Source: Actinoplanes lutulentus | GTDB taxonomy: Bacteria; Actinomycetota; Actinomycetes; Mycobacteriales; Micromonosporaceae | Direction of reading: 5' to 3' | DNA: 64,000 nucleotides | NCBI RefSeq assembly: GCF_003259845.1 | Contig: NZ_QLMJ01000005.1 | Span: forward strand, 62,001-126,000 | In this document: piece after piece, positions 1 to 64,000 of the stretch | Position numbering within the stretch: position 1 is the first letter of the stretch | Layout: each line of letters opens with the position of its first letter | Notes under the pieces: generated by a model | What the model was told of the DNA's origin: nothing | Database searches by the model: none | Seen by the model: only the letters and a program-made list of their open reading frames with translations | Program-made: the position numbers and the translations under genes

Positions 1-969
1 GCCGAGCTCCAGGGCGCGCTGTGCTTCGGCGTACGGAATCCGGTCGCTGATCAGCAGTTCGTACCGCTCCCAGTGGTCGATGATGTCCCGGGTGACCTCG
101 AAGATCTCGGTGGGGTAACCCATCGAGAGCACCACTGTCAGCTCGGTGGTGAGCAGACTGCCGAAGTCGACAGGCACCGGCTTCTTGTGCACCGCGACCA
201 CGCCGACCGTGGCGCCGTGCTTCGCGGCGGCCAGGATGGTCTCCAGCACCACCGGGGCGCCGGCCGCGTCCAGGTAGATGTCGGTGTCCGGCCGCTCACC
301 CCGCACGAAGCTGCGCGGCGCCGTGCCGTGGATCTCGCGCAGCCGGGCGGCCACGTCCTCCTCGGCCGAGTTGATCACGGCATGCGCGCCGACCTTGAGC
401 GCTTTCTCCAGGCGGTTCGGCACGATGTCGACCACGACGACGTGCGCTCCGCGCAGCTGGTACGCGATAGCGGCCCCGAGCCCGACCGGACCGGCCCCGA
501 AGACGACCACCTTGTCCCCGCTTTTCGGCGCGGTCCGGTTCACCGCGTGGCCGGCCACCGCCATTGGCTCGTTCAGTGCGAGCACCGCGAACGGGATGTG
601 CTTCGGCACAGTGACCAGGTGGGTGCCGGCCACGGCGCCCCGGATCAGCACGAACTCGGAGAGCCCACCCTGCGCGCCGCCGCTGCCGATGATGCCGTCG
701 CTCGACGCCATCGGGTTGAGCACCACGTGGTCACCGACGGTGAAGCCTTCAACCTCCGCGCCGACCTCCACGACCTCACCGGCCGGCTCGTGCCCGAGCG
801 GGGTGGCACCCTGCCGCGGCGGGATGCCGCCGACCGATATGTAGAGGCCGTCCGACCCGCAGATGCCGCACGCCCGGATCTGGACGAGCACGTCAGCCGG
901 GCCGGCCACCGGCTTCTCGATCTCCACGAACCCGGTCGTGCCGGGGCCTGTCACCTGTACCGATCGCAT
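1..969 (-). CDS. Zinc-type medium-chain alcohol/polyol dehydrogenase, 3' end off the window
   Basis: NAD(P)-dependent MDR dehydrogenase; 323 codons are visible and the frame is still open at base 1, so the C-terminus is missing (family about 340-350 residues). Seen: CGSD at 37-40 and GHE at 59-61 give catalytic zinc ligands, GAGPVG is the Rossmann dinucleotide loop, and an Asp after the second beta strand favours NAD. The four-Cys structural zinc loop is not evident; a Gly/Ser-rich loop stands in its place. ATG start with GGAG six bases upstream. It is divergent from a LacI gene with a palindrome between them, so control by that repressor is likely. A sugar, polyol or sugar acid is a reasonable substrate guess, not shown. 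Confidence 0.88.
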   Translation of the reverse strand, partial: MRSVQVTGPGTTGFVEIEKPVAGPADVLVQIRACGICGSDGLYISVGGIPPRQGATPLGHEPAGEVVEVGAEVEGFTVGDHVVLNPMASSDGIIGSGGAQGGLSEFVLIRGAVAGTHLVTVPKHIPFAVLALNEPMAVAGHAVNRTAPKSGDKVVVFGAGPVGLGAAIAYQLRGAHVVVVDIVPNRLEKALKVGAHAVINSAEEDVAARLREIHGTAPRSFVRGERPDTDIYLDAAGAPVVLETILAAAKHGATVGVVAVHKKPVPVDFGSLLTTELTVVLSMGYPTEIFEVTRDIIDHWERYELLISDRIPYAEAQRALELG

Positions 970-992
970 GGCGCACTCCGTTTCCGAGGCTT

Positions 993-1008
993 ACTTATAC
1001 GTATTAGT
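993..1008. promoter_or_regulatory. Palindromic LacI-type operator between divergent genes
   Basis: ACTTATACGTATTAGT is a 16-bp inverted repeat with one mismatched pair, centred on 1000/1001, halfway between the dehydrogenase ATG (969) and the lacI GTG (1029). LacI-family operators typically have this size and a central CpG. It overlaps a TATAAG-like -10 of the dehydrogenase. TACGAT at 1016-1021 lies exactly 7 nt before the lacI GTG, the arrangement of a leaderless actinobacterial promoter. Confidence 0.6.
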
Positions 1009-1028
1009 TAGCCGGTACGATAGCTCGC

Positions 1029-1925
1029 GTGACCACCTCGGCGCGAGTGACGATGCGTGATGTCGCGCGGGCCAGCGGGGTCTCCCAGGCGACAGTGAGT
1101 TTCGTGCTCAACGAGACGGCGAACCAGACCATCCCGGACGCCACCCGCGAGCGGGTGCGGCGAGCGGCCGCCGAGCTGGGTTACGTGCCGCACTCCATCG
1201 CCCGGGCGCTGCGCGAGGGCGCGTCCCGGATCGTGGTGCTGGAGGCCGGCGGGCTGCCACGCGGCAACAGCCTGGAGAGTTTCATCGCCGGGCTCGACGC
1301 CGAGTTGGCGCTGGCCGGGCACAGCCTGCTTGTCTCGTACGGCTCCTCGGCCGCTGCGATCGAGGCCGTCTCACCACGTGCCGTGATCGACCTGCCCGCT
1401 GTCTACGCCAGCCCCGACCGGGAGGTCGCCGACGGCGGCTGGATCGACGGGATGGCGGCGCACACGCTGACCCAGATCGGACATCTGGCTGGTCGGGGTC
1501 ACCGCAAGATCGCGGTGGCGGTGCCTGCCGGCCCCGATCCGCTCTTTGCTTTGATGGCCGGGCACGTGCGGTCGGCGGCCCAGGAGCTGAGGCTGCCGCC
1601 ACCCGAGACAGTGCTGGTCGACGACCGTCCGGACCAGTTGCGGGCGCTCCTCGATGCGGGGATCACCGCCGTCGCCGGGCTGCACGACGACGCCGCTCTT
1701 GGCGTCCTCGCGGCGCTGAGCGACCTCGGGCTGCGTGCGCCGGACGACCTCGCGGTGATCGGTTTCGACGACACCCCGCAGGGCGCGCTCTGGCGGCCAC
1801 GGCTCACCAGCGTGCGGATCGACGCGCGAGCGTACGGGCGGCGCACTGCCCGTCAGGTGCTCGGCCTGCCGGTCGGCGATGCCACACCGGCGCCGGCCCA
1901 GGTGATCGTCCGGGACTCCGCTTAG
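1029..1925 (+). CDS. LacI-family transcriptional repressor
   Basis: 298-residue regulator. The N-terminal helix-turn-helix (about residues 8-30, MRDVARASGVSQATVSFVLN) and the hinge near residue 55 are standard for LacI; the rest is the periplasmic-binding-protein-like sensor ending with the usual VIGFDD strand (about residue 240). It is roughly 35 residues shorter than the family norm, with the loss in the first lobe of the sensor, so effector binding may be altered. The GTG start is probably leaderless (TACGAT seven bases upstream). The divergent dehydrogenase and the palindrome between them make it the likely local repressor, probably released by a sugar-like compound. Confidence 0.9.
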   Translation: MTTSARVTMRDVARASGVSQATVSFVLNETANQTIPDATRERVRRAAAELGYVPHSIARALREGASRIVVLEAGGLPRGNSLESFIAGLDAELALAGHSLLVSYGSSAAAIEAVSPRAVIDLPAVYASPDREVADGGWIDGMAAHTLTQIGHLAGRGHRKIAVAVPAGPDPLFALMAGHVRSAAQELRLPPPETVLVDDRPDQLRALLDAGITAVAGLHDDAALGVLAALSDLGLRAPDDLAVIGFDDTPQGALWRPRLTSVRIDARAYGRRTARQVLGLPVGDATPAPAQVIVRDSA

Positions 1926-1940
1926 GACGGGCCGGGCTAA

Positions 1941-1972
1941 GGGCGGATCGGGCTTAGGGCGGATCGGGCTTA
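1941..1972. repeat. 16-bp perfect tandem duplication
   Basis: GGGCGGATCGGGCTTA occurs twice head to tail (1941-1956, 1957-1972). The second copy supplies the stop codon of the minus-strand gene that ends at 1970, so the duplication sits exactly at the convergent junction with lacI. Confidence 0.9.
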
Positions 1973-2812
1973 GGGAGTGCTCGCGTAAAAGTTGCCGTAC
2001 ACATCCAGCGACGGCGCCGACGCGGTAGACGCGGTCACCTCGTAGGTGTCGCCGCCGGCGTTGCGGGCGGCAGCCGTGTACTTCGCCGTGAACGTGTACG
2101 TGCCCGGATCCAGCGTGTCGGCCGAAGCGAGCGTGAAGCGGTAGAGCAGCGCGTCCGCCTCCTCGGTGACCGAGGCGGTCACACTGCCGCCGGGTGTCTG
2201 CTTGGTTGCGCCCCGGGAGACCAGGCCTTCGGTACGCGCGACCCGGATCACCACGTCGAGCGAGGTCAGTTCCTCGGTGCTCTTCAGGGTGATGACGCTC
2301 GACCCCTCGGCGACGACCGAACCGTCCGACCAGAGCGGACCCTGCTCGGTGCGGGTGAATCCCGGCTGGCCCTTGGTCAGGGTGGGGCTCGGAGTGGCCG
2401 TCGCCGGGGTCTTCGAAGGCGCTGTCGAAGGCGCTGCTGACGACGGCGTTCTCGACGGCGTTTTCGACGGCTTCTCGGACGGCTCTTTCGACGATGTTGC
2501 CGACGGTTCCTTTTGCGGCGCGCTCGTCAGCGCCGGCACCGGGGCCGGCGCCGGCGGTGCCGCGTCGTTGCTCCCGGCCAGCGCCCAGTTCGCGAATCCG
2601 CCCCCGGCGAACAGCGCCACCACCGCCGTGGCGGCCGCCGCCATTCGCACCTTGGGACCGCGCCGCGGCGCGTGACCCGCTGCCCGGCGGCGCGTGACCG
2701 GCTGGGCAGTAGCGGACATGGCGATCCGGTCGAGCATCGCCTCGCGGTCCGGCTCGTGCCCGGCCGCCTCGGCGCGCAACGCCGCGCGCAACTCGTCGTC
2801 GGAGAGCCTCAT
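1970..2812 (-). CDS. Single-pass membrane protein coupled to a SigE-family sigma factor (candidate anti-sigma)
   Basis: 280 residues. A cytoplasmic N-terminus of about 55 residues (MRLSDDELRAALR...), one transmembrane helix near 60-80, a Ser/Thr/Pro/Lys-rich linker near 95-145, then an extracellular beta-rich domain of about 130 residues. Its ATG overlaps the sigma stop as ATGA and is preceded by GGGAGG, which decides this start over the ATG at 2827. Proteins in this position are often anti-sigma factors or sigma-coupled sensors; no HxxxCxxC zinc anti-sigma motif is visible, so the role is inferred from position only. Confidence 0.75.
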   Translation of the reverse strand: MRLSDDELRAALRAEAAGHEPDREAMLDRIAMSATAQPVTRRRAAGHAPRRGPKVRMAAAATAVVALFAGGGFANWALAGSNDAAPPAPAPVPALTSAPQKEPSATSSKEPSEKPSKTPSRTPSSAAPSTAPSKTPATATPSPTLTKGQPGFTRTEQGPLWSDGSVVAEGSSVITLKSTEELTSLDVVIRVARTEGLVSRGATKQTPGGSVTASVTEEADALLYRFTLASADTLDPGTYTFTAKYTAAARNAGGDTYEVTASTASAPSLDVYGNFYASTP

Positions 2813-3315
2813 CGCGCCGCCTCCCAACCGTCGATCCGTGCCACGCCGCTTCCACCGAGTAATTCGGCAAGTTGCTTCGCGCCGCGAGAAGTCGAGCTCT
2901 TCACCGCGCCGACGGATATCCCGAGGATCGTCGCGACCTCGCGTTCCGGCAGGTCAAAGGCGTACCGCAGAACCACGCACGCGCGCCGGCGGTGCGGAAG
3001 GCGACGCAGAGCGCCGCGGACGTCCAGCACCGCCGAGACGTCACTTTCTTTGGTACGCCTCAACGACTCGAACGACAGAAGTCGATCCCTGCCTCGACGG
3101 CGAATCCACTGGCGGGCCAGGTTCATCAGGATGCCGTGCCCGTACGCGGCCGGGTCGTCGGCCGTGGTGACCCGATCCCAGTGCCGCCAGCATTCGGTCA
3201 GCGCGTCCGCCGCGAGATCGTCGGCGACGTCGGACTCGCCGGTCATCAAGTACGCCAAACGGGACAGGGAGGCATGGTGTCGTTCGAAATACGCGCGGAA
3301 CGCTTCGTCGCGCAC
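2809..3315 (-). CDS. SigE-family ECF RNA polymerase sigma factor
   Basis: 168-residue ECF sigma factor. Region 2 is seen around RLAYLMTGESDVADDLAADA and region 4 around LPEREVATILGISVGAVKSS. The short length and LPHRRRACVVLRY stretch match the actinobacterial SigE-like family (TIGR02983). The GTG at 3315 is chosen because AGGAGGGGG lies just upstream; the longer frame from 3345 lacks a ribosome site. It heads a two-gene unit with the membrane protein that overlaps its stop codon. What it senses is unknown. Confidence 0.92.
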   Translation of the reverse strand: MRDEAFRAYFERHHASLSRLAYLMTGESDVADDLAADALTECWRHWDRVTTADDPAAYGHGILMNLARQWIRRRGRDRLLSFESLRRTKESDVSAVLDVRGALRRLPHRRRACVVLRYAFDLPEREVATILGISVGAVKSSTSRGAKQLAELLGGSGVARIDGWEAAR

Positions 3316-3467
3316 GGAACACCCCCTCCTCGTTCGTCCCGGCACCTTTTCCCGGACCGGCAGACGTTAGAGATCCTGGCAGTCCGATGGCAAGAAGGTG
3401 AGACCGGATTATCAGTTCATCGCCCGGAAACATTGACGCCCGTCCACGCCGGGTGATCAGCTCAGGC

Positions 3468-4709
3468 ATGGCTCGGAAATCGCTCTCCTTCCATGTCCTG
3501 ATCGCCGTCTTCTCCGCATTCCTCCTGTTCGCGCCGGTTGCTCCGGCGCAGGCCGCGCTGCCCGTCGCCGCTGTCGCGCTGGGCGACTCCTTCATCAGCG
3601 GCGAGGGTGCGGGCTCCTACGCATCGGTGCCCGACGTCAACGGCGCCGCCCAGGGCTTCCCTGGCTGGTCAGCCGCCAACTCCAACGCGTACTTCTGTCA
3701 TCGGTCGGCGAACGCCTCGATCTTCCGGGCCGACCTGCCCGGTGTGGCGGCCCGATTCAACCTGGCCTGCTCGGGCGGCCGGCCGTACGACCTGATGGCC
3801 GCCTCCAGCACCCGCACGAACGGCCGGCAGGTCACCGCGCAGGCCGACCAGCTACGGGCCGTCGCGCAGACTCACGACATCGACCTGGTGCTGCTCGGGA
3901 TCGGGTCGAACAACAGCTCGTTCACATTCGGGGACGTGGCCGTGAAGTGTGCCAACCGGTTCATCGCGGACGCTTGGACGGGGTGGTGGGAGTTCTGGGC
4001 GTACATCAACGGGCCGGTGCCGCAGGAACCGTGCGCCGCTGACGATCTCGCGACCGCCGCCCAGATCGCGTCCGCGACGGCCGAGACCGTGCAGGCCGTG
4101 CGCGGCCTGCTGACCGTGCTCGACGAGATCGACGCGGACGGGCAGCACCGGGTCGTGCTGCAGGATTACACGAACCCGCTGCCGACCGACGTGATGCCCA
4201 GCCTGATCGCGGAGGACAGCCGCGAGGACGACCGGGACAAGTTCCGGGCGCTCGGCGCCGAGCGTTACCGGGCCGGCTGCCCGATCCACCGGGCCAGCCT
4301 CCCGGCCGGCCACCAGTTCTCGGCGGCGCTCGGCAGCCTGGTCGGGTCGGTCCACAATCAGCTCAAGGACGAGTTCCTGCAGCTGGCACGGCTGAACGTG
4401 CAGCACGCCTTCGACGGCGCGCGGCTCTGCGAGTCGAGCACGAACCCGGCAGCGACGCTCGCCACCCCGATCCGCGTGCAGGACGGCCCGAACGGCGTCT
4501 TCATCCCGGACCTGGACGGATACGACAAGATCGCCATCCAGCGCTTCGCGAACACCTGCGTCACGTACTACCAGACCTGCCAGGAGTCCTGGCACCCGAG
4601 CGCGGCCGGCCACGGCGTACTCGCCACCTGCCTGACAGGCGCGGCGGCAAGCGGGGCGCGAGAGCTCTCCTGCGTACGCAACCCGAACGGCACCCTGACC
4701 ATCAGCTGA
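3468..4709 (+). CDS. Secreted SGNH/GDSL hydrolase
   Basis: 413 residues with a Sec signal peptide (about 1-29, cut after AQA). Block I is GDSFISGEGAG at 39-49 with the nucleophile Ser; GSNN provides the Asn block; SWHPSAAGH near the C-terminus carries the catalytic Asp/His-type block V. Several cysteines suggest disulfides. Related actinobacterial proteins are extracellular lipases/esterases; the substrate here is unknown. The start is ambiguous: ATG 3468 gives a normal signal peptide, an in-frame GTG lies at 3453, and neither has a strong ribosome site. Confidence 0.85.
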   Translation: MARKSLSFHVLIAVFSAFLLFAPVAPAQAALPVAAVALGDSFISGEGAGSYASVPDVNGAAQGFPGWSAANSNAYFCHRSANASIFRADLPGVAARFNLACSGGRPYDLMAASSTRTNGRQVTAQADQLRAVAQTHDIDLVLLGIGSNNSSFTFGDVAVKCANRFIADAWTGWWEFWAYINGPVPQEPCAADDLATAAQIASATAETVQAVRGLLTVLDEIDADGQHRVVLQDYTNPLPTDVMPSLIAEDSREDDRDKFRALGAERYRAGCPIHRASLPAGHQFSAALGSLVGSVHNQLKDEFLQLARLNVQHAFDGARLCESSTNPAATLATPIRVQDGPNGVFIPDLDGYDKIAIQRFANTCVTYYQTCQESWHPSAAGHGVLATCLTGAAASGARELSCVRNPNGTLTIS

Positions 4710-4744
4710 CCACCCCGGGGGCACCGCCGGCTGGCAGGGCCACA

Positions 4745-4792
4745 GATCTTGAGCGATTTTCCACAGTCGGGGGTGCGAAATCGCTCAAGATC
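4745..4792. repeat. Perfect 15-bp inverted repeat downstream of the SGNH gene
   Basis: GATCTTGAGCGATTT (4745-4759) pairs perfectly with AAATCGCTCAAGATC (4778-4792) around an 18-nt loop containing TTCCACAG. It starts 36 bp after the SGNH stop and could terminate that transcript, though no U-tract follows. A related GATCTTG hairpin occurs at 31377-31423 in the same context, so a dispersed element is likely. Confidence 0.8.
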
Positions 4793-4930
4793 CGGTGGGG
4801 CCGGCTCGTCCGGTCACCGAGCAGCCGATCTTGTCGAATCGAGCGGCACCGTCGACGAACTCCCGGCGATCTTGGTCCCCCAACCACCTTCCAGCGGGTA
4901 CAGCGGCCCTAGATCGGCCGGCCGCGGGGG

Positions 4931-5054
4931 CGAGCCGTAGCTCAGAGCTGTATTCGGGCGGTGATGACATGTCTGAGCTACGGCGCGGCTCACCCGGCCG
5001 TAGCTCAGACACCTCATGCGAGTCCGATGACCTATCTGAGCTACGGCTCGCCCC
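4931..5054. repeat. Two imperfect copies of a 63-bp repeat with core CTGAGCTACGGCTCG
   Basis: The core appears on the plus strand at 4973 and 5036 and as its complement at 4931 and 4997; both spacings are about 63 bp, so two units lie in tandem and each can fold into a stem (complement arm, about 27-nt loop, direct arm). The loops share GATGACMT before the core. The same core and period recur at 31652-31825. The convergent gap 4710-5257 holds no plausible gene. Confidence 0.8.
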
Positions 5055-5122
5055 TCGCGGCTCCAAGATCTCCCGCAATGCCAACCGCCCCGTCACGCCG
5101 CTCGCACCAATGCCGCTCGCAC

Positions 5123-5203
5123 CACGCCGAGAGCGCACCACGCAGAGATCGCGTCACGCTGAGAAGCTGGCCACGCCGAGTGCGCGTCACGCCGAGAGCG
5201 GGG
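5123..5203. repeat. Degenerate 16-bp tandem array, five copies
   Basis: CACGCCGAG and close variants start at 5123, 5139, 5155, 5172 and 5188 (spacing 16, 16, 17, 16). The copies vary at two or three positions each. The array lies between the 63-bp repeats and the end of the carbonic anhydrase gene and is non-coding. Confidence 0.7.
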
Positions 5204-5257
5204 CGCGGCGAGTGCGGGGTGCAGTCGGCCTGTTGTGTGGGGTGGCGGGCGTGCTGG

Positions 5258-5758
5258 TTAGAGGATTTCGCGTAGCTTGCCGGTTTGTACGTCGTAGACG
5301 AAGCCTCGGACTGACGTCTTTGTCGGGATGAAGGGGTCGTCGAGGATGCGGCGGATCGACTGGCGGACGTCGGCGTCGAGGTCGGGGAAGGCCTCCGCGG
5401 ACCAGGGCGGTTTGATGCCGACCTCGCGCTCGATGTCGGCCTTGAATCCGTCGTCGGTGAAGGTCAGCATGCCGCAGTCGGTGTGGTGGATCAGGATGAT
5501 CTCGACGGTGCCGAGCAGGCGCTGGCTGATCGCCAGGCTGCGCAGTTCGTCGGCGGTGACGACGCCGCCGGCGTTGCGGATCACGTGGGCGTCGCCTTCG
5601 GTGAGGCCCAGGATGCCGTACGGGTTGAGGCGTGCGTCCATGCAGGCCAGGACGGCGACGCGTTTGGCGGGCGGCAGCGGCAGGTCGCCTTTGTCGAAGG
5701 TGGCGGCGTAACGCTCGGCGTTGGCGAGCAGCTCATCGGTGACGCTCATGGAAGTCAT
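5258..5758 (-). CDS. Beta-class carbonic anhydrase
   Basis: About 166 residues; interconverts CO2 and bicarbonate in the cytosol. Seen: CMDAR (first zinc Cys plus the Asp-Arg dyad), then IHHTDCGM with the His and second Cys zinc ligands, in a compact bacterial beta-CA. The open frame runs far upstream without homology, so the true start is ATG 5758 (MTSMSVTDELL) or ATG 5749; no ribosome site precedes either, and an AT-rich TAGGCATAGT just upstream would suit a leaderless start. The 125-bp gap to glgP holds no other gene. Confidence 0.92.
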   Translation of the reverse strand: MTSMSVTDELLANAERYAATFDKGDLPLPPAKRVAVLACMDARLNPYGILGLTEGDAHVIRNAGGVVTADELRSLAISQRLLGTVEIILIHHTDCGMLTFTDDGFKADIEREVGIKPPWSAEAFPDLDADVRQSIRRILDDPFIPTKTSVRGFVYDVQTGKLREIL

Positions 5759-5883
5759 ACTATGCCTACAAACTTGATAGGAGAAGCGCGACCGCCCACC
5801 GGTAGCGATGGCCGCGTGACGGCCTCGCACCGGCAGATGGTCGCGCTGGAAAACCGCGGTACCTGTGCTTTGCGCGTACCGAA

Positions 5884-8310
5884 TCAGACGCGGACTGGCG
5901 TGACGCGCCAGATGCGGGCTGCGTAATCGGCGACCGTGCGATCGGCGGAGAAGAAGCCGCTGTGTGCGGTGTTGAGGATCGACATGCGGGTCCAGTGATC
6001 GGGGTCGCGCCAAGCGGCCTCGACGGCGTCCTGGCAGTCGATGTAGGAGCGGTAGTCGGCGAGCGTGAGGTATTCGTCGTGGCCGAGCAGCGAGCCGGCC
6101 ACGTCGTGGCCGACGTCGCCGAAGACGCCCGCGTTGATCGCGTCGATGGCCTGGCGTAGTTCGGCGTCCTGCTCGTAGTGGTCGGCCGGGCGGTAACCGG
6201 AGATCTTGCGTTCGGCGGCCTCGAAGGCGTCCAGGCCGAAGAGGAAGAAGTTCTCCTCGCCGACCCGGGCGCGGATCTCGATGTTCGCGCCGTCCAGGGT
6301 GCCGATCGTGAGCGCACCGTTGAGGGCGAGCTTCATGTTGCCGGTGCCGGACGCCTCCTTGCCGGCCAGCGAGATCTGCTCGCTCAGGTCGGCGGCCGGC
6401 ACGATCTGCTCGGCGAGGGTGACGTTGTAGTTCTCCGCGAAAACCACTTTCAGGTACGGCGAGACGACCGGATCAGCGGCGATCGTGGCACCCACCGCGT
6501 TGATCAGCCGGATGATGTTCTTGGCGGCGTGGTAGGCCGGGGCGGCCTTGCCGGCGAAGAGCACGGTACGCGGAATCCAGTCGCCGTTCGGATCGTTCCG
6601 GATCCGCTGGTACTGGGTGATGATGTGCAGCAGTTTGAGCTGCTGGCGCTTGTACTCGTGGAAGCGCTTGATCATCACGTCGGTGAGCGAGTCCGGATCG
6701 CCGGCCGCGAGGTCGACCTTGTTGGCCCGCTTGATCGAACGCCAGCGTTCCTGGAAGGACGCGTCGCCGGCGAAGGATTCGAGTTCGGCCAGGCGTTCCA
6801 GGTCGGTCAGCCAGCCGTCGTCACCCAGCGATTCGGTGATCAGGTCGGAGAGACGCGGGTTCGCCAGCTTGACGAAACGGCGGGGTGAGATGCCGTTCGT
6901 GACGTTCTGGAATTTCGCCGGCCAGAGATCGGCGAAGTCGTTGAGAACGGTCTCGCGCAGCAGTTTCGAGTGCAGTTCGGCCACGCCGTTGACGGCTTCG
7001 GTGCCGACGACGGCGAGGTTCGCCATGCGTACCCGGCGTTCGGGCTGCTCGCCGATGATCGACATCCGGCTCAGCCGGTCGTTGTCACCTGGGAACCGCT
7101 CCTCGACCTCGCGCAGGAACAGCATGTTGATCAGATAGATGATCTCCAGGTGGCGCGGGAGCAGCCGCTCGAAGACGTGCACCGGCCAGGTCTCGAGGGC
7201 CTCCGGCAGCAGCGTGTGGCAGGTGTACGCGAACGTCTTGCGGGTGATCGCCCAGGCCCGGTCCCACTCCAGCTCGTACTCGTCGACCAGCAGCCGCATC
7301 AGCTCCGGGATCGCGATCGTCGGGTGGGTGTCGTTGAGCTGGATGACGGTCTTCTCGGCGAACTCGTCCCAGTTGGAGTTGCGCAGCCGGAACCGGCGGA
7401 TGATGTCCCGCAGCGAGCAGGAGACCAGGAAGTACTGCTGCTTGAGGCGCAGTTCGCGGCCCAGCTCGGTGCTGTCGTCCGGGTAGAGGACCTTGCTGAT
7501 GTTCTCGGCGCGGACCGCTTCCTGCACGGCCTCGGCGTACTGCCCGGCGGAGAAGCGGCTCAGGTCGAACGAGGCCTCGCTGCCCCGCGCGCGCCACAGC
7601 CGGACGATGTTCACGGTGTCGGTGCCGTAACCGGGCACCAGCATGTGGCTGGGCTCGCCGAGCACGATCTCACCGGGGACCCACTTCTTGCGGGTCGACG
7701 ACCCGGGAACCGGCTCGGTGTGCCCGTAGAAGCCGACGGTCTGCCGGTCGTCCGGCGCCGGGAACTCCCACGGGTTGCCCTGGAACGCCCAGTCGTCCGG
7801 GCGCTCGGCCTGCGCGCCGTCGCTGAGCGACTGCTTGAAGATGCCGAAGTCGTAGCGGATGCCGTAACCGACCGCGGGGATGTCGCGGGTGGCCATCGAG
7901 TCGACCAGGCAGGCCGCGAGCCGGCCGAGGCCACCGTTGCCGAGGCCGGGCTCGACGTCCAGGCCTTCCAGCTCCTCCAGGGTGCGGCCCAGTGCCTTGA
8001 CCGCCTGCCCGGCGATCTCGCCGGTGCCGGAGTAGAGGAGGTTCTGTTCGAGTTGGGCGCCGAGCAGGAACTCGGCGGAGAGGTAGTAGACCCAGCGGGG
8101 GTTGCTGGCGTAGTGCGCGGCGGCGGTGCGCGCGCGTCTCTCGGCGAGATGGTCACGAACGGTCAGGGAGAGCGTCTCGTACGCGTCCCGCGGGCTAGCC
8201 GATTCGACCGTGGTGCCGCGCCGGAAGTAGAGGTTGCTCAACAGGTCCTGCTGGAACTCATCGACGGTCTTGCCGAGTTTGCGAAGACCGATGCCCTGTC
8301 GAAGATCCAT
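5884..8310 (-). CDS. glgP: Glycogen (alpha-1,4-glucan) phosphorylase
   Basis: 808 residues, full length for a bacterial GT35 phosphorylase. It releases glucose-1-phosphate from glycogen or maltodextrin using pyridoxal phosphate. Seen: [19 protein letters not shown] near the N-terminus, [20 protein letters not shown], and [11 protein letters not shown] with the PLP-binding Lys. It is monocistronic; the carbonic anhydrase follows after 125 bp on the same strand. Its upstream region contains a TTGACA-like -35 and a DnaA-box-like pair at 8369-8398. Confidence 0.96.
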
Positions 8311-8368
8311 GCCGCCATTGTGCCGCGTCCGGGTTTCAGATGGCTCGCGTTCTCCGCAGACGCCTTCA

Positions 8369-8398
8369 TGGACAAGATTGCTCAGTGTTTTGTCAACA
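8369..8398. promoter_or_regulatory. Inverted TGGACAA-N14-TTGTCAAC pair upstream of glgP
   Basis: TGGACAA (8369-8375) and TTGTCAACA (8390-8398) face each other across 14 bp. The right half matches the Streptomyces-type DnaA box TTGTCCACA at 8 of 9 positions. The same half-sites with the same 14-bp gap occur at 27510-27540. It may be an operator or simply the glgP -35 region. Confidence 0.35.
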
Positions 8399-8440
8399 AT
8401 CTATGGTCCTGATTACAAAGGACGGTCAGGGTGATGCAAG

Positions 8441-8459
8441 TTAGGTAAGCCTCTCCTAA
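8441..8459. promoter_or_regulatory. Iron box (IdeR/DmdR1 type)
   Basis: TTAGGTAAGCCTCTCCTAA matches the actinobacterial iron-box consensus TTAGGTTAGGCTAACCTAA at most positions. It lies 49 bp before the YncE-like gene start, fitting iron-dependent repression. Confidence 0.8.
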
Positions 8460-8507
8460 GTTGATGCATGACCGCTCTCCACCGAGGGCGCCTCAGTTAG
8501 GAGCACC

Positions 8508-9545
8508 ATGTCTGTAACCACCCGTCGCCTGGCGGCAGCCGCCGTCCTCGCCGCCGCCACCGGTGTGCTGGCTGTTCCGGGCACCGCGACCGCCCACCAG
8601 GACGTCACCACGGTCACGTCCGCCGACCTGATCAAGGGTCTGTACCAGTCCGATTACTCGCAGCGGAACAAGGCCATCTGGGTCACCGCCGCCGTCGGCC
8701 GCCCGCCGGTGCTCAGCTCCGCGCTCCTCAAGGTGGACCCGAAGACGCTCGCCGTCGAGGCCACCATCACCCCGCCGGTCACCAACGAGACCACCGGCGC
8801 CCTCGAGGCCGTCTACGGTGTCGCGGTCGACGACGAGTACAACCGGGTCTGGGTGACCGCGACCCGCAACAACGCCGTCGCCGTGTACGACCAGCGGACC
8901 GGTGCGCACGTCGCCAGCTTCGCGAACGTGCCGCACGCCCGTGAGATCGTCGTCGACGAGAAGCACAACACCGTGTGGGCCAGCGCGTTCACCTCGGGTG
9001 AGCTGGTCGCGTACGACAGCAAGACCCTGGTCGAGAAGAAGCGGGTCGTGGTGACCGGCGCCGGCCCGACCGGCCTCGTCGTCGACGAGAAGAGCGGCAA
9101 CCTGTACGCCGCCGACCTCAACAACGACAGGATCATCGTGGTGTCGCCGAAGTCGGAGACCCCGAGCTTCATCCCGACCGGCGACGGCCCGATCTCGATC
9201 GACCTGTCGGACGACGGCAAGACCGCGTACACCGCGAACCAGACCGCGGGCAGCGTCTCGTTCGTCAACCTGAAGACCGGCACGGTCACCGCTGAGGTGC
9301 CGACCGGCGCGGGTGCGCTCTCCGTCGCGTACGAGGAGCGGTCCGGCACGGTCCTGGTGGCGAACCGTACCGCCGCCACCGTGACGATCGTCGACGCCAA
9401 GACGGCCGTCGTCGAGGAGAACATCGCCACGGCCGCGAACCCGAACCACATCGAGACCGCGAACGGCAAGGCGTACGCCGTGGACAAGTCCGGCGCCGGC
9501 ACCGACGGCGTGGACTTCATCTACAAGATCGACCCCGCCAACTGA
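8508..9545 (+). CDS. Iron-regulated secreted YncE-like beta-propeller protein
   Basis: 345 residues. Signal peptide about 1-29 (cleavage after TATA), then a single beta-propeller built from YVTN-like repeats (for example VTATRNNAVAVYDQRTG, ANRTAATVTIVDAKT). E. coli YncE is a secreted, iron-repressed propeller, and the iron box upstream fits the same behaviour; the molecular function in that family is unsettled. ATG preceded by AGGAG at 8498-8502. A strong hairpin follows the stop, so it is probably transcribed alone. Confidence 0.88.
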   Translation: MSVTTRRLAAAAVLAAATGVLAVPGTATAHQDVTTVTSADLIKGLYQSDYSQRNKAIWVTAAVGRPPVLSSALLKVDPKTLAVEATITPPVTNETTGALEAVYGVAVDDEYNRVWVTATRNNAVAVYDQRTGAHVASFANVPHAREIVVDEKHNTVWASAFTSGELVAYDSKTLVEKKRVVVTGAGPTGLVVDEKSGNLYAADLNNDRIIVVSPKSETPSFIPTGDGPISIDLSDDGKTAYTANQTAGSVSFVNLKTGTVTAEVPTGAGALSVAYEERSGTVLVANRTAATVTIVDAKTAVVEENIATAANPNHIETANGKAYAVDKSGAGTDGVDFIYKIDPAN

Positions 9546-9560
9546 GGCAGGCCGACGGTG

Positions 9561-9582
9561 TCCCACCCCGTGCGGGGTGGGA
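9561..9582 (+). terminator. Hairpin terminator after the YncE-like gene
   Basis: TCCCACCCCG (9561-9570) and CGGGGTGGGA (9573-9582) form a perfect 10-bp stem 15 bp after the stop codon. No T-run follows. It ends 10 bp before the GTG of the next gene, so it also lies over that gene's ribosome-binding region and may limit its expression. Confidence 0.75.
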
Positions 9583-9592
9583 CACTCCGTCG

Positions 9593-10228
9593 GTGCTGGA
9601 GTTGTTGCTGCCGTCATCGGTGCGTACCGCCGAGGCGTTCACCGACGACCCGAGCGAACCGTGCTTTCCCGGCGAGGAAGACCTGATCGCGACAGCGGTG
9701 CCGGGCCGCCGCCGCGAGTTCCTCACGGCCCGCCGCTGCGCCCGCGAGGCGCTGGCCCTTCTCGGTCAGGCGCCGGTCGCGATCCGCCCCGGCCCCCGCC
9801 GCGAGCCGCTCTGGCCCGATGGGGTGACCGGCAGCATCACCCACTGCGCCGGATATCGCGCCGCGGCGGTCGCCGTTACCGCTGATGTACGCGGTCTCGG
9901 GATCGACGCCGAACCGCACGCCCCGCTGCCACCGCGTGTCCTGCCCGCGGTGACCACCGCACAGGATCAGGAACACCTCGCGGTTCTGGCGAAGTCGGAG
10001 CCGTCGGTGCACTGGGATCGGCTGCTCTTCAGCGCCAAGGAGTCGGTGTACAAGGCCTGGTATCCGGTGGCCCGGACCTGGCTGGGTTTCACCGACGCTC
10101 ACTTGATCATCGACCCCGGAGGTTTGTTCCGGGCGGAGATCTTGATCGATGGGCCTTTTGAAAAGATCACCGGCCGCTGGGTGATCGAACACGGTCTCGT
10201 CGTCACCGCCGTCACGGTTGATCACTGA
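9593..10228 (+). CDS. 4'-phosphopantetheinyl transferase (Sfp/EntD type)
   Basis: 211 residues. It transfers phosphopantetheine from CoA to carrier-protein serines. Seen: GSITHC, GIDAEP (Mg-binding Asp and Glu) and FSAKESVYKAW, the three Sfp/EntD signatures. It is the natural activator of the ArCP (27126-27446) and of the T domain of the NRPS (17818-21609). GTG start 47 bp after the YncE-like gene. Its stop overlaps the convergent sortase gene by 7 bp. Confidence 0.94.
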   Translation: MLELLLPSSVRTAEAFTDDPSEPCFPGEEDLIATAVPGRRREFLTARRCAREALALLGQAPVAIRPGPRREPLWPDGVTGSITHCAGYRAAAVAVTADVRGLGIDAEPHAPLPPRVLPAVTTAQDQEHLAVLAKSEPSVHWDRLLFSAKESVYKAWYPVARTWLGFTDAHLIIDPGGLFRAEILIDGPFEKITGRWVIEHGLVVTAVTVDH

Positions 10229-11685
10229 GACTTCGCCGTCACCTCGTCCAGTACCGCGAAGAGGATGTAGCGCTGTTTCGACGAGAACCTCGGATGGCAG
10301 GCGGTCAGCGTCAGCATCGCCACGGTCGGTTCCACGCCCGGTTTCTCCGGGGTCGGCGCGACCACGTCCACCCGGGTCGGCGGCACGATCACGTGCCGCT
10401 GAACGCGATAGACATACATGCTCGTCGCGGTCTCCACCATGATCGGATCGCCCGCGCGCAGGGTGTCGATGTCGTTGAAAGGCAGTCCCGCCGGCCCGCG
10501 ATGCCCGGCTACGGCCATGTTCCCGATCTGCCCCGGCAGCGCGCTCCCCGGATAATGCCCGGGCCCTTTCCGCAGGTCAGCAGTGCTGACACCCTCGACG
10601 ATCGTGTACTCGGCATGCCATCGAGGCACGTGCAGCACCGCAAAGGGCTGCCCCTGAACGGGCGCCGGCTGGTCCAGGCTGGTGACGGTCGTCGTGTCGT
10701 GGTTCTTCGCTTCGGTGGCCGGAGCACCGGCCCACGCCGCCGCCAGCTGACTGTCCAGCGCCGCCTGCGCGCCGGCCGTCTCCGGCCCGGGCAACAGCGT
10801 CTGCGCCGCCAGCACCACCGCACAGAGCCCACCCGCCGCGATCAACCCGGCCCCACCGGCTCGCAGCGGCGACATCCGCTTCAGCGACGCTGCCGCCCTG
10901 ACGATCAAAATCAGACCCAGGGGTACGAGTAAAAGCAGCCATGGCCACACCGCGGTGCTCGTGGTGAACGTGGCTTCGGTGCCGGCCGTGCCGTCGATCC
11001 GCCCGGTCAGCTGATATCGGCCGGCCGCCGGGGCTGCCACCGCGAACGGGATCTCCAGCCGCAGCTCGGCACCCGGTGCCAGCGGCCCGATCGGCAGCGC
11101 CTTCATCGCCTCGGATCCAGCGGCCCGGCCCAGGTCCAGGCTCAACTCGGACCCGGGGGAGGCGGCGGTCCCCTCGTTGCGCACGGTCACCGTCATCGTC
11201 CGGTATGCCGTACCGCCGAGCAGCGACCACAGGGTCCAGCGGTTCCGCACGCCGGCGTCCAGGACGGTGAGCTCCGCGTCGCCGGTGGTGGCGGTGACCG
11301 TGGCGGCGTCCGCCACGTCGGTCACGTCGATCGGGGTGTCGGCGATCTTCTCGCCGGTGATTGTCGACGCGCGGACCACGCACGGGCAGCCGACCGGCGG
11401 GGCCGAGACGCGCAACCGGAGGCCGGCCTTGCCGGTGGCGGGCACCGAGGTGGACGAGGCGGATTGCACGGCGCAGTCGGCGGAGCCGTCCCGGGCCTCG
11501 TTGCCGCAGAGGGAAGCGGTGACGACACCGGCCGGCCAGCCGGTGAGCGAGACGGTGATGGTGTCGCCGATCAGAGTGGTCTTCTGATCGACAGTGATGG
11601 CGGGGCCGGCCGCCGAGGCTGATCCGGGGATGGCCAGGAGTGCCAGGAGTGCCAGCGCGGCGGTGAGCGTGGCCGCTCTTCTCAT
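10222..11685 (-). CDS. Multidomain membrane protein with C-terminal class E-type sortase
   Basis: 487 residues. Order: signal peptide 1-25; a neocarzinostatin-like beta domain with paired cysteines (VSLTGWPAG, PVGCPCVVRAS); a second beta domain to about 250; two transmembrane helices near 255-310; an extracellular sortase from about 340. Sortase residues seen: His in AGHRG, Cys in LTLTACHPR, and the Arg of SSKQR. Sortases cleave an LPxTG-like signal and attach the protein to the wall; fusion to adhesin-like domains is unusual. ATG 11685 overlaps the previous stop (ATGA) with GGTGAGGG upstream. Possible client: the LPKTG protein at 15084-15680. Confidence 0.85.
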   Translation of the reverse strand: MRRAATLTAALALLALLAIPGSASAAGPAITVDQKTTLIGDTITVSLTGWPAGVVTASLCGNEARDGSADCAVQSASSTSVPATGKAGLRLRVSAPPVGCPCVVRASTITGEKIADTPIDVTDVADAATVTATTGDAELTVLDAGVRNRWTLWSLLGGTAYRTMTVTVRNEGTAASPGSELSLDLGRAAGSEAMKALPIGPLAPGAELRLEIPFAVAAPAAGRYQLTGRIDGTAGTEATFTTSTAVWPWLLLLVPLGLILIVRAAASLKRMSPLRAGGAGLIAAGGLCAVVLAAQTLLPGPETAGAQAALDSQLAAAWAGAPATEAKNHDTTTVTSLDQPAPVQGQPFAVLHVPRWHAEYTIVEGVSTADLRKGPGHYPGSALPGQIGNMAVAGHRGPAGLPFNDIDTLRAGDPIMVETATSMYVYRVQRHVIVPPTRVDVVAPTPEKPGVEPTVAMLTLTACHPRFSSKQRYILFAVLDEVTAKSQ

Positions 11686-12677
11686 GCCCTCACCTTTCGG
11701 CGGCGTCTGACTGCCCAGGTCACGACGGCTGCCAGGAGCAGGATCAGCAGGTAGTACCAGGACCAGGCCCACACGCCCACAGTGGATTTCGCGGTGGCGC
11801 GGTCAGGGGAGGACAGCTCGACACTTGCGGTCAGGCGGAGTAGGGCTGGGCGGGCGGTTACGCGTACCGTGCGCTCCAGAGCCGCACCGGGCAGAAGCTC
11901 GGGCAACGCGTCGGGGTGGGCCGAATCGGCCGCCAGGCCGAAGAGGCCGGCGACCGTGACCGACTGGCCCGGCGTGATGCGGGTGTTCCCGGTGTTGCGG
12001 ACGGTGTATGACAGTTCGAGGTCGCCGGTGAACGGCCGCCACCCCGTGCGATAGGTCGCGCGCAGATCGTCCACCCGCAGGCCGGGATGCAGGTCGCCGG
12101 TGACTCGCAGGTAGAGACGGGTGCCGACGCGCTGCTCGACGCGAGTGGTGTTGCCGGTGGCGTCCGCCGAGGCCGTGGTGATCGAGGCGACGATGCCGCC
12201 GGCGTGGTCACCGGGAGTGGCGTTCTCTGGGATCTTCAGCACGAACGGGATGTCCGCGCGGGAGCGGGCCGGAACGGTCACCGTTTTCGCGCCGAGCTCG
12301 ATCCATGATCCGACGTCGGTGGATTCGCGGGTGGCCGGGAGCAGGTCGTATCCGCCGGACGCGGTGGTGAACGCGTCGCTGCCGTACACCGTGAAGGTCA
12401 TCTCCGCGGTGCCGAGGTTGGTGACCGCGAGGTAATCGGTGACCGTGCCGCCGGGCACCAGGTCGTAGGTGAAGAACGGCCGGTTGCCGGGGCCGGTCTT
12501 GCTCGAAGGCTGCACGGACCAGGCGGCGTCGGCTTTCGCGGCTTTCGCAGTGCTTGTCGCGGTTTTCACGGCGCTTTTCGCGGCTTCCGCGGTGCTTGTC
12601 GCGGGGAGAGCGGCGGACGCGGGCGTGGGCGCGGCGAGCAGCGTGAGCGCGGTGAGCGCGGCGGCAGTCCTGGACAC
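11682..12677 (-). CDS. DUF916-like (WxL-interacting) membrane protein
   Basis: 331 residues: signal peptide 1-23, an Ala/Lys/Thr-rich stretch, then beta domains beginning FFTYDLVPGGTVTDYLAVTN, a typical DUF916 / WxL-interacting-protein start, a second domain of the partner type from about 185, a transmembrane helix near 300-322 and a basic tail RRRRKVRA. In Firmicutes such proteins pair with WxL proteins and bind peptidoglycan. GTG 12677 is chosen for AAGGA six bases upstream; the frame open to 12791 runs through a terminator hairpin. Its neighbours (WxL-domain protein upstream, sortase downstream) complete a surface operon. Confidence 0.82.
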   Translation of the reverse strand: MSRTAAALTALTLLAAPTPASAALPATSTAEAAKSAVKTATSTAKAAKADAAWSVQPSSKTGPGNRPFFTYDLVPGGTVTDYLAVTNLGTAEMTFTVYGSDAFTTASGGYDLLPATRESTDVGSWIELGAKTVTVPARSRADIPFVLKIPENATPGDHAGGIVASITTASADATGNTTRVEQRVGTRLYLRVTGDLHPGLRVDDLRATYRTGWRPFTGDLELSYTVRNTGNTRITPGQSVTVAGLFGLAADSAHPDALPELLPGAALERTVRVTARPALLRLTASVELSSPDRATAKSTVGVWAWSWYYLLILLLAAVVTWAVRRRRKVRA

Positions 12678-12704
12678 ATCGATTCCTTCGCGGTCTTTTA
12701 CCAA

Positions 12705-12744
12705 CGACAACCGGGACAGGATTCGCGGCCCGTCCCGGTTGTCG
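12705..12744 (-). terminator. Terminator/attenuator between the WxL-domain and DUF916-like genes
   Basis: CGACAACCGGGAC (12705-12717) pairs perfectly with GTCCCGGTTGTCG (12732-12744) around 14 nt. It follows the WxL gene stop and precedes the DUF916 start by 28 bp, so it may set the ratio of abundant surface protein to membrane partner. Confidence 0.75.
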
Positions 12745-12753
12745 TGCGCCGAA

Positions 12754-13944
12754 CTAGATGGCGGTGAGGGTGAGCGTCGCCGAGTAGTCACCCGGCGCCG
12801 TGGTGGTGGGCAGGCGCAGTTCGAGACCCGCGCCGAGTGCCGCGGTGCCCCGGCCGGCGCCGGACGCCGCCGTCGCGAGGGCGGACGCCGACTTCAGGCC
12901 GGTGCCCGCGGCGACCGCGGAACCCGCCGTGACCTGCTGGCCCGCCGACGTCGTGACGACCTTCGGGGTCCAGCCGAGGTACTTGCCGTCGACGGTTCCG
13001 GCCGTGCCGGTGAAGTCACCGATCTGGCCGGAGACGCTCCAGCCCGGGTTCGCGGCACGCAGGTCGCTGACCGTGACGGTCGGCAGCGCGCCGGTGGAGA
13101 CCAGGGCGTCGAGCTCGGAGGTGACCTGCGGCGTGCTCAGCGCCACCGAGCCGGAGCTGACCTTGATGGCGAGCGCGCCGGTGTCCGGAACGCTGGCCGT
13201 GATGGTCACGGTCGCCGACACCGCGCCGGGCTCCTCGGTCTCCTCGGCCGCGACGGTGAAACTCACCTGGACGCTGACGCCGGGGGAGGCGAGGAAGTGC
13301 AGGGTGTGCGCGCCCTCCGCGGCGGTCGCCGGCACCGGTACGGCCTGACCGGCGAACGTGCCGTCGGCGCCGCTCGTGAACGTGGTCAGGATCGTGGTCT
13401 TGTCGAGCTTCACGGTGACCGTTGTGGACGCCGGATATCCGGCGCCGGAAGCGGTCAGGCTCGCGCCCGCCGTCACCGTGTCGGAGGCGAGGGTCACCGC
13501 GGGGGTGGCCGCGGCCGCTTCCACGGTGAACAGCTCGGTGTGCACGCTGCGTACCGCGTCGCCGGCCGCACCGGATCCGGTGAGCATCCGCAGCCAGTGA
13601 CCGGAACCGGTCACCGAGGCCGGCAGGGTGACCGAGCCGGTGACCGTGCCGGTGCCGTCCGCGGCCTTCACCTCGGCGAAGACGTCGGAGCCGGCGGCGT
13701 CGCGCACCACCCCGTCGTCGATCTTCACCATGACCACCGAGCCGGTGCCGTCGGTGTTGACGAAACCGGTGCCGGTGAAGTTGACCTTCCCGCCCGGGGT
13801 GGTCGTGGTGGAGACCAGCGCGACGGTGGCGCCGCTGGCGTTGTCCGGCCGCGGATCGGCGGCGAGCGCCGGCGCGGCGACCGCGACGGCGGCGACCAGG
13901 CCGGTGATGACCGCTGCCCATATAGGAGGTCGTGAGGGGTTCAA
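12754..13944 (-). CDS. Secreted WxL-domain protein with two Ig-like modules
   Basis: 396 residues. Signal peptide about 1-29; two related beta modules (about 36-140, with FTGTGFVN and HWLRMLTGSG; about 145-228, with LTASGAGYP and HTLHFLASPG); an acidic linker; and a WxL-type domain from about 235 with VSDLRAANPGWSVSG, a GWTP segment and a C-terminal LPTTTAPGDYSATLTL. WxL domains bind peptidoglycan non-covalently. Module 1 is clearly related to the LPKTG protein at 15084-15680. TTG 13944 is preferred (AAAGGACC upstream) because the longer start at 13995 would sit against the iron box. Confidence 0.78.
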   Translation of the reverse strand: MNPSRPPIWAAVITGLVAAVAVAAPALAADPRPDNASGATVALVSTTTTPGGKVNFTGTGFVNTDGTGSVVMVKIDDGVVRDAAGSDVFAEVKAADGTGTVTGSVTLPASVTGSGHWLRMLTGSGAAGDAVRSVHTELFTVEAAAATPAVTLASDTVTAGASLTASGAGYPASTTVTVKLDKTTILTTFTSGADGTFAGQAVPVPATAAEGAHTLHFLASPGVSVQVSFTVAAEETEEPGAVSATVTITASVPDTGALAIKVSSGSVALSTPQVTSELDALVSTGALPTVTVSDLRAANPGWSVSGQIGDFTGTAGTVDGKYLGWTPKVVTTSAGQQVTAGSAVAAGTGLKSASALATAASGAGRGTAALGAGLELRLPTTTAPGDYSATLTLTAI

Positions 13945-14004
13945 GGCGAGGTCCTTTCCGATTGTGAGTGAGATTGTTGACCAAAAGGTCATCACAATCG
14001 TGAA

Positions 14005-14023
14005 GGAGGTTAGGCTAACCTAA
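14005..14023. promoter_or_regulatory. Iron box in a divergent promoter region
   Basis: GGAGGTTAGGCTAACCTAA matches the iron-box consensus at 17 of 19 positions, including an uninterrupted TTAGGCTAACCTAA. It separates the WxL-domain surface operon (minus) from the siderophore-uptake operon (plus), so one site can repress both in iron-replete cells. Confidence 0.88.
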
Positions 14024-14078
14024 CGTCGGCCAGCTAGACAGAGTGCAGCTGGTCACCTGAAGCTTTTGGAGGGCATCG

Positions 14079-15074
14079 GTGGGAACACGCGGCTTGCGCG
14101 TTTTGACTGTCGTGAGTGTTCTCGGAATGGCCCTGACCGCCTGCACATCCGGTTCCGCAAGCGACTCCACGGGTGCTGACGGGCGTACCGTCGTGGATGG
14201 AAACGGTGTGAGCGTGACCGTTCCGCGGAGCCCGGCCCGGGTGGTCGCGCTCAGCGAGCCCACACTGGACGGCGCGCTTGCGCTCGGCGTCGACGTCGTC
14301 GGCACCACGAGCGGCCGTGGGCAGGGAAGTGTGCCCGGTTACCTGAGCGACCAGGCCGACGGGATCCCGATCGTCGCCTCCGTCGCCGGGCCCAACATCG
14401 AGCAGATCCTCGTGCTCAAACCCGACCTTATCGTCACCGACGGCACCGTGGCCGCCGACGAATCGGTCCTCGGCAAGCTCGCCGGCATCGCGCCCACGGT
14501 CTTCGTGAGCAAGAAGGCCGCCGACTGGAAAGGCGCGTTCACCAGCCTCGCCGAGGTGCTCGGCAAGAGTGCCGAGGCCGAGAAGGTCCTGGCCGGGTAC
14601 GCCAGCCGGGTCGACGAGATCCGCGGCAAGCTGGGCGACCACGCCGACGACACGGTCAGCATCGTCCGCTGGGGCACCGGCCAGCCCTCGGTGATCCTCA
14701 AGGAGCTGCCGCCCAGCAAGGTGGTCGCCGACGTCGGCCTGCGCCGCCCGGCCGCACAGGACAAGGACGGTCTCGGCCACTCCACGCCGGTCAGCCGGGA
14801 GAACCTCGACCAGCTCGACGCGGACTGGATGTTCTTCGGCACCCTCGGTGGCGCGACGAACCCGCAGGGCGGCAATACCGGAACCGCGGTCGGCGTCGAG
14901 GCCAGCGCGAAGATGCTCCAGGACGACGCGCTCGTGACTCCCGGGTTCACGCAGCTCACGGCGTACCGCAACAAGCACGTCATCCCGGTGGACGGCTCCG
15001 CGTGGGCCAGCGCGGGCGGCCCGTTCGCCGCCACCGTGATCCTCGACCAGCTCGGCACAGCTCTTCTCAACTAA
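14079..15074 (+). CDS. Iron-siderophore ABC transporter substrate-binding lipoprotein
   Basis: 331 residues. Lipobox LTAC at about 19-22, then a FepB/FhuD-type class III binding fold (ARVVALSEPTLDGALALGVD near the start, a long central helix, ANKHV-like C-terminal strand). It should capture ferric siderophore outside the membrane and deliver it to the FecCD pair downstream. GTG start with GGAGGG at 14068-14073. First gene of an iron-box-controlled operon. Confidence 0.93.
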   Translation: MGTRGLRVLTVVSVLGMALTACTSGSASDSTGADGRTVVDGNGVSVTVPRSPARVVALSEPTLDGALALGVDVVGTTSGRGQGSVPGYLSDQADGIPIVASVAGPNIEQILVLKPDLIVTDGTVAADESVLGKLAGIAPTVFVSKKAADWKGAFTSLAEVLGKSAEAEKVLAGYASRVDEIRGKLGDHADDTVSIVRWGTGQPSVILKELPPSKVVADVGLRRPAAQDKDGLGHSTPVSRENLDQLDADWMFFGTLGGATNPQGGNTGTAVGVEASAKMLQDDALVTPGFTQLTAYRNKHVIPVDGSAWASAGGPFAATVILDQLGTALLN

Positions 15075-15083
15075 GGATCTCTC

Positions 15084-15680
15084 ATGAGAGTCGCCGTCAT
15101 CGTTGCTCTTGTCTTCGCCGGCGTTATTACCGGTGGGCCGGCTTCTGCTTCTGCTTCGGCTTTGGTTTTTGCGCCTCGGCCGTCGAACCCGGTTGGTGCG
15201 ACGGTGTCGCTCGCCTCCAGCAGTGTGGTGGCGGGTAAGACGATCCGGTTCACCGGAACCGGGTTCGTCAATGACAGCGGTCGTGGCCAGGTTGTCACGA
15301 TCAAGCTGGACGATGTGGACATTCTGCGGACCGTGAACGCCAGCGACAGCGGGGCGATCTCCGGGACGGTGACGGTGCCGGCGGCCACGAAGGCGGGGGC
15401 TGAGCACTGGTTGCGGTTCCTGGCCGGGTCCGGGCAGGAGAACGACTCGCCGGCGCGGAGCCTGGCGAGCGGATATTTCGCCGTCACCGGGGCGTCGTCT
15501 TCTTCCCCGGCGGCGTCGGTTTCCGCGTCGGCGTCCGCCGCCGCGTCTGTTTCCTCTGGGAACACGCTGCCTAAAACGGGCATTGACGCTGGTCCGCTGC
15601 TGGCCGGGACCATCGCGCTGCCGATCGCCGGGATCGCGTTGCTGCTGATCGAACGGCGTCGCCGGCGGGCATCTGCGTGA
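15084..15680 (+). CDS. LPKTG-anchored surface protein in the siderophore-uptake operon
   Basis: 198 residues. Signal peptide about 1-24; one beta module (about 36-134) with FTGTGF at 56-61 and HWLRFLAGSG at 108-117, homologous to module 1 of the WxL protein; a Ser/Ala spacer (137-159); then the complete sorting signal: LPKTG at 162-166, a hydrophobic helix and RRRRR. It sits between the binding protein and the permeases, a position suggesting a wall-bound step in iron capture. Ligand unknown. The sortase at 10222-11685 is the nearest candidate anchor enzyme. Confidence 0.87.
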   Translation: MRVAVIVALVFAGVITGGPASASASALVFAPRPSNPVGATVSLASSSVVAGKTIRFTGTGFVNDSGRGQVVTIKLDDVDILRTVNASDSGAISGTVTVPAATKAGAEHWLRFLAGSGQENDSPARSLASGYFAVTGASSSSPAASVSASASAAASVSSGNTLPKTGIDAGPLLAGTIALPIAGIALLLIERRRRRASA

Positions 15681-16708
15681 CGATCCTGTCGGCCCGGCCG
15701 GCTATTCGTCGCGCTTCCTCCAGCCGTCGCTTTATCGCGCTCGCTCTTGCCGGGGTGGTGCTTCTGATCGCTGTGGTGGCGAGTGTCGCCCTCGGGGCCA
15801 GGCCGGTTCCACTCGGACACGTGTGGGCTGCGCTGACCGATTATGACGGTAGCTCTGACGCTGTCGCGGTTCGCGATCTGCGGTTACCCCGTACCCTCCT
15901 GGGGGTTTTTGTCGGCGCCGCTCTCGGCGTCGCCGGATGTCTGATGCAGGCGCTGACCCGCAATCCGCTCGCCGAGCCGGGCGTGCTCGGCGTGAATGCC
16001 GGCGCCGCCGCGGCGATCGTCAGCGCAATGAGTTTCCTGGGTGTGACCGCACCGGCCGGGTACGTCTGGTTCGCGATGGCCGGCGCCGGCGGCGCTTTCG
16101 CGCTGGTCTACCTGCTCGGCGGAGGCGGCCGGATCAAGGAGTCACCGGCCCGCCTCGCCGTGGCCGGAACCGCCGTAGGCGCCGCGCTGACCGGCTTCAC
16201 CTCAGCCGTAGTGCTTTTCGACTCGACCGCTTTCGATCAGTTCCGTTTCTGGGCCGTGGGTGCCCTCGCCGACCGCGGCATGCCGGTCTTCTGGCAGGTG
16301 GCGCCGTTCCTCGCGGGCGGCCTGCTGCTCGCGGCGTCGATCGGCCCGGCGCTCAACACCCTCGCCCTCGGCGACGATCAAAGTCGGTCACTAGGGTCAA
16401 ACCCCCTTGTGGTACGCGGAACCGCGGCGCTAGCGGCCGTAGCCCTGAGCGCCGGGGCGACCGCCGCAGCCGGGCCGATCGGGTTCGTGGGGCTGGCCGT
16501 ACCGCACGCGGCCCGCTTCATCGTCGGCGCCGACGAACGCTGGCTGATGGCGTTCTCCGCGCTGGCCGCACCGAGCCTGCTGCTGATCGCCGACGTGACC
16601 GGGCGGGTCCTGGGGAGGCCGGGCGAGCTGGAAACCGGGGTGGTGACCGCGATGGTGGGGGCGCCGCTCTTCATCTACCTGGTCCGGCGGTTGCGAGTTC
16701 CCGCATGA
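15677..16708 (+). CDS. FecCD-family siderophore ABC permease (first subunit)
   Basis: 343 residues with about nine or ten membrane helices. FecCD features: LRLPRTLLGVFVGAALGVAG, QALTRNPLAEPGVLGVNAGA, and the late GPIGFVGLAVPHAAR loop that contacts the ATPase. GTG overlaps the LPKTG gene stop, indicating coupled translation. It pairs with the next gene to form the membrane channel. Confidence 0.95.
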   Translation: MTILSARPAIRRASSSRRFIALALAGVVLLIAVVASVALGARPVPLGHVWAALTDYDGSSDAVAVRDLRLPRTLLGVFVGAALGVAGCLMQALTRNPLAEPGVLGVNAGAAAAIVSAMSFLGVTAPAGYVWFAMAGAGGAFALVYLLGGGGRIKESPARLAVAGTAVGAALTGFTSAVVLFDSTAFDQFRFWAVGALADRGMPVFWQVAPFLAGGLLLAASIGPALNTLALGDDQSRSLGSNPLVVRGTAALAAVALSAGATAAAGPIGFVGLAVPHAARFIVGADERWLMAFSALAAPSLLLIADVTGRVLGRPGELETGVVTAMVGAPLFIYLVRRLRVPA

Positions 16709-17739
16709 GATCCGCTGTCCTGCGGGTCGGGCCGGTCTCGACGCGGTTCGCGCCGCGCGCCGTGCTGGCCGGCTTGCTGATCACGCTGGTAGCGGCCGCG
16801 ACCGCCGTCTACAGCCTCACCGTCGGTGACTATCCGCTGAGTGTGTCCGAAGTGCTCGCCACACTCAGCGGTCACGGCGACCGGGCGTCCGAGTTCGCCG
16901 TCTACGGCCTGCGCCTTCCCCGGGTGCTCACCGCGCTCTTCGTGGGGATGGCGTTCGGCATGGCCGGCGCGGTCTTCCAGAGCCTCTCGCGTAATCCGCT
17001 GGGCAGCCCCGACATCATCGGCTTCACCACCGGCTCGGCAACCGGCGCGCTGATCGGCATCCTGCTGCTCGGCGGCGGCAGCCTGGTGATCGCCGGCAGC
17101 GCGGTCATCGGCGGCCTGGTGGTGGCCGCGCTGGTCTACCTGCTGGCGGTAACGGACGGCGTCGTCCGCCCGGGACAACTGGTGCTGGTCGGGATCGGGG
17201 CCAGCGCGGTGCTCGCCTCCTTCAACGGATATCTGCTGACAAGAGCGGATCTGGGCGACGCGATGCAGGCCGCGGTCTGGCTCACCGGCAGCCTCAACGG
17301 CCGTGGCTGGGAACACGCCATCCCGGTGGGCGTCGCGGTAGCTCTTGGCGGTGTCGCGGTGCTGTGCCTGGCCCGTCCACTGGACACGCTGGCGCTGGGC
17401 GATGACACGGCCGGGGGTTTGGGCGTACCGATCGAACGCGTACGCCGAGCCCTGCTGATCGGTGCCGTAGCCCTGACCGCGGTAGCCACCGCCTCGGCCG
17501 GCCCGGTCCCTTTCATCGCCTTGGCCGCGCCCCAGGTAGCCCGCCGCCTGACCCGCTCCCCAGACGCATCACCGCTGGTAGCGGGGCTGACCGGCGCAGC
17601 CTTGCTGGCACTGGCCGACTTGGCGGCCCAGCGCTTGTTCGCCCCGGTCGCCCTTCCGGTCGGGGTGCTGACGGCGGCCCTCGGTGGCGTCTACCTGGTC
17701 TGGCTACTGGCCGCCCAACGCAAAGCCGGCCGCTGGTAA
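16705..17739 (+). CDS. FecCD-family siderophore ABC permease (second subunit)
   Basis: 344 residues. FecCD signatures: LRLPRVLTALFVGMAFGMAG, QSLSRNPLGSPDIIGFTTG, and GPVPFIALAAPQVARR. The start is ATG 16705, overlapping the previous stop as ATGA; the open frame extends far upstream without homology. The operon ends here: no ATP-binding subunit follows, so the ATPase must come from elsewhere in the genome. Confidence 0.95.
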   Translation: MRSAVLRVGPVSTRFAPRAVLAGLLITLVAAATAVYSLTVGDYPLSVSEVLATLSGHGDRASEFAVYGLRLPRVLTALFVGMAFGMAGAVFQSLSRNPLGSPDIIGFTTGSATGALIGILLLGGGSLVIAGSAVIGGLVVAALVYLLAVTDGVVRPGQLVLVGIGASAVLASFNGYLLTRADLGDAMQAAVWLTGSLNGRGWEHAIPVGVAVALGGVAVLCLARPLDTLALGDDTAGGLGVPIERVRRALLIGAVALTAVATASAGPVPFIALAAPQVARRLTRSPDASPLVAGLTGAALLALADLAAQRLFAPVALPVGVLTAALGGVYLVWLLAAQRKAGRW

Positions 17740-17743
17740 ATCC

Positions 17744-17780
17744 CCGGCTGCACACCAGGGCCGCCGCCCTGTGCAGCCGG
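17744..17780. terminator. Hairpin terminator between convergent permease and NRPS genes
   Basis: CCGGCTGCACA (17744-17754) pairs perfectly with TGTGCAGCCGG (17770-17780), and an inner AGGGC/GCCCT continues the stem. It lies 4 bp after the permease stop and can serve both convergent genes. Confidence 0.8.
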
Positions 17781-17817
17781 CAGCCGTGGTGTTAAGCCGG
17801 CCCGGGGACCTCGGTGT

Positions 17818-20800
17818 TCAGCCGGCTAGGTGGGGGTTCAGGTCGTTGGCGATGATCTTCAGGGCGGCCGGGGAGACCATGCCCGGGTGGGTGCAGTCCA
17901 GCTCACGGACAACCACCTCACCACCGATGTACGACCCCCACGCGGACGCCGACAACCAGTCCTCGGCCCGGGGCGCCGCCGCTACGAAGATCAGCGCGTC
18001 GCCGTCGTAGAAGCGGTGCTGGTGCTCGCGCATCATCCGCGCGTTCTCGGCCACGACCAGCGGGATCTTCGCGAGCACGTCGTCGCCCAGCTCGGCGAGC
18101 GGGCTGTCCGCCCGCCGCAGAACCCCGACCACGGACTCCACAGTGAGCGGCCCGCCGACAGCGGACTCGTCGCGCCCCGCCATGTGAAGAAGCGCCCGCA
18201 ACGCGTCCTCGGACGACGGCGCGGGCAGGTCACGCCACTGATCACTGGGGTACGCGTCAAGCAGCGCCAGCATCGACACCTCCTCACCGGCCGCCCGCAA
18301 CGCCGCCGCGATCTCCTGAGCGAGAACGCCCCCGATCGACCACCCCGCCAGCGCATAGGGCCCACCCGGCCGAATATCCTGAATTTCCGTGATATAGCGG
18401 GCGGCTGTCTCCGCAAGGGAAGCCGAGTCATCAATAAAAGCCGTGAACGCCGGCGACTGGATCCCGTAAACCGCCACCGACGGATCCAGATGCGCCAGCA
18501 AACCCGAATAACACCAGGCCAACCCACCCGCCGGATGCACCACGAACAACGCCGGCCCGGATCCCGCCCGCAGCGGCAGCACGACACCCAGCCCATCGGT
18601 GCCGGCCACTGAAGGATCGAGACGCGCCGCCAGCCCCGCCACCGTCGGCGCCGCGAACACCGCTGCCAGCGACAATTCCGACCCCAGCGAAGCCCGGATC
18701 CGCTGCACCAGCGTCACCGCCAGCAGCGAATGCCCACCCAGATCGAAGAAATTGTCGTCCGGCCCCGGCAACGGCACCTCCAGCACCTCGGCCATCAGCC
18801 GCGCGACCGCCACCTCCGCCGGCGTCCGCAGCGTGCCACCGGAAACAGCCGCAGCCGGTGCCGGCAGCGCCTGCCGGTCCAGCTTTCCGCTGGGCGTCAG
18901 CGGCAGCTCACTCATTTCCACCACGGCGCCGGGCAGCATGTGGTCCGGCACAAGCGGCGCAAGATACGCCCGAACCCCTTCAAGATCAAGATCACCCACT
19001 ACGTACGCACAAAGCCGCCCGTCAATCAGCGCAACAGCCGCCCGCCCCACGGCCGGATGCTCGTTGAGCAGTGCTTCGATCTCCCCGAGCTCGACCCGGA
19101 ATCCACGGATCTTGACCTGTCCGTCGGTGCGGCCGAGGAACTCGATCGTCCCGTCAAAACGCCATTTAGCCAGGTCACCGGCCCGATAGAGCCGCCCGAG
19201 AAGAGGATCGTCGAGGAACCGCTCGGCGGTCAGCGCCGGTCGGTTCAGATATCCGGAGGCCAGCTGCGCCCCGGCGATGTAGAGCTCACCCGGCACACCC
19301 GGCGGCACCGGCCGGCGGCCCGCGTCGAGCAGATAGATCTGGGTGTTCCAGACCGGCCGCCCGATCGGCACCGGCCCGGGCGGATCACTCGGCAGCACCG
19401 GCTGATACGTCACGTCGACCGAGGCCTCAGTGGGTCCATAGAGATTGTGAAGACCGGAACCGATCACCGCGTGGAAGCGCCGCGTCAGATCCTCGGGCAG
19501 CTCCTCACCACTGCAGATCACCCGGCGCAACGTCGCACGGGTGGATGCGGCGGCCTCCTCGCCGAGGAAGACCCGCAGCATCGACGGCACGAAGTGGACC
19601 GTCGTGACGCGTTCCTGAACGATCAGTGATGCCAGGTAGGCGGGGTCCTTGTGCCCTTCGGGCTTCGCCATGACCAGGGTGGCCCCGGTGATCAGCGGCC
19701 AGAACAGCTCCCAGACGCTGACGTCGAAGCCGATCGGCGTCTTCTGCAGAACCCGTTCGCCGGGTGCCAGACGGTACTCGTGCTGCATCCAGAGCAGCCG
19801 GTTCACGATGCCGCGATGCGGGACGAGCACACCTTTCGGCCGCCCGGTCGACCCCGACGTGTAGATCGCATAGGCCGTGTCAGAAGGCGACGCCTGGCCG
19901 ATCTCGATCAGCGGAACCGGGCAGCGGGAAGGTAGTTCGCGCAGCACGACGACCGGCTGCGCGTCCTCGACCATGAAGGCCAGCCGGTCGGCCGGATACG
20001 ACAGATCCAGCGGCAGATATCCGGCGCCCGACCGCAGCACACCGAGCAGCGCCACCATCAGATCGATGCCGCGCGGGATCGCGACCGCGACGAGCGTGCC
20101 GGGTTTCGCACCGCGCTCGGCAAGCCACCGCGCCAGGCGGTCAGCGCGTTCATGCAGCTCCGCATAGCTGATCTCGACGCCCTCCGCGCGGACCGCGGGG
20201 GCATGCGGCGTCCGTGCGGCCTGTTGCGCCAGGAGCGTGGTCAAGGTCTTCTCGGGTACGCGCGAAGCAGTCTCGTTCCAGGCGCGGAGCACGAGATCTC
20301 GTTCGGTGTCGGTCAGCACGTCCACCTCGGACACCACCTGGTCCGGGCCGATGTCGGCGAACGTGGTGAAGAGCCGGATCAGCCGCGCGAAGTGCCCGTC
20401 GAGTTCCTCGTCGCTGTAGCTGTCCGGGTTGGCGTCGACGGTCAGGTCGAGCCGCCCGGTGCCGGCGTCCAGCCCGACGGTGACCTCAAGGTCCTCAGTC
20501 GGTCCGGTGGCGAGGTAGTGAACCCGCGCGGACACGCCCGGGCCGAGGTCGAGACTGCGGCGGAACGGTTTGACGTTGACCTGCGGCCCGGACAGTCGCC
20601 GTCCGGTACCGACCAGCCCGAGATCGCGTTGCAGCCACTCGTACCGATATCGCTGATGGCGCGAGACGGCGCGCAACTCGTCCCGCACGGCCGCGACCAA
20701 TGCACGCAGAGTGATGCCTTCCGGAGCCGCCAGGCGCAACGGCAGGACGTTGACCACGCTGACCGGCACCCGCGCGGCGCCGGTGCCGAGGCGGCCGGAG

Positions 20801-21609
20801 ACCGGCATGCCCAGGGTCAGGTCGGCCTCGCCGGTGATCCGGTGCAGGTAGAGGGCGGTGATGGCGTACGCGGCCTCGGCCCACGTGACGCCTAGCCGGT
20901 CGGCGGCGGCGCGCAACTCGTCGGCTGTGGACTCGGGTAATTCGATGTGCCGGTGTGCGTACCGATGGGAAGTGGGCGCGGGCCGCTGACTGAGGGTGAC
21001 CGGTTCGCGGGTGTTCTTGAGGCGGTCGAGCCAGAACCTGCGGTCGTCGGCGAACCTGTCGGAGGCGATGTAGGCCCGCTCGTCCTCAGCCAGCGAGTCG
21101 ACGGTCCGGAACGCGGCCGGGAAAGCGTCCTGGAAGGTCGAACCCCGGCCGAGCGCGGCGTACGCGGCCACGACCTTCTCGGTGACCATCGCGAAGGCGT
21201 ACCCGTCGAGCAGGATGTGATGCGCCCGGAAGTACCAGACGGCCTGTTCCGGGCCGGTGCGAAGCACCGCCTGGCGAACGAGTGGCGCGCCGGTGAGCGG
21301 CAGCGCCTCCGCGAGGTCGGCGTCGATCCAGCGGCGGACGGCGGCCTCGCCGGGCAGATCCACGATCTCCGGTCCGGTGGCCGGCTGCTCGATCCGCCAG
21401 ACCTGGTCACCCTCGGCGGCGAAGCCGGTACGCAGCACGTCGGTGGCCTCGGTGACCTGCCGGATCGCCTCGGCGAGCCGGTCCGTGTCGAGAGGACCGT
21501 CGATGGTGATGCGGTGGGCGCAGAGGTACGACGGGTTCTGAGGATCGAGGAGCTGGGCGAACCAGAGCGCCTGCTGAGGAGCGGTCAGGGGGCGGTGATC
21601 AACATCCAT
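17818..21609 (-). CDS. Single-module NRPS (C-A-T-TE), EntF-like, predicted serine-activating
   Basis: 1263 residues. C domain about 1-440 (HHILLDG at 130-136); A domain about 470-960 with YTSGSTGRPKG; T domain with DLGGHSLL; TE from about 1060 with GWSIGG and a late CTHPG His. The specificity pocket (FDVSVWELFW, TTVHFVPSM, VICSGE, YGPTEASVDV) reads as a DVWH-I-S-L-V-D-K-like code, matching serine in EntF. This predicts condensation of 2,3-DHB with Ser and TE-driven oligomerisation. The ATG is within 3 bp of the iron box, so the mRNA is probably near-leaderless. No MbtH gene is nearby. Confidence 0.93.
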   Translation of the reverse strand: MDVDHRPLTAPQQALWFAQLLDPQNPSYLCAHRITIDGPLDTDRLAEAIRQVTEATDVLRTGFAAEGDQVWRIEQPATGPEIVDLPGEAAVRRWIDADLAEALPLTGAPLVRQAVLRTGPEQAVWYFRAHHILLDGYAFAMVTEKVVAAYAALGRGSTFQDAFPAAFRTVDSLAEDERAYIASDRFADDRRFWLDRLKNTREPVTLSQRPAPTSHRYAHRHIELPESTADELRAAADRLGVTWAEAAYAITALYLHRITGEADLTLGMPVSGRLGTGAARVPVSVVNVLPLRLAAPEGITLRALVAAVRDELRAVSRHQRYRYEWLQRDLGLVGTGRRLSGPQVNVKPFRRSLDLGPGVSARVHYLATGPTEDLEVTVGLDAGTGRLDLTVDANPDSYSDEELDGHFARLIRLFTTFADIGPDQVVSEVDVLTDTERDLVLRAWNETASRVPEKTLTTLLAQQAARTPHAPAVRAEGVEISYAELHERADRLARWLAERGAKPGTLVAVAIPRGIDLMVALLGVLRSGAGYLPLDLSYPADRLAFMVEDAQPVVVLRELPSRCPVPLIEIGQASPSDTAYAIYTSGSTGRPKGVLVPHRGIVNRLLWMQHEYRLAPGERVLQKTPIGFDVSVWELFWPLITGATLVMAKPEGHKDPAYLASLIVQERVTTVHFVPSMLRVFLGEEAAASTRATLRRVICSGEELPEDLTRRFHAVIGSGLHNLYGPTEASVDVTYQPVLPSDPPGPVPIGRPVWNTQIYLLDAGRRPVPPGVPGELYIAGAQLASGYLNRPALTAERFLDDPLLGRLYRAGDLAKWRFDGTIEFLGRTDGQVKIRGFRVELGEIEALLNEHPAVGRAAVALIDGRLCAYVVGDLDLEGVRAYLAPLVPDHMLPGAVVEMSELPLTPSGKLDRQALPAPAAAVSGGTLRTPAEVAVARLMAEVLEVPLPGPDDNFFDLGGHSLLAVTLVQRIRASLGSELSLAAVFAAPTVAGLAARLDPSVAGTDGLGVVLPLRAGSGPALFVVHPAGGLAWCYSGLLAHLDPSVAVYGIQSPAFTAFIDDSASLAETAARYITEIQDIRPGGPYALAGWSIGGVLAQEIAAALRAAGEEVSMLALLDAYPSDQWRDLPAPSSEDALRALLHMAGRDESAVGGPLTVESVVGVLRRADSPLAELGDDVLAKIPLVVAENARMMREHQHRFYDGDALIFVAAAPRAEDWLSASAWGSYIGGEVVVRELDCTHPGMVSPAALKIIANDLNPHLAG

Positions 21610-21611
21610 AG

Positions 21612-21630
21612 TTAGGGTAGCCTAACCAAA
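21612..21630. promoter_or_regulatory. Iron box between NRPS and Fes-like esterase genes
   Basis: TTAGGGTAGCCTAACCAAA matches the iron-box consensus at 16 of 19 positions. It touches the NRPS start (ATG at 21609, minus) and lies 28 bp before the esterase ATG (21659, plus), so it can control both. Confidence 0.82.
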
Positions 21631-21658
21631 CTAGGTGAGTGGTGTCGTGGAGGTGTGC

Positions 21659-22909
21659 ATGGCTGTGGAGCGGCCGAAGATCGTCCCGCCGACGTCGGTC
21701 CCGCCGAGGACTCCGCGCCCCGCGCCGCCGGCCATCGTGGACAGCCCGCGGATCCAGCGGTTGCGTGACGACGGCCCGGACGCGGTCGCACGGTTCTGGG
21801 CCGAGCTGACACACGCCGGCACCCCGCTGATCGAGCGGGACGGCGACGCCACGCTGATCACTTTCGTCTGGCGCGAGCGGCGGCCCACCCGTGACGTGCT
21901 GGCGCTGGTCAACAAGCTGGCCGACCGTTCCGACCTGGGCCGGTCCCGGATGCGCCGGCTGCCCGGCTCGGATCTGTGGCACCTGACCTACCGGGTACGC
22001 GACGACTGGATGGGCAGTTACCACTTCGCGCCGGACGAGTCGGAGCACGAGCCGCTGGAGCTGGGCCCGGCGCACTGGCGCATGGTCGCGACCAACCTGG
22101 TGGCCGACCCGCTCAATCCGGTGACCCTGCGGCAGTCCCGGCCGCCGCACAAATCGGTGGCTGCCGGTCCCGCCGCGACACCGTTGCCGCACTGGTGGGA
22201 GCGTCGATCCGGGGTGCCCGAGGGAACCGTGGAAACGGTCGAGGCCGGCGGGCGGCGGGTCTGGCGTTATCTGCCGGCGGGATATCGGGGCCACGCTGAG
22301 GCGTACCCCATGATGGTTTTGCTTGACGGTGACATCTGGGGTCCGCTGCTTCCGGTGGCGCCCGTGCTCGACAACCTGATCGCGGCCGGCCGGATCCCGC
22401 CGCTGGTCGCGCTGCTGCCGGAGAGCGGGGATCAGCCGACCCGATTCAGTGAGTACGCGTGTGACACGGCCTTCACCGAGTTCCTCGCCACCGGACTGAT
22501 CGCCGAGGCCGGGCATGATCTGAATCTGACATCCGACCCGGCCCGGACCGTCATCGCCGGGCAGAGCCTCGGCGGGCTGGCCGCCGCGTTCGCCGGTTTC
22601 ACCCACCCGGAGCGGTTCGGCAACGTGCTCAGCCAGTCCGGCGCGTTCTGGTGGAAGAGCGGCACACCGGACGATGTGGACGCCGAGTGGTTCGCGCATC
22701 AGGTGGCGCTGGCCGACCGGCGGCCGGTCCGCTGGCACGTCGAGGTCGGCCTGGACGAGTGGGTGAACCTGCGCCCCAACCGCCACCTGCGCGACGTGCT
22801 GACGGCACGGGGTTACGAGCTGACCTACACCGAGTTCGCCGGTGGCCACGACCGCCTCTGCTGGCGCGAGCATTTCGGCAACGCCCTGTCCACCCTGCTG
22901 CCCCGCTGA
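21659..22909 (+). CDS. Ferric enterobactin (enterochelin) esterase-like protein
   Basis: 416 residues. N-terminal Fes-type beta domain (about 20-165, including WMGSYHFAPD), then an alpha/beta-hydrolase esterase domain: MMVLLDGDIW, nucleophile Ser in GQSLGG, catalytic His in GGHDRLCWR. Fes enzymes hydrolyse the ester bonds of enterobactin-type triesters to free iron in the cytosol; no signal peptide is present. ATG 21659 has GGAGG at 21649-21653; the earlier GTG 21635 lies beside the iron box. Its presence argues that the siderophore is a DHB-serine ester. Confidence 0.93.
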   Translation: MAVERPKIVPPTSVPPRTPRPAPPAIVDSPRIQRLRDDGPDAVARFWAELTHAGTPLIERDGDATLITFVWRERRPTRDVLALVNKLADRSDLGRSRMRRLPGSDLWHLTYRVRDDWMGSYHFAPDESEHEPLELGPAHWRMVATNLVADPLNPVTLRQSRPPHKSVAAGPAATPLPHWWERRSGVPEGTVETVEAGGRRVWRYLPAGYRGHAEAYPMMVLLDGDIWGPLLPVAPVLDNLIAAGRIPPLVALLPESGDQPTRFSEYACDTAFTEFLATGLIAEAGHDLNLTSDPARTVIAGQSLGGLAAAFAGFTHPERFGNVLSQSGAFWWKSGTPDDVDAEWFAHQVALADRRPVRWHVEVGLDEWVNLRPNRHLRDVLTARGYELTYTEFAGGHDRLCWREHFGNALSTLLPR

Positions 22910-22917
22910 CCACCCTT

Positions 22918-22972
22918 CGGCTTGCGCTCGTGGTCGTGTTTCGGGGTCTGGAGCGACCGCGAGCGCAAGCCG
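22918..22972. repeat. REP-like long hairpin between convergent esterase and isochorismatase genes (copy 1)
   Basis: CGGCTTGCGCTCGTGGTCG (22918-22936) pairs with CGACCGCGAGCGCAAGCCG (22954-22972) with one mismatch across 17 nt. It can terminate both convergent genes, ending 2 bp before the isochorismatase stop. A homologous hairpin lies at 47550-47606 (left arms 16/19, right arms 18/19 identical), which suggests a dispersed element. Confidence 0.85.
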
Positions 22973-22974
22973 GG

Positions 22975-23613
22975 TCATGCGGGGGTCAGCAGGTCGGCGG
23001 TCAGCTCGCGGGTGGACGCGACCACGCCGCAGCGCGTCTGCACGTGGCGCAGCGCGTCGGCGTGGTGGGCCGGGCTGAAGTCGGCGACCGCGTCGGTCAC
23101 CACGAACGGCTGGACGCCGCGCATGAACGCGTCCATCGCCGTGGCCAGCACCCCGATGTGCGCGTAGACGCCGGTGACGATCAGCTGGTCACGCCCGCCG
23201 AGCACCGCGTCGAGGTCGGTGCCGACAAACGCGCTGTACCGCCGTTTCGTCAGCACGACGTCACCCGGCGCGGGCCGCAGCGCATCCGTGATCGCCAGCG
23301 CCTGGGCATCCGCCGGCGGCCCGTCACCCCAGAAGTCCTGGAGCAACCCACGTTCCGAGCGGGACTGACCGCCCGGCTGAGCGGAGAAGATCACCGGAAT
23401 CCCGGTACGCCCGGCATGCTCCCGCAACGTCGCGATGTTGCCGACGACCTTGGAGAGCAGCGCGTTGTCGGCGGTCCCGAACGGCGCCAGGAAATAGTTC
23501 TGCATGTCGTGCACCAGCAGCGCGGCCCGAGCCGGCTCGACGCGCCAGTGGACCTTGCCGCCGGCCCGGGTGAAGCCGCTGGGCAGGTGGTACGGGGTGA
23601 TGCGGGGAAGCAC
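22975..23613 (-). CDS. entB: Isochorismatase, stand-alone (EntB N-terminal domain)
   Basis: 212 residues. It hydrolyses isochorismate to 2,3-dihydro-2,3-dihydroxybenzoate and pyruvate. Seen: catalytic Asp in LLVHDMQNYF, Lys in LTKRRYSAF, and GVYAHIGV. The Cys of typical cysteine hydrolases is Val here, as in PhzD-type isochorismatases. E. coli EntB carries an aryl-carrier domain; here that domain is absent and encoded separately at 27126-27446. Last gene of the DHB operon, 3 bp after entE. Confidence 0.95.
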   Translation of the reverse strand: MLPRITPYHLPSGFTRAGGKVHWRVEPARAALLVHDMQNYFLAPFGTADNALLSKVVGNIATLREHAGRTGIPVIFSAQPGGQSRSERGLLQDFWGDGPPADAQALAITDALRPAPGDVVLTKRRYSAFVGTDLDAVLGGRDQLIVTGVYAHIGVLATAMDAFMRGVQPFVVTDAVADFSPAHHADALRHVQTRCGVVASTRELTADLLTPA

Positions 23614-23616
23614 GGC

Positions 23617-25197
23617 TCAGCCTTTCGATGTGGTGATCAGCTCGCGGAGCAGGGTGCGCAGTTCCCGCCGGCTCGTCTTGCCGACGCCGGTCACCGGGAA
23701 CCGCTCCACCACCCGCAGCCGGTCGGGGATCTTGTAGGCGGCCAGACCTCGGTCGCGCAGGTGGGCACGGATCTCCGAGAGCTTGGGTACGCGTACCCCA
23801 GGCTTGACCACGACGAAGGCGCAGCTCCGCTCACCGAGGTACTCGTCGGGTATCCCGACCACCGCCGCGTCGTGCACGGCCGGATGGGTCAGCAGGTGGT
23901 CCTCGACCTCCTCGGCGGCGATCTTCTCGCCACCCCGGTTGATCTGGTCCTTGGCCCGCCCCTCGACGACCAGATAACCGCCGGGCAGCCGCCGCACCAG
24001 ATCCCCGGTGCGATAGAAGCCGTCCTCGGTGAAGGCGACCTTGTTGTGATCGTCGGCGTTCCAGTAGCCACGGATCGTGTACGGGCCCCGGGTCAGCAGG
24101 TGCCCGACGGTTCCGTCCGGCACGTCGGAGTCCTCGTCGTCGACGATCCGGATCTCGTCGTCGGGGGAGATCGGCCGGCCCTGGCTGTGCAGGACCACGT
24201 CGTCCGGGTCGTCCAGGCGGGTGTAGTTGACCAGACCCTCCGCCATGCCGAAGACCTGCTGGAGCCGGCATCCGAGGGCGGGCCGGATCCGTTCGGCCAC
24301 CGAGTCGAGGAGTTTCGCGCCGCCGACCTGGAGGGTTTCCAGACTGGACAGGTCAGGCTTCGTCCGGTCGGCGGCGTCGAGCCACACCAGGGCCAGCGGC
24401 GGGACCAGTGCGGTGATGGTGACCGACTCCGCCGAGATCAGCGGGAAGGCCGTGGCCGGGTCGGGCGTCGTGGAGAGGACGACAGTTCCTCCGGTGTGCA
24501 GGACACCGAGGACACCGGGTGAGGACATGGTGAAGTTGTGCGCGACCGGGAGGGCAACCAGGTAGGCGCTGTCCTGATTCAGGCGACATATCTGGGCACT
24601 GGCTCGGACGCTGTAGAGGTAGTCGTCGTGAGTTCGCGGTATCAGCTTCGGCAGGCCCGTGCTGCCGCCGGAGAGCTGAAGAAACGCCAGGTCCGAGGGC
24701 TTGGGCCCAGTAGGGAGCGGGCCATCGCTGTAAAGCGTGTCAAGGGCGATAAACCCACCCGGATCGCCGGCCACGATCGTCAGGCCGTCCCCCGCCAGAC
24801 TCCGATGATCAAAGCCGTCGTACACATCCATGGTGATGAACGCGACCGCCGACGTGTGCGAACGGAAGTACCCGATCTCCGCGCTCCGGTGCGCGGGCAG
24901 GGCGAAGACCGGCAGCGCCCCGATCCGGAACAACGCGAAGATCACGTCGAAGAACTCGGGCACGTTGGGCAGCTGGACCACGACCCGATCACCCGGCCGG
25001 ATCCCGCGCGCATAAAGGCCCGCGGCCAGCCGAGAGGCACGATTCCGCAGCTCACGGTAGGTGATCCGCTGTTCCCCGGAGACGATCGCGACCCGGTCGG
25101 CAAACGCGGCGGCACTCTCCCGGAGCAGGTCGTCGAACGTCTGCCCGATCCAGTAGCCCTTCTCCCGATAACGCGCTGCGAAATCCTCAGGCCACAT
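23617..25197 (-). CDS. entE: 2,3-dihydroxybenzoate-AMP ligase
   Basis: 526 residues, full length for EntE/DhbE. It adenylates 2,3-DHB and loads it on the aryl carrier protein. Seen: [18 protein letters not shown] (P-loop), the YRTGDLVRR loop, and [11 protein letters not shown] with a late catalytic Lys in the C-terminal subdomain; the pocket stretch [13 protein letters not shown] is typical for DHB/salicylate ligases. ATG overlaps the entC stop by 11 bp, with GGGAG upstream. Confidence 0.96.
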
Positions 25198-26302
25198 CGG
25201 TCACTCCCAGAGCGCTCAGCATCGTGCCGAGCTTGGCGTTGGTCTCGGCCAGTTCGGCCTGTGGATCGGAACCGGACACGATGCCCGCGCCGGCGTAGAC
25301 GTCCAGGCCGTCCGGCCCGGCGGTGGCGCAGCGGATCGTGACCGCCCACTCGCCGTCACCGTCCGCGCTGGTCCAGCCGACCATCCCGGCGAAGAAGCCC
25401 CGGTCGAACGTCTCCAGCTCGGCGATCGCCCGCCGCGCGGCCGCCGGTGGCGTACCGCAGACCGCCGGCGTGGGATGCAACGCCGCCGCGAGGGCCAGCG
25501 CCGAGACGCCCGGGTCGGCGATCTCTCCCGTGATCCGGGAACCGAGGTGCCACATGGTGGGCGTAGCGGTCAGCGCCGGTTCGCTCGGCACCCGTAGATC
25601 CCGGCAGAACGGCCTCAGCCCTTCGGCCACCGCCTCGCTCGCGAACGCGTGTTCCCGCAGGTCCTTCGCGGAGGCGAGAAGAGCGGCCGCCCTGCGGGCG
25701 TCCTCCGCGGGGTCAAGGCTGCGCGGAATGCTTCCGGCCAGAGGATTGGCCGAGACGGTACGCCCGAAGCGGCTGACCAGCAGCTCCGGACTGGCGCCGA
25801 GAAGGGTGCGACCGGCGCCCAGGTCGACGCCGAAGGTGTAGCTGCCGGCGGCGGCCAGTGCGCGTACCACCGGGGCCGGGTCGAAGCCGGGTGCCGCGAT
25901 GCGCAGGGTGCGGGCCAGGACGACCTTGGTGTACGCGCCGGCCCCGATGTCCGCGACGGCCCGGGCCACGGCGGCCAGATAGGCGTCGTCCGGGATCGCC
26001 GGCACGACCGGTCGCGCCGCCGGGGCAGCGGCGCGGGCACCGACCGCCTCGGCGCGGCGCAGGTTCACCGGCACGACCAGGCGGGCCGGGTGGGCCGGGC
26101 TGTTCAGCGTGAACGGCGCGGCGCCGAGCACGATGCGGGCACCGGCCCGGAGCAGGGATTCCGCCTCGGGCACGGTGGTGGCGACGGCGCGGGCGCCCTC
26201 GGCGAGCAGGGTGCCGCGCGGGGAGGCGAACACCGACGACGCGCCCGGCCGATACGCGGCGAGCAGGCCGGCTCCGTCGAGCGTGGAGCTGACGGCGGAC
26301 AC
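25187..26302 (-). CDS. entC: Isochorismate synthase
   Basis: 371 residues; converts chorismate to isochorismate with Mg, the entry step to 2,3-DHB. Chorismate-binding signatures: [19 protein letters not shown], the [11 protein letters not shown] block, the [12 protein letters not shown] block, and the C-terminal [18 protein letters not shown] start with GGGAG at a good distance. It overlaps entE by 11 bp. Confidence 0.95.
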
Positions 26303-26358
26303 AGTTGATCTCCCTTGGGGTGGGTGTGGTTCCTGGAAATCAGGCGACTTCGGGTGCG

Positions 26359-27129
26359 TCAGGCTCGGAGGGTGGCGCCGCCGTCGACGTAGAGGTCGTG
26401 CATCGTGATGTGCCGGGCCCGTGGTGAGGCCAGGAAGATCACGGCGTCGGCGATGTCCTCCGGCGTGGCGATCCGGCCCAGCGGGATGCCGGCCCGGAAC
26501 GTCGCCGGATCACCCGCGATCACCGGCGCGGGACCGGACTCGGTCCAGAGCGCCCGCTGCATCGGGGTGTCGGTGGAGCCGGGCGCGACGACGTTGCAGC
26601 GGATGCCGTACGGCGCGAGTTCAAGCCCGAGCGACTTCGTGAACATGGTGCTGGCGGCCTTCGACGCGGCGTAGGCGGCCATCCCGGCGCGCGGGACGCC
26701 GGCCGCGTTCGAGGAGACGGTCACGATCGCGCCGGATCCGCGCGGAACCATCCGCCGGGCCACCGCACGACTCGCGTGGAACACCCCGGTGACGTTCACC
26801 GCGAACGTGTCCTGCCAATTGTCATCATTAAAGTTGACGACGTCTCCGGTATGCAGCACGCCGGCCACGTTGACGAGCAGATCGATCGGCCCGAGGAACT
26901 TCTCGGTGGCGTCCACAACAGCTTCCACCTGCTCGGCCGAGGTGACGTCGGCGACCTGCGGCAGGATGCCCGGGTACTCCTGCGCGAGCTGCTGGACACC
27001 GTCACTGCTCCGGTCGGCGGCGGCCACCCGGACACCCTCGCCGGCGAGCGCGCACGCGACCGCCCGGCCGATGCCCTGCCCCGCGCCGGTCACCAGAGCA
27101 ACCGTCCCGGCCAGCCCGAACCCGGTCAC
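26359..27129 (-). CDS. entA: 2,3-dihydro-2,3-dihydroxybenzoate dehydrogenase
   Basis: 256-residue short-chain dehydrogenase that oxidises dihydro-DHB to 2,3-DHB with NAD. Seen: [11 protein letters not shown] nucleotide loop, NVAGV, and the catalytic Ser-Tyr-Lys set (VSSNAAG, YAASKAA). GTG overlaps the ArCP stop as GTGA. A 56-bp gap separates it from entC, the largest gap in the operon. Confidence 0.94.
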
Positions 27130-27446
27130 GGGTTGACGTTCTCGGCTGCTTTACCAGCCGCAATATCAGTCGCTTTATCAGCCGCTTCACCAGCTGATTT
27201 GTTGGCTGGCTTGCCGGCTGAATTGTCGGCGACGGAAGCCCAGGCCGCGATGGTCGGTTCGTCCGCCAGATCCAGGAAGCCGATATCGTGACCGTCCTCA
27301 CGCCAGCGCGCGGACAGCATCAGGACACGGATGGAGTCGAGCCCGCGATCGATCAGGTTCTCGTCGTCACCGAGATCGGCGGGATCCTCGTCCAGCACCT
27401 CCGCGATGTCCCGGCGCAGGCGTTCCTTGTCCAAGGGCGCGGTCAT
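27126..27446 (-). CDS. Free-standing aryl carrier protein with Ala/Lys-rich tail
   Basis: 106 residues. The carrier domain (about 1-75) has [12 protein letters not shown] with the phosphopantetheine-attachment Ser at 38; it should be loaded with DHB by EntE and donate it to the NRPS. From about 76 the protein turns into a low-complexity Asn/Ala/Gly/Lys/Asp tail of about 30 residues built from codon-level repeats. In EntB and DhbB this domain is fused to the isochorismatase, so the split is a notable variant. First gene of the operon, 20 bp behind an iron box. Confidence 0.9.
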
Positions 27447-27466
27447 GCCATCGGCTCCGTTCGTTG

Positions 27467-27485
27467 TTAGGTAAGGCTAACCTAG
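27467..27485. promoter_or_regulatory. Iron box of the DHB operon
   Basis: TTAGGTAAGGCTAACCTAG matches the iron-box consensus at 17 of 19 positions and lies 20 bp before the ArCP ATG, so the whole ArCP-entA-entC-entE-entB operon is likely iron-repressed. Confidence 0.88.
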
Positions 27486-27509
27486 CAGCGAATCGGCTTC
27501 GTGTAGAAG

Positions 27510-27540
27510 GTGGACAACATCACTCACCAGATTGTCCACA
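27510..27540. promoter_or_regulatory. Inverted DnaA-box-like pair GTGGACAA-N14-TTGTCCACA
   Basis: TTGTCCACA (27532-27540) is an exact Streptomyces-type DnaA box; GGTGGACAA (27509-27517) is its inverted near-copy 14 bp away. The arrangement matches 8369-8398. It ends 2 bp before the STAND gene stop and could equally act as that gene's weak terminator stem. Confidence 0.4.
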
Positions 27541-27541
27541 A

Positions 27542-29716
27542 TCAAGGGCAGGGTGGCGAGACTTGACTGCCTTCAGTCTGGCCGACGCCTGCGGCGAGCA
27601 GTAGGAATACGCCCAGGCCGGCCATCAGGCGGCGCAGGCGGCTGGTCACCCGGCGGCGGTCGGCTTCCTGCTGCTCGGCGGCGGCCCAACCGGCCGCCAG
27701 AAATTCACCTACCAGCACGTCCGTCTCGTCGAGAGCGGCGGCTTGGTTTCGGGCGGCTCGTTCGCGGGCGGCCAGGAGGCGGGAGCCTTGGGGGAGCAGG
27801 TTGGGGTCGCGGCCTGAGCGGGACCAGGCCTGGGCTGCCTCGGTGATCTGGCGGCGCAGGAGCAGGTCCTCGCCGGCCTCCGACACCCACGTGGCCAGTC
27901 TGGGCCAGCTGGTCAGCAGGGCCTCGTGGCTGATCTCGACGGTGTCCGCGCCGACCGTTACCAGGCGGGCCTTCACCAGGCGGCGCAGGACTCGGGAGTC
28001 GGCGGCGGCGCGTTCGCCGCGCCTGCGGACCGCGGTGCCGGTGGTGGTCACCGTGACCAGGGCCAGCAGGGCGTCGCGGAGGCGGTCGCGGTCGTCGGGT
28101 GGCAGCTCCAGGTAGATCCGTTCGGCGGTCTCGGCGATCGCGTGCCGGATGCCGCCGGTCTCCCGGTACGCGCTCACGGTCAGCCGGATGCCCTCCCGCC
28201 TGTCCCAGGTGGCTCGCAGGGCGTGGGCGAGCAGTGGGAGTGTGCCCGGGTCGTATCCGTTTCGCCCGTCCGCGCCGAGGTCGCGGAGCAGCAGGTCGGG
28301 CAGGCCTGGTTCAACGCTGAGGCCGGACTGCTCGGCCGGTTCGATCACGGCGCGGCGGATCGCGCCGGCGTCCAGGGGGCCCAGCACCATGTGGCCGGCC
28401 GCCAGGACCTTTGCCAGTGGCGGCAGCTGCACGCAGGCCGCGTAGAAGTCGGAGCGGACCGCGATCACCACGATGGCCGGGGCGGCGGAGACGAGCTCGG
28501 TGGCGTACGCGAGGCGTTCGGCGGGGTCGGGGCACTGGGTGAAGAGCTCTTCGAACTGGTCGACCACGATGATCGGGCGGCGGCCGGCGGCGGTGGCTTC
28601 GGCGGCCAGCCGGCCGAGGGAAGACGGTTTCTGTTCGCCGGGGGAGGCCGGCTTCTCTTTGCCGAGGGAAGCCCGTGGATCGGGTTTTGCGATGCCCTTG
28701 CTCGCGGGTGCGGCCAGGAATCTCAGACGTTCACGCAGGTGCGCGATGGGGCGTACCCCTGGGCTTGTCAGGACCCACGGCCAAGCCGCAGCTTGCGCGC
28801 CTAGCGCGCCTGACACCAAGCCTGGCAGAAGTCCGGCCCTGACCAGGGAGGACTTGCCGGCGCCGGACACGCCGGTTACGACCAGGGGTGGACCGCCGGC
28901 GGCTTGTTCGGCGAGGCGGCTGAGGAGCTCGGCTACCTCGGGCTCACGGCCGCGGAACCAGGGGGCATCCTCCGGTTCGAAGTGGACCAGACCGGGGTAG
29001 GGCGGGACGGCACCACCAGGGACGTCGGCCGGCGGGCTGTCGTCGGCGGGGAGCTGCTCGCGGGTGATGGCGATCAGGTGGCGGCGGACCTCGGCGAGCT
29101 CGCGGTGCAGTCGCAGGCTCTGCGTGGCGAGCTGCTGGCGCAGGCCGTCGACGCTGTCCCGGACGTCGGCGAGCATCCAGCGCAGCTCGTGCACGCCGAG
29201 GCCGAGTTCCTGGAACGCCGCCTCCAGGGCGTGCCGGAGCTCCACATCGGTGAGCTCGGCCTCGGAGATCGCGGCGCTGATCGCGTCGACCTCGCGCAGG
29301 ATCAGGGAGATCTCCTTGTGGAGCGCGCGGCCGTTCGCGCTGGCGTTTTTGTCGGCGTTTTTGCCGGCGTTTTTGTCGGCGGCGGCGAGGCGGGTCAGGA
29401 GCTCGGTGGCGAGGGAGTCGCGCCACTGTTCCTGGTCGGCCGGGTCCTTGAGTTTTTTCGCGGTGTCGGCCATCGCGTCGGCGAGGACGTTGCTGCCGAT
29501 CCCGCCGATCTGATCTAAAGCGGTCGCGAATTCGGCGGGTGCTCCGAGCCCGGCGCCGGCGATCGGTGCCACGGCGGAGGCGGTCAGGAGTGCCAGAATC
29601 GCGTACGGGCTGGCGGTGTGGATCCGGGTCCTGCTTCGGCTGCCGGCGTCGCGCACCCAGGCGCGCACACCGGCTCTGGCCTGCTCGGCCGCTGTTTCCG
29701 GATCCGGTTCGGGCAC
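27542..29716 (-). CDS. nSTAND1-type ATPase lacking a C-terminal sensor domain
   Basis: 724 residues. N-terminus: a hydrophobic segment near 36-60, then a helical/coiled-coil region (about 95-225). STAND NTPase from about 245: Walker A GVSGAGKSS near 282-290 and Walker B PIIVVDQFEE near 381-390, followed by the usual winged-helix region (ISHEALLTSWPRL). A final membrane helix near 700-715 is followed by only about a dozen residues, where relatives usually continue into WD40 or similar repeats. STAND proteins are signal-triggered oligomerising switches, several of them antiviral. GTG start with GAAGGA upstream. Function here unknown. Confidence 0.87.
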   Translation of the reverse strand: MPEPDPETAAEQARAGVRAWVRDAGSRSRTRIHTASPYAILALLTASAVAPIAGAGLGAPAEFATALDQIGGIGSNVLADAMADTAKKLKDPADQEQWRDSLATELLTRLAAADKNAGKNADKNASANGRALHKEISLILREVDAISAAISEAELTDVELRHALEAAFQELGLGVHELRWMLADVRDSVDGLRQQLATQSLRLHRELAEVRRHLIAITREQLPADDSPPADVPGGAVPPYPGLVHFEPEDAPWFRGREPEVAELLSRLAEQAAGGPPLVVTGVSGAGKSSLVRAGLLPGLVSGALGAQAAAWPWVLTSPGVRPIAHLRERLRFLAAPASKGIAKPDPRASLGKEKPASPGEQKPSSLGRLAAEATAAGRRPIIVVDQFEELFTQCPDPAERLAYATELVSAAPAIVVIAVRSDFYAACVQLPPLAKVLAAGHMVLGPLDAGAIRRAVIEPAEQSGLSVEPGLPDLLLRDLGADGRNGYDPGTLPLLAHALRATWDRREGIRLTVSAYRETGGIRHAIAETAERIYLELPPDDRDRLRDALLALVTVTTTGTAVRRRGERAAADSRVLRRLVKARLVTVGADTVEISHEALLTSWPRLATWVSEAGEDLLLRRQITEAAQAWSRSGRDPNLLPQGSRLLAARERAARNQAAALDETDVLVGEFLAAGWAAAEQQEADRRRVTSRLRRLMAGLGVFLLLAAGVGQTEGSQVSPPCP

Positions 29717-29777
29717 GGCTCGCCGTCCTTCATGGACATCGACACCTTTCGGGTTCTCATGATGTCACCCCCGTGCG

Positions 29778-31289
29778 ATGCCGTCGTCGTTCTCGTACGG
29801 TATGAGCGTGGTGAATGCGGTGAGCGACGTTGTCCCTACTGAGCGTATCGATATCGTCGGTCGCCGACCGCTGGCCTGGTGGCCGGTCGGGCTGATAGCC
29901 GCCGGCGCCACCCTGCTGCTTCTGATCACTGCGAATCGGTACGACTACCACCGCGACGAGCTGTATTTCCGGATGCTCGGCCAGCACCCGCAGTGGGGGT
30001 ATGTCGACCAGCCGCCGTTCACGCCGCTGCTCGCCCGGCTCGGCATCGAGTTCTTCGGGGACACGGTGTGGGGGATGCGGGTGCCGTTCGCGCTGGTGCT
30101 GGGGTTGACCGCGCTGGTCGCCGCCGTCATCGCCCGGGAGGTGGGCGGAGGGGCGGTCGCTCAGTCGATCGCGGCGGCCGGGGTAGTGAGCGCTTTTCCG
30201 CTGTCGGCCGCGCATGTCAGCTCGACGGCCGCTGTCGATCTGCTGGTCTGGCTCGGTGTGGTGTTCTTCGTGATCCGGGCTTTGCAAGGTTCGTCGCAGG
30301 GGTGGGTGTGGGCCGGGGTGACGGCCGGGGCCGGGCTCTACAACAAGCATCTGGTGGTGCTTCTGCTGGTCAGCCTGGCGGTGGGGTTGCTGGTGGCCGG
30401 GCCTCGGCCGGTGTTCCGGTCCCGGATGTTGTGGATGGGGGTGGCCGCTGTCGTCGTGGTCGGGCTGCCCAATGTGGTTTATCAGGTGGTTCATGGTTTC
30501 CCGCAGGTCCAGATGACTTCGGTGATCGCTGTCTCCGGGGCTGAGCGGCTCATGGTGGTGCCTCTGCAGTTCGTCCTGATCGTGCTGCCGCCGGTGTGGA
30601 TCGCGGGGATCGTGATGCTTGCCCGGGATCGGCGGCTGCGATCAATCGCGGTCGCGTACCCGGTCTTGCTGATCCTTGTGCTGGTCTCCGGTGGGCAGGC
30701 GTATTACCCGGTCGGGTTGCTGCTCGCGCTTTTCGCAGTCGGGGCGGTGCCTACCACGCGGTGGATGACTCGGCGTTGGCGGCAGGTTTTCCTGTGGACG
30801 GGTGTGGCGGTTTCTGCCCTTGTTGCCGTGGTGTCCGGGCTGCCGGCCATTCCTGAGGAGGATCTGGGCGACAGCTTCGTGGTCGCGGTCAACCAGACCG
30901 TCGCTGATCAGATCGGGTGGCGGGAGTACGTCTGGCAGGTCGGTGCTGTGTACGCCGGGCTGTCCGATGCTGATCAGCGGAAGACGGTGCTGTTCGCGGG
31001 GAATTACGGGGAGGCCGGTGCGCTGGATCGGTATGGGCCGTCGCTGGCGTTGCCTGATGTCTACAGCGGACATAATTCGCTTTTTGACTTGGGGCCGCCG
31101 CCTAAGGGGAAGAGTGTGGTGGTGGCGGTGGTGGAGACCGCGCCTCGGGAACTGGGCAATTGTGCGGTGAAGGCTCGGCTTCATAACTCGGTCGGGGTGG
31201 AGAACGAGGAGCTTTCGTCGCAGGTTTACGTGTGCCGGTTGAGTCAGCCGTGGAGTTCTGTTTGGCCTGGGTTGAAGCACTATGGCTGA
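29778..31289 (+). CDS. ArnT/PMT-type membrane glycosyltransferase
   Basis: Up to 503 residues with about 12 membrane helices. Seen: the first extracellular loop with YDYHRDELYFRMLGQHPQWG (acidic GT-C motif), then WGYVDQPPFTPLLARL, and a C-terminal extracellular domain of about 140 residues. Such enzymes transfer sugars from polyprenyl phosphates to lipids or proteins. The start is uncertain: ATG 29778, ATG 29802 or GTG 29808; TACGGT at 29796-29801 would suit a leaderless GTG 29808. Divergent from the STAND gene. Confidence 0.88.
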   Translation: MPSSFSYGMSVVNAVSDVVPTERIDIVGRRPLAWWPVGLIAAGATLLLLITANRYDYHRDELYFRMLGQHPQWGYVDQPPFTPLLARLGIEFFGDTVWGMRVPFALVLGLTALVAAVIAREVGGGAVAQSIAAAGVVSAFPLSAAHVSSTAAVDLLVWLGVVFFVIRALQGSSQGWVWAGVTAGAGLYNKHLVVLLLVSLAVGLLVAGPRPVFRSRMLWMGVAAVVVVGLPNVVYQVVHGFPQVQMTSVIAVSGAERLMVVPLQFVLIVLPPVWIAGIVMLARDRRLRSIAVAYPVLLILVLVSGGQAYYPVGLLLALFAVGAVPTTRWMTRRWRQVFLWTGVAVSALVAVVSGLPAIPEEDLGDSFVVAVNQTVADQIGWREYVWQVGAVYAGLSDADQRKTVLFAGNYGEAGALDRYGPSLALPDVYSGHNSLFDLGPPPKGKSVVVAVVETAPRELGNCAVKARLHNSVGVENEELSSQVYVCRLSQPWSSVWPGLKHYG

Positions 31290-31376
31290 GGTGGTGTCGG
31301 TACGTCGCCGGGTGTCGGCAGGGGGTCGCTGTCGGGCTGGCGCGTCCTTGCCCTTTCCAGGGTGTTTGGTCGTGTG

Positions 31377-31423
31377 GATCTTGTGAGCTTGTGCCGACGG
31401 AGCAGCCGCAAACTCACAAGATT
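31377..31423. repeat. GATCTTG hairpin in the second repeat island
   Basis: GATCTTGTGAG (31377-31387) pairs with CTCACAAGATT (31413-31423), one end mismatch, 25-nt loop. Its arm sequence and overall size resemble the hairpin at 4745-4792, also downstream of a plus-strand gene and before the 63-bp repeats. Confidence 0.7.
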
Positions 31424-31651
31424 GTCGGGCAGAGGCCGGCGTGGTCGGGTTCGCCGTGGAGCGTGAGCGTGAGCGGGAGCGGTTGCGGGGCGGAGGCTGC
31501 GGGGCGGCGGCGACTGCGGGGCGGGGTGGGGGCACGTTGCGGTGAGCGTCAGGCGGTCTGGCTGGTGCTCAGGGTTGTGAAAACGGCCGTAAGAGATCAC
31601 TGGAGGCCAGCTCGTGTCGTCCAGCTAGGTCATCGGGCCCTGATGAGGTGG

Positions 31652-31825
31652 CTGAGCTACGGCTTGGCGGTGCGAGCCGTCGTCCGGGGTGTAATCGGGG
31701 CTTCATAGCGTGGTTGAGCTACGGCTCCGCGGGGCGAGCCGTCGTCCATACGTCTTTCCAGACCCGGATAACAGGGCTGAGCTACGGCTCGCCCTGGGTG
31801 GCATGGCTGGGCTACGGCTCGCCCC
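31652..31825. repeat. Four copies of the CTGAGCTACGGCTCG repeat
   Basis: Core copies start at 31652, 31714, 31777 and 31807 (spacing 62, 63, 30). The first two carry the reverse core GCGAGCCGTCGTCC about 19 bp downstream, making short stems. This is the same family and period as 4931-5054. The convergent gap 31290-31870 contains no credible gene; reading frames there lack homology and biased codon use. Confidence 0.8.
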
Positions 31826-31870
31826 GGTAACGGGAACTTGGCCGCAGGACGCCGGCCGCTGGGTGGCGGG

Positions 31871-33064
31871 TTAGACCTGGCGGTTTCGGCCCGCCTGGTA
31901 GCCGGCGATCATCTGGGGGACCATCAACGCCACCATCACCGCCAGCGGCGCGCGCCAACCATCCGTCGCGTCGTGCAGGGCGCCGATCACGAACGGGCCC
32001 GGGATGGCGATCAGGTAGCCGACGCTCTGGGCGAACGCCGACAGCTTGACCACCGTCGCCGGGTTGCTGCCGCGTAGCGCGATCATGGTCAGGACCAGCG
32101 GGAACGCCGTGTTCACCACGCCCAGCATGATTGCCCACAGCCAGGGCGCCGCGCCGGGGGACCACAGCAGGCCGCCCCAGCCGGCCATCCCGAACAGGCC
32201 GAGAACCAGCGCGATCAAGCTCTGACTCCGGGTGCGGCCGGCCAGGGACGAAAGAGCAAATCCCAGGGGTACGCCCAAAAACGACGTCACCGCGAACAGG
32301 ATGCCCGCCTTCGACGCCGAGATCCCCGCGTCCCGATAGATCTGCGGCAGCCACCCGATGATCACGTAGGCGGAGGTGGACTGCATACCGAAGTACACCG
32401 CGAGGGCCCACGCGACAGGGCTGCGCGTCACGCGTACCGAAGAAGGCTTTTGATCTTGAGAAGCCGAGAGGGCGGGGGCGGTGCGGGCCAGCAGGAGCCA
32501 GGGCGGGAGCGCGATCACGGCGGCGAGCGCCCAGCAGGACAGGCCGAGGCGCCAGTCGTCGCCGAAACTGCTGGTCAGCGGCACGGTCGCGGCTGCCGCG
32601 GTGGTCGCACCGACGTTCAGCGCCACCGTGTAGAGGCCGGTCACCGTGCCGACCTGGTCCGGGAAGCGGTCCTTCACGATCGACGGCAGCAGGATGTTGA
32701 CCAGCGCGATGCCAGCCAGCGCCACCGCGCTGAGCAGCAGGAACAGCGCCACGCCGCCGGCATAGGGGCGCGTCGCGAGACCCACGGTGAGCAGCGCGAG
32801 GCCGCCGAAGATCACGCGAGCGGCGCCGAACCGTCGCGCCAGGCGAGGCGCGGCAAGGCCGATTGCCGCAAAACACACCACGGGTACGGAAGTGAGCAGC
32901 CCCGCCACGGTCGTGGACATGCCGAGTCCGGTGCGCAGCTCGGTGAGCACCGGGCCGATGCTGGTGACGGCGAGCCGCAGGTTCACCGCCGCCAGCAACA
33001 GTGCGATCAGAATGAAGAGCCGACCCTGGCGGCGTGTGATCGCCTGCTGTTCCCGTAATGCCAC
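31871..33064 (-). CDS. CynX/NimT-type MFS transporter
   Basis: 397 residues, 12 predicted membrane helices, with the early AAVNLRLAVTSIGPVLTELR stretch typical of the CynX/NimT subfamily (relatives act on cyanate or nitroimidazoles, or are uncharacterised). Substrate unknown. GTG start, 71 bp from the siderophore-interacting protein stop on the same strand, so co-transcription from the upstream iron-regulated promoter is possible and a role in siderophore export cannot be excluded. Confidence 0.9.
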   Translation of the reverse strand: MALREQQAITRRQGRLFILIALLLAAVNLRLAVTSIGPVLTELRTGLGMSTTVAGLLTSVPVVCFAAIGLAAPRLARRFGAARVIFGGLALLTVGLATRPYAGGVALFLLLSAVALAGIALVNILLPSIVKDRFPDQVGTVTGLYTVALNVGATTAAAATVPLTSSFGDDWRLGLSCWALAAVIALPPWLLLARTAPALSASQDQKPSSVRVTRSPVAWALAVYFGMQSTSAYVIIGWLPQIYRDAGISASKAGILFAVTSFLGVPLGFALSSLAGRTRSQSLIALVLGLFGMAGWGGLLWSPGAAPWLWAIMLGVVNTAFPLVLTMIALRGSNPATVVKLSAFAQSVGYLIAIPGPFVIGALHDATDGWRAPLAVMVALMVPQMIAGYQAGRNRQV

Positions 33065-33135
33065 GGAAACATCATGGCCCTGCTCACGGGCTGGTGCGCG
33101 GCAGGGTGTGTACGGTCACAAACGCTGACCGCTGC

Positions 33136-33975
33136 TTACACCGAGGCGGGCGTCTCCTGCTCGCGCTCGGTCTGCTCGTTGAACTCGCGCTTGCTCGACT
33201 GCCAGCCGTCCTCGTTCATGCCGTTGCGCCAATATCCGGAGATGGACAGCTGGTCGAGCGGCATCGCCAGCTCGCGGCGCAGATATCCACGGAGGTCGCG
33301 GACCAGGTTCGCCTCGCCGTGCACGAAGACCTGCCCCTGACCCTCGGGGAGGACCGCGGTGCGCACCGCGTCGCAGAGCAGCACACCGACCGGGCGTGCG
33401 CCCCGGTGCAGCCAGGTGATCTCGACGCCGGCGCCGGCCGACAGTTTCTGCTCCTCGTCGGGGCTTTCGACCTCGAGGAACACGCGAGCGACGGCATCCT
33501 CGGGCATGCCCTCCAGCGCGGCTGCGATGGCCGGCAGGGCGCTCTCGTCACCGGCGAGCAGGTGCCAGTCGGCGTCGGCGCTCGGGGCGTAACCCCCGCC
33601 GGGGCCCATGAACCGGAACGGGTCACCGGGCTTGGCCTGCGCGGCCCACGGTCCGGCGATGCCGCTGTCGCCGTGCACCACGAAGTCGACCCACATCTCG
33701 TGGATCTCCGGCAGCCACTTGCGCACCGTGTAGGTCCGGACCGACGGCCAGGTCTCGCGTGGCATCGTCTCGCGGATGGCACCCATGTCGAACGGCTCCG
33801 GGTAATCGGCACCGGGCTGCGGGAAGATCACCTTGATGTAGTGATCGGTGAACTGGCCGGCCTCGATCCCGGCCAAGGCCTCACCGCCGACCACCACTCG
33901 CACCATGTGCGGGGTCAGCTGCTCGACCCGAGTGACCACGCCCTCATGGGCCGGTCGCGCTGGTCTGTTCGCCAT
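33136..33975 (-). CDS. Siderophore-interacting protein (ViuB-type ferric reductase)
   Basis: 279 residues. FAD-binding beta barrel with RTYTVRKW (flavin-binding Arg-x-Tyr-Thr), then SIP NAD-binding fold with the LLAGDESALPAIAAALE motif and a C-terminal YWRNGMNEDGW. These enzymes reduce ferric siderophores in the cytosol to release Fe(II). ATG 33975 has AGGTG upstream and is preferred to the frame start at 33987. A weak iron box lies upstream. Confidence 0.95.
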   Translation of the reverse strand: MANRPARPAHEGVVTRVEQLTPHMVRVVVGGEALAGIEAGQFTDHYIKVIFPQPGADYPEPFDMGAIRETMPRETWPSVRTYTVRKWLPEIHEMWVDFVVHGDSGIAGPWAAQAKPGDPFRFMGPGGGYAPSADADWHLLAGDESALPAIAAALEGMPEDAVARVFLEVESPDEEQKLSAGAGVEITWLHRGARPVGVLLCDAVRTAVLPEGQGQVFVHGEANLVRDLRGYLRRELAMPLDQLSISGYWRNGMNEDGWQSSKREFNEQTEREQETPASV

Positions 33976-34007
33976 ACTGCACCTCATTGCCGGTGGGACG
34001 ATCTCCG

Positions 34008-34026
34008 GCAGGTAAGGCTACCCTTA
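34008..34026. promoter_or_regulatory. Weak iron box before the siderophore-interacting protein
   Basis: GCAGGTAAGGCTACCCTTA matches the iron-box consensus at 14 of 19 positions, with the core AGGTAAGGCTA intact, 33 bp before the start codon. Confidence 0.65.
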
Positions 34027-34104
34027 TTGTCTGTGATCTAACGTGCTGCCTGCTGGTGATTGTGAGTTTTCCCGTCAGGGCGCGGTTTGAATCAGCATCC
34101 CGAT

Positions 34105-34148
34105 ACACGAAAGGTGAGCCGGGAGAACCCCGGCCCACCTCTTCGTGT
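34105..34148 (-). terminator. Long hairpin terminator of the Asn/Gly-rich surface protein gene
   Basis: ACACGAAAGGTGAGCCGGG (34105-34123) pairs with its near-complement at 34128-34148 with one bulge and one mismatch, a stem of about 19 bp. It lies 9 bp beyond the surface protein stop on the minus strand. Confidence 0.8.
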
Positions 34149-34156
34149 TCTTGGGA

Positions 34157-35653
34157 CTACCGCCAGTTGTTGCGGGGGCGGTTGCGCATCAGGGCGGTCG
34201 CGATCAGGCCGACCAGCAGGAGCACCGCGCCACCGCCGACCCAGGCGATGTTGTTCGCGATCAGGCTGATCGGGCCGCTCTCCTGTGCCGCGGGCGGTTC
34301 GGCCTGCGGCTGGGTGTCGGCCGGGACGTACTCGATCTCGTCCGGAGCGCCACTGTCGCTGTCGGCGGCACCCGAGTCGATGGACTCGGTCGTCTCGGAC
34401 GCCTTCGGCTTGGCGGCCTTGGTCGTCGTCTTCGTGGTGGCCTCGGTGGTTTCCTCGGCCTCGGTCCCGTCCGTCGAGCCGGTCGACTCGTTCGAGTTCG
34501 AGTTCGAGTCCGTGTCCGTGTCCGACGAGCCGGACGAATCCGTCGAGCCGGTCGTCGACTCGGTGGTGCTCTCGTCGCTCTCGTTCGAGTTCTCGTTGTC
34601 CGAGTTCGAGTTGTTGTTCGAGTTGACGTCGGAGTCGGTCGTCGCCCGGGTCGTCGTGTTGGTACGCGGCGTCGCCGTGGTCGCCGTCGCGGCCGGCTTC
34701 GTGGTGGTGGCCGGCTTCACGGTGCTGTTCGGCTTGGCCGTGGCGGTGGCCGCGGGCTTCGTGGTGGCCGGCGTGGTCGGCTTCACCGTGCCGCTGTTGG
34801 TGTTGTTCCCACCGTTGTTGCCGCCACCGGCGTTGTTGCCACCGCCGTTGTTGTTCCCACCACCGTTGTTGTTCCCACCACCGTTGTTGCCGTTGTTGCC
34901 GCCACCGTTGCCGTTGCCGCCGTTGTTGTTACCGCCGTTGTTGTTACCGCCGCCGTTGTTGTTGCCGGCGGCGCGGACGGTGATTCGGACCGAGTCGAGG
35001 GCCGGGGTCTGGTTGGCGCGCTCCATCATCGGGATGCGGTGCGAGCCGTCACCGGCCCACGACGAGCACTGCGCGGTGCCCTCCTGCGGCAGGCCCGGCA
35101 CCTGGATGGTCACGGTGTCCGGAGTGGCGCTGCCCTGTCGGTCCTCGGTCGCGACGAAGAACGCCGGGACCGGCTCCGGTGCGGGCGCCTCGTTCGTGCT
35201 GGTCAGCATCCGGCACGCGGTGTGGAAGTGGCCGCGGACCAGGCCGTTCTGCAGGACGCTGCTCTCCACGTAGTACCCACCCTGGCCGGCCGCGAGGAAG
35301 CGGTCACGGATCAGGTTCCGGGTGCTGATCTGGAGGGTGAACGCGGTGGCCACGTTGACCTGGCGAGGCGCCTGGGTGATCAGCAGCGTCGGGTTGTTGG
35401 CGGCCGCGCCGACCTCACCGAACTCGGTGGAGACGCAGCGGTTGCCCTTCTGGAAGCCGTCGTGCGCCTCCAGCCGGCTGTCCACGCAGGTATCGGTGAG
35501 GATCGTGAGGTTGTTGCCCACCACCTTGCCGGCACCACTCTCGCCGGCTTTGGTCGACGGGGTGTCCTCGGCGTACGAGAGCTGGGTGAAACCGATGACA
35601 CCGCCGACCGCGGCGAGAACTGCGCCGGCGGCCAGGAGCCGGGTGCGTCGCAT
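34157..35653 (-). CDS. Membrane-anchored surface protein with extended low-complexity stalk
   Basis: 498 residues. Signal peptide 1-28; a Cys-containing extracellular domain of about 195 residues (RLEAHDGFQ, NRCVSTEFGEVGAA, GHFHTACRML) of unknown function; then an Asn/Gly block of about 60 residues (DNA about 34790-34975), a Thr/Lys/Pro/Ala block, an Asp/Ser/Asn/Glu/Thr block and a Thr/Lys stretch; finally a membrane helix and RNRPRNNWR. No LPxTG motif. The layout is a head on a long flexible stalk. ATG with AAGG upstream. Not assigned to a named family. Confidence 0.82.
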   Translation of the reverse strand: MRRTRLLAAGAVLAAVGGVIGFTQLSYAEDTPSTKAGESGAGKVVGNNLTILTDTCVDSRLEAHDGFQKGNRCVSTEFGEVGAAANNPTLLITQAPRQVNVATAFTLQISTRNLIRDRFLAAGQGGYYVESSVLQNGLVRGHFHTACRMLTSTNEAPAPEPVPAFFVATEDRQGSATPDTVTIQVPGLPQEGTAQCSSWAGDGSHRIPMMERANQTPALDSVRITVRAAGNNNGGGNNNGGNNNGGNGNGGGNNGNNGGGNNNGGGNNNGGGNNAGGGNNGGNNTNSGTVKPTTPATTKPAATATAKPNSTVKPATTTKPAATATTATPRTNTTTRATTDSDVNSNNNSNSDNENSNESDESTTESTTGSTDSSGSSDTDTDSNSNSNESTGSTDGTEAEETTEATTKTTTKAAKPKASETTESIDSGAADSDSGAPDEIEYVPADTQPQAEPPAAQESGPISLIANNIAWVGGGAVLLLVGLIATALMRNRPRNNWR

Positions 35654-35915
35654 GACGAGACCTTCTTTTCCCCGAGTTCGGCGAATATCTGACGCCCATA
35701 GCGGCGCTGACGCCCAGACGTTAGCAGCGGGCTCACAGAAATCAATTCCGCGCAGAAACTTGAGGCATTCTTATGGCGAAATTAAGAAAGAAATATGGGT
35801 CCGGTCTTGAACCCCCGGCATCATCCGTTCGGACGATGTCACCGGTTCAGGCGTTTTTGCGCGCCAGGACGCTGACCAGGCACGGTACAACACCAACCTG
35901 TGAGGCGGTAGCTCC
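35654..35915. other. Intergenic region with AT-rich promoter and a palindrome
   Basis: The gap between the surface protein and GDPD genes has an unusually AT-rich segment (35735-35810), likely the surface protein promoter. CATCATCCG (35819-35827) and CGGACGATG (35830-35838) form an inverted repeat with one mismatch, either an operator or a terminator stem for the GDPD gene. No gene is supported. Confidence 0.45.
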
Positions 35916-36677
35916 TCAACGTAACCGGAGGCCGCGGGCTGCAAATACGTCTCGAAGGACTTCGATGCGGTCGGTCATGATGCCGTCGACACCCATATCG
36001 AGCAGCGTATTCATCTGTTCCGGATCGTCGATCGTCCAGACGTGGACGGCAAGACCGCGCCGATGCAGATATGCGAGAAAGCGCGGATTCAGAACGGTTA
36101 TCCGGCCGTGCCGTACCGGGATCTGCGCGGCGACGGCCGAGGCGGGGACGGGCAGCGGGATCCCGGTCATCGAGGCGATCCGGAGACGGGCCACCTCACC
36201 CAGGCCCAGCGAGGTCGCCACCCGGGGGCCGGCCAGTACGCGTACCCGGGCCAGGCGGCGGTCGCTGAACGAGGCGAGTAGGACCCGGTCCTCGGCCTTG
36301 GCGCGGCGTACTGCCTGGACGGTCGGCTCCACGACCTGGTCGGATTTCACGTCGATGTTGAACCGGATGTCCGGCCAGGCGTCGAGCACGTCGTCGAGGC
36401 GGGGGACCGCGGCGGCGCCGCCGACGCGGACCGTCGCGAGGTCGGTCCAGGTGAGGTCGGCGATCCGGCCGGTGCGGCCGGCCACCCGGTCCAGCGCCGG
36501 ATCGTGGATCACGACCGGGACTCCGTCGGCGGTGGCGTGCACGTCGGTTTCCACGTACCGATAACCCAGCGTGACCGCTCGCTCGAAGGCCTCCGCGGTG
36601 TTCTCGTCCCCCTCCGCGGCGCCGCCGCGGTGCGCGAAGGCGAGCGGCTGGGGAGCGTCCAGGTACGGGTGATCCAC
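35916..36677 (-). CDS. Glycerophosphodiester phosphodiesterase
   Basis: 253 residues, cytosolic. It hydrolyses glycerophosphodiesters to glycerol-3-phosphate and an alcohol such as choline. GDPD motifs: AHRGG with catalytic His, ENTAEAFERA, ETDVHATADGVPVVIHDPALDR, FNIDVKS, and the C-terminal VHVWTIDDPEQM. The frame is open to 37619 but homology starts here; GTG 36677 gives a standard length, with CATACT as a possible -10 of a leaderless transcript (alternative ATG 36707). Divergent from the GMC gene. Confidence 0.93.
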   Translation of the reverse strand: MDHPYLDAPQPLAFAHRGGAAEGDENTAEAFERAVTLGYRYVETDVHATADGVPVVIHDPALDRVAGRTGRIADLTWTDLATVRVGGAAAVPRLDDVLDAWPDIRFNIDVKSDQVVEPTVQAVRRAKAEDRVLLASFSDRRLARVRVLAGPRVATSLGLGEVARLRIASMTGIPLPVPASAVAAQIPVRHGRITVLNPRFLAYLHRRGLAVHVWTIDDPEQMNTLLDMGVDGIMTDRIEVLRDVFAARGLRLR

Positions 36678-36761
36678 GCCAGCAGTATGCCGGGCTTTGT
36701 TGCGCATAGGTAAAAGACTCCAAGGCCCATTGACCAGCGCCACTCGCGTGAAGATCCTGTC

Positions 36762-38132
36762 TTGCGAAGCGACCGAAACGACCGGAGCGGGACCACGGGC
36801 CACGAGAGAAGGTGGCGCAAACTGGAAACGATCGAGTTCGACGTAGTGATCATCGGTGGCGGCACGGCCGGCTCGGTCGTGGCGTCGCGTCTCTCTGCGG
36901 ACCCGGACGTGCGGGTCTGCCTGCTCAAGACCGAATTCGATTACGACGATCCGATCATGTCGCAAATGCGTGGAAACTCTTATGTCCGACATTCCCGGGC
37001 GAGCTTCCGTGATTGCGGTTTCCTGCCTCCACCGGATGACTTCGCCGCCTGGGTGGCGGCCGGTGCCACCGGCTGGTCGTACGACGAGATGCTCCCGTAC
37101 TGGGATCGCCTCAGTCCGGTAGCAGTGCGTGACCGGAGCCCGCTCGCTGAGGACTTCGTGGCGGCCTGCCGGACGGCTCTCGGCGTACCGATCCGGGACG
37201 ACTTCAACGATGGCCCGTTCACCGACGGCGCCGGCTTCCTTCCGGGGCTCGTGGTTCCGCCGTCGCCCGACCGCGACCGTCCGAATCTGACCATCCTCGA
37301 CGAGACCCGGGCGGAACACCTCGACCCGGGCCGGGGCGTCACGGTCCGCGGCGACCAGCTGATCCGGGCGCGGCACGAGTACGTGCTCTGCGCCGGAGCG
37401 ATCAGCACCCCGATCCTGCTCCTGCGCTCCGGCATCGGCCCGGCCGCCCACCTGGAGAACGATCTCGGCTTCGAGGTGCGCGCCGACCTGCCCGGAGTGG
37501 GGGAGCACCTGCTCGACCACCCGGCATCCGTGATCGTCTGGGAGGCGGCCCGGCCGATCCCCGAGGCGGATGCCGCCGCCGGCCTCTTCGTCCGGCGGGA
37601 CCCGGCCCTCACCGGCCATGACCTGGCATTCCAGCTACGTCAGACGCCGGAGGAGATAGCGCTGACCGCCGCCGTGCCGCGACCACGCGCCGCCGGCCGG
37701 CTCCGGCTCTCCGGCGCCGACCCGTGGGGCAAGCCCGTCCTGGAGCAGCACCCTGACAGTTACGACGAGCGCACTCTCGTTGACGGCATGAGGCTGGCCC
37801 GCGAGGTGGCCGTCACCGAGCCGTTCGCTTCCTGGATCACCCGGGAGATCGCGCCCGGACCGGACCTGCGCGGCGACGAGGAGCTGACGGCATACGGACG
37901 AGCCGCGCTCGGAAGAACCGCCGGCACGTGCCGGATCGGCGCGGTGGTCGATCCGGAGCTGCGCCTGCACGGCTTCGACAACGTACGCATCGCCGACGCC
38001 TCCGTCTTCCCGGAGATGCCGTCGGTGAACCCGGCGGCCACCGTCCTGATGGTGGCCGAGCGGGCAGCAGACCTGATCAGTGAGTCATTCGCAGGCGAAA
38101 AAGGAAGAAAGAAAGAAGGCGAGCAACGGTGA
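36762..38132 (+). CDS. GMC-family oxidoreductase with altered active site
   Basis: About 436-456 residues. N-terminal FAD fold FDVVIIGGGTAGSVVASRLS; AGAISTPILLLRSGIG; C-terminal GTCRIG and DASVFPEMPSVNPAATVLM. In glucose/choline oxidases the sequence before GTC is YHPVGTC with the catalytic His; here it is GRTAGTC, Arg at that position, while the second active-site position is Asn (SVNP). The protein is also about 80 residues shorter than usual. The start is unclear: TTG 36762, or a rare CTG at 36822 closer to the FAD strand. Likely oxidises an alcohol, or has lost that activity. Confidence 0.8.
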   Translation: MRSDRNDRSGTTGHERRWRKLETIEFDVVIIGGGTAGSVVASRLSADPDVRVCLLKTEFDYDDPIMSQMRGNSYVRHSRASFRDCGFLPPPDDFAAWVAAGATGWSYDEMLPYWDRLSPVAVRDRSPLAEDFVAACRTALGVPIRDDFNDGPFTDGAGFLPGLVVPPSPDRDRPNLTILDETRAEHLDPGRGVTVRGDQLIRARHEYVLCAGAISTPILLLRSGIGPAAHLENDLGFEVRADLPGVGEHLLDHPASVIVWEAARPIPEADAAAGLFVRRDPALTGHDLAFQLRQTPEEIALTAAVPRPRAAGRLRLSGADPWGKPVLEQHPDSYDERTLVDGMRLAREVAVTEPFASWITREIAPGPDLRGDEELTAYGRAALGRTAGTCRIGAVVDPELRLHGFDNVRIADASVFPEMPSVNPAATVLMVAERAADLISESFAGEKGRKKEGEQR

Positions 38133-38272
38133 GAACGTGTGTGGTGCGCCGGAGTGCCATCAGGCGCCGTCACGTCACCCGCCGGTTCGGGGCCCGTCCC
38201 CGCAACCGCCTGCGGATCACGCCGCGCTGGCCGCGGCTGCGCTGGTCCGCCCGGCTGGCGCAGACCCTCTGA
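38129..38272 (+). CDS. Possible small Arg-rich protein (47 residues)
   Basis: GTG overlaps the GMC stop as GTGA with GAAGG nine bases upstream; TGA ends 3 bp before the next ATG, so the frame fills the gap between two coupled genes exactly. The product has 16 Arg in 47 residues and two Trp near the end (RWPRLRW region: ITPRWPRLRWSARLAQTL). No known family is recognised. Such a composition could be a nucleic-acid or membrane-binding peptide or a chance frame in GC-rich DNA; position is the main support. Confidence 0.4.
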   Translation: MRTCVVRRSAIRRRHVTRRFGARPRNRLRITPRWPRLRWSARLAQTL

Positions 38273-38275
38273 TCG

Positions 38276-40603
38276 ATGCCGGGACCGAAGGTCGTCGTCA
38301 TCGGGGCGGGCATCGTCGGCTGCGCGCTGGCCGACGAGCTGACCGGCCGGGGCTGGACCGACGTCACGGTGCTGGAGCAGGGTCCGCTCTTCACCACCGG
38401 CGGATCCAGCTCGCACTCGGCCGGCCTGGTCGTGCAGACCAGCCCGTCCCGGACCCTGTCCCGGCTCGCCCGGTACACCAGCGAGAAGTTCACCGAGCTC
38501 GGGTGCTTCGCGGCGGTCGGCAGCCTGGAGGTGGCGACCACCCCGGAACGGCTCGCCGAGCTGCACCGGCGCTTCGGGTACGGCCAGTCGTGGGGCGTCA
38601 GCTCGGCACTGCTCGACCCGGCGGCCTGCCACGCGCTGTTCCCGCTGCTCGACGCCGGCCGGATCCTGGGCGGGCTGCACACGCCGGCGGACGGCCTGGC
38701 CGCGCCGCTGCGAGCCGCCGAGGCGCAGGCCGCTCGTGCCGCCTCCCGGGGCGCCCGGTTCATCGGCAACGAGCGGGTGGTCGAGGTCCTGCGACAGGAC
38801 GGACAGGTCACCGGCGTGCGCAGCGCGGACGCGACCCATCCCGCCGACATCGTGGTGAGCTGCGCCGGGTTCTGGGGTCCGGCGATCGGTGACCTGGCCG
38901 GCCTGACGATCCCGCTGCTGCCGATGGCACACCAGCACGTCCGGACCACCGCTGCCGGCGCCACGAGCAGTCTGCCGATCCTGCGCCACCCGGATCGGGG
39001 TCTCTACGTCCGCACCTACGGCGACCGGCTCGGTATCGGCTCCCACCTGCACGAACCCATCCCGGTCCGGCTCGACGACCTGCCCGGTGACGCGCACCCG
39101 GCGATGCTGCCGTTCACCGCCGGCACGTTCAAACAGTCCTGGGCGGCCGCGACCGAGCTGATGCCGGGCCTGGTGCGTACCACGCTGGAAGAGGCGTTCA
39201 ACGGCGTTCTGTCGGTGACCGCCGACGGCTTCCCGCTGCTCGGCGAGTCCCGGGAGCTGCGCGGTTTCTGGGTGGCCGGCGCGATCACGGTGACGCATTC
39301 GGCCGGCGCGGCGAAGGCCCTCGCCGAGTGGCTCGTCGACGGTTACCCCGGCATCGACCTGCACGAGTGCGATCTGAACCGCTTCGATCGGGCGCAGCTC
39401 GCCCCCGCCTACGTGCGCCGGCGCGCGCTCCGCGCGTACGCCGACACCCTCGGGATCGTCCACCCGCACGACCCGCCCTCGGTGCGTAACCTGCGGCTCA
39501 GCCCGTTCCACCCACGCCAGGCGGAGATGGGCGCGGTCTTCGGCGTGGCCGCCGGCTGGGAGCAACCCCTTTGGTACGCGACCAACCCGCCGCCCGAGGA
39601 GATCCGGCCCCGTGACGACTGGTCGGCGCGGCACTGGTCGCCGATCGCCGAGACCGAGGCCCGGTCGGCCCGCAAGCGTGCGGCACTGTTCGACCTGACC
39701 GGGCGTACCCGGATCGAGGTGACCGGTCCGGTCTCCTTCCTGTCCACGGTGACCAGCGGAGATGTCGACCAGCCGGTCGGCGCGGTGGTGCACACCCTGC
39801 TGCTCGACCCGTCCGGTGGCATCGTCGGCGACCTGACCGTGGCCCGGCTCGCCGAGGACCGTTTCCTGGTCGGCGCGGGCGGCCCGCTCGACGTCGATCA
39901 CCTGGTGCGGCGGGCACCGGCCGGCGTCACCGTCCGGGACGTCACCGGCGGCACCTGCGGGGTCGGGCTGTGGGGGCCGCGCGCCCGGGAGCTGACCGAT
40001 ATCGGTCTCCCCGCCGAGGGTGCGCCCGCGGTCCGGGAGGGCTTCTTCGGGATGATCCCGGTGACCGTGCTCCGGCTCTCCGCCGTCGGCGAGCCGGGCT
40101 GGGAGATCTACACCGAGGCGCAGTACGGCCTGCGGCTCTGGGACACGCTCATCGAGGCGGGCCGGGAGTTCGGCCTGGTCGTGGCGGGCCGTCTGGCGTA
40201 CGAAAGCCTGCGGATGGAACACGGCCGCCGGGTCTGGGGCGTCGACATGACGTGCGAGGACGACCCGTACCAAACGGGTCTTGAATCGGCGGTGCGACCG
40301 GGAGCGCGACCGGCGATGCTGCCGGACCGGCGACTGGCTTGCCTTCGCCTGGAGGACACCGGGGAGATCCCGCTGGGCCGCGAGCCGGTCTACGCCGGAG
40401 GTTTCGCGGTGGGTCACGTGACCAGCGCCGCGTACGCGTGGACGGCGGGCGGCCCGATCGCCTTCGCCTGGCTGCCGGCGGCGCTGTCGGTGCCGGGCAC
40501 CCAGGTGGAGATCGGATATATCGATCACCGGATCCTGGCGGCCGTCGCCGCCGAGCCGATCTTCGAACCCGAGCAGGAGCGCCTGCGAAACAAACGGGGG
40601 TAA
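38276..40603 (+). CDS. Dimethylglycine oxidase / sarcosine dehydrogenase-like flavoprotein
   Basis: 775 residues. N-terminal DAO domain: VVVIGAGIVGCALADEL, then GGSSSHSAGLVVQTSPS, where the His aligns with the covalent-FAD His of dimethylglycine oxidase. A middle FAO domain is followed by GcvT and GcvT_C folate-binding domains from about 435 (ARKRAALFDLTG, AYESLRMEHGRR, DDPYQTGLESAV). The family demethylates N-methylglycines and passes the methylene to tetrahydrofolate. It lies 3 bp after the Arg-rich frame and in an operon with the GMC gene. Confidence 0.9.
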   Translation: MPGPKVVVIGAGIVGCALADELTGRGWTDVTVLEQGPLFTTGGSSSHSAGLVVQTSPSRTLSRLARYTSEKFTELGCFAAVGSLEVATTPERLAELHRRFGYGQSWGVSSALLDPAACHALFPLLDAGRILGGLHTPADGLAAPLRAAEAQAARAASRGARFIGNERVVEVLRQDGQVTGVRSADATHPADIVVSCAGFWGPAIGDLAGLTIPLLPMAHQHVRTTAAGATSSLPILRHPDRGLYVRTYGDRLGIGSHLHEPIPVRLDDLPGDAHPAMLPFTAGTFKQSWAAATELMPGLVRTTLEEAFNGVLSVTADGFPLLGESRELRGFWVAGAITVTHSAGAAKALAEWLVDGYPGIDLHECDLNRFDRAQLAPAYVRRRALRAYADTLGIVHPHDPPSVRNLRLSPFHPRQAEMGAVFGVAAGWEQPLWYATNPPPEEIRPRDDWSARHWSPIAETEARSARKRAALFDLTGRTRIEVTGPVSFLSTVTSGDVDQPVGAVVHTLLLDPSGGIVGDLTVARLAEDRFLVGAGGPLDVDHLVRRAPAGVTVRDVTGGTCGVGLWGPRARELTDIGLPAEGAPAVREGFFGMIPVTVLRLSAVGEPGWEIYTEAQYGLRLWDTLIEAGREFGLVVAGRLAYESLRMEHGRRVWGVDMTCEDDPYQTGLESAVRPGARPAMLPDRRLACLRLEDTGEIPLGREPVYAGGFAVGHVTSAAYAWTAGGPIAFAWLPAALSVPGTQVEIGYIDHRILAAVAAEPIFEPEQERLRNKRG

Positions 40604-40629
40604 TTACCCCAGACTCGGACACACGACTC

Positions 40630-40648
40630 CTAGGTCTGCCCTACCTTA
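40630..40648. promoter_or_regulatory. Weak iron-box-like site before the lectin gene
   Basis: CTAGGTCTGCCCTACCTTA matches the iron-box consensus at about 12 of 19 positions, mainly the outer AGGT/ACCT halves. Position (44 bp before the start) is suitable but the central bases differ. Confidence 0.35.
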
Positions 40649-40691
40649 AGCCAGGTCTTACTCGGGCAAACCTACCGAAATGGAGCATCTC

Positions 40692-41447
40692 GTGCGTTCT
40701 TCCAGGCTCGCGCGGGGCGGCCTACTGGCCTCCGCCCTGCTCTCGATACTGGCCGCCGGGCACGCGGGCGGCGCACACGCCGCCGACTCGACGATCAAGC
40801 CGATCGACGCCGGTTACGCGGACTCGCTCGCGCTCAACGGCACCGCCGCCGTCACCTCCGACCGTGGCGACCACCGGGTCATCGAGCTGACCAACGGCGG
40901 CTTCAAGCAGGTCGGCTCCGCCTGGTCGACCGGGCGGGTGGACCTGACCAAGTCCTTCGAGACCACGTTCCGGGCGCACCTGCACCACGGCAAGCCGGGT
41001 GCTGACGGCATCGCGTTCCTGGCACAGGGCGCCGGCCCGCGCGCGCTCGGCGGCTGGGGCGGTGGCCTCGGATATCGGGGCATCGCCAAGAGCGTCGCGG
41101 TCGAGTTCGACACGTACCAGAACACGCCGGACCCGAGCAGCAACCACCTCGCCGTGGTGCTCGGCGGCAACCCGGACCGGCACACCGCCATCGCGGAATC
41201 CTCGATCCCGCTGTTCGGCAAGCCGTTCCAGGCCCGCGTCCGGTACGACGGTGCCGCGCACCTCCTCAAGGTCTACGTGAAGGCGCTGACCGCCGGTGCG
41301 GCCGAGGAGCTGCTGCTCGACCAGAAGGTGGACCTCGCCGCGCGTATCGGCGGGGCCAGCGGCTGGGTCGGTTTCACGGCGGCCACCGGGGACGTCACCT
41401 CGGTTCAGGACGTCTACGACTGGTCGGTCGAAGCACCGCTCGCGTGA
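40692..41447 (+). CDS. Secreted L-type (legume-like) lectin domain protein
   Basis: 251 residues. Signal peptide about 1-30 (cleavage after AHA), then one L-type lectin beta sandwich: GGFKQVGSAW, DGIAFLAQGAG, a Gly-rich loop, and SVAVEFDTYQNTPDPSSNH, whose Asp/Asn residues are the usual calcium/sugar site. It probably binds extracellular glycans. GTG 40692 is chosen over ATG 40680 because GGAG lies 6 bp upstream. The neighbouring exopolysaccharide operon makes its own polymer a possible ligand (inference). Confidence 0.85.
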   Translation: MRSSRLARGGLLASALLSILAAGHAGGAHAADSTIKPIDAGYADSLALNGTAAVTSDRGDHRVIELTNGGFKQVGSAWSTGRVDLTKSFETTFRAHLHHGKPGADGIAFLAQGAGPRALGGWGGGLGYRGIAKSVAVEFDTYQNTPDPSSNHLAVVLGGNPDRHTAIAESSIPLFGKPFQARVRYDGAAHLLKVYVKALTAGAAEELLLDQKVDLAARIGGASGWVGFTAATGDVTSVQDVYDWSVEAPLA

Positions 41448-41574
41448 CCTCGACCGGCGCCGCGGAGCGGCGCCGGCCGTCGCCACACGCTCTCCCTGAG
41501 AAATGTGCCCCTCTGTAAGCCCTGCTTCCGGCCCGGCCCGGGCCGGCTCCACCCTGCCCGATCGGAGACAGCTG

Positions 41575-42402
41575 ATGCCCACGGTCGACCGTGTGCTTTC
41601 CGACGAGACCGGCGCCGAGCGGACCGGTGCCAAGCCGCCGGCCCCCGCCAGGTCCGAACCCAAGGTGAGCGTGATCGTTCCCGCGTTGAACGAGGCCCGC
41701 AACCTGCCGCATGTGTTCGCGCGGCTCCCGCAGGTGGACGAGATCGTGCTGGTCGACGGGGGGTCCACGGACGACACTGTGGCCGTCGCCCGCCGGCTGC
41801 GTGCCGACATCCGCATCGTCCGGCAGAACCGCCGGGGCAAGGGCAACGCCCTGGCCTGCGGTTTCGCCGCCGCCACCGGCGACATCATCGTCATGATCGA
41901 CGCCGACGGCTCCACCGACCCGCTGGAGATCCCCAGCTTCGTCGAGACGCTGCGGTCCGGCGCCGACTTCGCCAAGGGCTCCCGATTCCAGCCGACCGGC
42001 GGCAGCGCCGACATCACCCGGCTGCGCCGGGCCGGCAACAAGTGCCTGAGCATGCTGGTGAACCTGCTCTTCGGTACCCGGTACAGCGACCTCTGCTACG
42101 GGTACAACGCCTTCTGGGCGCGGCACCTCGACGTCTTCGACCTGGACAGCACGTCGCCGCCGCCGAACAGCACGGACGGCCGGCTCTGGGGCGACGGCTT
42201 CGAGATCGAGACCCTGCTGAACCTGCGGGCCGCGCGAGCGCAACTCGAGATCGTCGAGGTGCCCAGCTTCGAGCACTCCCGGATCCACGGGGTCAGCAAC
42301 CTCAACGCGTTCACCGACGGCATGCGGGTCCTGCGGACCATCGCTCGCGAGTGGCCGCGCCGGCGCGACACCATCCGAGTGGCGGAACGGCAGGTGCGAT
42401 GA
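41575..42402 (+). CDS. Family 2 glycosyltransferase (polyprenyl-phosphate sugar transferase-like)
   Basis: 275 residues, soluble GT-A fold: KVSVIVPALNEARNLP, DGGSTDDT, RGKGNALACGF, then MIDADGSTDP with the DxD metal site. No C-terminal membrane helices, so like DPM1-type enzymes it may charge polyprenyl phosphate or add an early sugar. ATG 41575 has CGGAG upstream. First gene of a seven-gene operon; the 127-bp region before it (41448-41574) has no gene and presumably the promoter. Confidence 0.92.
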   Translation: MPTVDRVLSDETGAERTGAKPPAPARSEPKVSVIVPALNEARNLPHVFARLPQVDEIVLVDGGSTDDTVAVARRLRADIRIVRQNRRGKGNALACGFAAATGDIIVMIDADGSTDPLEIPSFVETLRSGADFAKGSRFQPTGGSADITRLRRAGNKCLSMLVNLLFGTRYSDLCYGYNAFWARHLDVFDLDSTSPPPNSTDGRLWGDGFEIETLLNLRAARAQLEIVEVPSFEHSRIHGVSNLNAFTDGMRVLRTIAREWPRRRDTIRVAERQVR

Positions 42403-43499
42403 GGATCGGCGTCGTCTCGAACGCGTACCACCCCGACATCGGCGGGGTGGAGACCCACGTGCGGCGCCTCTGCGCCGGGCTCACCGCCGCCGGCGACGAC
42501 GTCGAGGTGATCACCCAGCACGCGGCCCGGTCGGTGGAGAACATCGACGGCGTGCTGGTCCGGCGATTCCCGCTCACCGTCCCGGCGGGCAACTACCGTT
42601 TCTCGCTCCCGCTTCTGCGGTGGTTGCGCACGCATGCCGAGACGTACGACGTCCTGCACGCCCACAGTTACCACGCCCTCGCCGCGCTCTGTGCCGCGCT
42701 GGGCAACAGCCGGACCCCGCTGGTCTTCACGCCGCACTACCACGGGACCGGGCACACCCGGTTCCGTGCCGCGCTGCACCGGCTCTACCGCCCGCTCGGG
42801 CGGACCATCCTGAACCGGTCGAGCGCGATCGTCTGCGTCACCGCCGCCGAGCGTGAGCTGCTGATCCGGCACTTCCCGGAGGTCGCCGACCGTACCGTGG
42901 TCATCCCGAACGGCACCGACCCGCGCCCGGCCGCCTCCGCCGTGCCCGGCCAGGTACGCCGGATCCTCTGCGTCGGCCGGCTGGAGCAGTACAAGCGGGT
43001 CGACCGGGTGATCCGGGCGATGGCGCACCTCGGCCCGGAACACCGGCTCGACGTGGTCGGCACCGGCCCGGCCGGCGCCCAGTGGCGTCAGCTCGCCGCC
43101 CGGCTCGGCCTCGCCGGGCAGGTCGTCTTCCACGGCCGGCTCGACGACGCCACGTTCGCGTCCTGCCTGGCACAGGCCTCGGCGGCGGTCTCCGCCTCGG
43201 CGCACGAGGCGTTCGGCATGTCGGTGGCCGACGCGCTCGCGGCCGGCCTGCCCACGGTCGCCGCGCCGATCCCGGCACACCAGGAAGTGGCCCGGCTCGC
43301 CGGTGACGGCGTCTGGCTGCGGTACGCCGACCCGGACGACGAAGCCGACCTGGCCGCCGCGATGATCGAGGCGACGTCGACCGGGCGCAAACGTCCGGCG
43401 ACCCTGCCGACCTGGGACCACGTGGTCCGCGGAATCCGTGACGTCTACACCGCCGTGGCCAGCAAGCCGGTGGCGGCCGCGGGGGCCGTCGGCGGATGA
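42399..43499 (+). CDS. Family 4 glycosyltransferase
   Basis: 366 residues, GT-B fold: IGVVSNAYHPDIGGVETHVRRL, HAHSYHALAA, ILCVGRLEQYKRVDRVIRAM, and the EX7E-like SAHEAFGMSVADALAAG. It adds a sugar to a lipid-linked glycan from a nucleotide sugar. ATG overlaps the previous stop (ATGA), as does the next start. Confidence 0.94.
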   Translation: MRIGVVSNAYHPDIGGVETHVRRLCAGLTAAGDDVEVITQHAARSVENIDGVLVRRFPLTVPAGNYRFSLPLLRWLRTHAETYDVLHAHSYHALAALCAALGNSRTPLVFTPHYHGTGHTRFRAALHRLYRPLGRTILNRSSAIVCVTAAERELLIRHFPEVADRTVVIPNGTDPRPAASAVPGQVRRILCVGRLEQYKRVDRVIRAMAHLGPEHRLDVVGTGPAGAQWRQLAARLGLAGQVVFHGRLDDATFASCLAQASAAVSASAHEAFGMSVADALAAGLPTVAAPIPAHQEVARLAGDGVWLRYADPDDEADLAAAMIEATSTGRKRPATLPTWDHVVRGIRDVYTAVASKPVAAAGAVGG

Positions 43500-45427
43500 G
43501 TGCCACTACGGCCGGGATCGATGCCGGCCGGTCCTCGCGTACCCGTCTCCCCGGCGCCGGCCTTCTGCGCGGCGGCAGGGAGACGGCCGCGTGCGCGCTC
43601 ACTCTCACGGTCACCGCGGCGGCCGGTGCCGCCGCACTGGTGGTGGCGTTCCGCCGGGCCGAGTGGGGAGGCAACGACCAGTTCGGCTACTTCTGGGCGG
43701 GCATGCTGATCTTCACGTTGCCCGCCGCCTTCTGGGGGGTACGCCGCACCGCGAGCGCCCGGCTGCGGCTGGCGGTCCTCGTCGGGTACGCGCTCTTCAC
43801 CTACCTGCCGAAGCTGCTGCGCAACCCGTCCGGCCCGCTGTACCACGACGAGTACGCCCACTGGGGCCAGGCACACGACATCCTCCTCGACGGCCGGCTC
43901 TTCGAGCAGAACCCGATCGTCCGGGTGATCGGCGAGTACCCGGGTCTGCACGCGACTGTCGCGTCGCTGGCCGCGCTGACCGGCCTGACCGTCTGGCACG
44001 CCGCCCTGCTCCTGCTGATCACCACGCACGTGCTCGTGGTGCTCGGCGTCGCGGTCCTCGCCGGCCAGCTCTGGCCGGATCCCCGGATCGGTGTCGCTGC
44101 CGCGTTCGTCTACAGCCTGAACAGCTCGTTCCTCTACTTCGACACCCAGCTCGGGTACGAGTCGCTCGCCATCGCGGTCCTCATCTGGGCCCTGGCCGGC
44201 GGCCTGCGCACGATGCGGGCCGGCACTCGCGGCGCCCGGATCGGCGGGGTGGTCCTCACGGTGCTGCTCGCGCTGGCGACCGTCGCCACCCACCACCTGA
44301 CCGCGCTCTGGCTCACCGGCATCTTCGGACTGATCGCGCTGGCCTGCACCGTGGTGTCGGTACGCCGCCGGGAGCTGGTGACCGCCGCCCGTACCGCGTG
44401 GGCGCTCACCTCGGGGACCGCGCTGGTGGTCGCGTTCTGGATGGGTGCGGTCGCCCCGCGAACGGGTAGTTATCTCGACCCGTACCTCGGCCGCGCGCTC
44501 GGCCAGTTCGGCGGGCTCGCCGGCGGCAGCTCGGGCGGGCGGACGCTGTTCAGCGGTTCGGTCGCTCCCTGGTGGGAGCAGAACACCGCGTTCGTGGCAC
44601 CGGGATTCGCGCTTCTCGCCATGATCGGCGCGACCGTGCTCTGGTGGCGGCGCCGGCGGTCCGCGGACCCGTTCACCACTGCCGCGAGCGCCGCGATGCT
44701 GCTGGTCGGCGCGCTGTATTTCCCGGCGACGCTGCTGATTCTCACCCCGTCCGGCGCCGAGGGCGCACGCCGGTCCTGGGCGTTCAGTTACCTCGGCCTG
44801 GCCGTGGTGGTCGCCCCCATGATCATCGCACTCCTGGACCGGCCACGCCGGGTTTTCACCGGGTCTCTCCTCCTCTGTGGATGCGCGCTGATGCTGGTCG
44901 GCAACAACGCGGCCGGGATGAACCCGTCGTACCGGTTCCCCGGGCCGCCGGTCTTCGGCTCGGACACCAAGGCGGCCACCCCCGAGGTCCTCGCGGCCGC
45001 GGCCTGGATGCGCGAGACGCAGGGCCGGGAGACCCGGCTGGTCGCCGACCGGTACTCCGGCCTGATCTTCGGGTCGTACGGCGAGCAGGAGCCGACGACC
45101 GGCTCGGAGTCGTTCCCCACCTACGACCTGTACCTGGCCCAGCCCGGCAAGCCGATCTCCCCGGCGTTGCTGCACCAGCTGCGCAGCTGGCGGTTCGAGT
45201 TCCTCGTGGTGGACCGCCGGATGGCCGAACAGGTGCCGGACATCAAGATCTACTTCGAGACGAACGAGCCGATCCCGCACGACGGCCGGCCCGCCTTCAC
45301 GAAGGCCCAGCTCGCCAAATTCGACACGATGCCCTGGCTGATCAAGGTCTACGACGGCCCGCACGTGGCGATCTACCGCTTCGACTTCGACAGCCTCGGC
45401 GCGAAGATCGCTAGGAACCCGCGATGA
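43496..45427 (+). CDS. Large polytopic membrane protein, GT-C or polymerase-like
   Basis: 643 residues with about 12-13 membrane helices, then an extracytoplasmic C-terminal domain of about 170 residues. The first large loop has GPLYHDEYAHWGQAHDILLDG, an acidic DE motif typical of GT-C enzymes that use polyprenyl-linked sugars. It may be a GT-C transferase or the operon's Wzy-like polymerase; sequence alone does not decide. ATGA overlap on both sides. Confidence 0.85.
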   Translation: MSATTAGIDAGRSSRTRLPGAGLLRGGRETAACALTLTVTAAAGAAALVVAFRRAEWGGNDQFGYFWAGMLIFTLPAAFWGVRRTASARLRLAVLVGYALFTYLPKLLRNPSGPLYHDEYAHWGQAHDILLDGRLFEQNPIVRVIGEYPGLHATVASLAALTGLTVWHAALLLLITTHVLVVLGVAVLAGQLWPDPRIGVAAAFVYSLNSSFLYFDTQLGYESLAIAVLIWALAGGLRTMRAGTRGARIGGVVLTVLLALATVATHHLTALWLTGIFGLIALACTVVSVRRRELVTAARTAWALTSGTALVVAFWMGAVAPRTGSYLDPYLGRALGQFGGLAGGSSGGRTLFSGSVAPWWEQNTAFVAPGFALLAMIGATVLWWRRRRSADPFTTAASAAMLLVGALYFPATLLILTPSGAEGARRSWAFSYLGLAVVVAPMIIALLDRPRRVFTGSLLLCGCALMLVGNNAAGMNPSYRFPGPPVFGSDTKAATPEVLAAAAWMRETQGRETRLVADRYSGLIFGSYGEQEPTTGSESFPTYDLYLAQPGKPISPALLHQLRSWRFEFLVVDRRMAEQVPDIKIYFETNEPIPHDGRPAFTKAQLAKFDTMPWLIKVYDGPHVAIYRFDFDSLGAKIARNPR

Positions 45428-46272
45428 CGACGATCCGCCTCACCCTCCTCGCCTACGTAAGCCTGGGCGGAACCCTGGCCGCCACCGGCCGCTCTCTGGC
45501 CGCCGTCCCGTTCTGCCTGTTCGCGCTGCTGATCTGCGGCGAGCTCCTGCTCCGCGCGATCCCCGGCGTTCCGGCCGGGCATCGGGCCGGTGTGCCGGCC
45601 GAGACCGGCGTCCCGGCCGCCCGGCTCGGGCTGGCCGCGATGGCCGGGCTGGTCACGTTGCCGCTGGTGGCGCTGGCGCTGCACGCGACCGGCGTGCCGG
45701 TACGCGTGACACCACTGGCAGCGGGCATCGCGGCGACGGTCTCGCTGGCGGCTGCCGGGGCGGTGCTGCGGGAACTGCTCCGGCACCGCCGGGCCGACGT
45801 GCCCACACAGCGAGGCCCGCACCTCCCGGCCGCGGCCGCGGCCGTGGGCACCGGCACGGCCGTCGCCGTGGCCGTTCCGGTCGTGCTGGCCATCGCCATC
45901 GGGGGCGTCGCCGCGCGGATCTACACCGACTCGCCCAAGCCCGAGCAGCCCGGATATCTGAGCGTGGCGCTCAACGGGTGGGCAGCCGGGATCAGCAAGC
46001 CGGTGACGGTCCCGCGGCGCGGCCTGGTCGTCCCGGTACGGGTGACCAGCGCCGGCCTCGACCCGGTCACGGTCTCCCTGCGGGTACGGATCAGCGGGCA
46101 CCTGGTCGGCGCCCGGCCGGTCACCCTCGACGCGGACACCGCCCGGTCGTTCACCATCCGGGTGCCGGCCCTGCCGTCCGACGGCTGCCTGCGGCCGGTG
46201 CGGATCAGCGTCGGCGCCACCAGCGCGGGCTTCTACGCGCGAGGCACGGGTAAGGGACGGGCCGCGTGCTGA
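45424..46272 (+). CDS. Membrane protein of an exopolysaccharide operon, unknown function
   Basis: 282 residues: five hydrophobic segments in the first 165 residues, then an extracellular beta-rich domain of about 110 residues (PVTVPRRGLVVPVRVTS, ending with a Cys pair DGCLRP...AAC). No catalytic motif recognised. Its tight overlap with neighbours suggests a structural or regulatory part of polymer assembly. Confidence 0.8.
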   Translation: MTTIRLTLLAYVSLGGTLAATGRSLAAVPFCLFALLICGELLLRAIPGVPAGHRAGVPAETGVPAARLGLAAMAGLVTLPLVALALHATGVPVRVTPLAAGIAATVSLAAAGAVLRELLRHRRADVPTQRGPHLPAAAAAVGTGTAVAVAVPVVLAIAIGGVAARIYTDSPKPEQPGYLSVALNGWAAGISKPVTVPRRGLVVPVRVTSAGLDPVTVSLRVRISGHLVGARPVTLDADTARSFTIRVPALPSDGCLRPVRISVGATSAGFYARGTGKGRAAC

Positions 46273-47660
46273 TCAAGGCCGTTCGCCGGATCTCCGGGGA
46301 CTCACTCGCCCGGAACAGCCTGCTCATCATGGCGACCACTGTCGTCAACGGCGGGCTCGGATATCTCTACTGGATGCTGGCGGCCCGGTGCGTACCCGCC
46401 TCCGAGATCGGCACGGCGACCGCGCTCATCTCGGCCGCCACCGCGGTCAGCATGATCGCGAACCTGGGCGCCGGGCACATGTTCATCCAGCGGCTGCCCG
46501 GCAGCGCGGCGGCCGACTGGTCGCGGATCGTCAGCGGCGGGCTGATCTTCGCGGCGGCGGCGACCGCGGCGGTCGCCACGGCCGGGGCGATGATCGTGCC
46601 GCGGGTGGCCGGCAACTTCGGGTTCCTCGCCGGCGCTCAGGGCGCGGCCGCGCTGGTCTGCGCGGCCGTCGCGGTCACGCTGACCACACTGCTGGACAAC
46701 GTCTACGTCGCGCACCGGGCCGGGCACGGGATGCTCGTCCGCAACCTGGCCGTCGCGTCCACCAAGATTCTCGCGCTGTTCGTGATCCTCGCGTTCCCGG
46801 TGCCCGGTGTGGACTGGGCCGAGGCCGTGCTGATCTCCTGGACCGTCCCGACGCTGCTGGTCAGCGCGCTGACCGTGGTGTTCGGGCCGTCCCGGCTGCG
46901 TCCCGGCGCGCGGGTGTGGCCGGCCGGGATCGTCGCGGAGCTGCCGCACCTGCGGACCGCGCTGACCGGGCACCACCTGATCAACCTGACCCAGGCCGGC
47001 CCGGCCGCGCTGCTACCGGTCCTGGTCACCGCGAGGCTCGGCTCGGACGCGAACGCGCACTTCTACCTGGCGTGGATGACCGCGTCGATGCTGTTCATGG
47101 TCTCGCCGGCGGTGGCGTCCGCGCTGTACGCCGAGCGCACCAACGCCGGCCGCGCCGGGCTCCAACGGGCCTCCGTCGTGGTGCTCGCGGTGGTCGGCGT
47201 ACCGACGGTGGTGTTGTTCGCGGCCGGGGACATGATCCTCGCTCTGTTCAGCGCTGCCTACGCCATCGAGGGCGGCCTGCTGCTGAAGATTCTCGTGCTG
47301 GCGGCCCTGCCGGACGCGGTCACGAACCTCGCGGTGGCGCACTGGCGCTCGGCCGGCGAGTTCCGGCTCTGCCGCCGCCTCAACGCGGTCCGGGCGGCAT
47401 CGTGCCTGCTCCTGGCCTGGCTTTTCCTGCCGTCGGCCGGTGTCACCGGCGCCGGCGTCGCCTGGCTGATCGGCCAGACCGCCAGCGCCCTGCTGGTCGC
47501 CGCGATCGCACTCCGCAGCCGAAGCCACCGAAAGGCGGGCCTCGAAGCTCCGGCTCGCGCTCACGGTCGCGATTCGGACGAAAACACGACCGCGAGCGCG
47601 AGCCGGTCGTGCGTACCCACTGGGTCTGGAAAGACGCAGCTGACCCGGAGGATCCGATGA
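46266..47660 (+). CDS. Wzx-type polysaccharide flippase / MATE-like exporter
   Basis: 464 residues, about 12-14 membrane helices, MOP-superfamily start (RNSLLIMATTVVNGGLGYLY). It should flip lipid-linked repeat units outward. The hydrophobic protein ends near residue 420 (AAIALRSRSHRK); the last 35-40 residues are encoded by a REP-like hairpin (47550-47606) and have odd hydrophilic composition, so the natural C-terminus was probably overwritten. GTG start overlaps the previous gene by 7 bp. Confidence 0.9.
   Translation: MLIKAVRRISGDSLARNSLLIMATTVVNGGLGYLYWMLAARCVPASEIGTATALISAATAVSMIANLGAGHMFIQRLPGSAAADWSRIVSGGLIFAAAATAAVATAGAMIVPRVAGNFGFLAGAQGAAALVCAAVAVTLTTLLDNVYVAHRAGHGMLVRNLAVASTKILALFVILAFPVPGVDWAEAVLISWTVPTLLVSALTVVFGPSRLRPGARVWPAGIVAELPHLRTALTGHHLINLTQAGPAALLPVLVTARLGSDANAHFYLAWMTASMLFMVSPAVASALYAERTNAGRAGLQRASVVVLAVVGVPTVVLFAAGDMILALFSAAYAIEGGLLLKILVLAALPDAVTNLAVAHWRSAGEFRLCRRLNAVRAASCLLLAWLFLPSAGVTGAGVAWLIGQTASALLVAAIALRSRSHRKAGLEAPARAHGRDSDENTTASASRSCVPTGSGKTQLTRRIR
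47550..47606. repeat. REP-like long hairpin inside the 3' end of the flippase gene (copy 2)
   Basis: CCGGCTCGCGCTCACGGTCG (47550-47569) pairs with CGACCGCGAGCGCGAGCCGG (47587-47606), one mismatch, 17-nt loop. Homologous to 22918-22972. It lies about 50 bp before the next gene's start, so besides coding it may form an mRNA hairpin that affects operon polarity. Confidence 0.85.
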
Positions 47661-48889
47661 GGGTTTTGCATTTGTCCAATCTCTACGCGCCGGTGATCGG
47701 CGGGCTGGAGCGCAGCATCGCGACCAGCAGCGAGGAGATGGTGCGGCGCGGGCACGAGGTCACGGTTCTCACCCTCGCGACGCCCGCCGCGCCGCAGGAC
47801 GAAGAGATCAACGGGGTACGCGTCCTGCGCGTGCGCAGCGTCGCGAACACGATGCTGCCGATGCTGAACGCCGACCCGGCGAAGCCGTTCCACCCGACCG
47901 TGCCGGACCCGCTGACGACGTCGGACATCGCGCGGACGCTGCGCACGAACACGTTCGACCTGGTGCACAGCCACGACTGGCTGATGTACAGCTACCTGCC
48001 GCTGCATTTCGGCCGGCTGGGCCTGCCGCACGTGCACACCGCCCACGATTTCGGGCTGACGTGCGTTCGCAAGACGTTCTCCCGCAACGGCCGCCGCTGC
48101 GCGTCCGGGCCGAGCCTCGGGAGGTGTGTCGGATGCGCCACCGTCCAGTACGGCCGGCCCCGCTCGGCCATGCTCACCGCGGGCCTGCGCGCCCAGCGGC
48201 ACCGGGGCATCGACACGTTGACCGCGATCTCCTCGTCGGTGGCGTCCGCGCTGAACCTGGCCCGGCTTCCCGGCGAGCTGCCGGTGCGGGTCCTCTCCAG
48301 CCTGGTCCCGGACGGCCTGGACACGCTGGCCCGCGACACACCGCGGCCGGACTGGCTGCCGGACGGCCCCTACCTGCTCTTCGTCGGACAGCTCGGCCCG
48401 CACAAGGGCATCGACGTGCTGTTCACCGCCTATCAGCGGCTCGCCGCCTCGGTGCCGGACGCGCCCCGGCTGGTCTGCCTCGGCACCCGCCGGGCCGACA
48501 CGCCGCCGATCCCGCCGGGTGTGGTGGTCCGCCACGACGTGCCGCACGCCGAGGTGATGGCGGCCTGGCACGGCGCCGCGGCCGGGGTGGTGCCGTCGCT
48601 GCTGGAAGGGATGGGCCAGGTCGCGGTCGAGGCGATGCTGGCCGGCACGCCGCTGGTCGCCTCGGCCTCCGGCGGACTGCTGGACGTCGTGCACGACGAG
48701 GTGGACGGCCTGCTGGTCCCACCCGGCGACCCGGACCTGCTGCATACCGCGCTGCTGCGGGTGCTCACCGACGCTGATCTGGCCGGCCGCCTGCGGGCCG
48801 CCGGCCATCAGCGCGGCCTCGACTTCACCGCGGCACGCGTCGTCCCCGAGATCGAGGAGGTTTACCGTGACTGCATCTCCGCGCACTAA
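47657..48889 (+). CDS. Family 4 glycosyltransferase with Cys-rich insert
   Basis: 410 residues, GT-B: HLSNLYAPVIGGLERSIATS, HSHDWLMYSYLP, LFVGQLGPHKGIDVLFTAY, and SLLEGMGQVAVEAMLAGTPL. A segment near 133-155 has three cysteines (CVRKTF, RRCASG, RCVGC), as in GTs with a small metal-binding insert. ATG overlaps the flippase stop and has GGAGG upstream. Confidence 0.93.
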   Translation: MRVLHLSNLYAPVIGGLERSIATSSEEMVRRGHEVTVLTLATPAAPQDEEINGVRVLRVRSVANTMLPMLNADPAKPFHPTVPDPLTTSDIARTLRTNTFDLVHSHDWLMYSYLPLHFGRLGLPHVHTAHDFGLTCVRKTFSRNGRRCASGPSLGRCVGCATVQYGRPRSAMLTAGLRAQRHRGIDTLTAISSSVASALNLARLPGELPVRVLSSLVPDGLDTLARDTPRPDWLPDGPYLLFVGQLGPHKGIDVLFTAYQRLAASVPDAPRLVCLGTRRADTPPIPPGVVVRHDVPHAEVMAAWHGAAAGVVPSLLEGMGQVAVEAMLAGTPLVASASGGLLDVVHDEVDGLLVPPGDPDLLHTALLRVLTDADLAGRLRAAGHQRGLDFTAARVVPEIEEVYRDCISAH

Positions 48890-50102
48890 AATTCTGGTCG
48901 TCGGCTCCGGCTGGCGGTTCCTCTCCGGGATCAGCTACTACACCTGCCGGCTCAGCAACGCGCTCGCCGAGCGCTACGAGGTGGGCGCGATCCTGATGCG
49001 CCGGCTGCTGCCGGCACGCCTTTACCCCGGACGCGAGCGCGTCGGTCACTCACTTGCCGACTTGCGCTATGCGCCTTCGGTACGCGTATTCGACGGCGTC
49101 GACTGGTGGGCCGTGCCGTCCCTGGTGCGTGCCGTCCGATTCCTGCGCTCCTACCAGCCGGACGTGCTCGTGCTGCAGTGGTGGACCGGGGCGGTGCTGC
49201 ACTCGTACCTGGTGCTGGCGCTGGCCGCGCGGTCGCTCGGCATCCGGGTGGTGGTGGAGTTCCACGAGGTGCAGGACACCGGCGAGGCACGGCACGCGTG
49301 GGCCGCTCGTTATGTGCGGCGGTGCATCCGGCCGTTGCTGGAGCGTACCGACGGGGTGATCGTCCATTCCGAGTTCGATCGCCTCGCCGTGCGCGACTCG
49401 TTCGATATCGGGCCGGTTCCGATGGAGATCGCCCTGCACGGGCCTTTCGACCATCACGAGGTGGCGCGGCGGCCCGGCACACCCGGCGTCTGCCGGCTGC
49501 TGTTCTTCGGGACGATCCGGCCGTACAAAGGTCTTGAGGATCTGATCGAAGCCTTTGCCGGGCTCGGGCCGGGTTATCACCTGACCGTCGTGGGGGAGAC
49601 CTGGGAGGGCTGGACGCAGCCCGGCGAGATGATCGTCGACTCGCCGGTCCGGGACCGGATCACGTTCGTGAACCGGTACGTGGCCGACGCCGAGGTGAAC
49701 GACTTCTTCGCGGCGGCGGACGTGGTCGTGCTGCCGTACCGGCGCAGTTCGGCGAGCGGTCCGCTGCACATCGCGATGAGCCACGGCGTGCCGGTGGTGG
49801 TCACCGCGGTCGGCGGGCTGGTCGAGGCGGCCACGGATTACAGCGGGACGGTCTTCGTGGCACCGGCGTCGCCGGCCGAGCTCGCGAGGGGAATCGCACG
49901 AGCCGCCGGCCTGTGTGGCCGGCGGCACGCGGATCCGTCGTCATGGGATCGGACGGTGGACGCTTACTCGCGCCTCCTGTCAGCTCTTGCTGATGGTCAG
50001 GCCCTTGGTGGTCAGGCCCTTGATGGTCAGGCCCTTGATGGTCAGGACAGCACCACGTCGTCGAACCAGACCGAGCCGTTGTTGTCGCCCGACTTGAGGT
50101 GA
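48867..50102 (+). CDS. Family 4 glycosyltransferase with repeat-derived C-terminal tail
   Basis: 411 residues, GT-B: ILVVGSGWRFLSGISYYTCR, HEVQDTGEARHAW, LLFFGTIRPYKGLEDLI, and LPYRRSSASGPLHIAMSHG. Starts 23 bp inside the previous gene. The last 35 residues are an ALDGQ-type tail encoded by 15-bp repeats (49992-50046), then read antisense to the glycosidase gene for 61 bp; the functional end is probably near SRLLSALAD. Last gene of the exopolysaccharide operon. Confidence 0.9.
   Translation: MTASPRTKILVVGSGWRFLSGISYYTCRLSNALAERYEVGAILMRRLLPARLYPGRERVGHSLADLRYAPSVRVFDGVDWWAVPSLVRAVRFLRSYQPDVLVLQWWTGAVLHSYLVLALAARSLGIRVVVEFHEVQDTGEARHAWAARYVRRCIRPLLERTDGVIVHSEFDRLAVRDSFDIGPVPMEIALHGPFDHHEVARRPGTPGVCRLLFFGTIRPYKGLEDLIEAFAGLGPGYHLTVVGETWEGWTQPGEMIVDSPVRDRITFVNRYVADAEVNDFFAAADVVVLPYRRSSASGPLHIAMSHGVPVVVTAVGGLVEAATDYSGTVFVAPASPAELARGIARAAGLCGRRHADPSSWDRTVDAYSRLLSALADGQALGGQALDGQALDGQDSTTSSNQTEPLLSPDLR
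49992..50046. repeat. 15-bp tandem repeat at a convergent gene end
   Basis: GATGGTCAGGCCCTT and variants begin at 49992, 50007 and 50022, with a partial fourth at 50037. The repeat encodes the GQALD tail of the glycosyltransferase and reaches the stop codon of the glycosidase gene at 50042. Confidence 0.88.
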
Positions 50103-51565
50103 AGCTGGACGCTGGCGGCACCGGCCGGCGCGACCGTGTCGATGGTCAGCTTCGTCCAGTTGCTGGTGCCCTTGGCGACCTGCTTCGACACGTTCTGGCC
50201 CAGCCACTTGTCGTTCGCGTCGAACCAGCTCAGCGAGATCTCGTTGGAACCGGTCACGTTGAGGCCCTTGGCCCAGGCCTCGGCGTGCCAGGCCTGCCCG
50301 GCCACCACCGGGGTGATCGGCGAGGTACGCACCGACGGCAGCGCGGAGCTGGTCCGCCCGGTGTCACTGAACCGTGCCGAACCGGTGCCGGTACGCGCCA
50401 CGTCACGGACCCGGACGGCCGCGCCCTGCTCGGCCAGGTACGGCCGCCACGGCGAGTTACCGGCGCTCGCCTCGAAACCGAGGTCAAGCACACTGTTCGT
50501 GACCTTGCCGCCGGCCCAGTACGTGCGGACCACCGACGCGGCCGGCTTCGCGGCACCGTCGGCCCGGTACAGGCCGAACTTGTACTGCGCGGGCATCTTC
50601 GAGACCTGCGAGTTCGACGGGATCGCGCCGGCGCTGAAGTCGGTCAGCGTCCACGGCGCCACCGAGCCCACCTTGGCGATCTTGGCGGCCTGGAAGACCC
50701 GGGCCAGGAACGCGGCCTGCTCGCCCTCGCTGCTCGCGGCGGTGCTCAGGCCGGTCTCGCCGACCACGATCGGGGCCGGGCTGACGGCGGCCTGCGCCTT
50801 GCGAAGCTCGGCGAGGGAACGCTCCGAGTTGCCGTAGAAGTGGAAGTCGTAGTAGTCCAGCGGGGTGCCGGCCATCAGCGACTTGATCTTCGCCATCGCG
50901 GGAGCGCCGCCACCGCCGTCGACCGAGAGGGTCAGCGGCATCTGCGGGACGACAGTGCGGACGGCCGGGATGATCCGCCGGGCCCAGGCCACGCCGGCCT
51001 GGTCGTCCGGGTTGAACTCGTTCTTCAGCTCCACCGAGATCACCCGGGCGTCGTTCGCGTACGGGCTGAGCACCGACTTCGCCCAGCCGGCGCTGCCGGC
51101 GGCGTCGTTGTAACCGGCCCACCAGTCGAACAGGGTCAGCTTCACGGTCATGCCGTACGAGTCGGCGATGCTGATGAACTTGCGGAGGCGCTCGGCGTAC
51201 TCCGCTTTCGGGGTGGGGTACCCGAACGCCTGCGGGAAGATGATGATGCGGACGTTGTCGGCGCCGAGCGCGGCGGCCTTCTGCAGGTCCGCGTCGATCC
51301 GGTCGGCGTCGAACGAGGTCCACATCGCCGACCAGCCGGCCGTCGACGGGTAGTAGTTGATCGTCTTGGCGGAGAGCGTGGCGTCGAGCCGGCTTTCCAG
51401 GGTCGCGACGACCTCACCCTTGACCTTGACCGGGGCGGTGGCCTTGACCGTGTTCTTCGGGGCGGGTGACGGCTTGCTCGCGGCCGTGGCTTCACCGGCC
51501 GAGGCGGCCATGGCGAACAACAGCGAGGAGGCGATGATCGCTGCGCGGCTGCGAACAGTCTTCAC
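50042..51565 (-). CDS. Secreted GH5-like glycoside hydrolase with C-terminal carbohydrate-binding domain
   Basis: 507 residues. Signal peptide about 1-29, Lys/Pro-rich linker, then a (beta/alpha)8 clan-A domain: WSAMWTSFD, acid/base Glu in SVELKNEFNPD, YYDFHFYGN, nucleophile Glu in PIVVGETGLS. From about 365 a beta-sandwich carbohydrate-binding domain (CBM4/9-like: DLGFEASAGNSPW ... SVWFDDVVLS). Likely an endo-glycanase. GTG start. Convergent with the exopolysaccharide operon; a role in trimming or releasing that polymer is inference. Confidence 0.87.
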   Translation of the reverse strand: MKTVRSRAAIIASSLLFAMAASAGEATAASKPSPAPKNTVKATAPVKVKGEVVATLESRLDATLSAKTINYYPSTAGWSAMWTSFDADRIDADLQKAAALGADNVRIIIFPQAFGYPTPKAEYAERLRKFISIADSYGMTVKLTLFDWWAGYNDAAGSAGWAKSVLSPYANDARVISVELKNEFNPDDQAGVAWARRIIPAVRTVVPQMPLTLSVDGGGGAPAMAKIKSLMAGTPLDYYDFHFYGNSERSLAELRKAQAAVSPAPIVVGETGLSTAASSEGEQAAFLARVFQAAKIAKVGSVAPWTLTDFSAGAIPSNSQVSKMPAQYKFGLYRADGAAKPAASVVRTYWAGGKVTNSVLDLGFEASAGNSPWRPYLAEQGAAVRVRDVARTGTGSARFSDTGRTSSALPSVRTSPITPVVAGQAWHAEAWAKGLNVTGSNEISLSWFDANDKWLGQNVSKQVAKGTSNWTKLTIDTVAPAGAASVQLHLKSGDNNGSVWFDDVVLS

Positions 51566-51725
51566 GGAAGATGAGCCCTTCTTTTCACGGTCGGTGCTGC
51601 GGTGACCCTCCTTTCGGTCATTTGCGGTGGTCCAGCAGGCTTCCGTCGAGGTAGTCCGGTTGCGGTGCGGGAGCGGAAAGGTGCGAGCCCTTCATTCCCC
51701 AAGTCGTGGCCGATGGTGCGCGGCC

Positions 51726-53357
51726 TCACTCCTGCGGGTAATGCCTCGGGGTGTAGACCGCGGTGGTGCCGTCGCCCCGGGTGACCGCGCGGGTCTGCGA
51801 CGAGCCGATGATCAGCAGGCAGCGCATGTCGACCGTCGCCGGGTCGAGCTCGCCGAGCGTGGTGACCCGGACCGACTCGGCCGGCCCGCCGACGTCCCGG
51901 CCGACCACCACCGGCGTCTGCTCCGCGCGGTGCTCCAGCAGCAGTTTCCGCGCCCGGACCAGCTGTTCGGTACGGGTTTTCGACGCCGGGTTGTAGATCG
52001 CGATCACCAGGTCGGCGCCGGCCGCGGCGTCGAGCCGTTTCTCGATCACCGACCAGGGCTTGAGCCGGTCGGAGAGGGAGAGAATGCAGAAGTCGTGCCC
52101 GAGCGGCGCCCCGGCCCGGCTCGCCACGGCCTGCGCCGCGGTCAGGCCCGGCACGATCCGCACGTCGATGTCGAGCCACTGCGGGTCCTCGGCGACCTCC
52201 AGCACGGCCGCGGCCATCGCGAAGACCCCGGGATCGCCGGAGGAGACGACAGCGACCCGCCGGCCCCGTTTCGCCAGGTCCAGCGCGAACGCGGCCCGCT
52301 CCGCCTCGACCCGGTTGTCGGAGGGATGGCGGCGCTGCCCGGGTTTGGCTGGAACCCGGTCCACATAGGGCCCGTAACCGATCACGTCATCAGCGTCGGC
52401 GAGGACGGCCTGCGCCTCAGGGGTGAGCCAGCCGCTGTGCCCAGGCCCGAGCCCGACAACAGTGACACTCCCGGCATCCCCGGTCGCGGCCCCGGCCTCC
52501 GCCAGAGCCTCCGCTGTCGCCTCCGCCGTGACCTCTGTCGGGGCCTCCGTCTTGCCCATTTCCGATGTGCCGGGCTGGGCGGCCTTCACGCCGAAGGCGG
52601 TCGCGGCCGGGCTCGGTAGCAGGGCCAGCGAGAAGTACGGGACCGTCTCCGGGTCGACGTCGGCCAAGGGCGCTGAGCGCTCCTTGTCGGTGGTGGCGCG
52701 TTCGACGTACCACGCGTCGTCCAGGCGGCCGGCCTTTGCCAAGGCTTCGCGGACGCCGGAGAAGGTGCGGCCCAGCTTCATCACGGCGGCCGAGTCGGTG
52801 GCCGCGAGGCGGGCGGCCAGCTCGTCCGGTCCGAGGGTGCCGGGCAGCACGGTGAGGACCTCGTCGCGTTCCATCAGCGGGCGGCCGAGGACTGCTGACG
52901 CGGCGCTCACCGAGGTCACGCCGGGGACGACAGTGGTGTCGTACCGATCGGCCAGGCGTTTGTGCATGTGCATGTAGGAGCCGTAGAAGAACGGGTCGCC
53001 CTCGGCCAGCACCACCACGTCGCGGCCGGCGTCGAGATGCGCGGCCAGGCGGGCGGCGGCCTCGGCGTAGAACTCGTCGATCGCGCCCTGGTAACCGCCC
53101 GGGTGGTCGGTGCCCTCGGTGGTGACCGGGTAGATCAGCGCTTCCTCGATCTGGCCCTCTCGCAGGTAACCCGCCGCGATCGCCCGCGCGTTGCTGCGGC
53201 CGTGCCGCGCCGCGTGGTACGCGATCACGTCCGCCGCCTCGATGAGCCGTGCAGCTTTCACGGTGACCAATTCGGGGTCACCGGGGCCGAGCCCGACACC
53301 GTAGAGCCGGCCGGGCCGGACGTCGTTCGTCATGCTGGTTTCCGTCTTTTCCGTCAT
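51726..53357 (-). CDS. cobIJ: Fused precorrin-2 C20- / precorrin-3B C17-methyltransferase
   Basis: 543 residues, two SAM-dependent tetrapyrrole methylases in one chain. CobI part about 1-245 (LYGVGLGPGDPELVTVKAAR, VVLAEGDPFFYGSY, PGVTSVSAASA); an Ala/Glu/Thr linker to about 290; CobJ part about 295-543 (VVGLGPGHSGWLTPEA, VVSSGDPGVFAMA, PGLTAAQAVASRAG). It acts before and after CobG in the aerobic cobalamin route. ATG 53357 or ATG 53333. Downstream of cobG and cobH in one unit. Confidence 0.96.
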   Translation of the reverse strand: MTEKTETSMTNDVRPGRLYGVGLGPGDPELVTVKAARLIEAADVIAYHAARHGRSNARAIAAGYLREGQIEEALIYPVTTEGTDHPGGYQGAIDEFYAEAAARLAAHLDAGRDVVVLAEGDPFFYGSYMHMHKRLADRYDTTVVPGVTSVSAASAVLGRPLMERDEVLTVLPGTLGPDELAARLAATDSAAVMKLGRTFSGVREALAKAGRLDDAWYVERATTDKERSAPLADVDPETVPYFSLALLPSPAATAFGVKAAQPGTSEMGKTEAPTEVTAEATAEALAEAGAATGDAGSVTVVGLGPGHSGWLTPEAQAVLADADDVIGYGPYVDRVPAKPGQRRHPSDNRVEAERAAFALDLAKRGRRVAVVSSGDPGVFAMAAAVLEVAEDPQWLDIDVRIVPGLTAAQAVASRAGAPLGHDFCILSLSDRLKPWSVIEKRLDAAAGADLVIAIYNPASKTRTEQLVRARKLLLEHRAEQTPVVVGRDVGGPAESVRVTTLGELDPATVDMRCLLIIGSSQTRAVTRGDGTTAVYTPRHYPQE

Positions 53358-53364
53358 GTGACGC

Positions 53365-53982
53365 TTATTCCGACTCGGACGCGATGGCGTTCACCGCGGC
53401 GGCCGTCATGGCGCTGCCACCCCGCCGGCCGCGAACGATCAGATATTCCAGGCCGGACTCGGCGAGCGCCTCCTTGGACTCCGCCGCGCCGATGAAACCG
53501 ACCGGGATCCCGAGCACGGCGGCCGGCCGGGGCGCGCCCGCCTCGACCATCTCCAGCAGCCGGAACAGCGCGGTCGGCGCGTTGCCGATCGCCACCACTG
53601 CCCCGCCGAGCCGGTCACCCCAGAGGTCCAGGGCGGCCGCGCTGCGGGTGTTACCGATCCGGGCGGCGATCTCCGGAACGGCCGGGTCGCGCAGCGTGCA
53701 GACCACGTCGTTGGCGGCGGGCAGCCGGGCCCGCGTCACCCCGGACGCGACCATGTGGGCGTCGCAGAGGATCGGAGCGCCGTCGAGCAGGGCTTTCCGC
53801 GCGGCGGTCACCACGCCGGGACTGAACCGGACGTCCTCCACGAGGTCGACCATCCCGCAGGCGTGAATCATGCGAACCACCACACGAGCCACATCGGCCG
53901 GCAACCCACCGAGATCCGCCTCGGCCCGGATCGTGGCGAACGACCGCCGATAGATCTCAGCGCCGTCGCGCACGTACTCCAT
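53365..53982 (-). CDS. cobH: Precorrin-8X methylmutase
   Basis: 205 residues, full length. It moves the C11 methyl to C12, giving hydrogenobyrinate. Seen: the conserved [20 protein letters not shown] block with the catalytic His, and [16 protein letters not shown] shares bases with the cobG stop (TGATG), with AGGAGAG upstream, so translation is coupled. Confidence 0.96.
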
Positions 53983-55208
53983 CAGACTCTCCTAGCCTCA
54001 GCCACCAGATCCCCCAGCTGGGAGACGGGTGCGCCTGTCACGTCATGGGTGGTCGCGCCGGAGTGGCCGACCTGGTAGCCCTGTGCGGTCGCCAGCACCA
54101 GCACATGCCGGCCCGCGGGACTGCCGCAGGCTCGGTCGCAGCCGGCCCAGTGGACCGGGAGGCCGTCGGCGAAGCGGGATGTCTCGGTGGCGTCGGCGCG
54201 GACGTCGGCCAGGGATTTCGCGCAGCCCGGGCGGCCCGCGCACGCGGTCACGCCCACCCACGGCGAGTCGGCCTCGGTGGCCAGGCCGGCGCCGGCCAGG
54301 CGATCGGTCCAGCTCGCTGCCGCGTCGCGAGCCAGGTCGGTGACGAGGATGCCCCGCCATGGCGTCACGACCAGCCGCCCGGCCTTTTCCAAAACCTTCA
54401 TGGGTACGCCACCGAGGCGCCCCAGCGGCACCAGAGCACCCGCCGACACGAGCGGGCTGCCGGGCTGATCGAGGACGCCGAGCAGGTCACCCGGATCGAG
54501 GGTGTCGACCGGGGCCGCCGCCGCGACGTCGCCGGCGGTGAGGCCGAGGGCCTGGCTGACCCGCGCGGACACCCGGGCCGGGCCGTCGGCGAGCTCCCGC
54601 AGACGCCAGGCGGTCCCGCTGCCGCGCTCGGTGAGGAACGCGTGCGCCGCCGCGATCAGCGACTCGACCACGCGATCGGCCGGCACTCGCAGCCCGGTGT
54701 CATGACCGGCGAGCCGGATCGTGAACAGCGCATCGACCGGGACCGCTGACACGTCGGCGGCCAGGGGGACGTGACCGATGGCGAACAGGAACTTGCCGGG
54801 CAGGCGGGGCAGCCCGGGATCGCCGAGGATCGCTGCGTCCAGGCTCCGGGTCAGCGCGCGGATCCTCGGATCGGCCAGTGGGGGCGCCGCTATATTCCGT
54901 ACCGAATCGTGGGTTGCCGACGGCAGGAGGCCGGCGGCGCGCAAGTGGGTCGCCAAGGTCTCCGCGTCCTCGGCTTTTACGCCTCTGACCTGGAAGTTTG
55001 CCCTGGAGGTCAGCTCCAGGAAGCCGTCGCCGAACCGCTCGGTCAGCTCGCGCAGAGCGCCCAGCTGGACGCCGGTCAGCTCACCCGCGGGCAGCCGGAC
55101 ACGCGCCAGGAGCCCGTCGGCGGCGGCGTGAAGCCGCAGCGCGCCAGGGCAGGCGTCGGTATCGGACTGCCGGAGGGGTGCCACGGCCCGGATACTACGG
55201 GCGGCCAC
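53982..55208 (-). CDS. cobG: Precorrin-3B synthase
   Basis: 408 residues, nitrite/sulfite-reductase-like half repeat: [20 protein letters not shown] near the start, SRANFQVRG, and the Fe4S4/siroheme-type cysteines in [12 protein letters not shown] and [11 protein letters not shown]. It hydroxylates precorrin-3A using O2, the hallmark of the aerobic pathway. GTG 55208; an in-frame GTG at 55184 is possible. No riboswitch precedes it on this strand. Confidence 0.94.
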
Positions 55209-55261
55209 CGACAGGTTCGCAGCCTCGGGTCAGGAGAGTCACAGCCGGGCCTCGCCTTGAC

Positions 55262-55405
55262 GTCCAGTAACGTGACGCGGAAAGGTGAAAGTTCACCAGC
55301 GGCGACGCCGCGGAGGAAGCCGGTGCGAGTCCGGCGCGGTCCCGCCACTGTCACCGGGTTTGTCCACCCGGGAGCCAGGAACTCCGGTCGCTGCGATCTC
55401 AACTA
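55262..55405 (+). ncRNA. Cobalamin (B12) riboswitch upstream of cobN
   Basis: The B12 box is complete: GGAAGCCGGTGCGAGTCCGG from 55315 followed by GCGGTCCCGCCACTGT (to about 55352), with the flanking GGTGAAAGTTCACC-type stems and GAGCCAGGAACTCC 3' arm of the aptamer. Downstream, CCCGGGGCGCGGACCCCGAGGGG can form alternative stems over the cobN ribosome site (GGGGAG at about 55424), pointing to translational repression by adenosylcobalamin. Ends are approximate. Confidence 0.93.
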
Positions 55406-55438
55406 CCCGGGGCGCGGACCCCGAGGGGAGCGCATCGC

Positions 55439-58400
55439 GTGTTTCTGCTGCTGTCGACGTCCGACACCGACCTGCTCAGCGCCCGGGCCAGTGGCTCGCA
55501 GTGGCGGCTGGGCAACCCGGCCCGGACCCAGGTCTCCGATCTGCCCGCGCTCCTCGACGGCGTCGACCTGGTCGTGGTCCGCATCCTCGGCGGTCGCCGT
55601 GCCTGGGAGGAGGGGCTGGACGCGCTGCTCGCCGGCAGTGTCCCGGTCCTGGTCCTCGGCGGTGAGCAGCTGCCGGACGCGGATCTGATGAAGCTCTCCA
55701 CGGTGCCGGCCGGTGTGGCCGCGGACGCGCACATCTACCTCGCGCAGGGCGGCGGGGAAAACCTCGCCTCGCTGCACGACTTCCTCTCCGACACGGTGCT
55801 GCTGACCGGCAACGGGTTCGCCCCGGCGGTCGAGGCACCGTCCTGGGGTGTGCTGGACCGCGCTTTCACCGAGGGCTCACCGACGGTCGCCGTTCTCTAT
55901 TACCGCGCTCACCACATGGCCGGTAACACCGCGTTCGTCGAGTCGCTCTGCCAGGCGATCGAGGCGAAAGGCGCCCGCGCGCTGCCGATCTTCACGGCCT
56001 CGCTGCGCACCGCGGAGCCGGAGCTGCTGACCGAGCTGCGCAAGGCGGACGCCCTGGTGGTGACGGTGCTGGCGGCCGGCGGCACCAAGCCGGCGAACGC
56101 GGGCGCGGGCGGCGACGACGAGGCGTGGGACGTCGGTGTGCTCGCCGACCTGGACGTTCCGATCCTGCAGGGACTCTGCCTGACCAGCTCGCGGGCGACC
56201 TGGGAGGCGAGTGACGACGGGCTGTCGCCGCTGGACGCGGCCACCCAGGTGGCGATCCCGGAGTTCGACGGCCGGATCATCACGGTGCCGTTCTCGTTCA
56301 AGGAGATCGACCCCGAGGGTCTGTCGGTCTATGTGGCCGACCCGGAGCGGGCGTCGCGGGTGGCCGGGATCGCGGTGGCGCACGCGCGGCTGCGGCACAT
56401 CCCGCCGGCTTCGCGGCGCATCGTTCTCATGCTGTCGGCCTATCCGACGAAGCACTCGCGGATCGGCAACGCGGTCGGTCTGGACACGCCGGCTTCGACG
56501 GTCGCGCTGCTGGCCGCTCTGTCCGCGTCTGGCTACCGCATCGGGGATTTCGGGAACTATGACGGCGACGGGCTGATCCATGCGCTGATCGCCGCTGGTG
56601 GGCAGGATCCCGATTGGCTGACCGAGGAGCAGCTGGCGGGGAATCCAGTTCGCATTTCCGGAATTTCGTATAAATCGTGGTTCGACACGATGCCTTCCGA
56701 CTTCCGGGCGCGCGTCGAAGAGCACTGGGGTCCCGCTCCGGGTGAGCTCTACACCGACAACGGCGACATCGTGCTGGCCGCGCTGCGCGACGAGAACATC
56801 GTGGTCATGGTGCAGCCGCCGCGCGGGTTCGGCGCCAACCCGGTCGCGATCTACCACGACCCGGACCTGCCGCCGTCGCATCACTACCTGGCCGCGTACC
56901 GCTGGGTCGCCGACGAGTTCGGCGCGCACGCCGTGGTGCACGTCGGCAAGCACGGCAACCTGGAGTGGCTGCCCGGCAAGAACGTCGGGATGTCCGCTTC
57001 GGACGGCACCGACGCGGCCCTCGGCGACCTGCCGCTGATCTACCCGTTCCTGGTGAACGACCCGGGCGAGGGCACCCAGGCCAAGCGCCGGGCGCACGCC
57101 ACCCTGGTCGACCACCTGATCCCGCCGATGGCCCGCGCCGAGTCGTACGGTGACATCGCCCGCCTGGAGCAGCTGCTCGACGAGCACGCCAACATCGCGG
57201 CGCTCGACCCGGCGAAACTGCCGGCGATCCGGGCGCAGATCTGGACGCTGATCCAGGCCGCCAAGATGGACCACGACCTCGGGCTGTCCAACCGCCCGGA
57301 CGACGAAGAGTTCGACGACTTCATCATGCACATCGACGGATGGCTGTGTGAGGTCAAGGACGTGCAGATCCGCGACGGGCTGCACATCCTGGGCGCCGCG
57401 CCGGTCGGCGAGGCCCGGATCAACCTGGTGCTGGCGATGCTGCGGGCCCGGCAGATGTGGGCCGGCAAGGTCGCGGCGCTGCCCGGTCTGCGCGAGGCGC
57501 TGGGCCTGGCCGAGGACGCGTCGACCGCCGAGACGGACGCGGTCGAGGATCAGGCACGGGCTCTGATCATCGCGATGGAAGAGCGCGGCTGGCCTGTTTC
57601 CGGCATTGCGGATTTGTCGGAAAATGCGGATGTAATCCGCGTGCTGGAATTCGCGGCCACCGAAATCGTTCCGCGGCTCGCCAAGACCACCGACGAGATC
57701 ACCCACGTGCTGCACGCCCTGAGCGGCGGTTACGTCCCCGCCGGGCCGAGCGGCTCGCCGCTGCGCGGCCTGATCAACGTGCTGCCGACCGGGCGCAACT
57801 TCTACTCCGTCGACCCGAAGGCCATCCCCAGCTCACTGGCCTGGGAGACCGGCCAGGCGATGGCCGACTCGCTGCTGGAACGCTACCGCGCCGACCACGG
57901 CGGCGAGTGGCCGAAATCGATCGGCATCTCGGCCTGGGGCACCAGCGCGATGCGTACGGCCGGCGACGACATCGCCGAGATCCTGGCGCTGATCGGTGTC
58001 CGGCCGGTCTGGGACCCGGCGTCCCGGCGGGTGACCGGGCTGGAGACGATCGCCAGCGAGGAGCTGGGCCGGCCCCGGATCGACGTGACGGTCCGCATCT
58101 CCGGGTTCTTCCGGGACGCGTTCCCGCATGTCGTGGCGATGCTCGACGACGCGTTCGCGATGGTCGCCGCCCTCGACGAGCCGTTGAACAACGTGCGCGA
58201 GCACGCGCTGCGCGACCAGGCCGAGCATGGCGACTGGCGACGGGCCACCATGCGGATCTTCGGTTCCCGGCCGGGCGCGTACGGGGCGGGCATCCTGCCG
58301 CTGATGGACAGCCGGAACTGGCGGGACGACGCCGACCTGGCCGAGGTGTACGCGGTGTGGGGCGGTTTCGCGTACGGGCGGGGGCTCGACGGGGTGCCGG

Positions 58401-58975
58401 CCCGGCCGGACATGGAGAACGCGTACCGGCGGATCGACGTGGCCGCGAAGAACATCGACACCCGCGAGCACGACATCCTCGACTCGGACGACTACTTCCA
58501 GTACCACGGCGGCATGATCGCCACGGTGCGTGCGCTGACCGGTAAGGCTCCGGCCGCGTACATCGGTGACAACACCAACCCGGACCAGGCACGGACCCGC
58601 AGCCTGACCGAGGAGACCGCGCGGATCTTCCGCGCCCGGGTGGTCAACCCGCGCTGGATCGCCGCGATGCGGCGGCACGGTTACAAGGGAGCGTTCGAGT
58701 TGGCCGCGACGGTCGACTACCTCTTCGGGTACGACGCCACGGCCGGCGTGGTGACCGACTGGATGTACGAGCAGCTCGCGGCGAATTACGTGCTCGACCA
58801 GGAGAACCAGAAGTTCATGCGCGAGTCGAACCCGTGGGCGCTGCACGGCATCAGCGAGCGGCTGCTCGAAGCGGCCGAGCGCAAGCTGTGGGAGTCCCCG
58901 GAGCCCTCGACCTTGGCGGCGCTGCAGGAGCTGTACCTGGAGACCGAGGGCGAACTCGAGGACGGCCCGGCTTAG
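55439..58975 (+). CDS. cobN: Cobaltochelatase subunit CobN
   Basis: 1178 residues, full length for the large subunit of ATP-dependent cobaltochelatase, which inserts cobalt into hydrogenobyrinate a,c-diamide. Seen: HVGKHGNLEWLPGKNVGMS, VNDPGEGTQAKRRAHATLVDHL, IGISAWGTSAMRTAGDDIAEIL and MESSNPWALHG-like MRESNPWALHGI near the end, all CobN/BchH features. GTG start with GGGGAG upstream, under the B12 riboswitch. Its stop overlaps that of cobF by 4 bp. CobS/CobT-type partners are not in the window. Confidence 0.97.
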   Translation: MFLLLSTSDTDLLSARASGSQWRLGNPARTQVSDLPALLDGVDLVVVRILGGRRAWEEGLDALLAGSVPVLVLGGEQLPDADLMKLSTVPAGVAADAHIYLAQGGGENLASLHDFLSDTVLLTGNGFAPAVEAPSWGVLDRAFTEGSPTVAVLYYRAHHMAGNTAFVESLCQAIEAKGARALPIFTASLRTAEPELLTELRKADALVVTVLAAGGTKPANAGAGGDDEAWDVGVLADLDVPILQGLCLTSSRATWEASDDGLSPLDAATQVAIPEFDGRIITVPFSFKEIDPEGLSVYVADPERASRVAGIAVAHARLRHIPPASRRIVLMLSAYPTKHSRIGNAVGLDTPASTVALLAALSASGYRIGDFGNYDGDGLIHALIAAGGQDPDWLTEEQLAGNPVRISGISYKSWFDTMPSDFRARVEEHWGPAPGELYTDNGDIVLAALRDENIVVMVQPPRGFGANPVAIYHDPDLPPSHHYLAAYRWVADEFGAHAVVHVGKHGNLEWLPGKNVGMSASDGTDAALGDLPLIYPFLVNDPGEGTQAKRRAHATLVDHLIPPMARAESYGDIARLEQLLDEHANIAALDPAKLPAIRAQIWTLIQAAKMDHDLGLSNRPDDEEFDDFIMHIDGWLCEVKDVQIRDGLHILGAAPVGEARINLVLAMLRARQMWAGKVAALPGLREALGLAEDASTAETDAVEDQARALIIAMEERGWPVSGIADLSENADVIRVLEFAATEIVPRLAKTTDEITHVLHALSGGYVPAGPSGSPLRGLINVLPTGRNFYSVDPKAIPSSLAWETGQAMADSLLERYRADHGGEWPKSIGISAWGTSAMRTAGDDIAEILALIGVRPVWDPASRRVTGLETIASEELGRPRIDVTVRISGFFRDAFPHVVAMLDDAFAMVAALDEPLNNVREHALRDQAEHGDWRRATMRIFGSRPGAYGAGILPLMDSRNWRDDADLAEVYAVWGGFAYGRGLDGVPARPDMENAYRRIDVAAKNIDTREHDILDSDDYFQYHGGMIATVRALTGKAPAAYIGDNTNPDQARTRSLTEETARIFRARVVNPRWIAAMRRHGYKGAFELAATVDYLFGYDATAGVVTDWMYEQLAANYVLDQENQKFMRESNPWALHGISERLLEAAERKLWESPEPSTLAALQELYLETEGELEDGPA

Positions 58976-59727
58976 TCCTGGGTGTTTCGCCGCAGGAGGT
59001 ACGTGTCCATGATCCAGCCGTGGCGCTCACGCGCCGCGGCTCGGGTCTTCAGGATCTCGTCACCGACGTCGGCGACCTTGCCGGAGGCGAGCAGTTCGTC
59101 CTCGGTGCTCACGTAGGCACCCCAGTAGATCTCGGCGTCCGGATGCGCGGTGAACGCCTGCTGCGCGTCGAGCATCACGACCACGTCGTCGACACCCTCC
59201 GGCCAGCCCTCGGCGAGCCGGCGGCCGGTGGTGACCTGATAGGGCTGGCCGACCCGGTTCAGCCCGATCCGGTGTTTCGCCGCGAGGGCCGAGACGCTGC
59301 TGATGCCGGGGATCACTTCGTATTCGAAGGTCTGCTCGCCGCGGGCCAGGATCTCGTCGAGGATCGCGATCGTCGAGTCGTAGAGCGACGGGTCGCCCCA
59401 GACCAGGAACGCGCCGATCTCGTCCTCCTTGAGGTTCGCCGCGATCAGCTCCTCGAAGACCAGGGAACGCCGGTACCGCCAGTCGGCAACCGTGCCGGTG
59501 TAGTCGGCCGGGGTGCGGTCACGGTCCGGGTCACGGCCCTCGATGATCCGCTTGTGCGGGTGCGCGTAGGCCCGGATGATGCGTTCCCGCAGGTCGATCA
59601 GGCTCTGCTTGGTCTCGCCCTTGTCGATCAGGAAGAACACGTTGGTCCGGCCGATCGACTTGGCGGCCTGGAGGGTCAGATGGTCCGGGTCGCCGGCGCC
59701 GATCCCGATCACGTAGATCTTCCGCAT
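58972..59727 (-). CDS. cobF: Precorrin-6A synthase (deacetylating)
   Basis: 251 residues. SAM-dependent C1 methylation with loss of acetate in the aerobic pathway. Seen: IYVIGIGAGDPDHLTLQAAK at the N-terminus, FLVWGDPSLYDSTIAIL, EVIPGISSVSALAAKH. ATG start. Convergent with cobN, TAA and TAG sharing bases 58972-58975. Confidence 0.96.
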   Translation of the reverse strand: MRKIYVIGIGAGDPDHLTLQAAKSIGRTNVFFLIDKGETKQSLIDLRERIIRAYAHPHKRIIEGRDPDRDRTPADYTGTVADWRYRRSLVFEELIAANLKEDEIGAFLVWGDPSLYDSTIAILDEILARGEQTFEYEVIPGISSVSALAAKHRIGLNRVGQPYQVTTGRRLAEGWPEGVDDVVVMLDAQQAFTAHPDAEIYWGAYVSTEDELLASGKVADVGDEILKTRAAARERHGWIMDTYLLRRNTQD

Positions 59728-59743
59728 GGGGAGAAAGTCTGCC

Positions 59744-60916
59744 TCAGTCGCTCAGCAGCGGCACCGAGGGGGAGAGGTCACGCCCGATCATCGAGCCCCG
59801 GCGCAGGGCGTCCGCCCCGAAGCGCTCCCGGACCAGGTCCATCGCCGTATCCAAGCGATCCTTATCAGGAATATCCTGAAAAGGTAATTCCATCTGAACA
59901 TTTCCCTCACCGTCAAGATTGCTCACCGCGATCCCGACCAGCGTGAGACCGCGCTCGGCGATCAGTGACTGGTTCTCGTCCAGCAACTCGACGGCTGTCC
60001 GCAGGATCGCTTCCGTCTGCATGGTCGCCTTGAGGAGACTCCGGGATCGGGTCGCCCGGGTGAAGTCGCCGAACCGGAGCCGCAGCGTGACCGTGCGGCC
60101 GGACCGGCGGGCCCGCCGCATCCGCCGGGTGACGCGATCCACCAAAGCCGCCAAGATCGGCACCACGTTGGGGTCGTGCGAGCGCCCCAGCGCGCACTGC
60201 GCCCCGATCGACCCGCGGTGGTGGCCGGTGCTGACCCGGCGAGGGTCCCGGTTGTGGGCGAGCGCGTGCAGGTGCCGGCCGGCGTGCCCGCCGAGCATCG
60301 ACACGAGCGCCGCCTCGCCGATGCGGGCCACGTGCCCGACCGTGTGGATCTGCCGCTCGCGCAGCTTGGCCGCGGTGACCGGGCCGACGCCCCAGAGTTT
60401 CTCCACCGGCAGCGGGTGCAGGAACGCGAGCTCCTCGCCGGGCGGAACAACCAGCAGACCGTCCGGCTTGCCGGCGCCGGACGCCACCTTGGCCAGGAAT
60501 TTCGTGCCGGCCACGCCGACCGTGATGGGCAGCCCGGCCCGCTCGCGCACCTCGGCACGCAGCCGGTGGGCGATCTGCACCGGCGTGCCCCGGATCTTGC
60601 GAAGCCCGTCCACGTCGAGGAACGCCTCGTCGATCGAGATCGGCTCGACGATCGGCGTGGTGTCGTCGAAGATCTCGAAGACCAGGCGGCTGGCTCGTGT
60701 GTAGGCGCTCATCCGCGGCGGGACCACGATCGCGTGCGGGCAGAGCGCCCGGGCCCGGCTCAGCGACATCGGCGTGGTGACCCCGAACGCTTTCGCCTCA
60801 TAGCTCGCCGCGAGCACCACACCCCCGCCGACCAGCACCGGACGGCCTCGCAGCGCGGGGTCGTCGCGTTGCTCGACGGACGCGTAGAAGGAGTCGAGGT
60901 CAGCGTGCAGGATCAC
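59744..60916 (-). CDS. dinB: DNA polymerase IV (Y family)
   Basis: 390 residues. Error-prone translesion polymerase: HADLDSFYASVEQ (first catalytic Asp), SYEAKAFGV, SIDEAFLD (catalytic Asp-Glu), GVGPVTAAKLRE helix-hairpin-helix, little-finger domain to about 345; a C-terminal QMELPF beta-clamp-binding-type motif lies near 347. GTG start. A near-consensus LexA site overlaps the promoter. Confidence 0.95.
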   Translation of the reverse strand: MILHADLDSFYASVEQRDDPALRGRPVLVGGGVVLAASYEAKAFGVTTPMSLSRARALCPHAIVVPPRMSAYTRASRLVFEIFDDTTPIVEPISIDEAFLDVDGLRKIRGTPVQIAHRLRAEVRERAGLPITVGVAGTKFLAKVASGAGKPDGLLVVPPGEELAFLHPLPVEKLWGVGPVTAAKLRERQIHTVGHVARIGEAALVSMLGGHAGRHLHALAHNRDPRRVSTGHHRGSIGAQCALGRSHDPNVVPILAALVDRVTRRMRRARRSGRTVTLRLRFGDFTRATRSRSLLKATMQTEAILRTAVELLDENQSLIAERGLTLVGIAVSNLDGEGNVQMELPFQDIPDKDRLDTAMDLVRERFGADALRRGSMIGRDLSPSVPLLSD

Positions 60917-60928
60917 ATTCGCAGCATA

Positions 60929-60940
60929 GTACGTATGTTC
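60929..60940. promoter_or_regulatory. Candidate LexA (SOS) box before dinB
   Basis: GTACGTATGTTC (minus strand GAACATACGTAC) differs by one base from GAAC-N4-GTTC, the actinobacterial SOS box core. It lies 13-24 bp before the dinB GTG and overlaps TACTAT, a likely -10 on the minus strand. Confidence 0.55.
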
Positions 60941-61069
60941 TAATCGTGGCGACCGACACGATAACTGGTAGCGGCCGGTTGGCCTGAGTAATTTGAGGGA
61001 ATCCCGAGGCGAGATTCTCGGTTCCTAGAGTTGAGTCACCCAAGCTCAAGCCTTGAAGGGCCACCAGTC

Positions 61070-61420
61070 ATGTTGCTCAGCAGTCCGACCGTGCGCGACC
61101 TCTCGCGCCTCACCGCCCGGGTCTTCGCGGCCCGTGAGTCCGGTGCCAGGCTCGACGCGTACCGCCGGGACCACGACTTCTTCATCGACATCGACCTGCC
61201 CGGGACCGACCCCGTCGCGATCGACATCACTGTCGACAGCGAGGTGCTGACCGTCCGCGCCGAGCGTAAGAGCGATGGCACGGCGGCTGCGGGGGGCAAC
61301 TCCCGCGAGATCCCGCTCGCGGCGTTGCTGGATGTCGACCGGCTGGAGGCGCGCTGTGCCAACGGTGTGCTGACGCTGCTGATCCCGGTCGTGGCGCAGC
61401 GGGAGCTGGCCGGCGTCTGA
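61070..61420 (+). CDS. Small Hsp20-family chaperone-like protein
   Basis: 116 residues. A reduced alpha-crystallin domain: FFIDIDLPGTDPVAIDITV, EVLTVRAERK, then a GVLTLLIPV strand (usual GVLTVTIP). N- and C-terminal arms are short. Holdase function is expected. ATG 61070 follows GAAGGG; the frame is open to a TTG at 61031, but a leader there is unlikely. Confidence 0.87.
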   Translation: MLLSSPTVRDLSRLTARVFAARESGARLDAYRRDHDFFIDIDLPGTDPVAIDITVDSEVLTVRAERKSDGTAAAGGNSREIPLAALLDVDRLEARCANGVLTLLIPVVAQRELAGV

Positions 61421-61442
61421 GAAGCCGTCTGAGAAGCCGTTC

Positions 61443-61469
61443 GAGGAGCCGCTTTCCCAGCGGCTCCTC
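61443..61469. terminator. Bidirectional hairpin terminator
   Basis: GAGGAGCCGCT (61443-61453) and AGCGGCTCCTC (61459-61469) form a perfect 11-bp stem with a 5-nt loop between the convergent Hsp20 and CBM6 genes; the right arm overlaps the CBM6 stop codon. GTCTGAGAAGCC is duplicated just before it. Confidence 0.85.
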
Positions 61470-62100
61470 ACCTGCCGAACTGGATCCAGTTCACGTTGAG
61501 GAACTCGCTGTCGTCCACCGCGGCGAACGTCACGAACACCGTGTGTACCCCGGTGACCGGCTGAAGCGCCGCGGTGTCGGTACGCCAGACCTGCCACCCG
61601 CCGGTGTTGCTCACCGAGACCTCGCCGACCGGGGCGCTGTCCTTGCTGTCGAGGCGGATCTCCAGACGGCCGGTGATCCCGGCGCCGGACGCCACCCGGA
61701 CCTTCGCCTTAGTCGCCGCCACCTCGCCGAACTCGAAGTTGTCGAACCGCAGGTGGTCGTTCCGGTTGATCCAGCCGATGTTCTGGCCGCCGCCCTCGTC
61801 CTCGGTGTCCTGCGCCTCGACGCCGGCCAGCTCGGTCGCCGACTCGGCCTGGAGAGCCGCGTACTCGATGGGTTTCGGCTTTTCCGTCGTCGCCACCGGC
61901 GCCGGGGCGGCACTGGTCGCCGGGGCAGCGCTCGCGGGCGCGGCGACCGGCACCTGTGGCAGAGCCTCGGCCGGGGTGTCCTGCCAGCGGCCGAGCCCGT
62001 ATCCCAGCAGCACCAGCGCGACACCGCCGAGCGACGTCAGAACCCGGCGACGGGCCGTCCACGAGCGCGTGCGGTAGACGTTCGGAGATCGATGGTCCAC
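61468..62100 (-). CDS. Membrane-anchored CBM6-type carbohydrate-binding protein
   Basis: 210 residues. A basic cytoplasmic N-terminus, one membrane helix near 20-37 (signal anchor or uncleaved signal), an Ala/Pro/Thr linker to about 75, then a CBM6-like beta sandwich (ALQAESATELAGV, GWINRNDHLRFDNFEFG, ending FLNVNWIQFGR). No catalytic domain. Likely binds wall or environmental glycans. Confidence 0.85.
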   Translation of the reverse strand: MDHRSPNVYRTRSWTARRRVLTSLGGVALVLLGYGLGRWQDTPAEALPQVPVAAPASAAPATSAAPAPVATTEKPKPIEYAALQAESATELAGVEAQDTEDEGGGQNIGWINRNDHLRFDNFEFGEVAATKAKVRVASGAGITGRLEIRLDSKDSAPVGEVSVSNTGGWQVWRTDTAALQPVTGVHTVFVTFAAVDDSEFLNVNWIQFGR

Positions 62101-62134
62101 CGGCAGAATGTAACCGCTGCGCCCGATGCCGCGC

Positions 62135-64000
62135 TCAGACGGGGGCGCCCTCCAGGAACAGGCGGCCCGCCTCCGACGCCGGCACCGGGCGGGAGAAGTA
62201 GTAGCCCTGTGCGAACCCGCAGCCCATCTCGCGCAGCGCCGCCAGCTGGCCGAACTCCTCGATGCCCTCGGCCACCGTCGCCATGCCCAGGCTCTTGCCG
62301 AGCCGGACGATCGTGTCGGTCAGCGCCGTGTCGTCGGCGAGGATGCCGAGGCGTTCGACGAACGAGCGGTCGATCTTCAGGGTGTCGACCGGGAAGCGGC
62401 GCAGGTACGCGAGGGACGAATATCCCGTACCGAAGTCGTCGATCGCGAGAGTGAGTCCCAGGGCCTTGAGACGGACCAGCTGCTCCAGGTTGGCCTCGGT
62501 GTCGGTCATCAGGACGCTCTCGGTCATCTCCAGGCAGAGGCAGTCGGCGGGCATGCCGGTCTCGGCGAGCACGGCGGCAACGGTCTCGGCGAGGTCGGCC
62601 TGGTCGAACTGGCGTACCGAGACGTTGACGCTCATCTTCAGCGGGCGGCCGCCGGCGGCGTTGCTCCACTCCATGGCCTGACGGCAGGCCTCGTGCAGGA
62701 CCCAGCGGCCGAGCGGCACGATCAGGCCGGTGGCCTCGGCGATCGGGATGAAGTCCAGCGGGTTGATCATGCCGCGGGTCGGGTGCGGCCAGCGTGCGAG
62801 CGCTTCGAAGCCGACCACCTCGTGGGTGACCAGGTCGACGGTGGGCTGGTAGTGCAGTTGCAGCTCGCCGCGTTCCAGGGCGCCGCGCAGGTCGGACTCG
62901 AGCTCGAGGCGTTCCATCAGGCCCTCGCGCATCCGGGGGTGGTACCCGGCGAAGATGTTGCCGCCGACCGACTTGGCGTGGTGCATGGCGAGGTCGGCGT
63001 TGCGCATCAGCTGGTCGGCGCGCTCGGTGGCGGACCCGGCGTCGAGGTCGGCGACACCGGCCAGGCCGATGCTGCCCCGGACGTGGATCTGCCGTTCGCC
63101 GACCAGGACAGCCGCGTCGAGGTCGTCGAGGATGCGCCGGGCGACGCCTTCGGTCGAGGCCGAGTCCCCGGCGAGCAGCACGCCGAACTCGTCGGCGCCG
63201 AAGCGGGCGACCAGGTCGGTGTCGCGTACGCATGCCTTGATCCGATCGGCGACCTGGACCAGGAGCTGGTCGCCGGCGAGGTGACCGAGGCTGTCGTTGA
63301 CCCGCTTGAACCCGTCCAGATCGAAGTGCAGCACGGTGACGTCCTCCGGGCCGGCCAGAGCCGCCGCGGTCCGGTCGCGGAACAGGGCGCGGTTCGCCAG
63401 TTGGGTGAGCGAGTCGTGGTACGCCTCGTGCACCAGCTGCTCCTGCAGCTCCATCCGCTCGCTGATGTCGCGGGTGTTCAGCACGAGACCACGCACGTGC
63501 GGGTCGTCGAGCAGGTTCGTGATGGTCATCTCGGCCTGACGGGGGCGGCCGTCGCGGTGCGGCACTGTCAGTTCGAGGACGGTCGTGGCATGCGGGCGGC
63601 CGGCGACCTGCCGCAGCGCCTGGGCCAGCCGCATCGCCGACTCGGGGTCGAGCAGCTGGGTGAGGCGGCGGCCGGTGAGCAGCCGCGGCGTGTGCCCGAA
63701 GATCCGCTGCACCGACTCGCTCTGGTAGATCACGTCGGCGTCCGTGCTGACCACGGTCACCACGTCGGAGCTCTGCTGGACGAGCGCGTGGAACTGCTGC
63801 TCGCGGGCGTACAGCTCGGCGGTCCGGTCGGCGACCCGCTTCTCCAGGTCGCGGGTCAGGCTGCGGTTCTCCAGCTGGGTGAGCAGCTGCCGGCCCACGA
63901 TCAACAAGATCAGGAACGAGCGTGTGTACGCGACGAAGGGGTGACTGTGCCCGGTCGAGACATGGAACAGCACGCTGGAGGCGAGCGCGGCCAGCACCGC
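62135..64000 (-). CDS. Membrane PAS-GGDEF-EAL cyclic-di-GMP protein, 5' end off the window
   Basis: At least 621 residues, open at the right edge. Order: the end of a membrane sensor, a short coiled coil (LENRSLTRDLEKRVADRTAEL), a PAS domain (about 70-190), GGDEF (about 195-355) and EAL (about 365-620). The diguanylate cyclase signature is GADEF, and the RxxD inhibitory site (RDTD) is intact five residues before it. EAL motifs EALARW, EMTES and DDFGTGYSSL with the catalytic Glu/Asp set are present, so phosphodiesterase activity is likely; cyclase activity is uncertain. Confidence 0.95.
   Translation of the reverse strand, partial: AVLAALASSVLFHVSTGHSHPFVAYTRSFLILLIVGRQLLTQLENRSLTRDLEKRVADRTAELYAREQQFHALVQQSSDVVTVVSTDADVIYQSESVQRIFGHTPRLLTGRRLTQLLDPESAMRLAQALRQVAGRPHATTVLELTVPHRDGRPRQAEMTITNLLDDPHVRGLVLNTRDISERMELQEQLVHEAYHDSLTQLANRALFRDRTAAALAGPEDVTVLHFDLDGFKRVNDSLGHLAGDQLLVQVADRIKACVRDTDLVARFGADEFGVLLAGDSASTEGVARRILDDLDAAVLVGERQIHVRGSIGLAGVADLDAGSATERADQLMRNADLAMHHAKSVGGNIFAGYHPRMREGLMERLELESDLRGALERGELQLHYQPTVDLVTHEVVGFEALARWPHPTRGMINPLDFIPIAEATGLIVPLGRWVLHEACRQAMEWSNAAGGRPLKMSVNVSVRQFDQADLAETVAAVLAETGMPADCLCLEMTESVLMTDTEANLEQLVRLKALGLTLAIDDFGTGYSSLAYLRRFPVDTLKIDRSFVERLGILADDTALTDTIVRLGKSLGMATVAEGIEEFGQLAALREMGCGFAQGYYFSRPVPASEAGRLFLEGAPV

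Follow-up and report, generated by a model that had tools for sequence, protein, structure and literature searches.

A WxL/DUF916-type cell-surface gene set shares an iron box with a siderophore uptake operon in Actinoplanes lutulentus

The staphylococcal Isd/NEAT system is iron-regulated and displays one Ig-like domain on several surface proteins, some of which are sortase-anchored. Its locus holds a dedicated sortase, a lipoprotein and a permease together. The passage of siderophores through the thick monoderm wall has been little studied. In the corynebacterial HtaA/ChtA-HmuTUV system, DtxR-controlled surface proteins feed an Hmu-type ABC importer, and these haem-uptake proteins are held by TM segments and lack WxL/WxLIP or LPXTG anchoring (PMC12494546). 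The csc/WxL clusters of Firmicutes, described in 2006, encode CscA (DUF916), CscB/CscC (WxL) and CscD, a small LPxTG protein; carbohydrate use or host binding has been proposed for them (PMC1534035, PMC9772566, PMC10599100). The WxL/WxLIP pair is also seen as a platform for host binding that is anchored to peptidoglycan (PMC10599100, PMC9772566). The two csc/WxL papers in which we looked for iron terms make no mention of iron. Thus far, WxL/DUF916 sets have been interpreted as serving adhesion or carbohydrate use in Firmicutes of the gut and of plants, and their function is unsettled. A preliminary description of the present locus likewise considered such sets mainly Firmicute and the combination of parts undescribed. 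Neither statement holds: DUF916 occurs in 77 of the 395 sampled genomes of this class, the 2006 cluster already joins DUF916, WxL and a small LPxTG protein, and iron-box-controlled WxL/DUF916 sets are common in the haem loci of these bacteria.

We analysed a window of 64,000 nt from Actinoplanes lutulentus (contig NZ_QLMJ01000005.1, GCF_003259845.1). One DtxR/IdeR-type iron box (14005-14023, no strand), GGAGGTTAGGCTAACCTAA, with two mismatches to the consensus, splits two divergent operons. The minus operon encodes a WxL-like protein, a DUF916/WxLIP protein and a protein fused to a class E sortase, while the plus operon encodes a lipoprotein, an LPKTG protein and two FecCD permeases. Every element of this layout that had been named earlier is present. 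The core GGTTAGGCTAACCTAA stands at the same place in loci L052 and L053, and a box is also kept in L252. Allowing up to three mismatches, we find five iron boxes in the window against none in 100 shuffles, and only 25 in the whole 9.9-Mb genome.

The WxL-like surface protein (12754-13944, minus strand) carries a signal peptide, two Ig-like domains and a WxL-like domain. Its gene probably starts at the TTG at 13944, where an RBS is predicted, and the open frame extends to 13995. We named SurfN the Ig-like domain of about 105 residues that is common to this protein and the LPKTG protein (43% identity between the two, E 4e-26). SurfN1 (13522-13854, minus) forms the mature N-terminus (PRPDN...HWLR...VRS) and is Ig-like in the model, with pLDDT mostly 75-85; SurfN2 (13249-13503, minus) is a more divergent Ig-like repeat with pLDDT mostly above 90. 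Searching the PDB with a profile of the WxL/SurfN alignment, we found no match, and a SurfN fold search (model pTM 0.36) returned generic complement/macroglobulin Ig-type matches only, which are uninformative on the ligand. Siderophore binding is therefore not indicated by the fold. The WxL-like domain (12757-13194, minus) scores 19.1 bits against the Pfam WxL family, and its orthologs 21-24, at a cut-off of 25. Over about 150 aa it nevertheless shares 43.6% identity (E 7e-23) with a paralogue of the same genome that scores 56-59 bits and passes this cut-off, which supports the homology claimed earlier. The first motif reads W-x-V and the second Trp is absent; the dual W-x-L motif is thus missing, and neither this domain nor any of 142 actinobacterial ones has a Trp within its last 14 residues. 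The locus holds this one WxL protein, and the second member of a small and large pair was not found there.

A strong RNA hairpin (12685-12757, minus; z = -4.5), possibly a processing site or an attenuator, lies between the WxL stop and the DUF916 start. The DUF916/WxLIP protein (11682-12677, minus, with 12677 as the probable start) matches WxLIP_PGBD at 41 bits (cut-off 27.3), which bears out the DUF916 assignment of the preliminary description. Its AlphaFold model, built from two sequences (pLDDT 51) and good for architecture only, predicts a second beta-rich domain and a C-terminal TM helix at 299-330. No DUF3324/WxLIP_HBD match was obtained in this protein at E up to 5, and the predicted beta-rich domain stands in its place. 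The sortase gene overlaps the DUF916 stop with its ATG at 11685 (ATGA). It encodes a membrane protein (10222-11685, minus) with neocarzinostatin-like and CARDB domains, TM segments and a C-terminal sortase domain (101 bits; class E profile NF033747, 196.8 bits, cut-off 160). At the position of the beta3/beta4-loop Tyr of a solved class E relative, this sortase has Ala and its orthologs have Val/Glu. The adjoining substrate candidate bears LPKTG, not the LAXTG of class E enzymes with the loop Tyr. All three sortases are paired with putative LPKTG substrates, which would fit the replaced Tyr.

The plus operon starts with a FepB-like siderophore-binding lipoprotein (14079-15074, plus; LTAC lipobox, Peripla_BP_2 at 84 bits). 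The LPKTG wall-anchored protein of 198 aa (15084-15680, plus) comprises a signal peptide, one SurfN (15174-15494, plus), a linker and a sorting signal, in which the LPKTG motif (15567-15581, plus; LPKTG[IV]D in both orthologs) is followed by a hydrophobic stretch and a basic tail. Its gene sits between the lipoprotein and the FepD-like FecCD permease (15677-16708, plus), next to which lies the FepG-like one (16705-17739, plus). The two permeases score 288 and 261 bits with the FecCD profile, and their best-scoring models are Fe-siderophore/enterobactin permeases. The link to siderophore uptake proposed earlier is supported, and an enterobactin-type locus lies around it. No ABC ATPase gene is present in the uptake operon.

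This surrounding locus includes an EntF-type NRPS (17818-21609, minus; C-A-T-TE), for which E. coli EntF is the best match among solved proteins (789 bits), and the enterochelin esterase Fes (21635-22909, plus), with an iron box between them (21612-21630, no strand). A minus-strand frame at 21599-22978 is not a gene, the real gene there being Fes. Further along lie, all on the minus strand, an EntB-type isochorismatase without a carrier domain (22975-23613), an EntE-type adenylating enzyme (23617-25197), an EntC-type isochorismate synthase of the chorismate-binding enzyme family (25187-26302), an EntA-type short-chain dehydrogenase (26359-27129) and a stand-alone aryl carrier protein, ArCP (27126-27446; 12-residue motif read by eye). 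This ArCP-EntA-C-E-B operon has its own iron box (27467-27485, no strand). A 4'-phosphopantetheinyl transferase, in the EntD role, is encoded at 9593-10228 (plus). Given these genes, the cell's own catecholate siderophore is the most likely ligand. Ferric siderophore and haem had both been offered as ligands; the siderophore is the far likelier of the two, and we rejected haem on the enterobactin context and the lack of NEAT and HtaA domains.

We also checked the other WxL/DUF916 modules of these bacteria. The A. lutulentus genome holds 5-6 sets, one of which (L055) appears to serve haem: an HtaA-WxL fusion (HtaA at 138 bits), DUF916 and haem oxygenase lie on one side of an iron box, with HmuTUV diverging on the other. 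Among 92 DUF916 loci, an iron box is found at 23/23 of the iron-transport-linked ones versus 1/69 of the others; 20 of the 23 are HtaA-WxL fusions beside HmuTUV and are orthologs, so these counts are not independent. WxL/WxLIP modules also adjoin Pst and Liv transporters. In the Pst locus, the WxL protein and the adjacent LPITG protein have N-domains with 52% identity. Our open-access literature search found no paper with both WxL and HtaA. HtaA being a known haem-binding domain, the iron boxes, the HtaA fusions and the Pst/Liv neighbours give WxL/DUF916 a testable job, the capture of nutrients at the wall.

The four surface genes (WxL, DUF916, sortase and LPKTG) recur together, at 57-73% identity, in the congener G258 and in Spirilliplanes, as the preliminary description had expected of relatives. 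The set is kept in three species at 57-78% identity with a conserved box. The congener G218 lacks all four, although they span two operons, and retains the box, FepB (73%), FecC, FecD, EntF and Fes; its SBP and FecC genes are directly joined. Since the set is rare (found in three species) and missing from G218, this accessory four-gene unit is not essential for uptake, and the natural species pair with and without it allows a direct comparison. In the Streptomyces-like G381, a perfect iron box accompanies an anchored protein with four SurfN copies. Judged from sequence, SurfN is tied to iron independently there.

Taken with the csc cluster, the locus is alike in having a DUF916 protein with a C-terminal TM helix, a WxL-type protein with variable N-terminal domains and a small LPxTG protein, all secreted and co-encoded. 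It differs in its single WxL protein with a degenerate WxL domain, in the missing DUF3324 match, in the fusion of the sortase to an Ig-containing protein, in its junction with a siderophore importer and in its iron box, where csc has CRE sites. With Isd/NEAT it shares an Ig-like domain on several surface proteins and a locus that unites sortase, lipoprotein and permease, but it has class E in place of class B sortase, WxL/WxLIP anchoring and a siderophore context. The HtaA/ChtA-HmuTUV design has its HtaA-WxL version elsewhere in this very genome; the window set lacks HtaA and most likely takes a siderophore. The genes for EntF, EntB, EntE, EntC, EntA, Fes and FepB/D/G resemble the Ent/Fep/Fes system, with a monoderm wall complex instead of the outer-membrane receptor, a stand-alone ArCP and no FepC ATPase in the operon.

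The evidence suggests that the WxL/WxLIP set helps to retain the iron carrier at the wall or to hand it on, and a wall-attached role in iron capture, as first proposed, is still the best reading. On balance, we favour an iron-repressed accessory complex of the FepBDG-type importer. Low iron would lift DtxR/IdeR repression at 14005 and turn both operons on. The WxLIP, held in the membrane by its C-terminal helix, would dock the WxL protein on peptidoglycan, and the fused sortase would attach the small LPKTG protein covalently. SurfN on both displayed proteins would bind the cell's own enterobactin-type siderophore in its ferric form, or concentrate it within the wall, and pass it to the FepB-like lipoprotein and the FecCD permeases; Fes would then release the iron. 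A csc-like display chassis would then be reused for nutrient capture, here with a siderophore-specific domain. More tentatively, the actinobacterial WxL/WxLIP may be a general, exchangeable wall chassis whose ligand domain is swapped per importer: haem would call for HtaA, ferric enterobactin-type siderophore for SurfN and phosphate for another domain. On this view, SurfN would be a new siderophore-binding domain and the locus the first siderophore wall relay.

Retention, adhesion or protection would give the same genomic pattern as the favoured complex. It is conceivable, with a smaller but real chance, that the SurfN proteins keep the siderophore, once secreted and whether apo or ferric, within the wall against diffusion or competitors, with no hand-over to the lipoprotein. 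The set is accessory to an importer that is complete in G218, SurfN occupies two wall positions here and is repeated on the anchored G381 protein, and its presence is tied to the genes of the cell's own siderophore synthesis. However, the LPKTG gene is itself part of the uptake operon, and the haem and phosphate sets accompany importers at loci that have no genes for siderophore synthesis. That the complex makes iron-starved hyphae adhere to minerals, plant material or one another, iron control being timing only, appears improbable to us: it agrees with the published host-binding view (PMC10599100, PMC9772566) and with the frequency of tandem Ig-like domains in adhesins, but the sister modules differ according to the kind of transporter (HtaA beside Hmu, a shared domain beside Pst), a pattern that suits ligand capture better, and our profile search detected no carbohydrate- or host-binding domain.

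We give very little credence to haem capture by this set. The FecCD permease and SBP families also serve haem, and the lipoprotein has a weak IsdE match. On the other side, the surface proteins hold no NEAT domain at E up to 5, the window proteins no HtaA domain and the set no haem oxygenase; enterobactin synthesis and esterase genes lie all round, the permeases prefer siderophore models, and haem has its own locus (L055). Least credible of all, and disfavoured, is an unrelated csc-like wall complex that landed by chance beside the uptake operon. Such sets are numerous in these genomes, but this one is retained or lost as a unit in the relatives across both operons, and SurfN is iron-box-linked in G381 too.

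The SurfN gene of G381 adjoins a propeller gene. Its product is 66% identical to the YncE-like beta-propeller of the window (8508-9545, plus), which has an iron box on its 5' side (8441-8459, no strand) and whose counterpart heads the ArCP-Ent operon in G258.

Performing profile searches, we recovered DUF916/WxLIP_PGBD (11682..12677, minus strand), a class E sortase within a fused protein (10222..11685, minus), Peripla_BP_2 (the FepB-like lipoprotein, 14079..15074, plus) and two FecCD permeases (15677..17739, plus). With the WxL-like protein (12754..13944, minus), the LPKTG protein (15084..15680, plus) and the DtxR/IdeR-type iron box, all parts listed in the preliminary description are present. 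The WxL domain scored 19.1 bits, below the Pfam cut-off of 25, but the protein shares 43.6% identity in its C-terminal part with a same-genome paralogue that is above the cut-off. The surface proteins would be wall-anchored. The uptake operon contains no ATPase gene, and we assume that an ATPase is shared from elsewhere in the genome. Strong hairpins lie between the WxL and DUF916 genes here (12685-12757, z -4.5) and in L055, a haem locus of the same genome (6908-6992, z -3.3); they are weaker in other loci. Such hairpins could possibly cause differential expression inside the operon.

The box GGAGGTTAGGCTAACCTAA (14005-14023) separates two divergent genes. In the window (contig C5, 62001-126000), five iron boxes were found at up to 3 mismatches, whereas 100 shuffles gave none, and the whole 9.9 Mb genome has 25 against 2 for a reversed control pattern. 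Further window boxes precede EntF/Fes, the ArCP-EntACEB operon and a YncE-like propeller upstream of the phosphopantetheinyl transferase gene. We infer that a DtxR-type regulator represses the surface set. A weak box (34008-34026) also stands ahead of gene 33136-33987 (minus), by eye a siderophore-interacting flavoprotein with no NCBIfam match; an MFS transporter (31871-33064) comes next.

The surface set is located within an enterobactin-type locus. Its EntF-like synthetase is C-A-T-TE, with E. coli EntF as the closest solved relative (789 bits), and Fes carries Enterochelin_N and esterase domains. Also encoded are an isochorismatase, a DHB-type adenylase, a chorismate-binding enzyme, a dehydrogenase, a phosphopantetheinyl transferase and, recognised by eye, a stand-alone aryl carrier protein. 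Since this ent/Fes gene content surrounds the set, an enterobactin-type catecholate is the most likely substrate. Adjoining the ent operon, a 724-aa nSTAND1/AAA NTPase protein with an abrupt-looking end (27542-29716, minus) has nothing that ties it to the surface system.

The gene set is conserved in relatives: the four surface genes and FepB/FecC/FecD occur in the same order, at 57-78% identity and with the box in the same position, in the congener G258 (L053) and in Spirilliplanes yamanashiensis (L052). The G258 ent genes are on a different contig, but a FecD fragment at its end indicates that the locus is probably continuous. In comparison, the congener G218 retains the box at the same position, the lipoprotein (73%), FecC, FecD, EntF, Fes, EntB and the rest, and its locus lacks the WxL, DUF916, sortase and LPKTG genes altogether. 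There, the lipoprotein is directly joined to FecC, and an OpuAC gene lies on the box's other side. Thus, the four surface genes, though split over two operons, are present or absent together, as an accessory unit of an importer locus that is itself complete. Few genomes have the set: it was found in 1 further genome among 67 congeners and in 1 other record in a close-relative search of an 84,980-species collection.

The mature N-termini of the WxL and LPKTG proteins are the same domain of about 105 residues (43% identity between them), predicted to be Ig-like and here termed SurfN. PRP-N, K-x-DD, HWLR and RS are kept in all six SurfN copies from three species; the basic or aromatic nature of several conserved residues would suit an anionic catecholate complex, which is suggestive only. 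AlphaFold predicted two tandem Ig-like sandwiches for the WxL protein, and a fold search with this model gave generic Ig-type matches. The WxL part folded alone had low confidence, as would be expected if the WxL fold is completed by WxLIP, an idea already in the literature (PMC10599100), but the alignment behind this model had just four rows. Searching 396 genomes of the phylum with a SurfN profile, we obtained hits only in the window's genome and in the Streptomyces-like G381. The G381 protein has four repeats and a C-terminal hydrophobic stretch, lies about 100 bases downstream of a perfect iron box, and is followed by a propeller gene 66% identical to the window's 8508-9545. In G258, the propeller is immediately upstream of the ArCP-Ent genes and is preceded by its own iron box, and E. 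coli YncE is raised in a fur mutant (PMC5120174). These observations tie SurfN to iron independently of WxL.

The motif preferred by class E sortases is LAXTG, and its alanine position has been proposed to be read by a tyrosine that is conserved in the beta3/beta4 loop (PMC5148588). AGHRRTYG of a solved class E relative aligns with AGHRGPAG in the window sortase, and the two orthologues carry Val and Glu at the tyrosine position. Because the tyrosine is replaced in all three and LPKTG is the neighbouring substrate motif in 3/3 loci, the sortase and the LPKTG protein would fit a dedicated pair.

How the set might work is best weighed against known systems. We favour a relay in which SurfN binds the siderophore and hands it over to the lipoprotein; the strongest rival is that the siderophore is held at the wall without hand-over. 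Such a relay may resemble those of Isd and HtaA, yet it belongs to neither type, as profile tests of the set detected no NEAT and no HtaA domain. Hence, of the ferric siderophore or haem relay proposed earlier, the siderophore form is most likely from the ent/Fes context and the haem form is disfavoured. The earlier view that no described system was known to combine these parts needs correction, as the Firmicute csc/WxL clusters (PMC1534035) are the closest known. The window set lacks their second WxL motif, their second WxL protein and DUF3324, and is thus better called a variant of these clusters than a typical member. Among the 142 WxL-like domains in the actinobacterial loci that we fetched, the first W-x-[LVI]-type motif is mostly retained, and Trp is absent from the final 14 residues of every domain, the site of the Firmicute second motif; their sequences suggest a distinct actinobacterial subfamily.

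WxL/DUF916 modules also occur beside other transporters. We fetched 92 DUF916 loci (6 from the window's own genome, 1 from Spirilliplanes, the remainder from congeners), whose neighbours define haem (20), enterobactin-type (3), metallophosphatase-WxL (23), Liv ABC (14), Pst ABC (9) and other (23) classes. An iron box (up to 2 mismatches, within 3.5 kb of DUF916) accompanies 23/23 iron-linked loci against 1/69 others, a clear pattern, although loci within a class are orthologous and hence not independent trials. In the haem class, an HtaA domain is fused to WxL and encoded with DUF916 and haem oxygenase, divergently from HmuTUV. In L055 (C24:45000-60000; 2003-8741), the box (5671-5689) lies between these two arms, and 19 more orthologous congener loci all have it. 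In other families of the class (Actinomycetes), HtaA is repeatedly fused to or beside WxL-type proteins adjoining FecCD/HmuUV genes; our literature search of open-access papers found no report of WxL joined with HtaA.

In the Pst class, the WxL protein and the neighbouring LPITG protein have N-domains that share 52% identity, the same arrangement as SurfN in the window. The own-genome example L057 (C1:610000-628000; 4730-14064) places WxL, DUF916, an LPITG protein, a TM protein and a sortase between PstS-like and PstB genes, and a single N-terminal domain is common to the three surface proteins (38-52% identity). In the Liv-type set L056 (C2:172000-190000; 6896-12820), also from the window's own genome, genes for WxL, DUF916 and a membrane protein of neocarzinostatin/CARDB-like type adjoin Liv-type ABC genes. 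The membrane protein is similar to the sortase fusion of the window in the N-terminal portion of the latter (28%, E 1e-17). Comparison of the haem (HtaA), Pst and SurfN classes suggests that the anchoring parts are constant and the outward domain varies with the transporter.

In the sole boxed locus outside the iron-transport classes, L123 (G214:C24:7100-22100; 4262-8279), a one-mismatch box precedes an Ig-WxL gene (983 aa) by about 30 bases. The locus includes DUF916 but no transporter and stands behind a Gig2-like gene. In L197 (G335:C25:104700-119700), an iron box lies about 2.7 kb, and an SBP/FecCD cluster 5-6 kb, away from a metallophosphatase-WxL/DUF916 set, a closeness that may be chance.

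Follow-up and report, generated by a model that had tools for sequence, protein, structure and literature searches.

An Ig-like module shared by iron-boxed surface proteins of Actinoplanes lutulentus hints at an undescribed iron-catching machine

Described surface systems and the Actinoplanes locus

In the Isd/NEAT relay, a small Ig-like domain is repeated across differently anchored surface proteins that lead to a lipoprotein and an ABC permease. To our knowledge, little beyond diffusion to lipoproteins has been offered to explain how ferric siderophores, which are bulky, get through thick Gram-positive walls. E. coli yncE is iron-regulated, and we know of no Ig-like module or wall anchor in its product. 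XusB of Bacteroides, described as a seven-bladed propeller at the cell surface, binds ferric enterobactin next to its importer; it is a DUF4374 lipoprotein feeding a TonB transporter, and the portion of the report available to us notes no Ig-like module (PMC13142918). BtuG of Bacteroides, a surface propeller capturing B12, is labelled 'YncE family' in some PDB entries and likewise captures a metal chelate, although the accessible text presents it as a Gram-negative lipoprotein with a corrinoid ligand (PMC10404256). ZnuE, ZnuF and ZnuG of Corynebacterium diphtheriae, as outlined in PMC12445094, share a single metal-binding domain, carried within one metal importer locus by sortase-anchored as well as membrane-tailed proteins; their metal is zinc and their motif HxD/HxH. 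WxL proteins, over 91% of which are placed in Firmicutes in the accessible text of PMC9772566, occur in clusters that co-encode a large WxL protein, a WxL-interacting protein (WxLIP) and an LPxTG protein (as summarised in PMC10599100 and PMC9772566).

The window analysed here is a stretch of 64,000 nt from Actinoplanes lutulentus (GCF_003259845.1, NZ_QLMJ01000005.1 positions 62,001-126,000). An iron-box pattern search gave nine matches in it against 0.01 expected, and four boxes accompany siderophore genes. One (8441-8459, + strand), with 2-3 mismatches to the pattern, lies upstream of the gene for a secreted YncE-like beta-propeller of 345 aa (8508-9545, +; Pfam YNCE 33.8 bits, cut-off 27.1). 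This is followed by genes for a 4'-phosphopantetheinyl transferase (9593-10228, +; family profile searches), a class E sortase whose N-terminal region is long (10222-11772, -; NF033747 196.8 bits, cut-off 160), a WxLIP with a C-terminal membrane helix recognised by eye (11682-12791, -; peptidoglycan-binding domain PF06030 41 bits, cut-off 27.3) and a WxL-like protein (12754-13944, -).

Exactly one palindrome (14005-14023, +) stands between the unit of the WxL-like gene and a divergent operon, as the preliminary description had stated. The operon runs from a FepB-like ferric-siderophore binding lipoprotein (14079-15074, +; PF01497 83.6 bits) through an LPKTG protein (15084-15680, +) to two FecCD-type permeases identified by Pfam (15677-16708, +, and 16741-17739, +, the latter with an approximate start). 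The LPKTG gene, second in the operon, begins after a gap of 9 bases, and its stop overlaps the start of the first permease gene.

A further box (21612-21630, +) separates an EntF-type NRPS with C-A-T-TE organisation (17818-21609, -; profile search) from an enterochelin-esterase-type (Fes) protein (21635-22909, +; PF11806 93.9 bits). Profile searches then identified an isochorismatase (22978-23613, -), an AMP-binding enzyme of the DHB-AMP ligase type whose context suggests a 2,3-DHB ligase role (23620-25200, -), part of a gene for a chorismate-binding enzyme of the isochorismate synthase type (25199-25957, -) and an EntA-type short-chain dehydrogenase (26362-27093, -), with another iron box at 27467-27485 (+). 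A siderophore-interacting protein of the ferric reductase type (SIP) lies at 33139-33939 (-; PF04954 129.9 bits), and no ABC ATPase with a P-loop and LSGG motif was found in the window. As annotated from sequence, the locus is an iron-boxed, enterobactin-type cluster with FepB, FecCD, WxLIP, class E sortase and YncE-like propeller. Unlike the Firmicutes WxL clusters it is iron-boxed, its WxL motifs are degenerate and no small WxL gene was noticed; unlike Isd/NEAT, its context is siderophore rather than heme, and a Pfam scan gave no NEAT match at E 1 in either of the two module-bearing proteins discussed below.

One module in two differently anchored proteins

The WxL-like and LPKTG proteins carry homologous copies of one unnamed Ig-like module of ~105 residues. 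The two proteins share 43% identity over 136 aa (BLASTP E 4e-26, in an alignment that starts inside the signal peptide), and a second copy in the WxL-like protein, noticed earlier as weaker, matches the LPKTG protein at 40% over 78 aa (E 2e-8). Smith-Waterman scores against the LPKTG module were 223 for the first copy and 111 for the second, compared with maxima of 65 and 59 across 1000 shuffles of the LPKTG module. When this module was searched against the 9.89 Mb genome, the two WxL copies were the only matches (E 5e-17 and 5.8e-6); the best other match had E 0.225, so the kinship exceeds a general Ig-like resemblance. The preliminary description had named similarity no greater than that as telling against it, and this outcome did not occur. 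Of the shared motifs listed there, FTGTGFVN, the KxDD strand (VVxxKxDD) and HWLRxLxGSG occur in both proteins, and the 'VPA' segment is literal in one of them, with LPA at this place in the other. The second module of the WxL-like protein is degenerate and lacks KxDD and HWLR.

The likely start of the WxL-like gene is TTG 13944, preceded by GGAAAGGAC; it was chosen from the ribosome-binding site and signal peptide. From this start, the protein would comprise a signal peptide, module 1 (about 13516-13869, -), module 2 (13249-13503, -) and a WxL-like C-terminal domain; these aligned positions, and about 15177-15485 (+) for the LPKTG module, correct those first given for modules that are themselves real. 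The C-terminal domain misses the PF13731 cut-off (19.1 vs 25 bits) and lacks a literal W-x-L motif, its only C-terminal tryptophans being W302 (WSV) and W325 (WTP). Its C-terminal position and its WxLIP and LPxTG neighbours are as in WxL systems. The LPKTG protein consists of a signal peptide, one module as its only folded cargo, a Ser/Ala linker and an LPKTG-TM-RRRRR tail that by eye fits an LPXTG motif, hydrophobic stretch and basic tail, while sortase-signal profiles scored below cut-off (PF00746 15.2/20, TIGR01167 12.7/15.9). Judged by their predicted features, module proteins bear several kinds of anchoring signal, and the proposal of two anchoring modes within a common iron-regulated siderophore unit is supported for both proteins of the window.

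The fold of the module is predicted to be Ig-like. AlphaFold models the LPKTG module as a confident Ig-like sandwich of seven strands (pLDDT 91.7), and in a full-length model of the WxL-like protein both modules are confident, with the C-terminal domain at pLDDT ~40 or less from a three-row alignment. None of 21 module members scanned reached a Pfam cut-off, and Foldseek returned nothing at E 0.001. Enediyne apoproteins are small actinobacterial Ig-like ligand carriers, and neocarzinostatin and macromomycin ranked first when the module model was compared using VIA-align (Z 9.6 and 9.3; rmsd 2.2-2.3 over 85-87 residues), with a margin over unrelated Ig-like folds of less than 1 Z. We set this kinship aside, as these ranks are suggestive only and PDB profile searches gave no sequence match; the 19 Pfam families listed at E 10 across the 21 modules do not include PF00960 (neocarzinostatin). 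On the sortase N-terminus, the NCBIfam 'chromo_anti' match (E 4.4e-7) falls far under its cut-off and a phmmer search for such kinship found no matches; weak Shiga-toxin-B matches in the middle region of the sortase (E 0.0026 or worse, far under cut-offs) were taken as chance. Matches to GEVED, MG2, TIG and Big were partial and below cut-off on the window proteins and weak on the 21 modules (best E 0.0018). A Streptomyces relative (L017) exceeds the GEVED cut-off (51.7 vs 24.4 bits), its best stretch covering only ~49 of 78 profile positions.

Relatives of the module and the propeller

Related siderophore-type modules were found in 15 genomes (that of the window, L014-L018, G444, G644, G645, G114, G956, G1086, G833, G820 and G1072), always near FepB/FecCD, SIP or NRPS/Fes genes. 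In a fixed set of 394 genomes, 39 of which encode the enterochelin esterase family PF11806, this family occurs in 7/7 module genomes (hypergeometric 5.5e-8) and 9/9 YncE genomes (3.7e-10), and module and YncE occur together in five genomes (3.4e-8); these values ignore kinship, and the seven module genomes represent five genera. The module is accessory, being present in only 7 of the 39 PF11806 genomes, a count that may miss modules since the first pass scored only some candidates per genome. Two Streptomyces stretches (G532 and G895) contain Fes, an iron box and a propeller but no module, and a locus with propellers only (L121) gave no module match. Module and propeller are fused in three lineages and three domain orders: module-propeller-WxL in G114, module-propeller in G956 and G1086, and propeller-module-module-LANTG in G1072. 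Module copy number ranges from 1 to 10, and the G114 locus (L058) has all three anchor types adjacent. A second G1072 locus (L096) had no matched transport genes.

KxDD and HWLR occur together in 44 of the 70 modules from siderophore loci and in none of the 16 generic or 9 heme-locus modules. In a tree of 95 modules, from which row L060, of the same genome as L015, was left out, the WxL module clusters in a set of 14 rows (99/95) with modules of other lineages that bear an insert, and the LPKTG modules fall outside that set (17 rows, 97/92). Spirilliplanes and Actinoplanes sp. RD1 likewise have both forms. By this tree, the forms diverged before these genera separated, so the duplication is not a recent local one; the earlier proposal of duplication within the functional unit is thus unsupported as a local event. 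The G1072 modules score 26.6-52.3 bits, inside the generic range of 28.5-53.1, so their assignment to the siderophore type rests on the tree. Generic relatives lie near the C-terminal anchors of unrelated extracellular enzymes (L055, L114).

A heme-locus clade (support 100/99) stands beside HmuTU in eight genomes, with heme oxygenase in seven and HtaA in three of the stretches read (the HtaA domain being present in L098, for instance), so the linkage of the superfamily to iron is not catecholate-specific. L097 was placed in this group without a heme gene match in its stretch, the heme locus of the same genome being L115. The clade groups with generic modules and not with those of the window.

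The propeller family profile covers almost the entire structure of E. coli YncE (3vgz; E 3.6e-37), making YncE a sequence homologue of the window propeller over nearly its full length. BtuG entries 8blw and 8bmx match weakly (E 3e-6 and 1e-4), and XusB is absent among the structures matching at E 0.001. A neighbouring Spirilliplanes propeller (L014, 3934-4983), 23% identical to YncE and poorly aligned, was left out of set A7.

Possible roles of the module

Linkage to siderophore genes, co-occurrence with PF11806 and fusion to propellers lead us to favour, on balance, a place for the module in an iron-regulated surface apparatus for ferric catecholate (enterobactin-type) siderophores in some Actinomycetota. 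Action of the apparatus on ferric catecholates is fairly likely; direct contact of the module with the ligand is rather doubtful. When iron is scarce, propeller and anchored module proteins, both placed in the wall, would trap ferric siderophore as it returns and pass it on to the FepB-like lipoprotein and the FecCD permeases, after which the Fes-type esterase would release the iron. The module might be a second, relay binding site or an arm docking propeller and FepB to the wall. In its fullest form, which we consider unlikely, the module would be a new ferric-catecholate-binding domain whose copies, on up to three anchors (WxL-like or propeller-fused, sortase-linked and membrane-tailed), pass siderophore collected by the propeller across the thick wall as far as FepB, doing for siderophores what the NEAT relay does for heme.

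A plausible alternative, somewhat short of an even chance, is a passive role for the module, as a spacer or docking arm that would keep propeller and FepB at the wall and leave all siderophore binding to these two. It would suit the position of generic relatives beside the anchors of unrelated enzymes, the variable copy number, the fusions that place modules beside propellers and the Streptomyces loci with propeller and Fes only, and the precedent for ligand binding belongs to propellers. Against it, the LPKTG protein displays one module and nothing else, and the concentration of KxDD and HWLR in siderophore loci (0 of the 25 other modules) goes beyond what a spacer needs. The claim that the module is the ligand-binding part does not follow from its duplication, given that generic relatives end unrelated extracellular enzymes and that the propeller of the regulon is a stronger candidate; by analogy with described propellers, the YncE-like protein appears likelier than the module to be the primary binder.

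It is improbable that these are adhesins or peptidoglycan-binding proteins merely sharing the iron regulon, as the linkage of Firmicutes WxL, WxLIP and LPxTG gene sets to adhesion might suggest (PMC10599100 and PMC9772566, in summary), since the LPKTG gene is tightly embedded between fepB and fecCD and Streptomyces relatives lie inside a siderophore cluster without WxL. Binding of heme or another iron chelate, to which the clade beside HmuTU would point, is very improbable, as that clade lacks KxDD with HWLR and groups with generic modules, and the window has catecholate genes and no match to HtaA (PF04213) or heme oxygenase among its proteins.

In the open literature, searched by titles and abstract openings, we found no description of the module, nor of YncE propellers within siderophore loci of actinobacteria. 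Module and propeller are both small and secreted, so purification should be easy. The locus and its relatives hint at an undescribed iron-catching machine at the cell surface. If the apparatus acts as proposed, it would be a wall-anchored catecholate collector and relay, a siderophore analogue of Isd, and YncE-like propellers would gain a function in Gram-positives.

Anatomy of the locus

Judged from its gene content, the window locus is one for the synthesis and import of a catecholate, and the product is probably of the enterobactin type. Pfam matches define an NRPS with C-A-T-TE architecture, confirm the Fes-type esterase (21635-22909, plus strand), and include an isochorismatase, an AMP ligase, a chorismate-binding enzyme, a short-chain dehydrogenase and a siderophore-interacting protein. 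A single iron box (14005-14023) separates the divergent WxL-like gene and plus-strand operon, with three more at positions 8441, 21612 and 27467; the iron-box pattern gives nine strand-wise matches versus 0.01 expected.

The WxL-like gene (12754-13944, minus strand) most likely begins at a TTG codon at 13944, preceded by the ribosome site GGAAAGGAC; its product has a signal peptide followed by two modules and a WxL-like domain. AlphaFold models both Ig-like domains of the full protein confidently and leaves the C-terminus unresolved. Downstream are genes for a WxL-interacting protein (WxLIP) and a class E sortase (10222-11772), whose long N-terminal region has an enediyne-chromoprotein match below cut-off (NF040680, E 4.4e-7); the sortase also has a CARDB match barely above cut-off. 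The operon comprises fepB, the LPKTG gene (15084-15680, plus strand) and two fecCD genes, with 9 bases between fepB and the LPKTG gene, whose stop overlaps the first fecCD start. Despite FepB and two FecCD permeases, no FepC-type ABC ATPase (P-loop plus LSGG motif) was found in the window; in locus L091, one lies between FecCD and Fes.

A shared Ig-like module and its relatives

The preliminary description correctly recognized one module in both surface proteins, which align at 43% identity over 136 residues (E 4e-26); the second WxL copy aligns with the LPKTG protein at 40% over 78 residues (E 2e-8). Alignment scores of the LPKTG module (223 and 111 against copies 1 and 2) exceed the maxima of 1000 shuffles (65 and 59), and its sole matches in the 9.89 Mb genome are the two WxL copies (next place, E 0.225), indicating a specific likeness rather than a general Ig-like effect.

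Of 200 genomes of the family, 3 have strong module pairs and four more have weak matches; of 67 genomes of the genus, 2 have strong pairs. A genome-contig scan located five loci, in Spirilliplanes yamanashiensis, Actinoplanes sp. RD1, a Solirubrobacterales MAG and two Streptomyces. A class-wide profile search matched 24 of 394 genomes (E 1e-6), divided by context and tree into seven siderophore-locus, eight heme-locus and nine generic. Siderophore synthesis or uptake genes lie near siderophore-type modules in all 15 genomes carrying them. In Streptomyces, a four-module protein has a Fes-type esterase on one side and a YncE-like propeller on the other, with an iron box ahead; in two genomes of another family, a ten-module protein adjoins an EntF-type NRPS. 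Genome G114 (locus L058) groups three module proteins around WxLIP, FepB and FecCD: a propeller and WxL-like fusion, an LPTTG protein and a membrane-tailed one.

In a midpoint-rooted tree of 95 modules, whose 90 usable columns leave branching order uncertain, heme-locus (100/99) and generic (87/89) modules form separate clades. A recent local duplication does not fit this tree: WxL module 1 groups with insert-bearing modules of other lineages (G114, G956, G1086 and G1072; 14 rows, 99/95), and LPKTG modules join only at 17 rows (97/92). The siderophore label of G1072 rests on tree and context, since its bit scores (26.6-52.3) overlap generic ones (28.5-53.1).

KxDD and HWLR co-occur in 44 of 70 siderophore-locus modules and in none of the 16 generic or nine heme-locus modules; WxL copy 2 lacks both. 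In the confident module model (pLDDT 91.7, pTM 0.84), KxDD ends strand 44-49 and HWLR begins strand 84-88, and the two may form one patch. Enediyne apoproteins rank highest in VIA-align (macromomycin, Z 9.6; neocarzinostatin and C-1027, 9.3), with unrelated Ig-like chains at most 1 Z behind; this likeness is a lead rather than kinship. Of the wall-anchored proteins CwpA and CwpB in Actinoplanes missouriensis, one is reported to contain a neocarzinostatin-like domain (PMC13251363).

The related heme-locus clade adjoins HmuTU in eight genomes (L098, L099, L100, L101, L102, L106, L112, L115), with heme oxygenase in seven and HtaA in three within the stretch examined; the five of its module proteins whose C-termini were examined seem membrane-tailed. 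Because the heme locus L106 (5076-7772) has its own WxLIP and WxL-like protein, the role of such pairs in Actinomycetota may extend beyond a single iron locus.

The propeller as candidate binder

Within the same fixed set of 394 genomes, siderophore-type modules occur in seven (five genera), YncE orthologues (E 1e-30) in nine and the enterochelin-esterase family PF11806 in 39. PF11806 is present in all seven module and all nine YncE genomes (hypergeometric 5.5e-8 and 3.7e-10, kinship ignored), and five genomes share module and YncE (3.4e-8, kinship ignored); PF11806 occurs in none of the eight heme-locus and two of the nine generic genomes. Necessity of the module is countered by the 32 of 39 PF11806 genomes without a siderophore-type module at the search threshold, and by G532 and G895, which have Fes, iron box and propeller but no module in the 19.5 kb examined. 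No Fes was found near the propeller in G997 and G486. A Streptomyces YncE orthologue (L117, 9483-10535) has an iron box, with no siderophore cluster matched nearby.

Module and propeller are fused in three orders across three lineages: module-propeller-WxL (G114), module-propeller (G956 and G1086) and propeller-module-module-LANTG (G1072). These fusions argue for a common function. The 2.0 Mb G1072 genome encodes three more YncE-like propellers lacking module matches (L121, 8628-13069).

The module had been proposed as the ligand-binding part; the propeller (window 8508-9545, plus strand) is the likelier candidate, given that its profile spans the E. coli YncE structure (3vgz, E 3.6e-37) and gives weak matches to 8blw and 8bmx, identified as BtuG (PMC10404256), and given the precedent of XusB, a surface propeller reported to bind ferric enterobactin (PMC13142918). 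The matches of the profile did not include XusB itself. Overall, these genes most likely encode a surface apparatus of Actinomycetota that is under iron control and acts on ferric catecholates, composed of a YncE-like propeller and variously anchored Ig-like modules.
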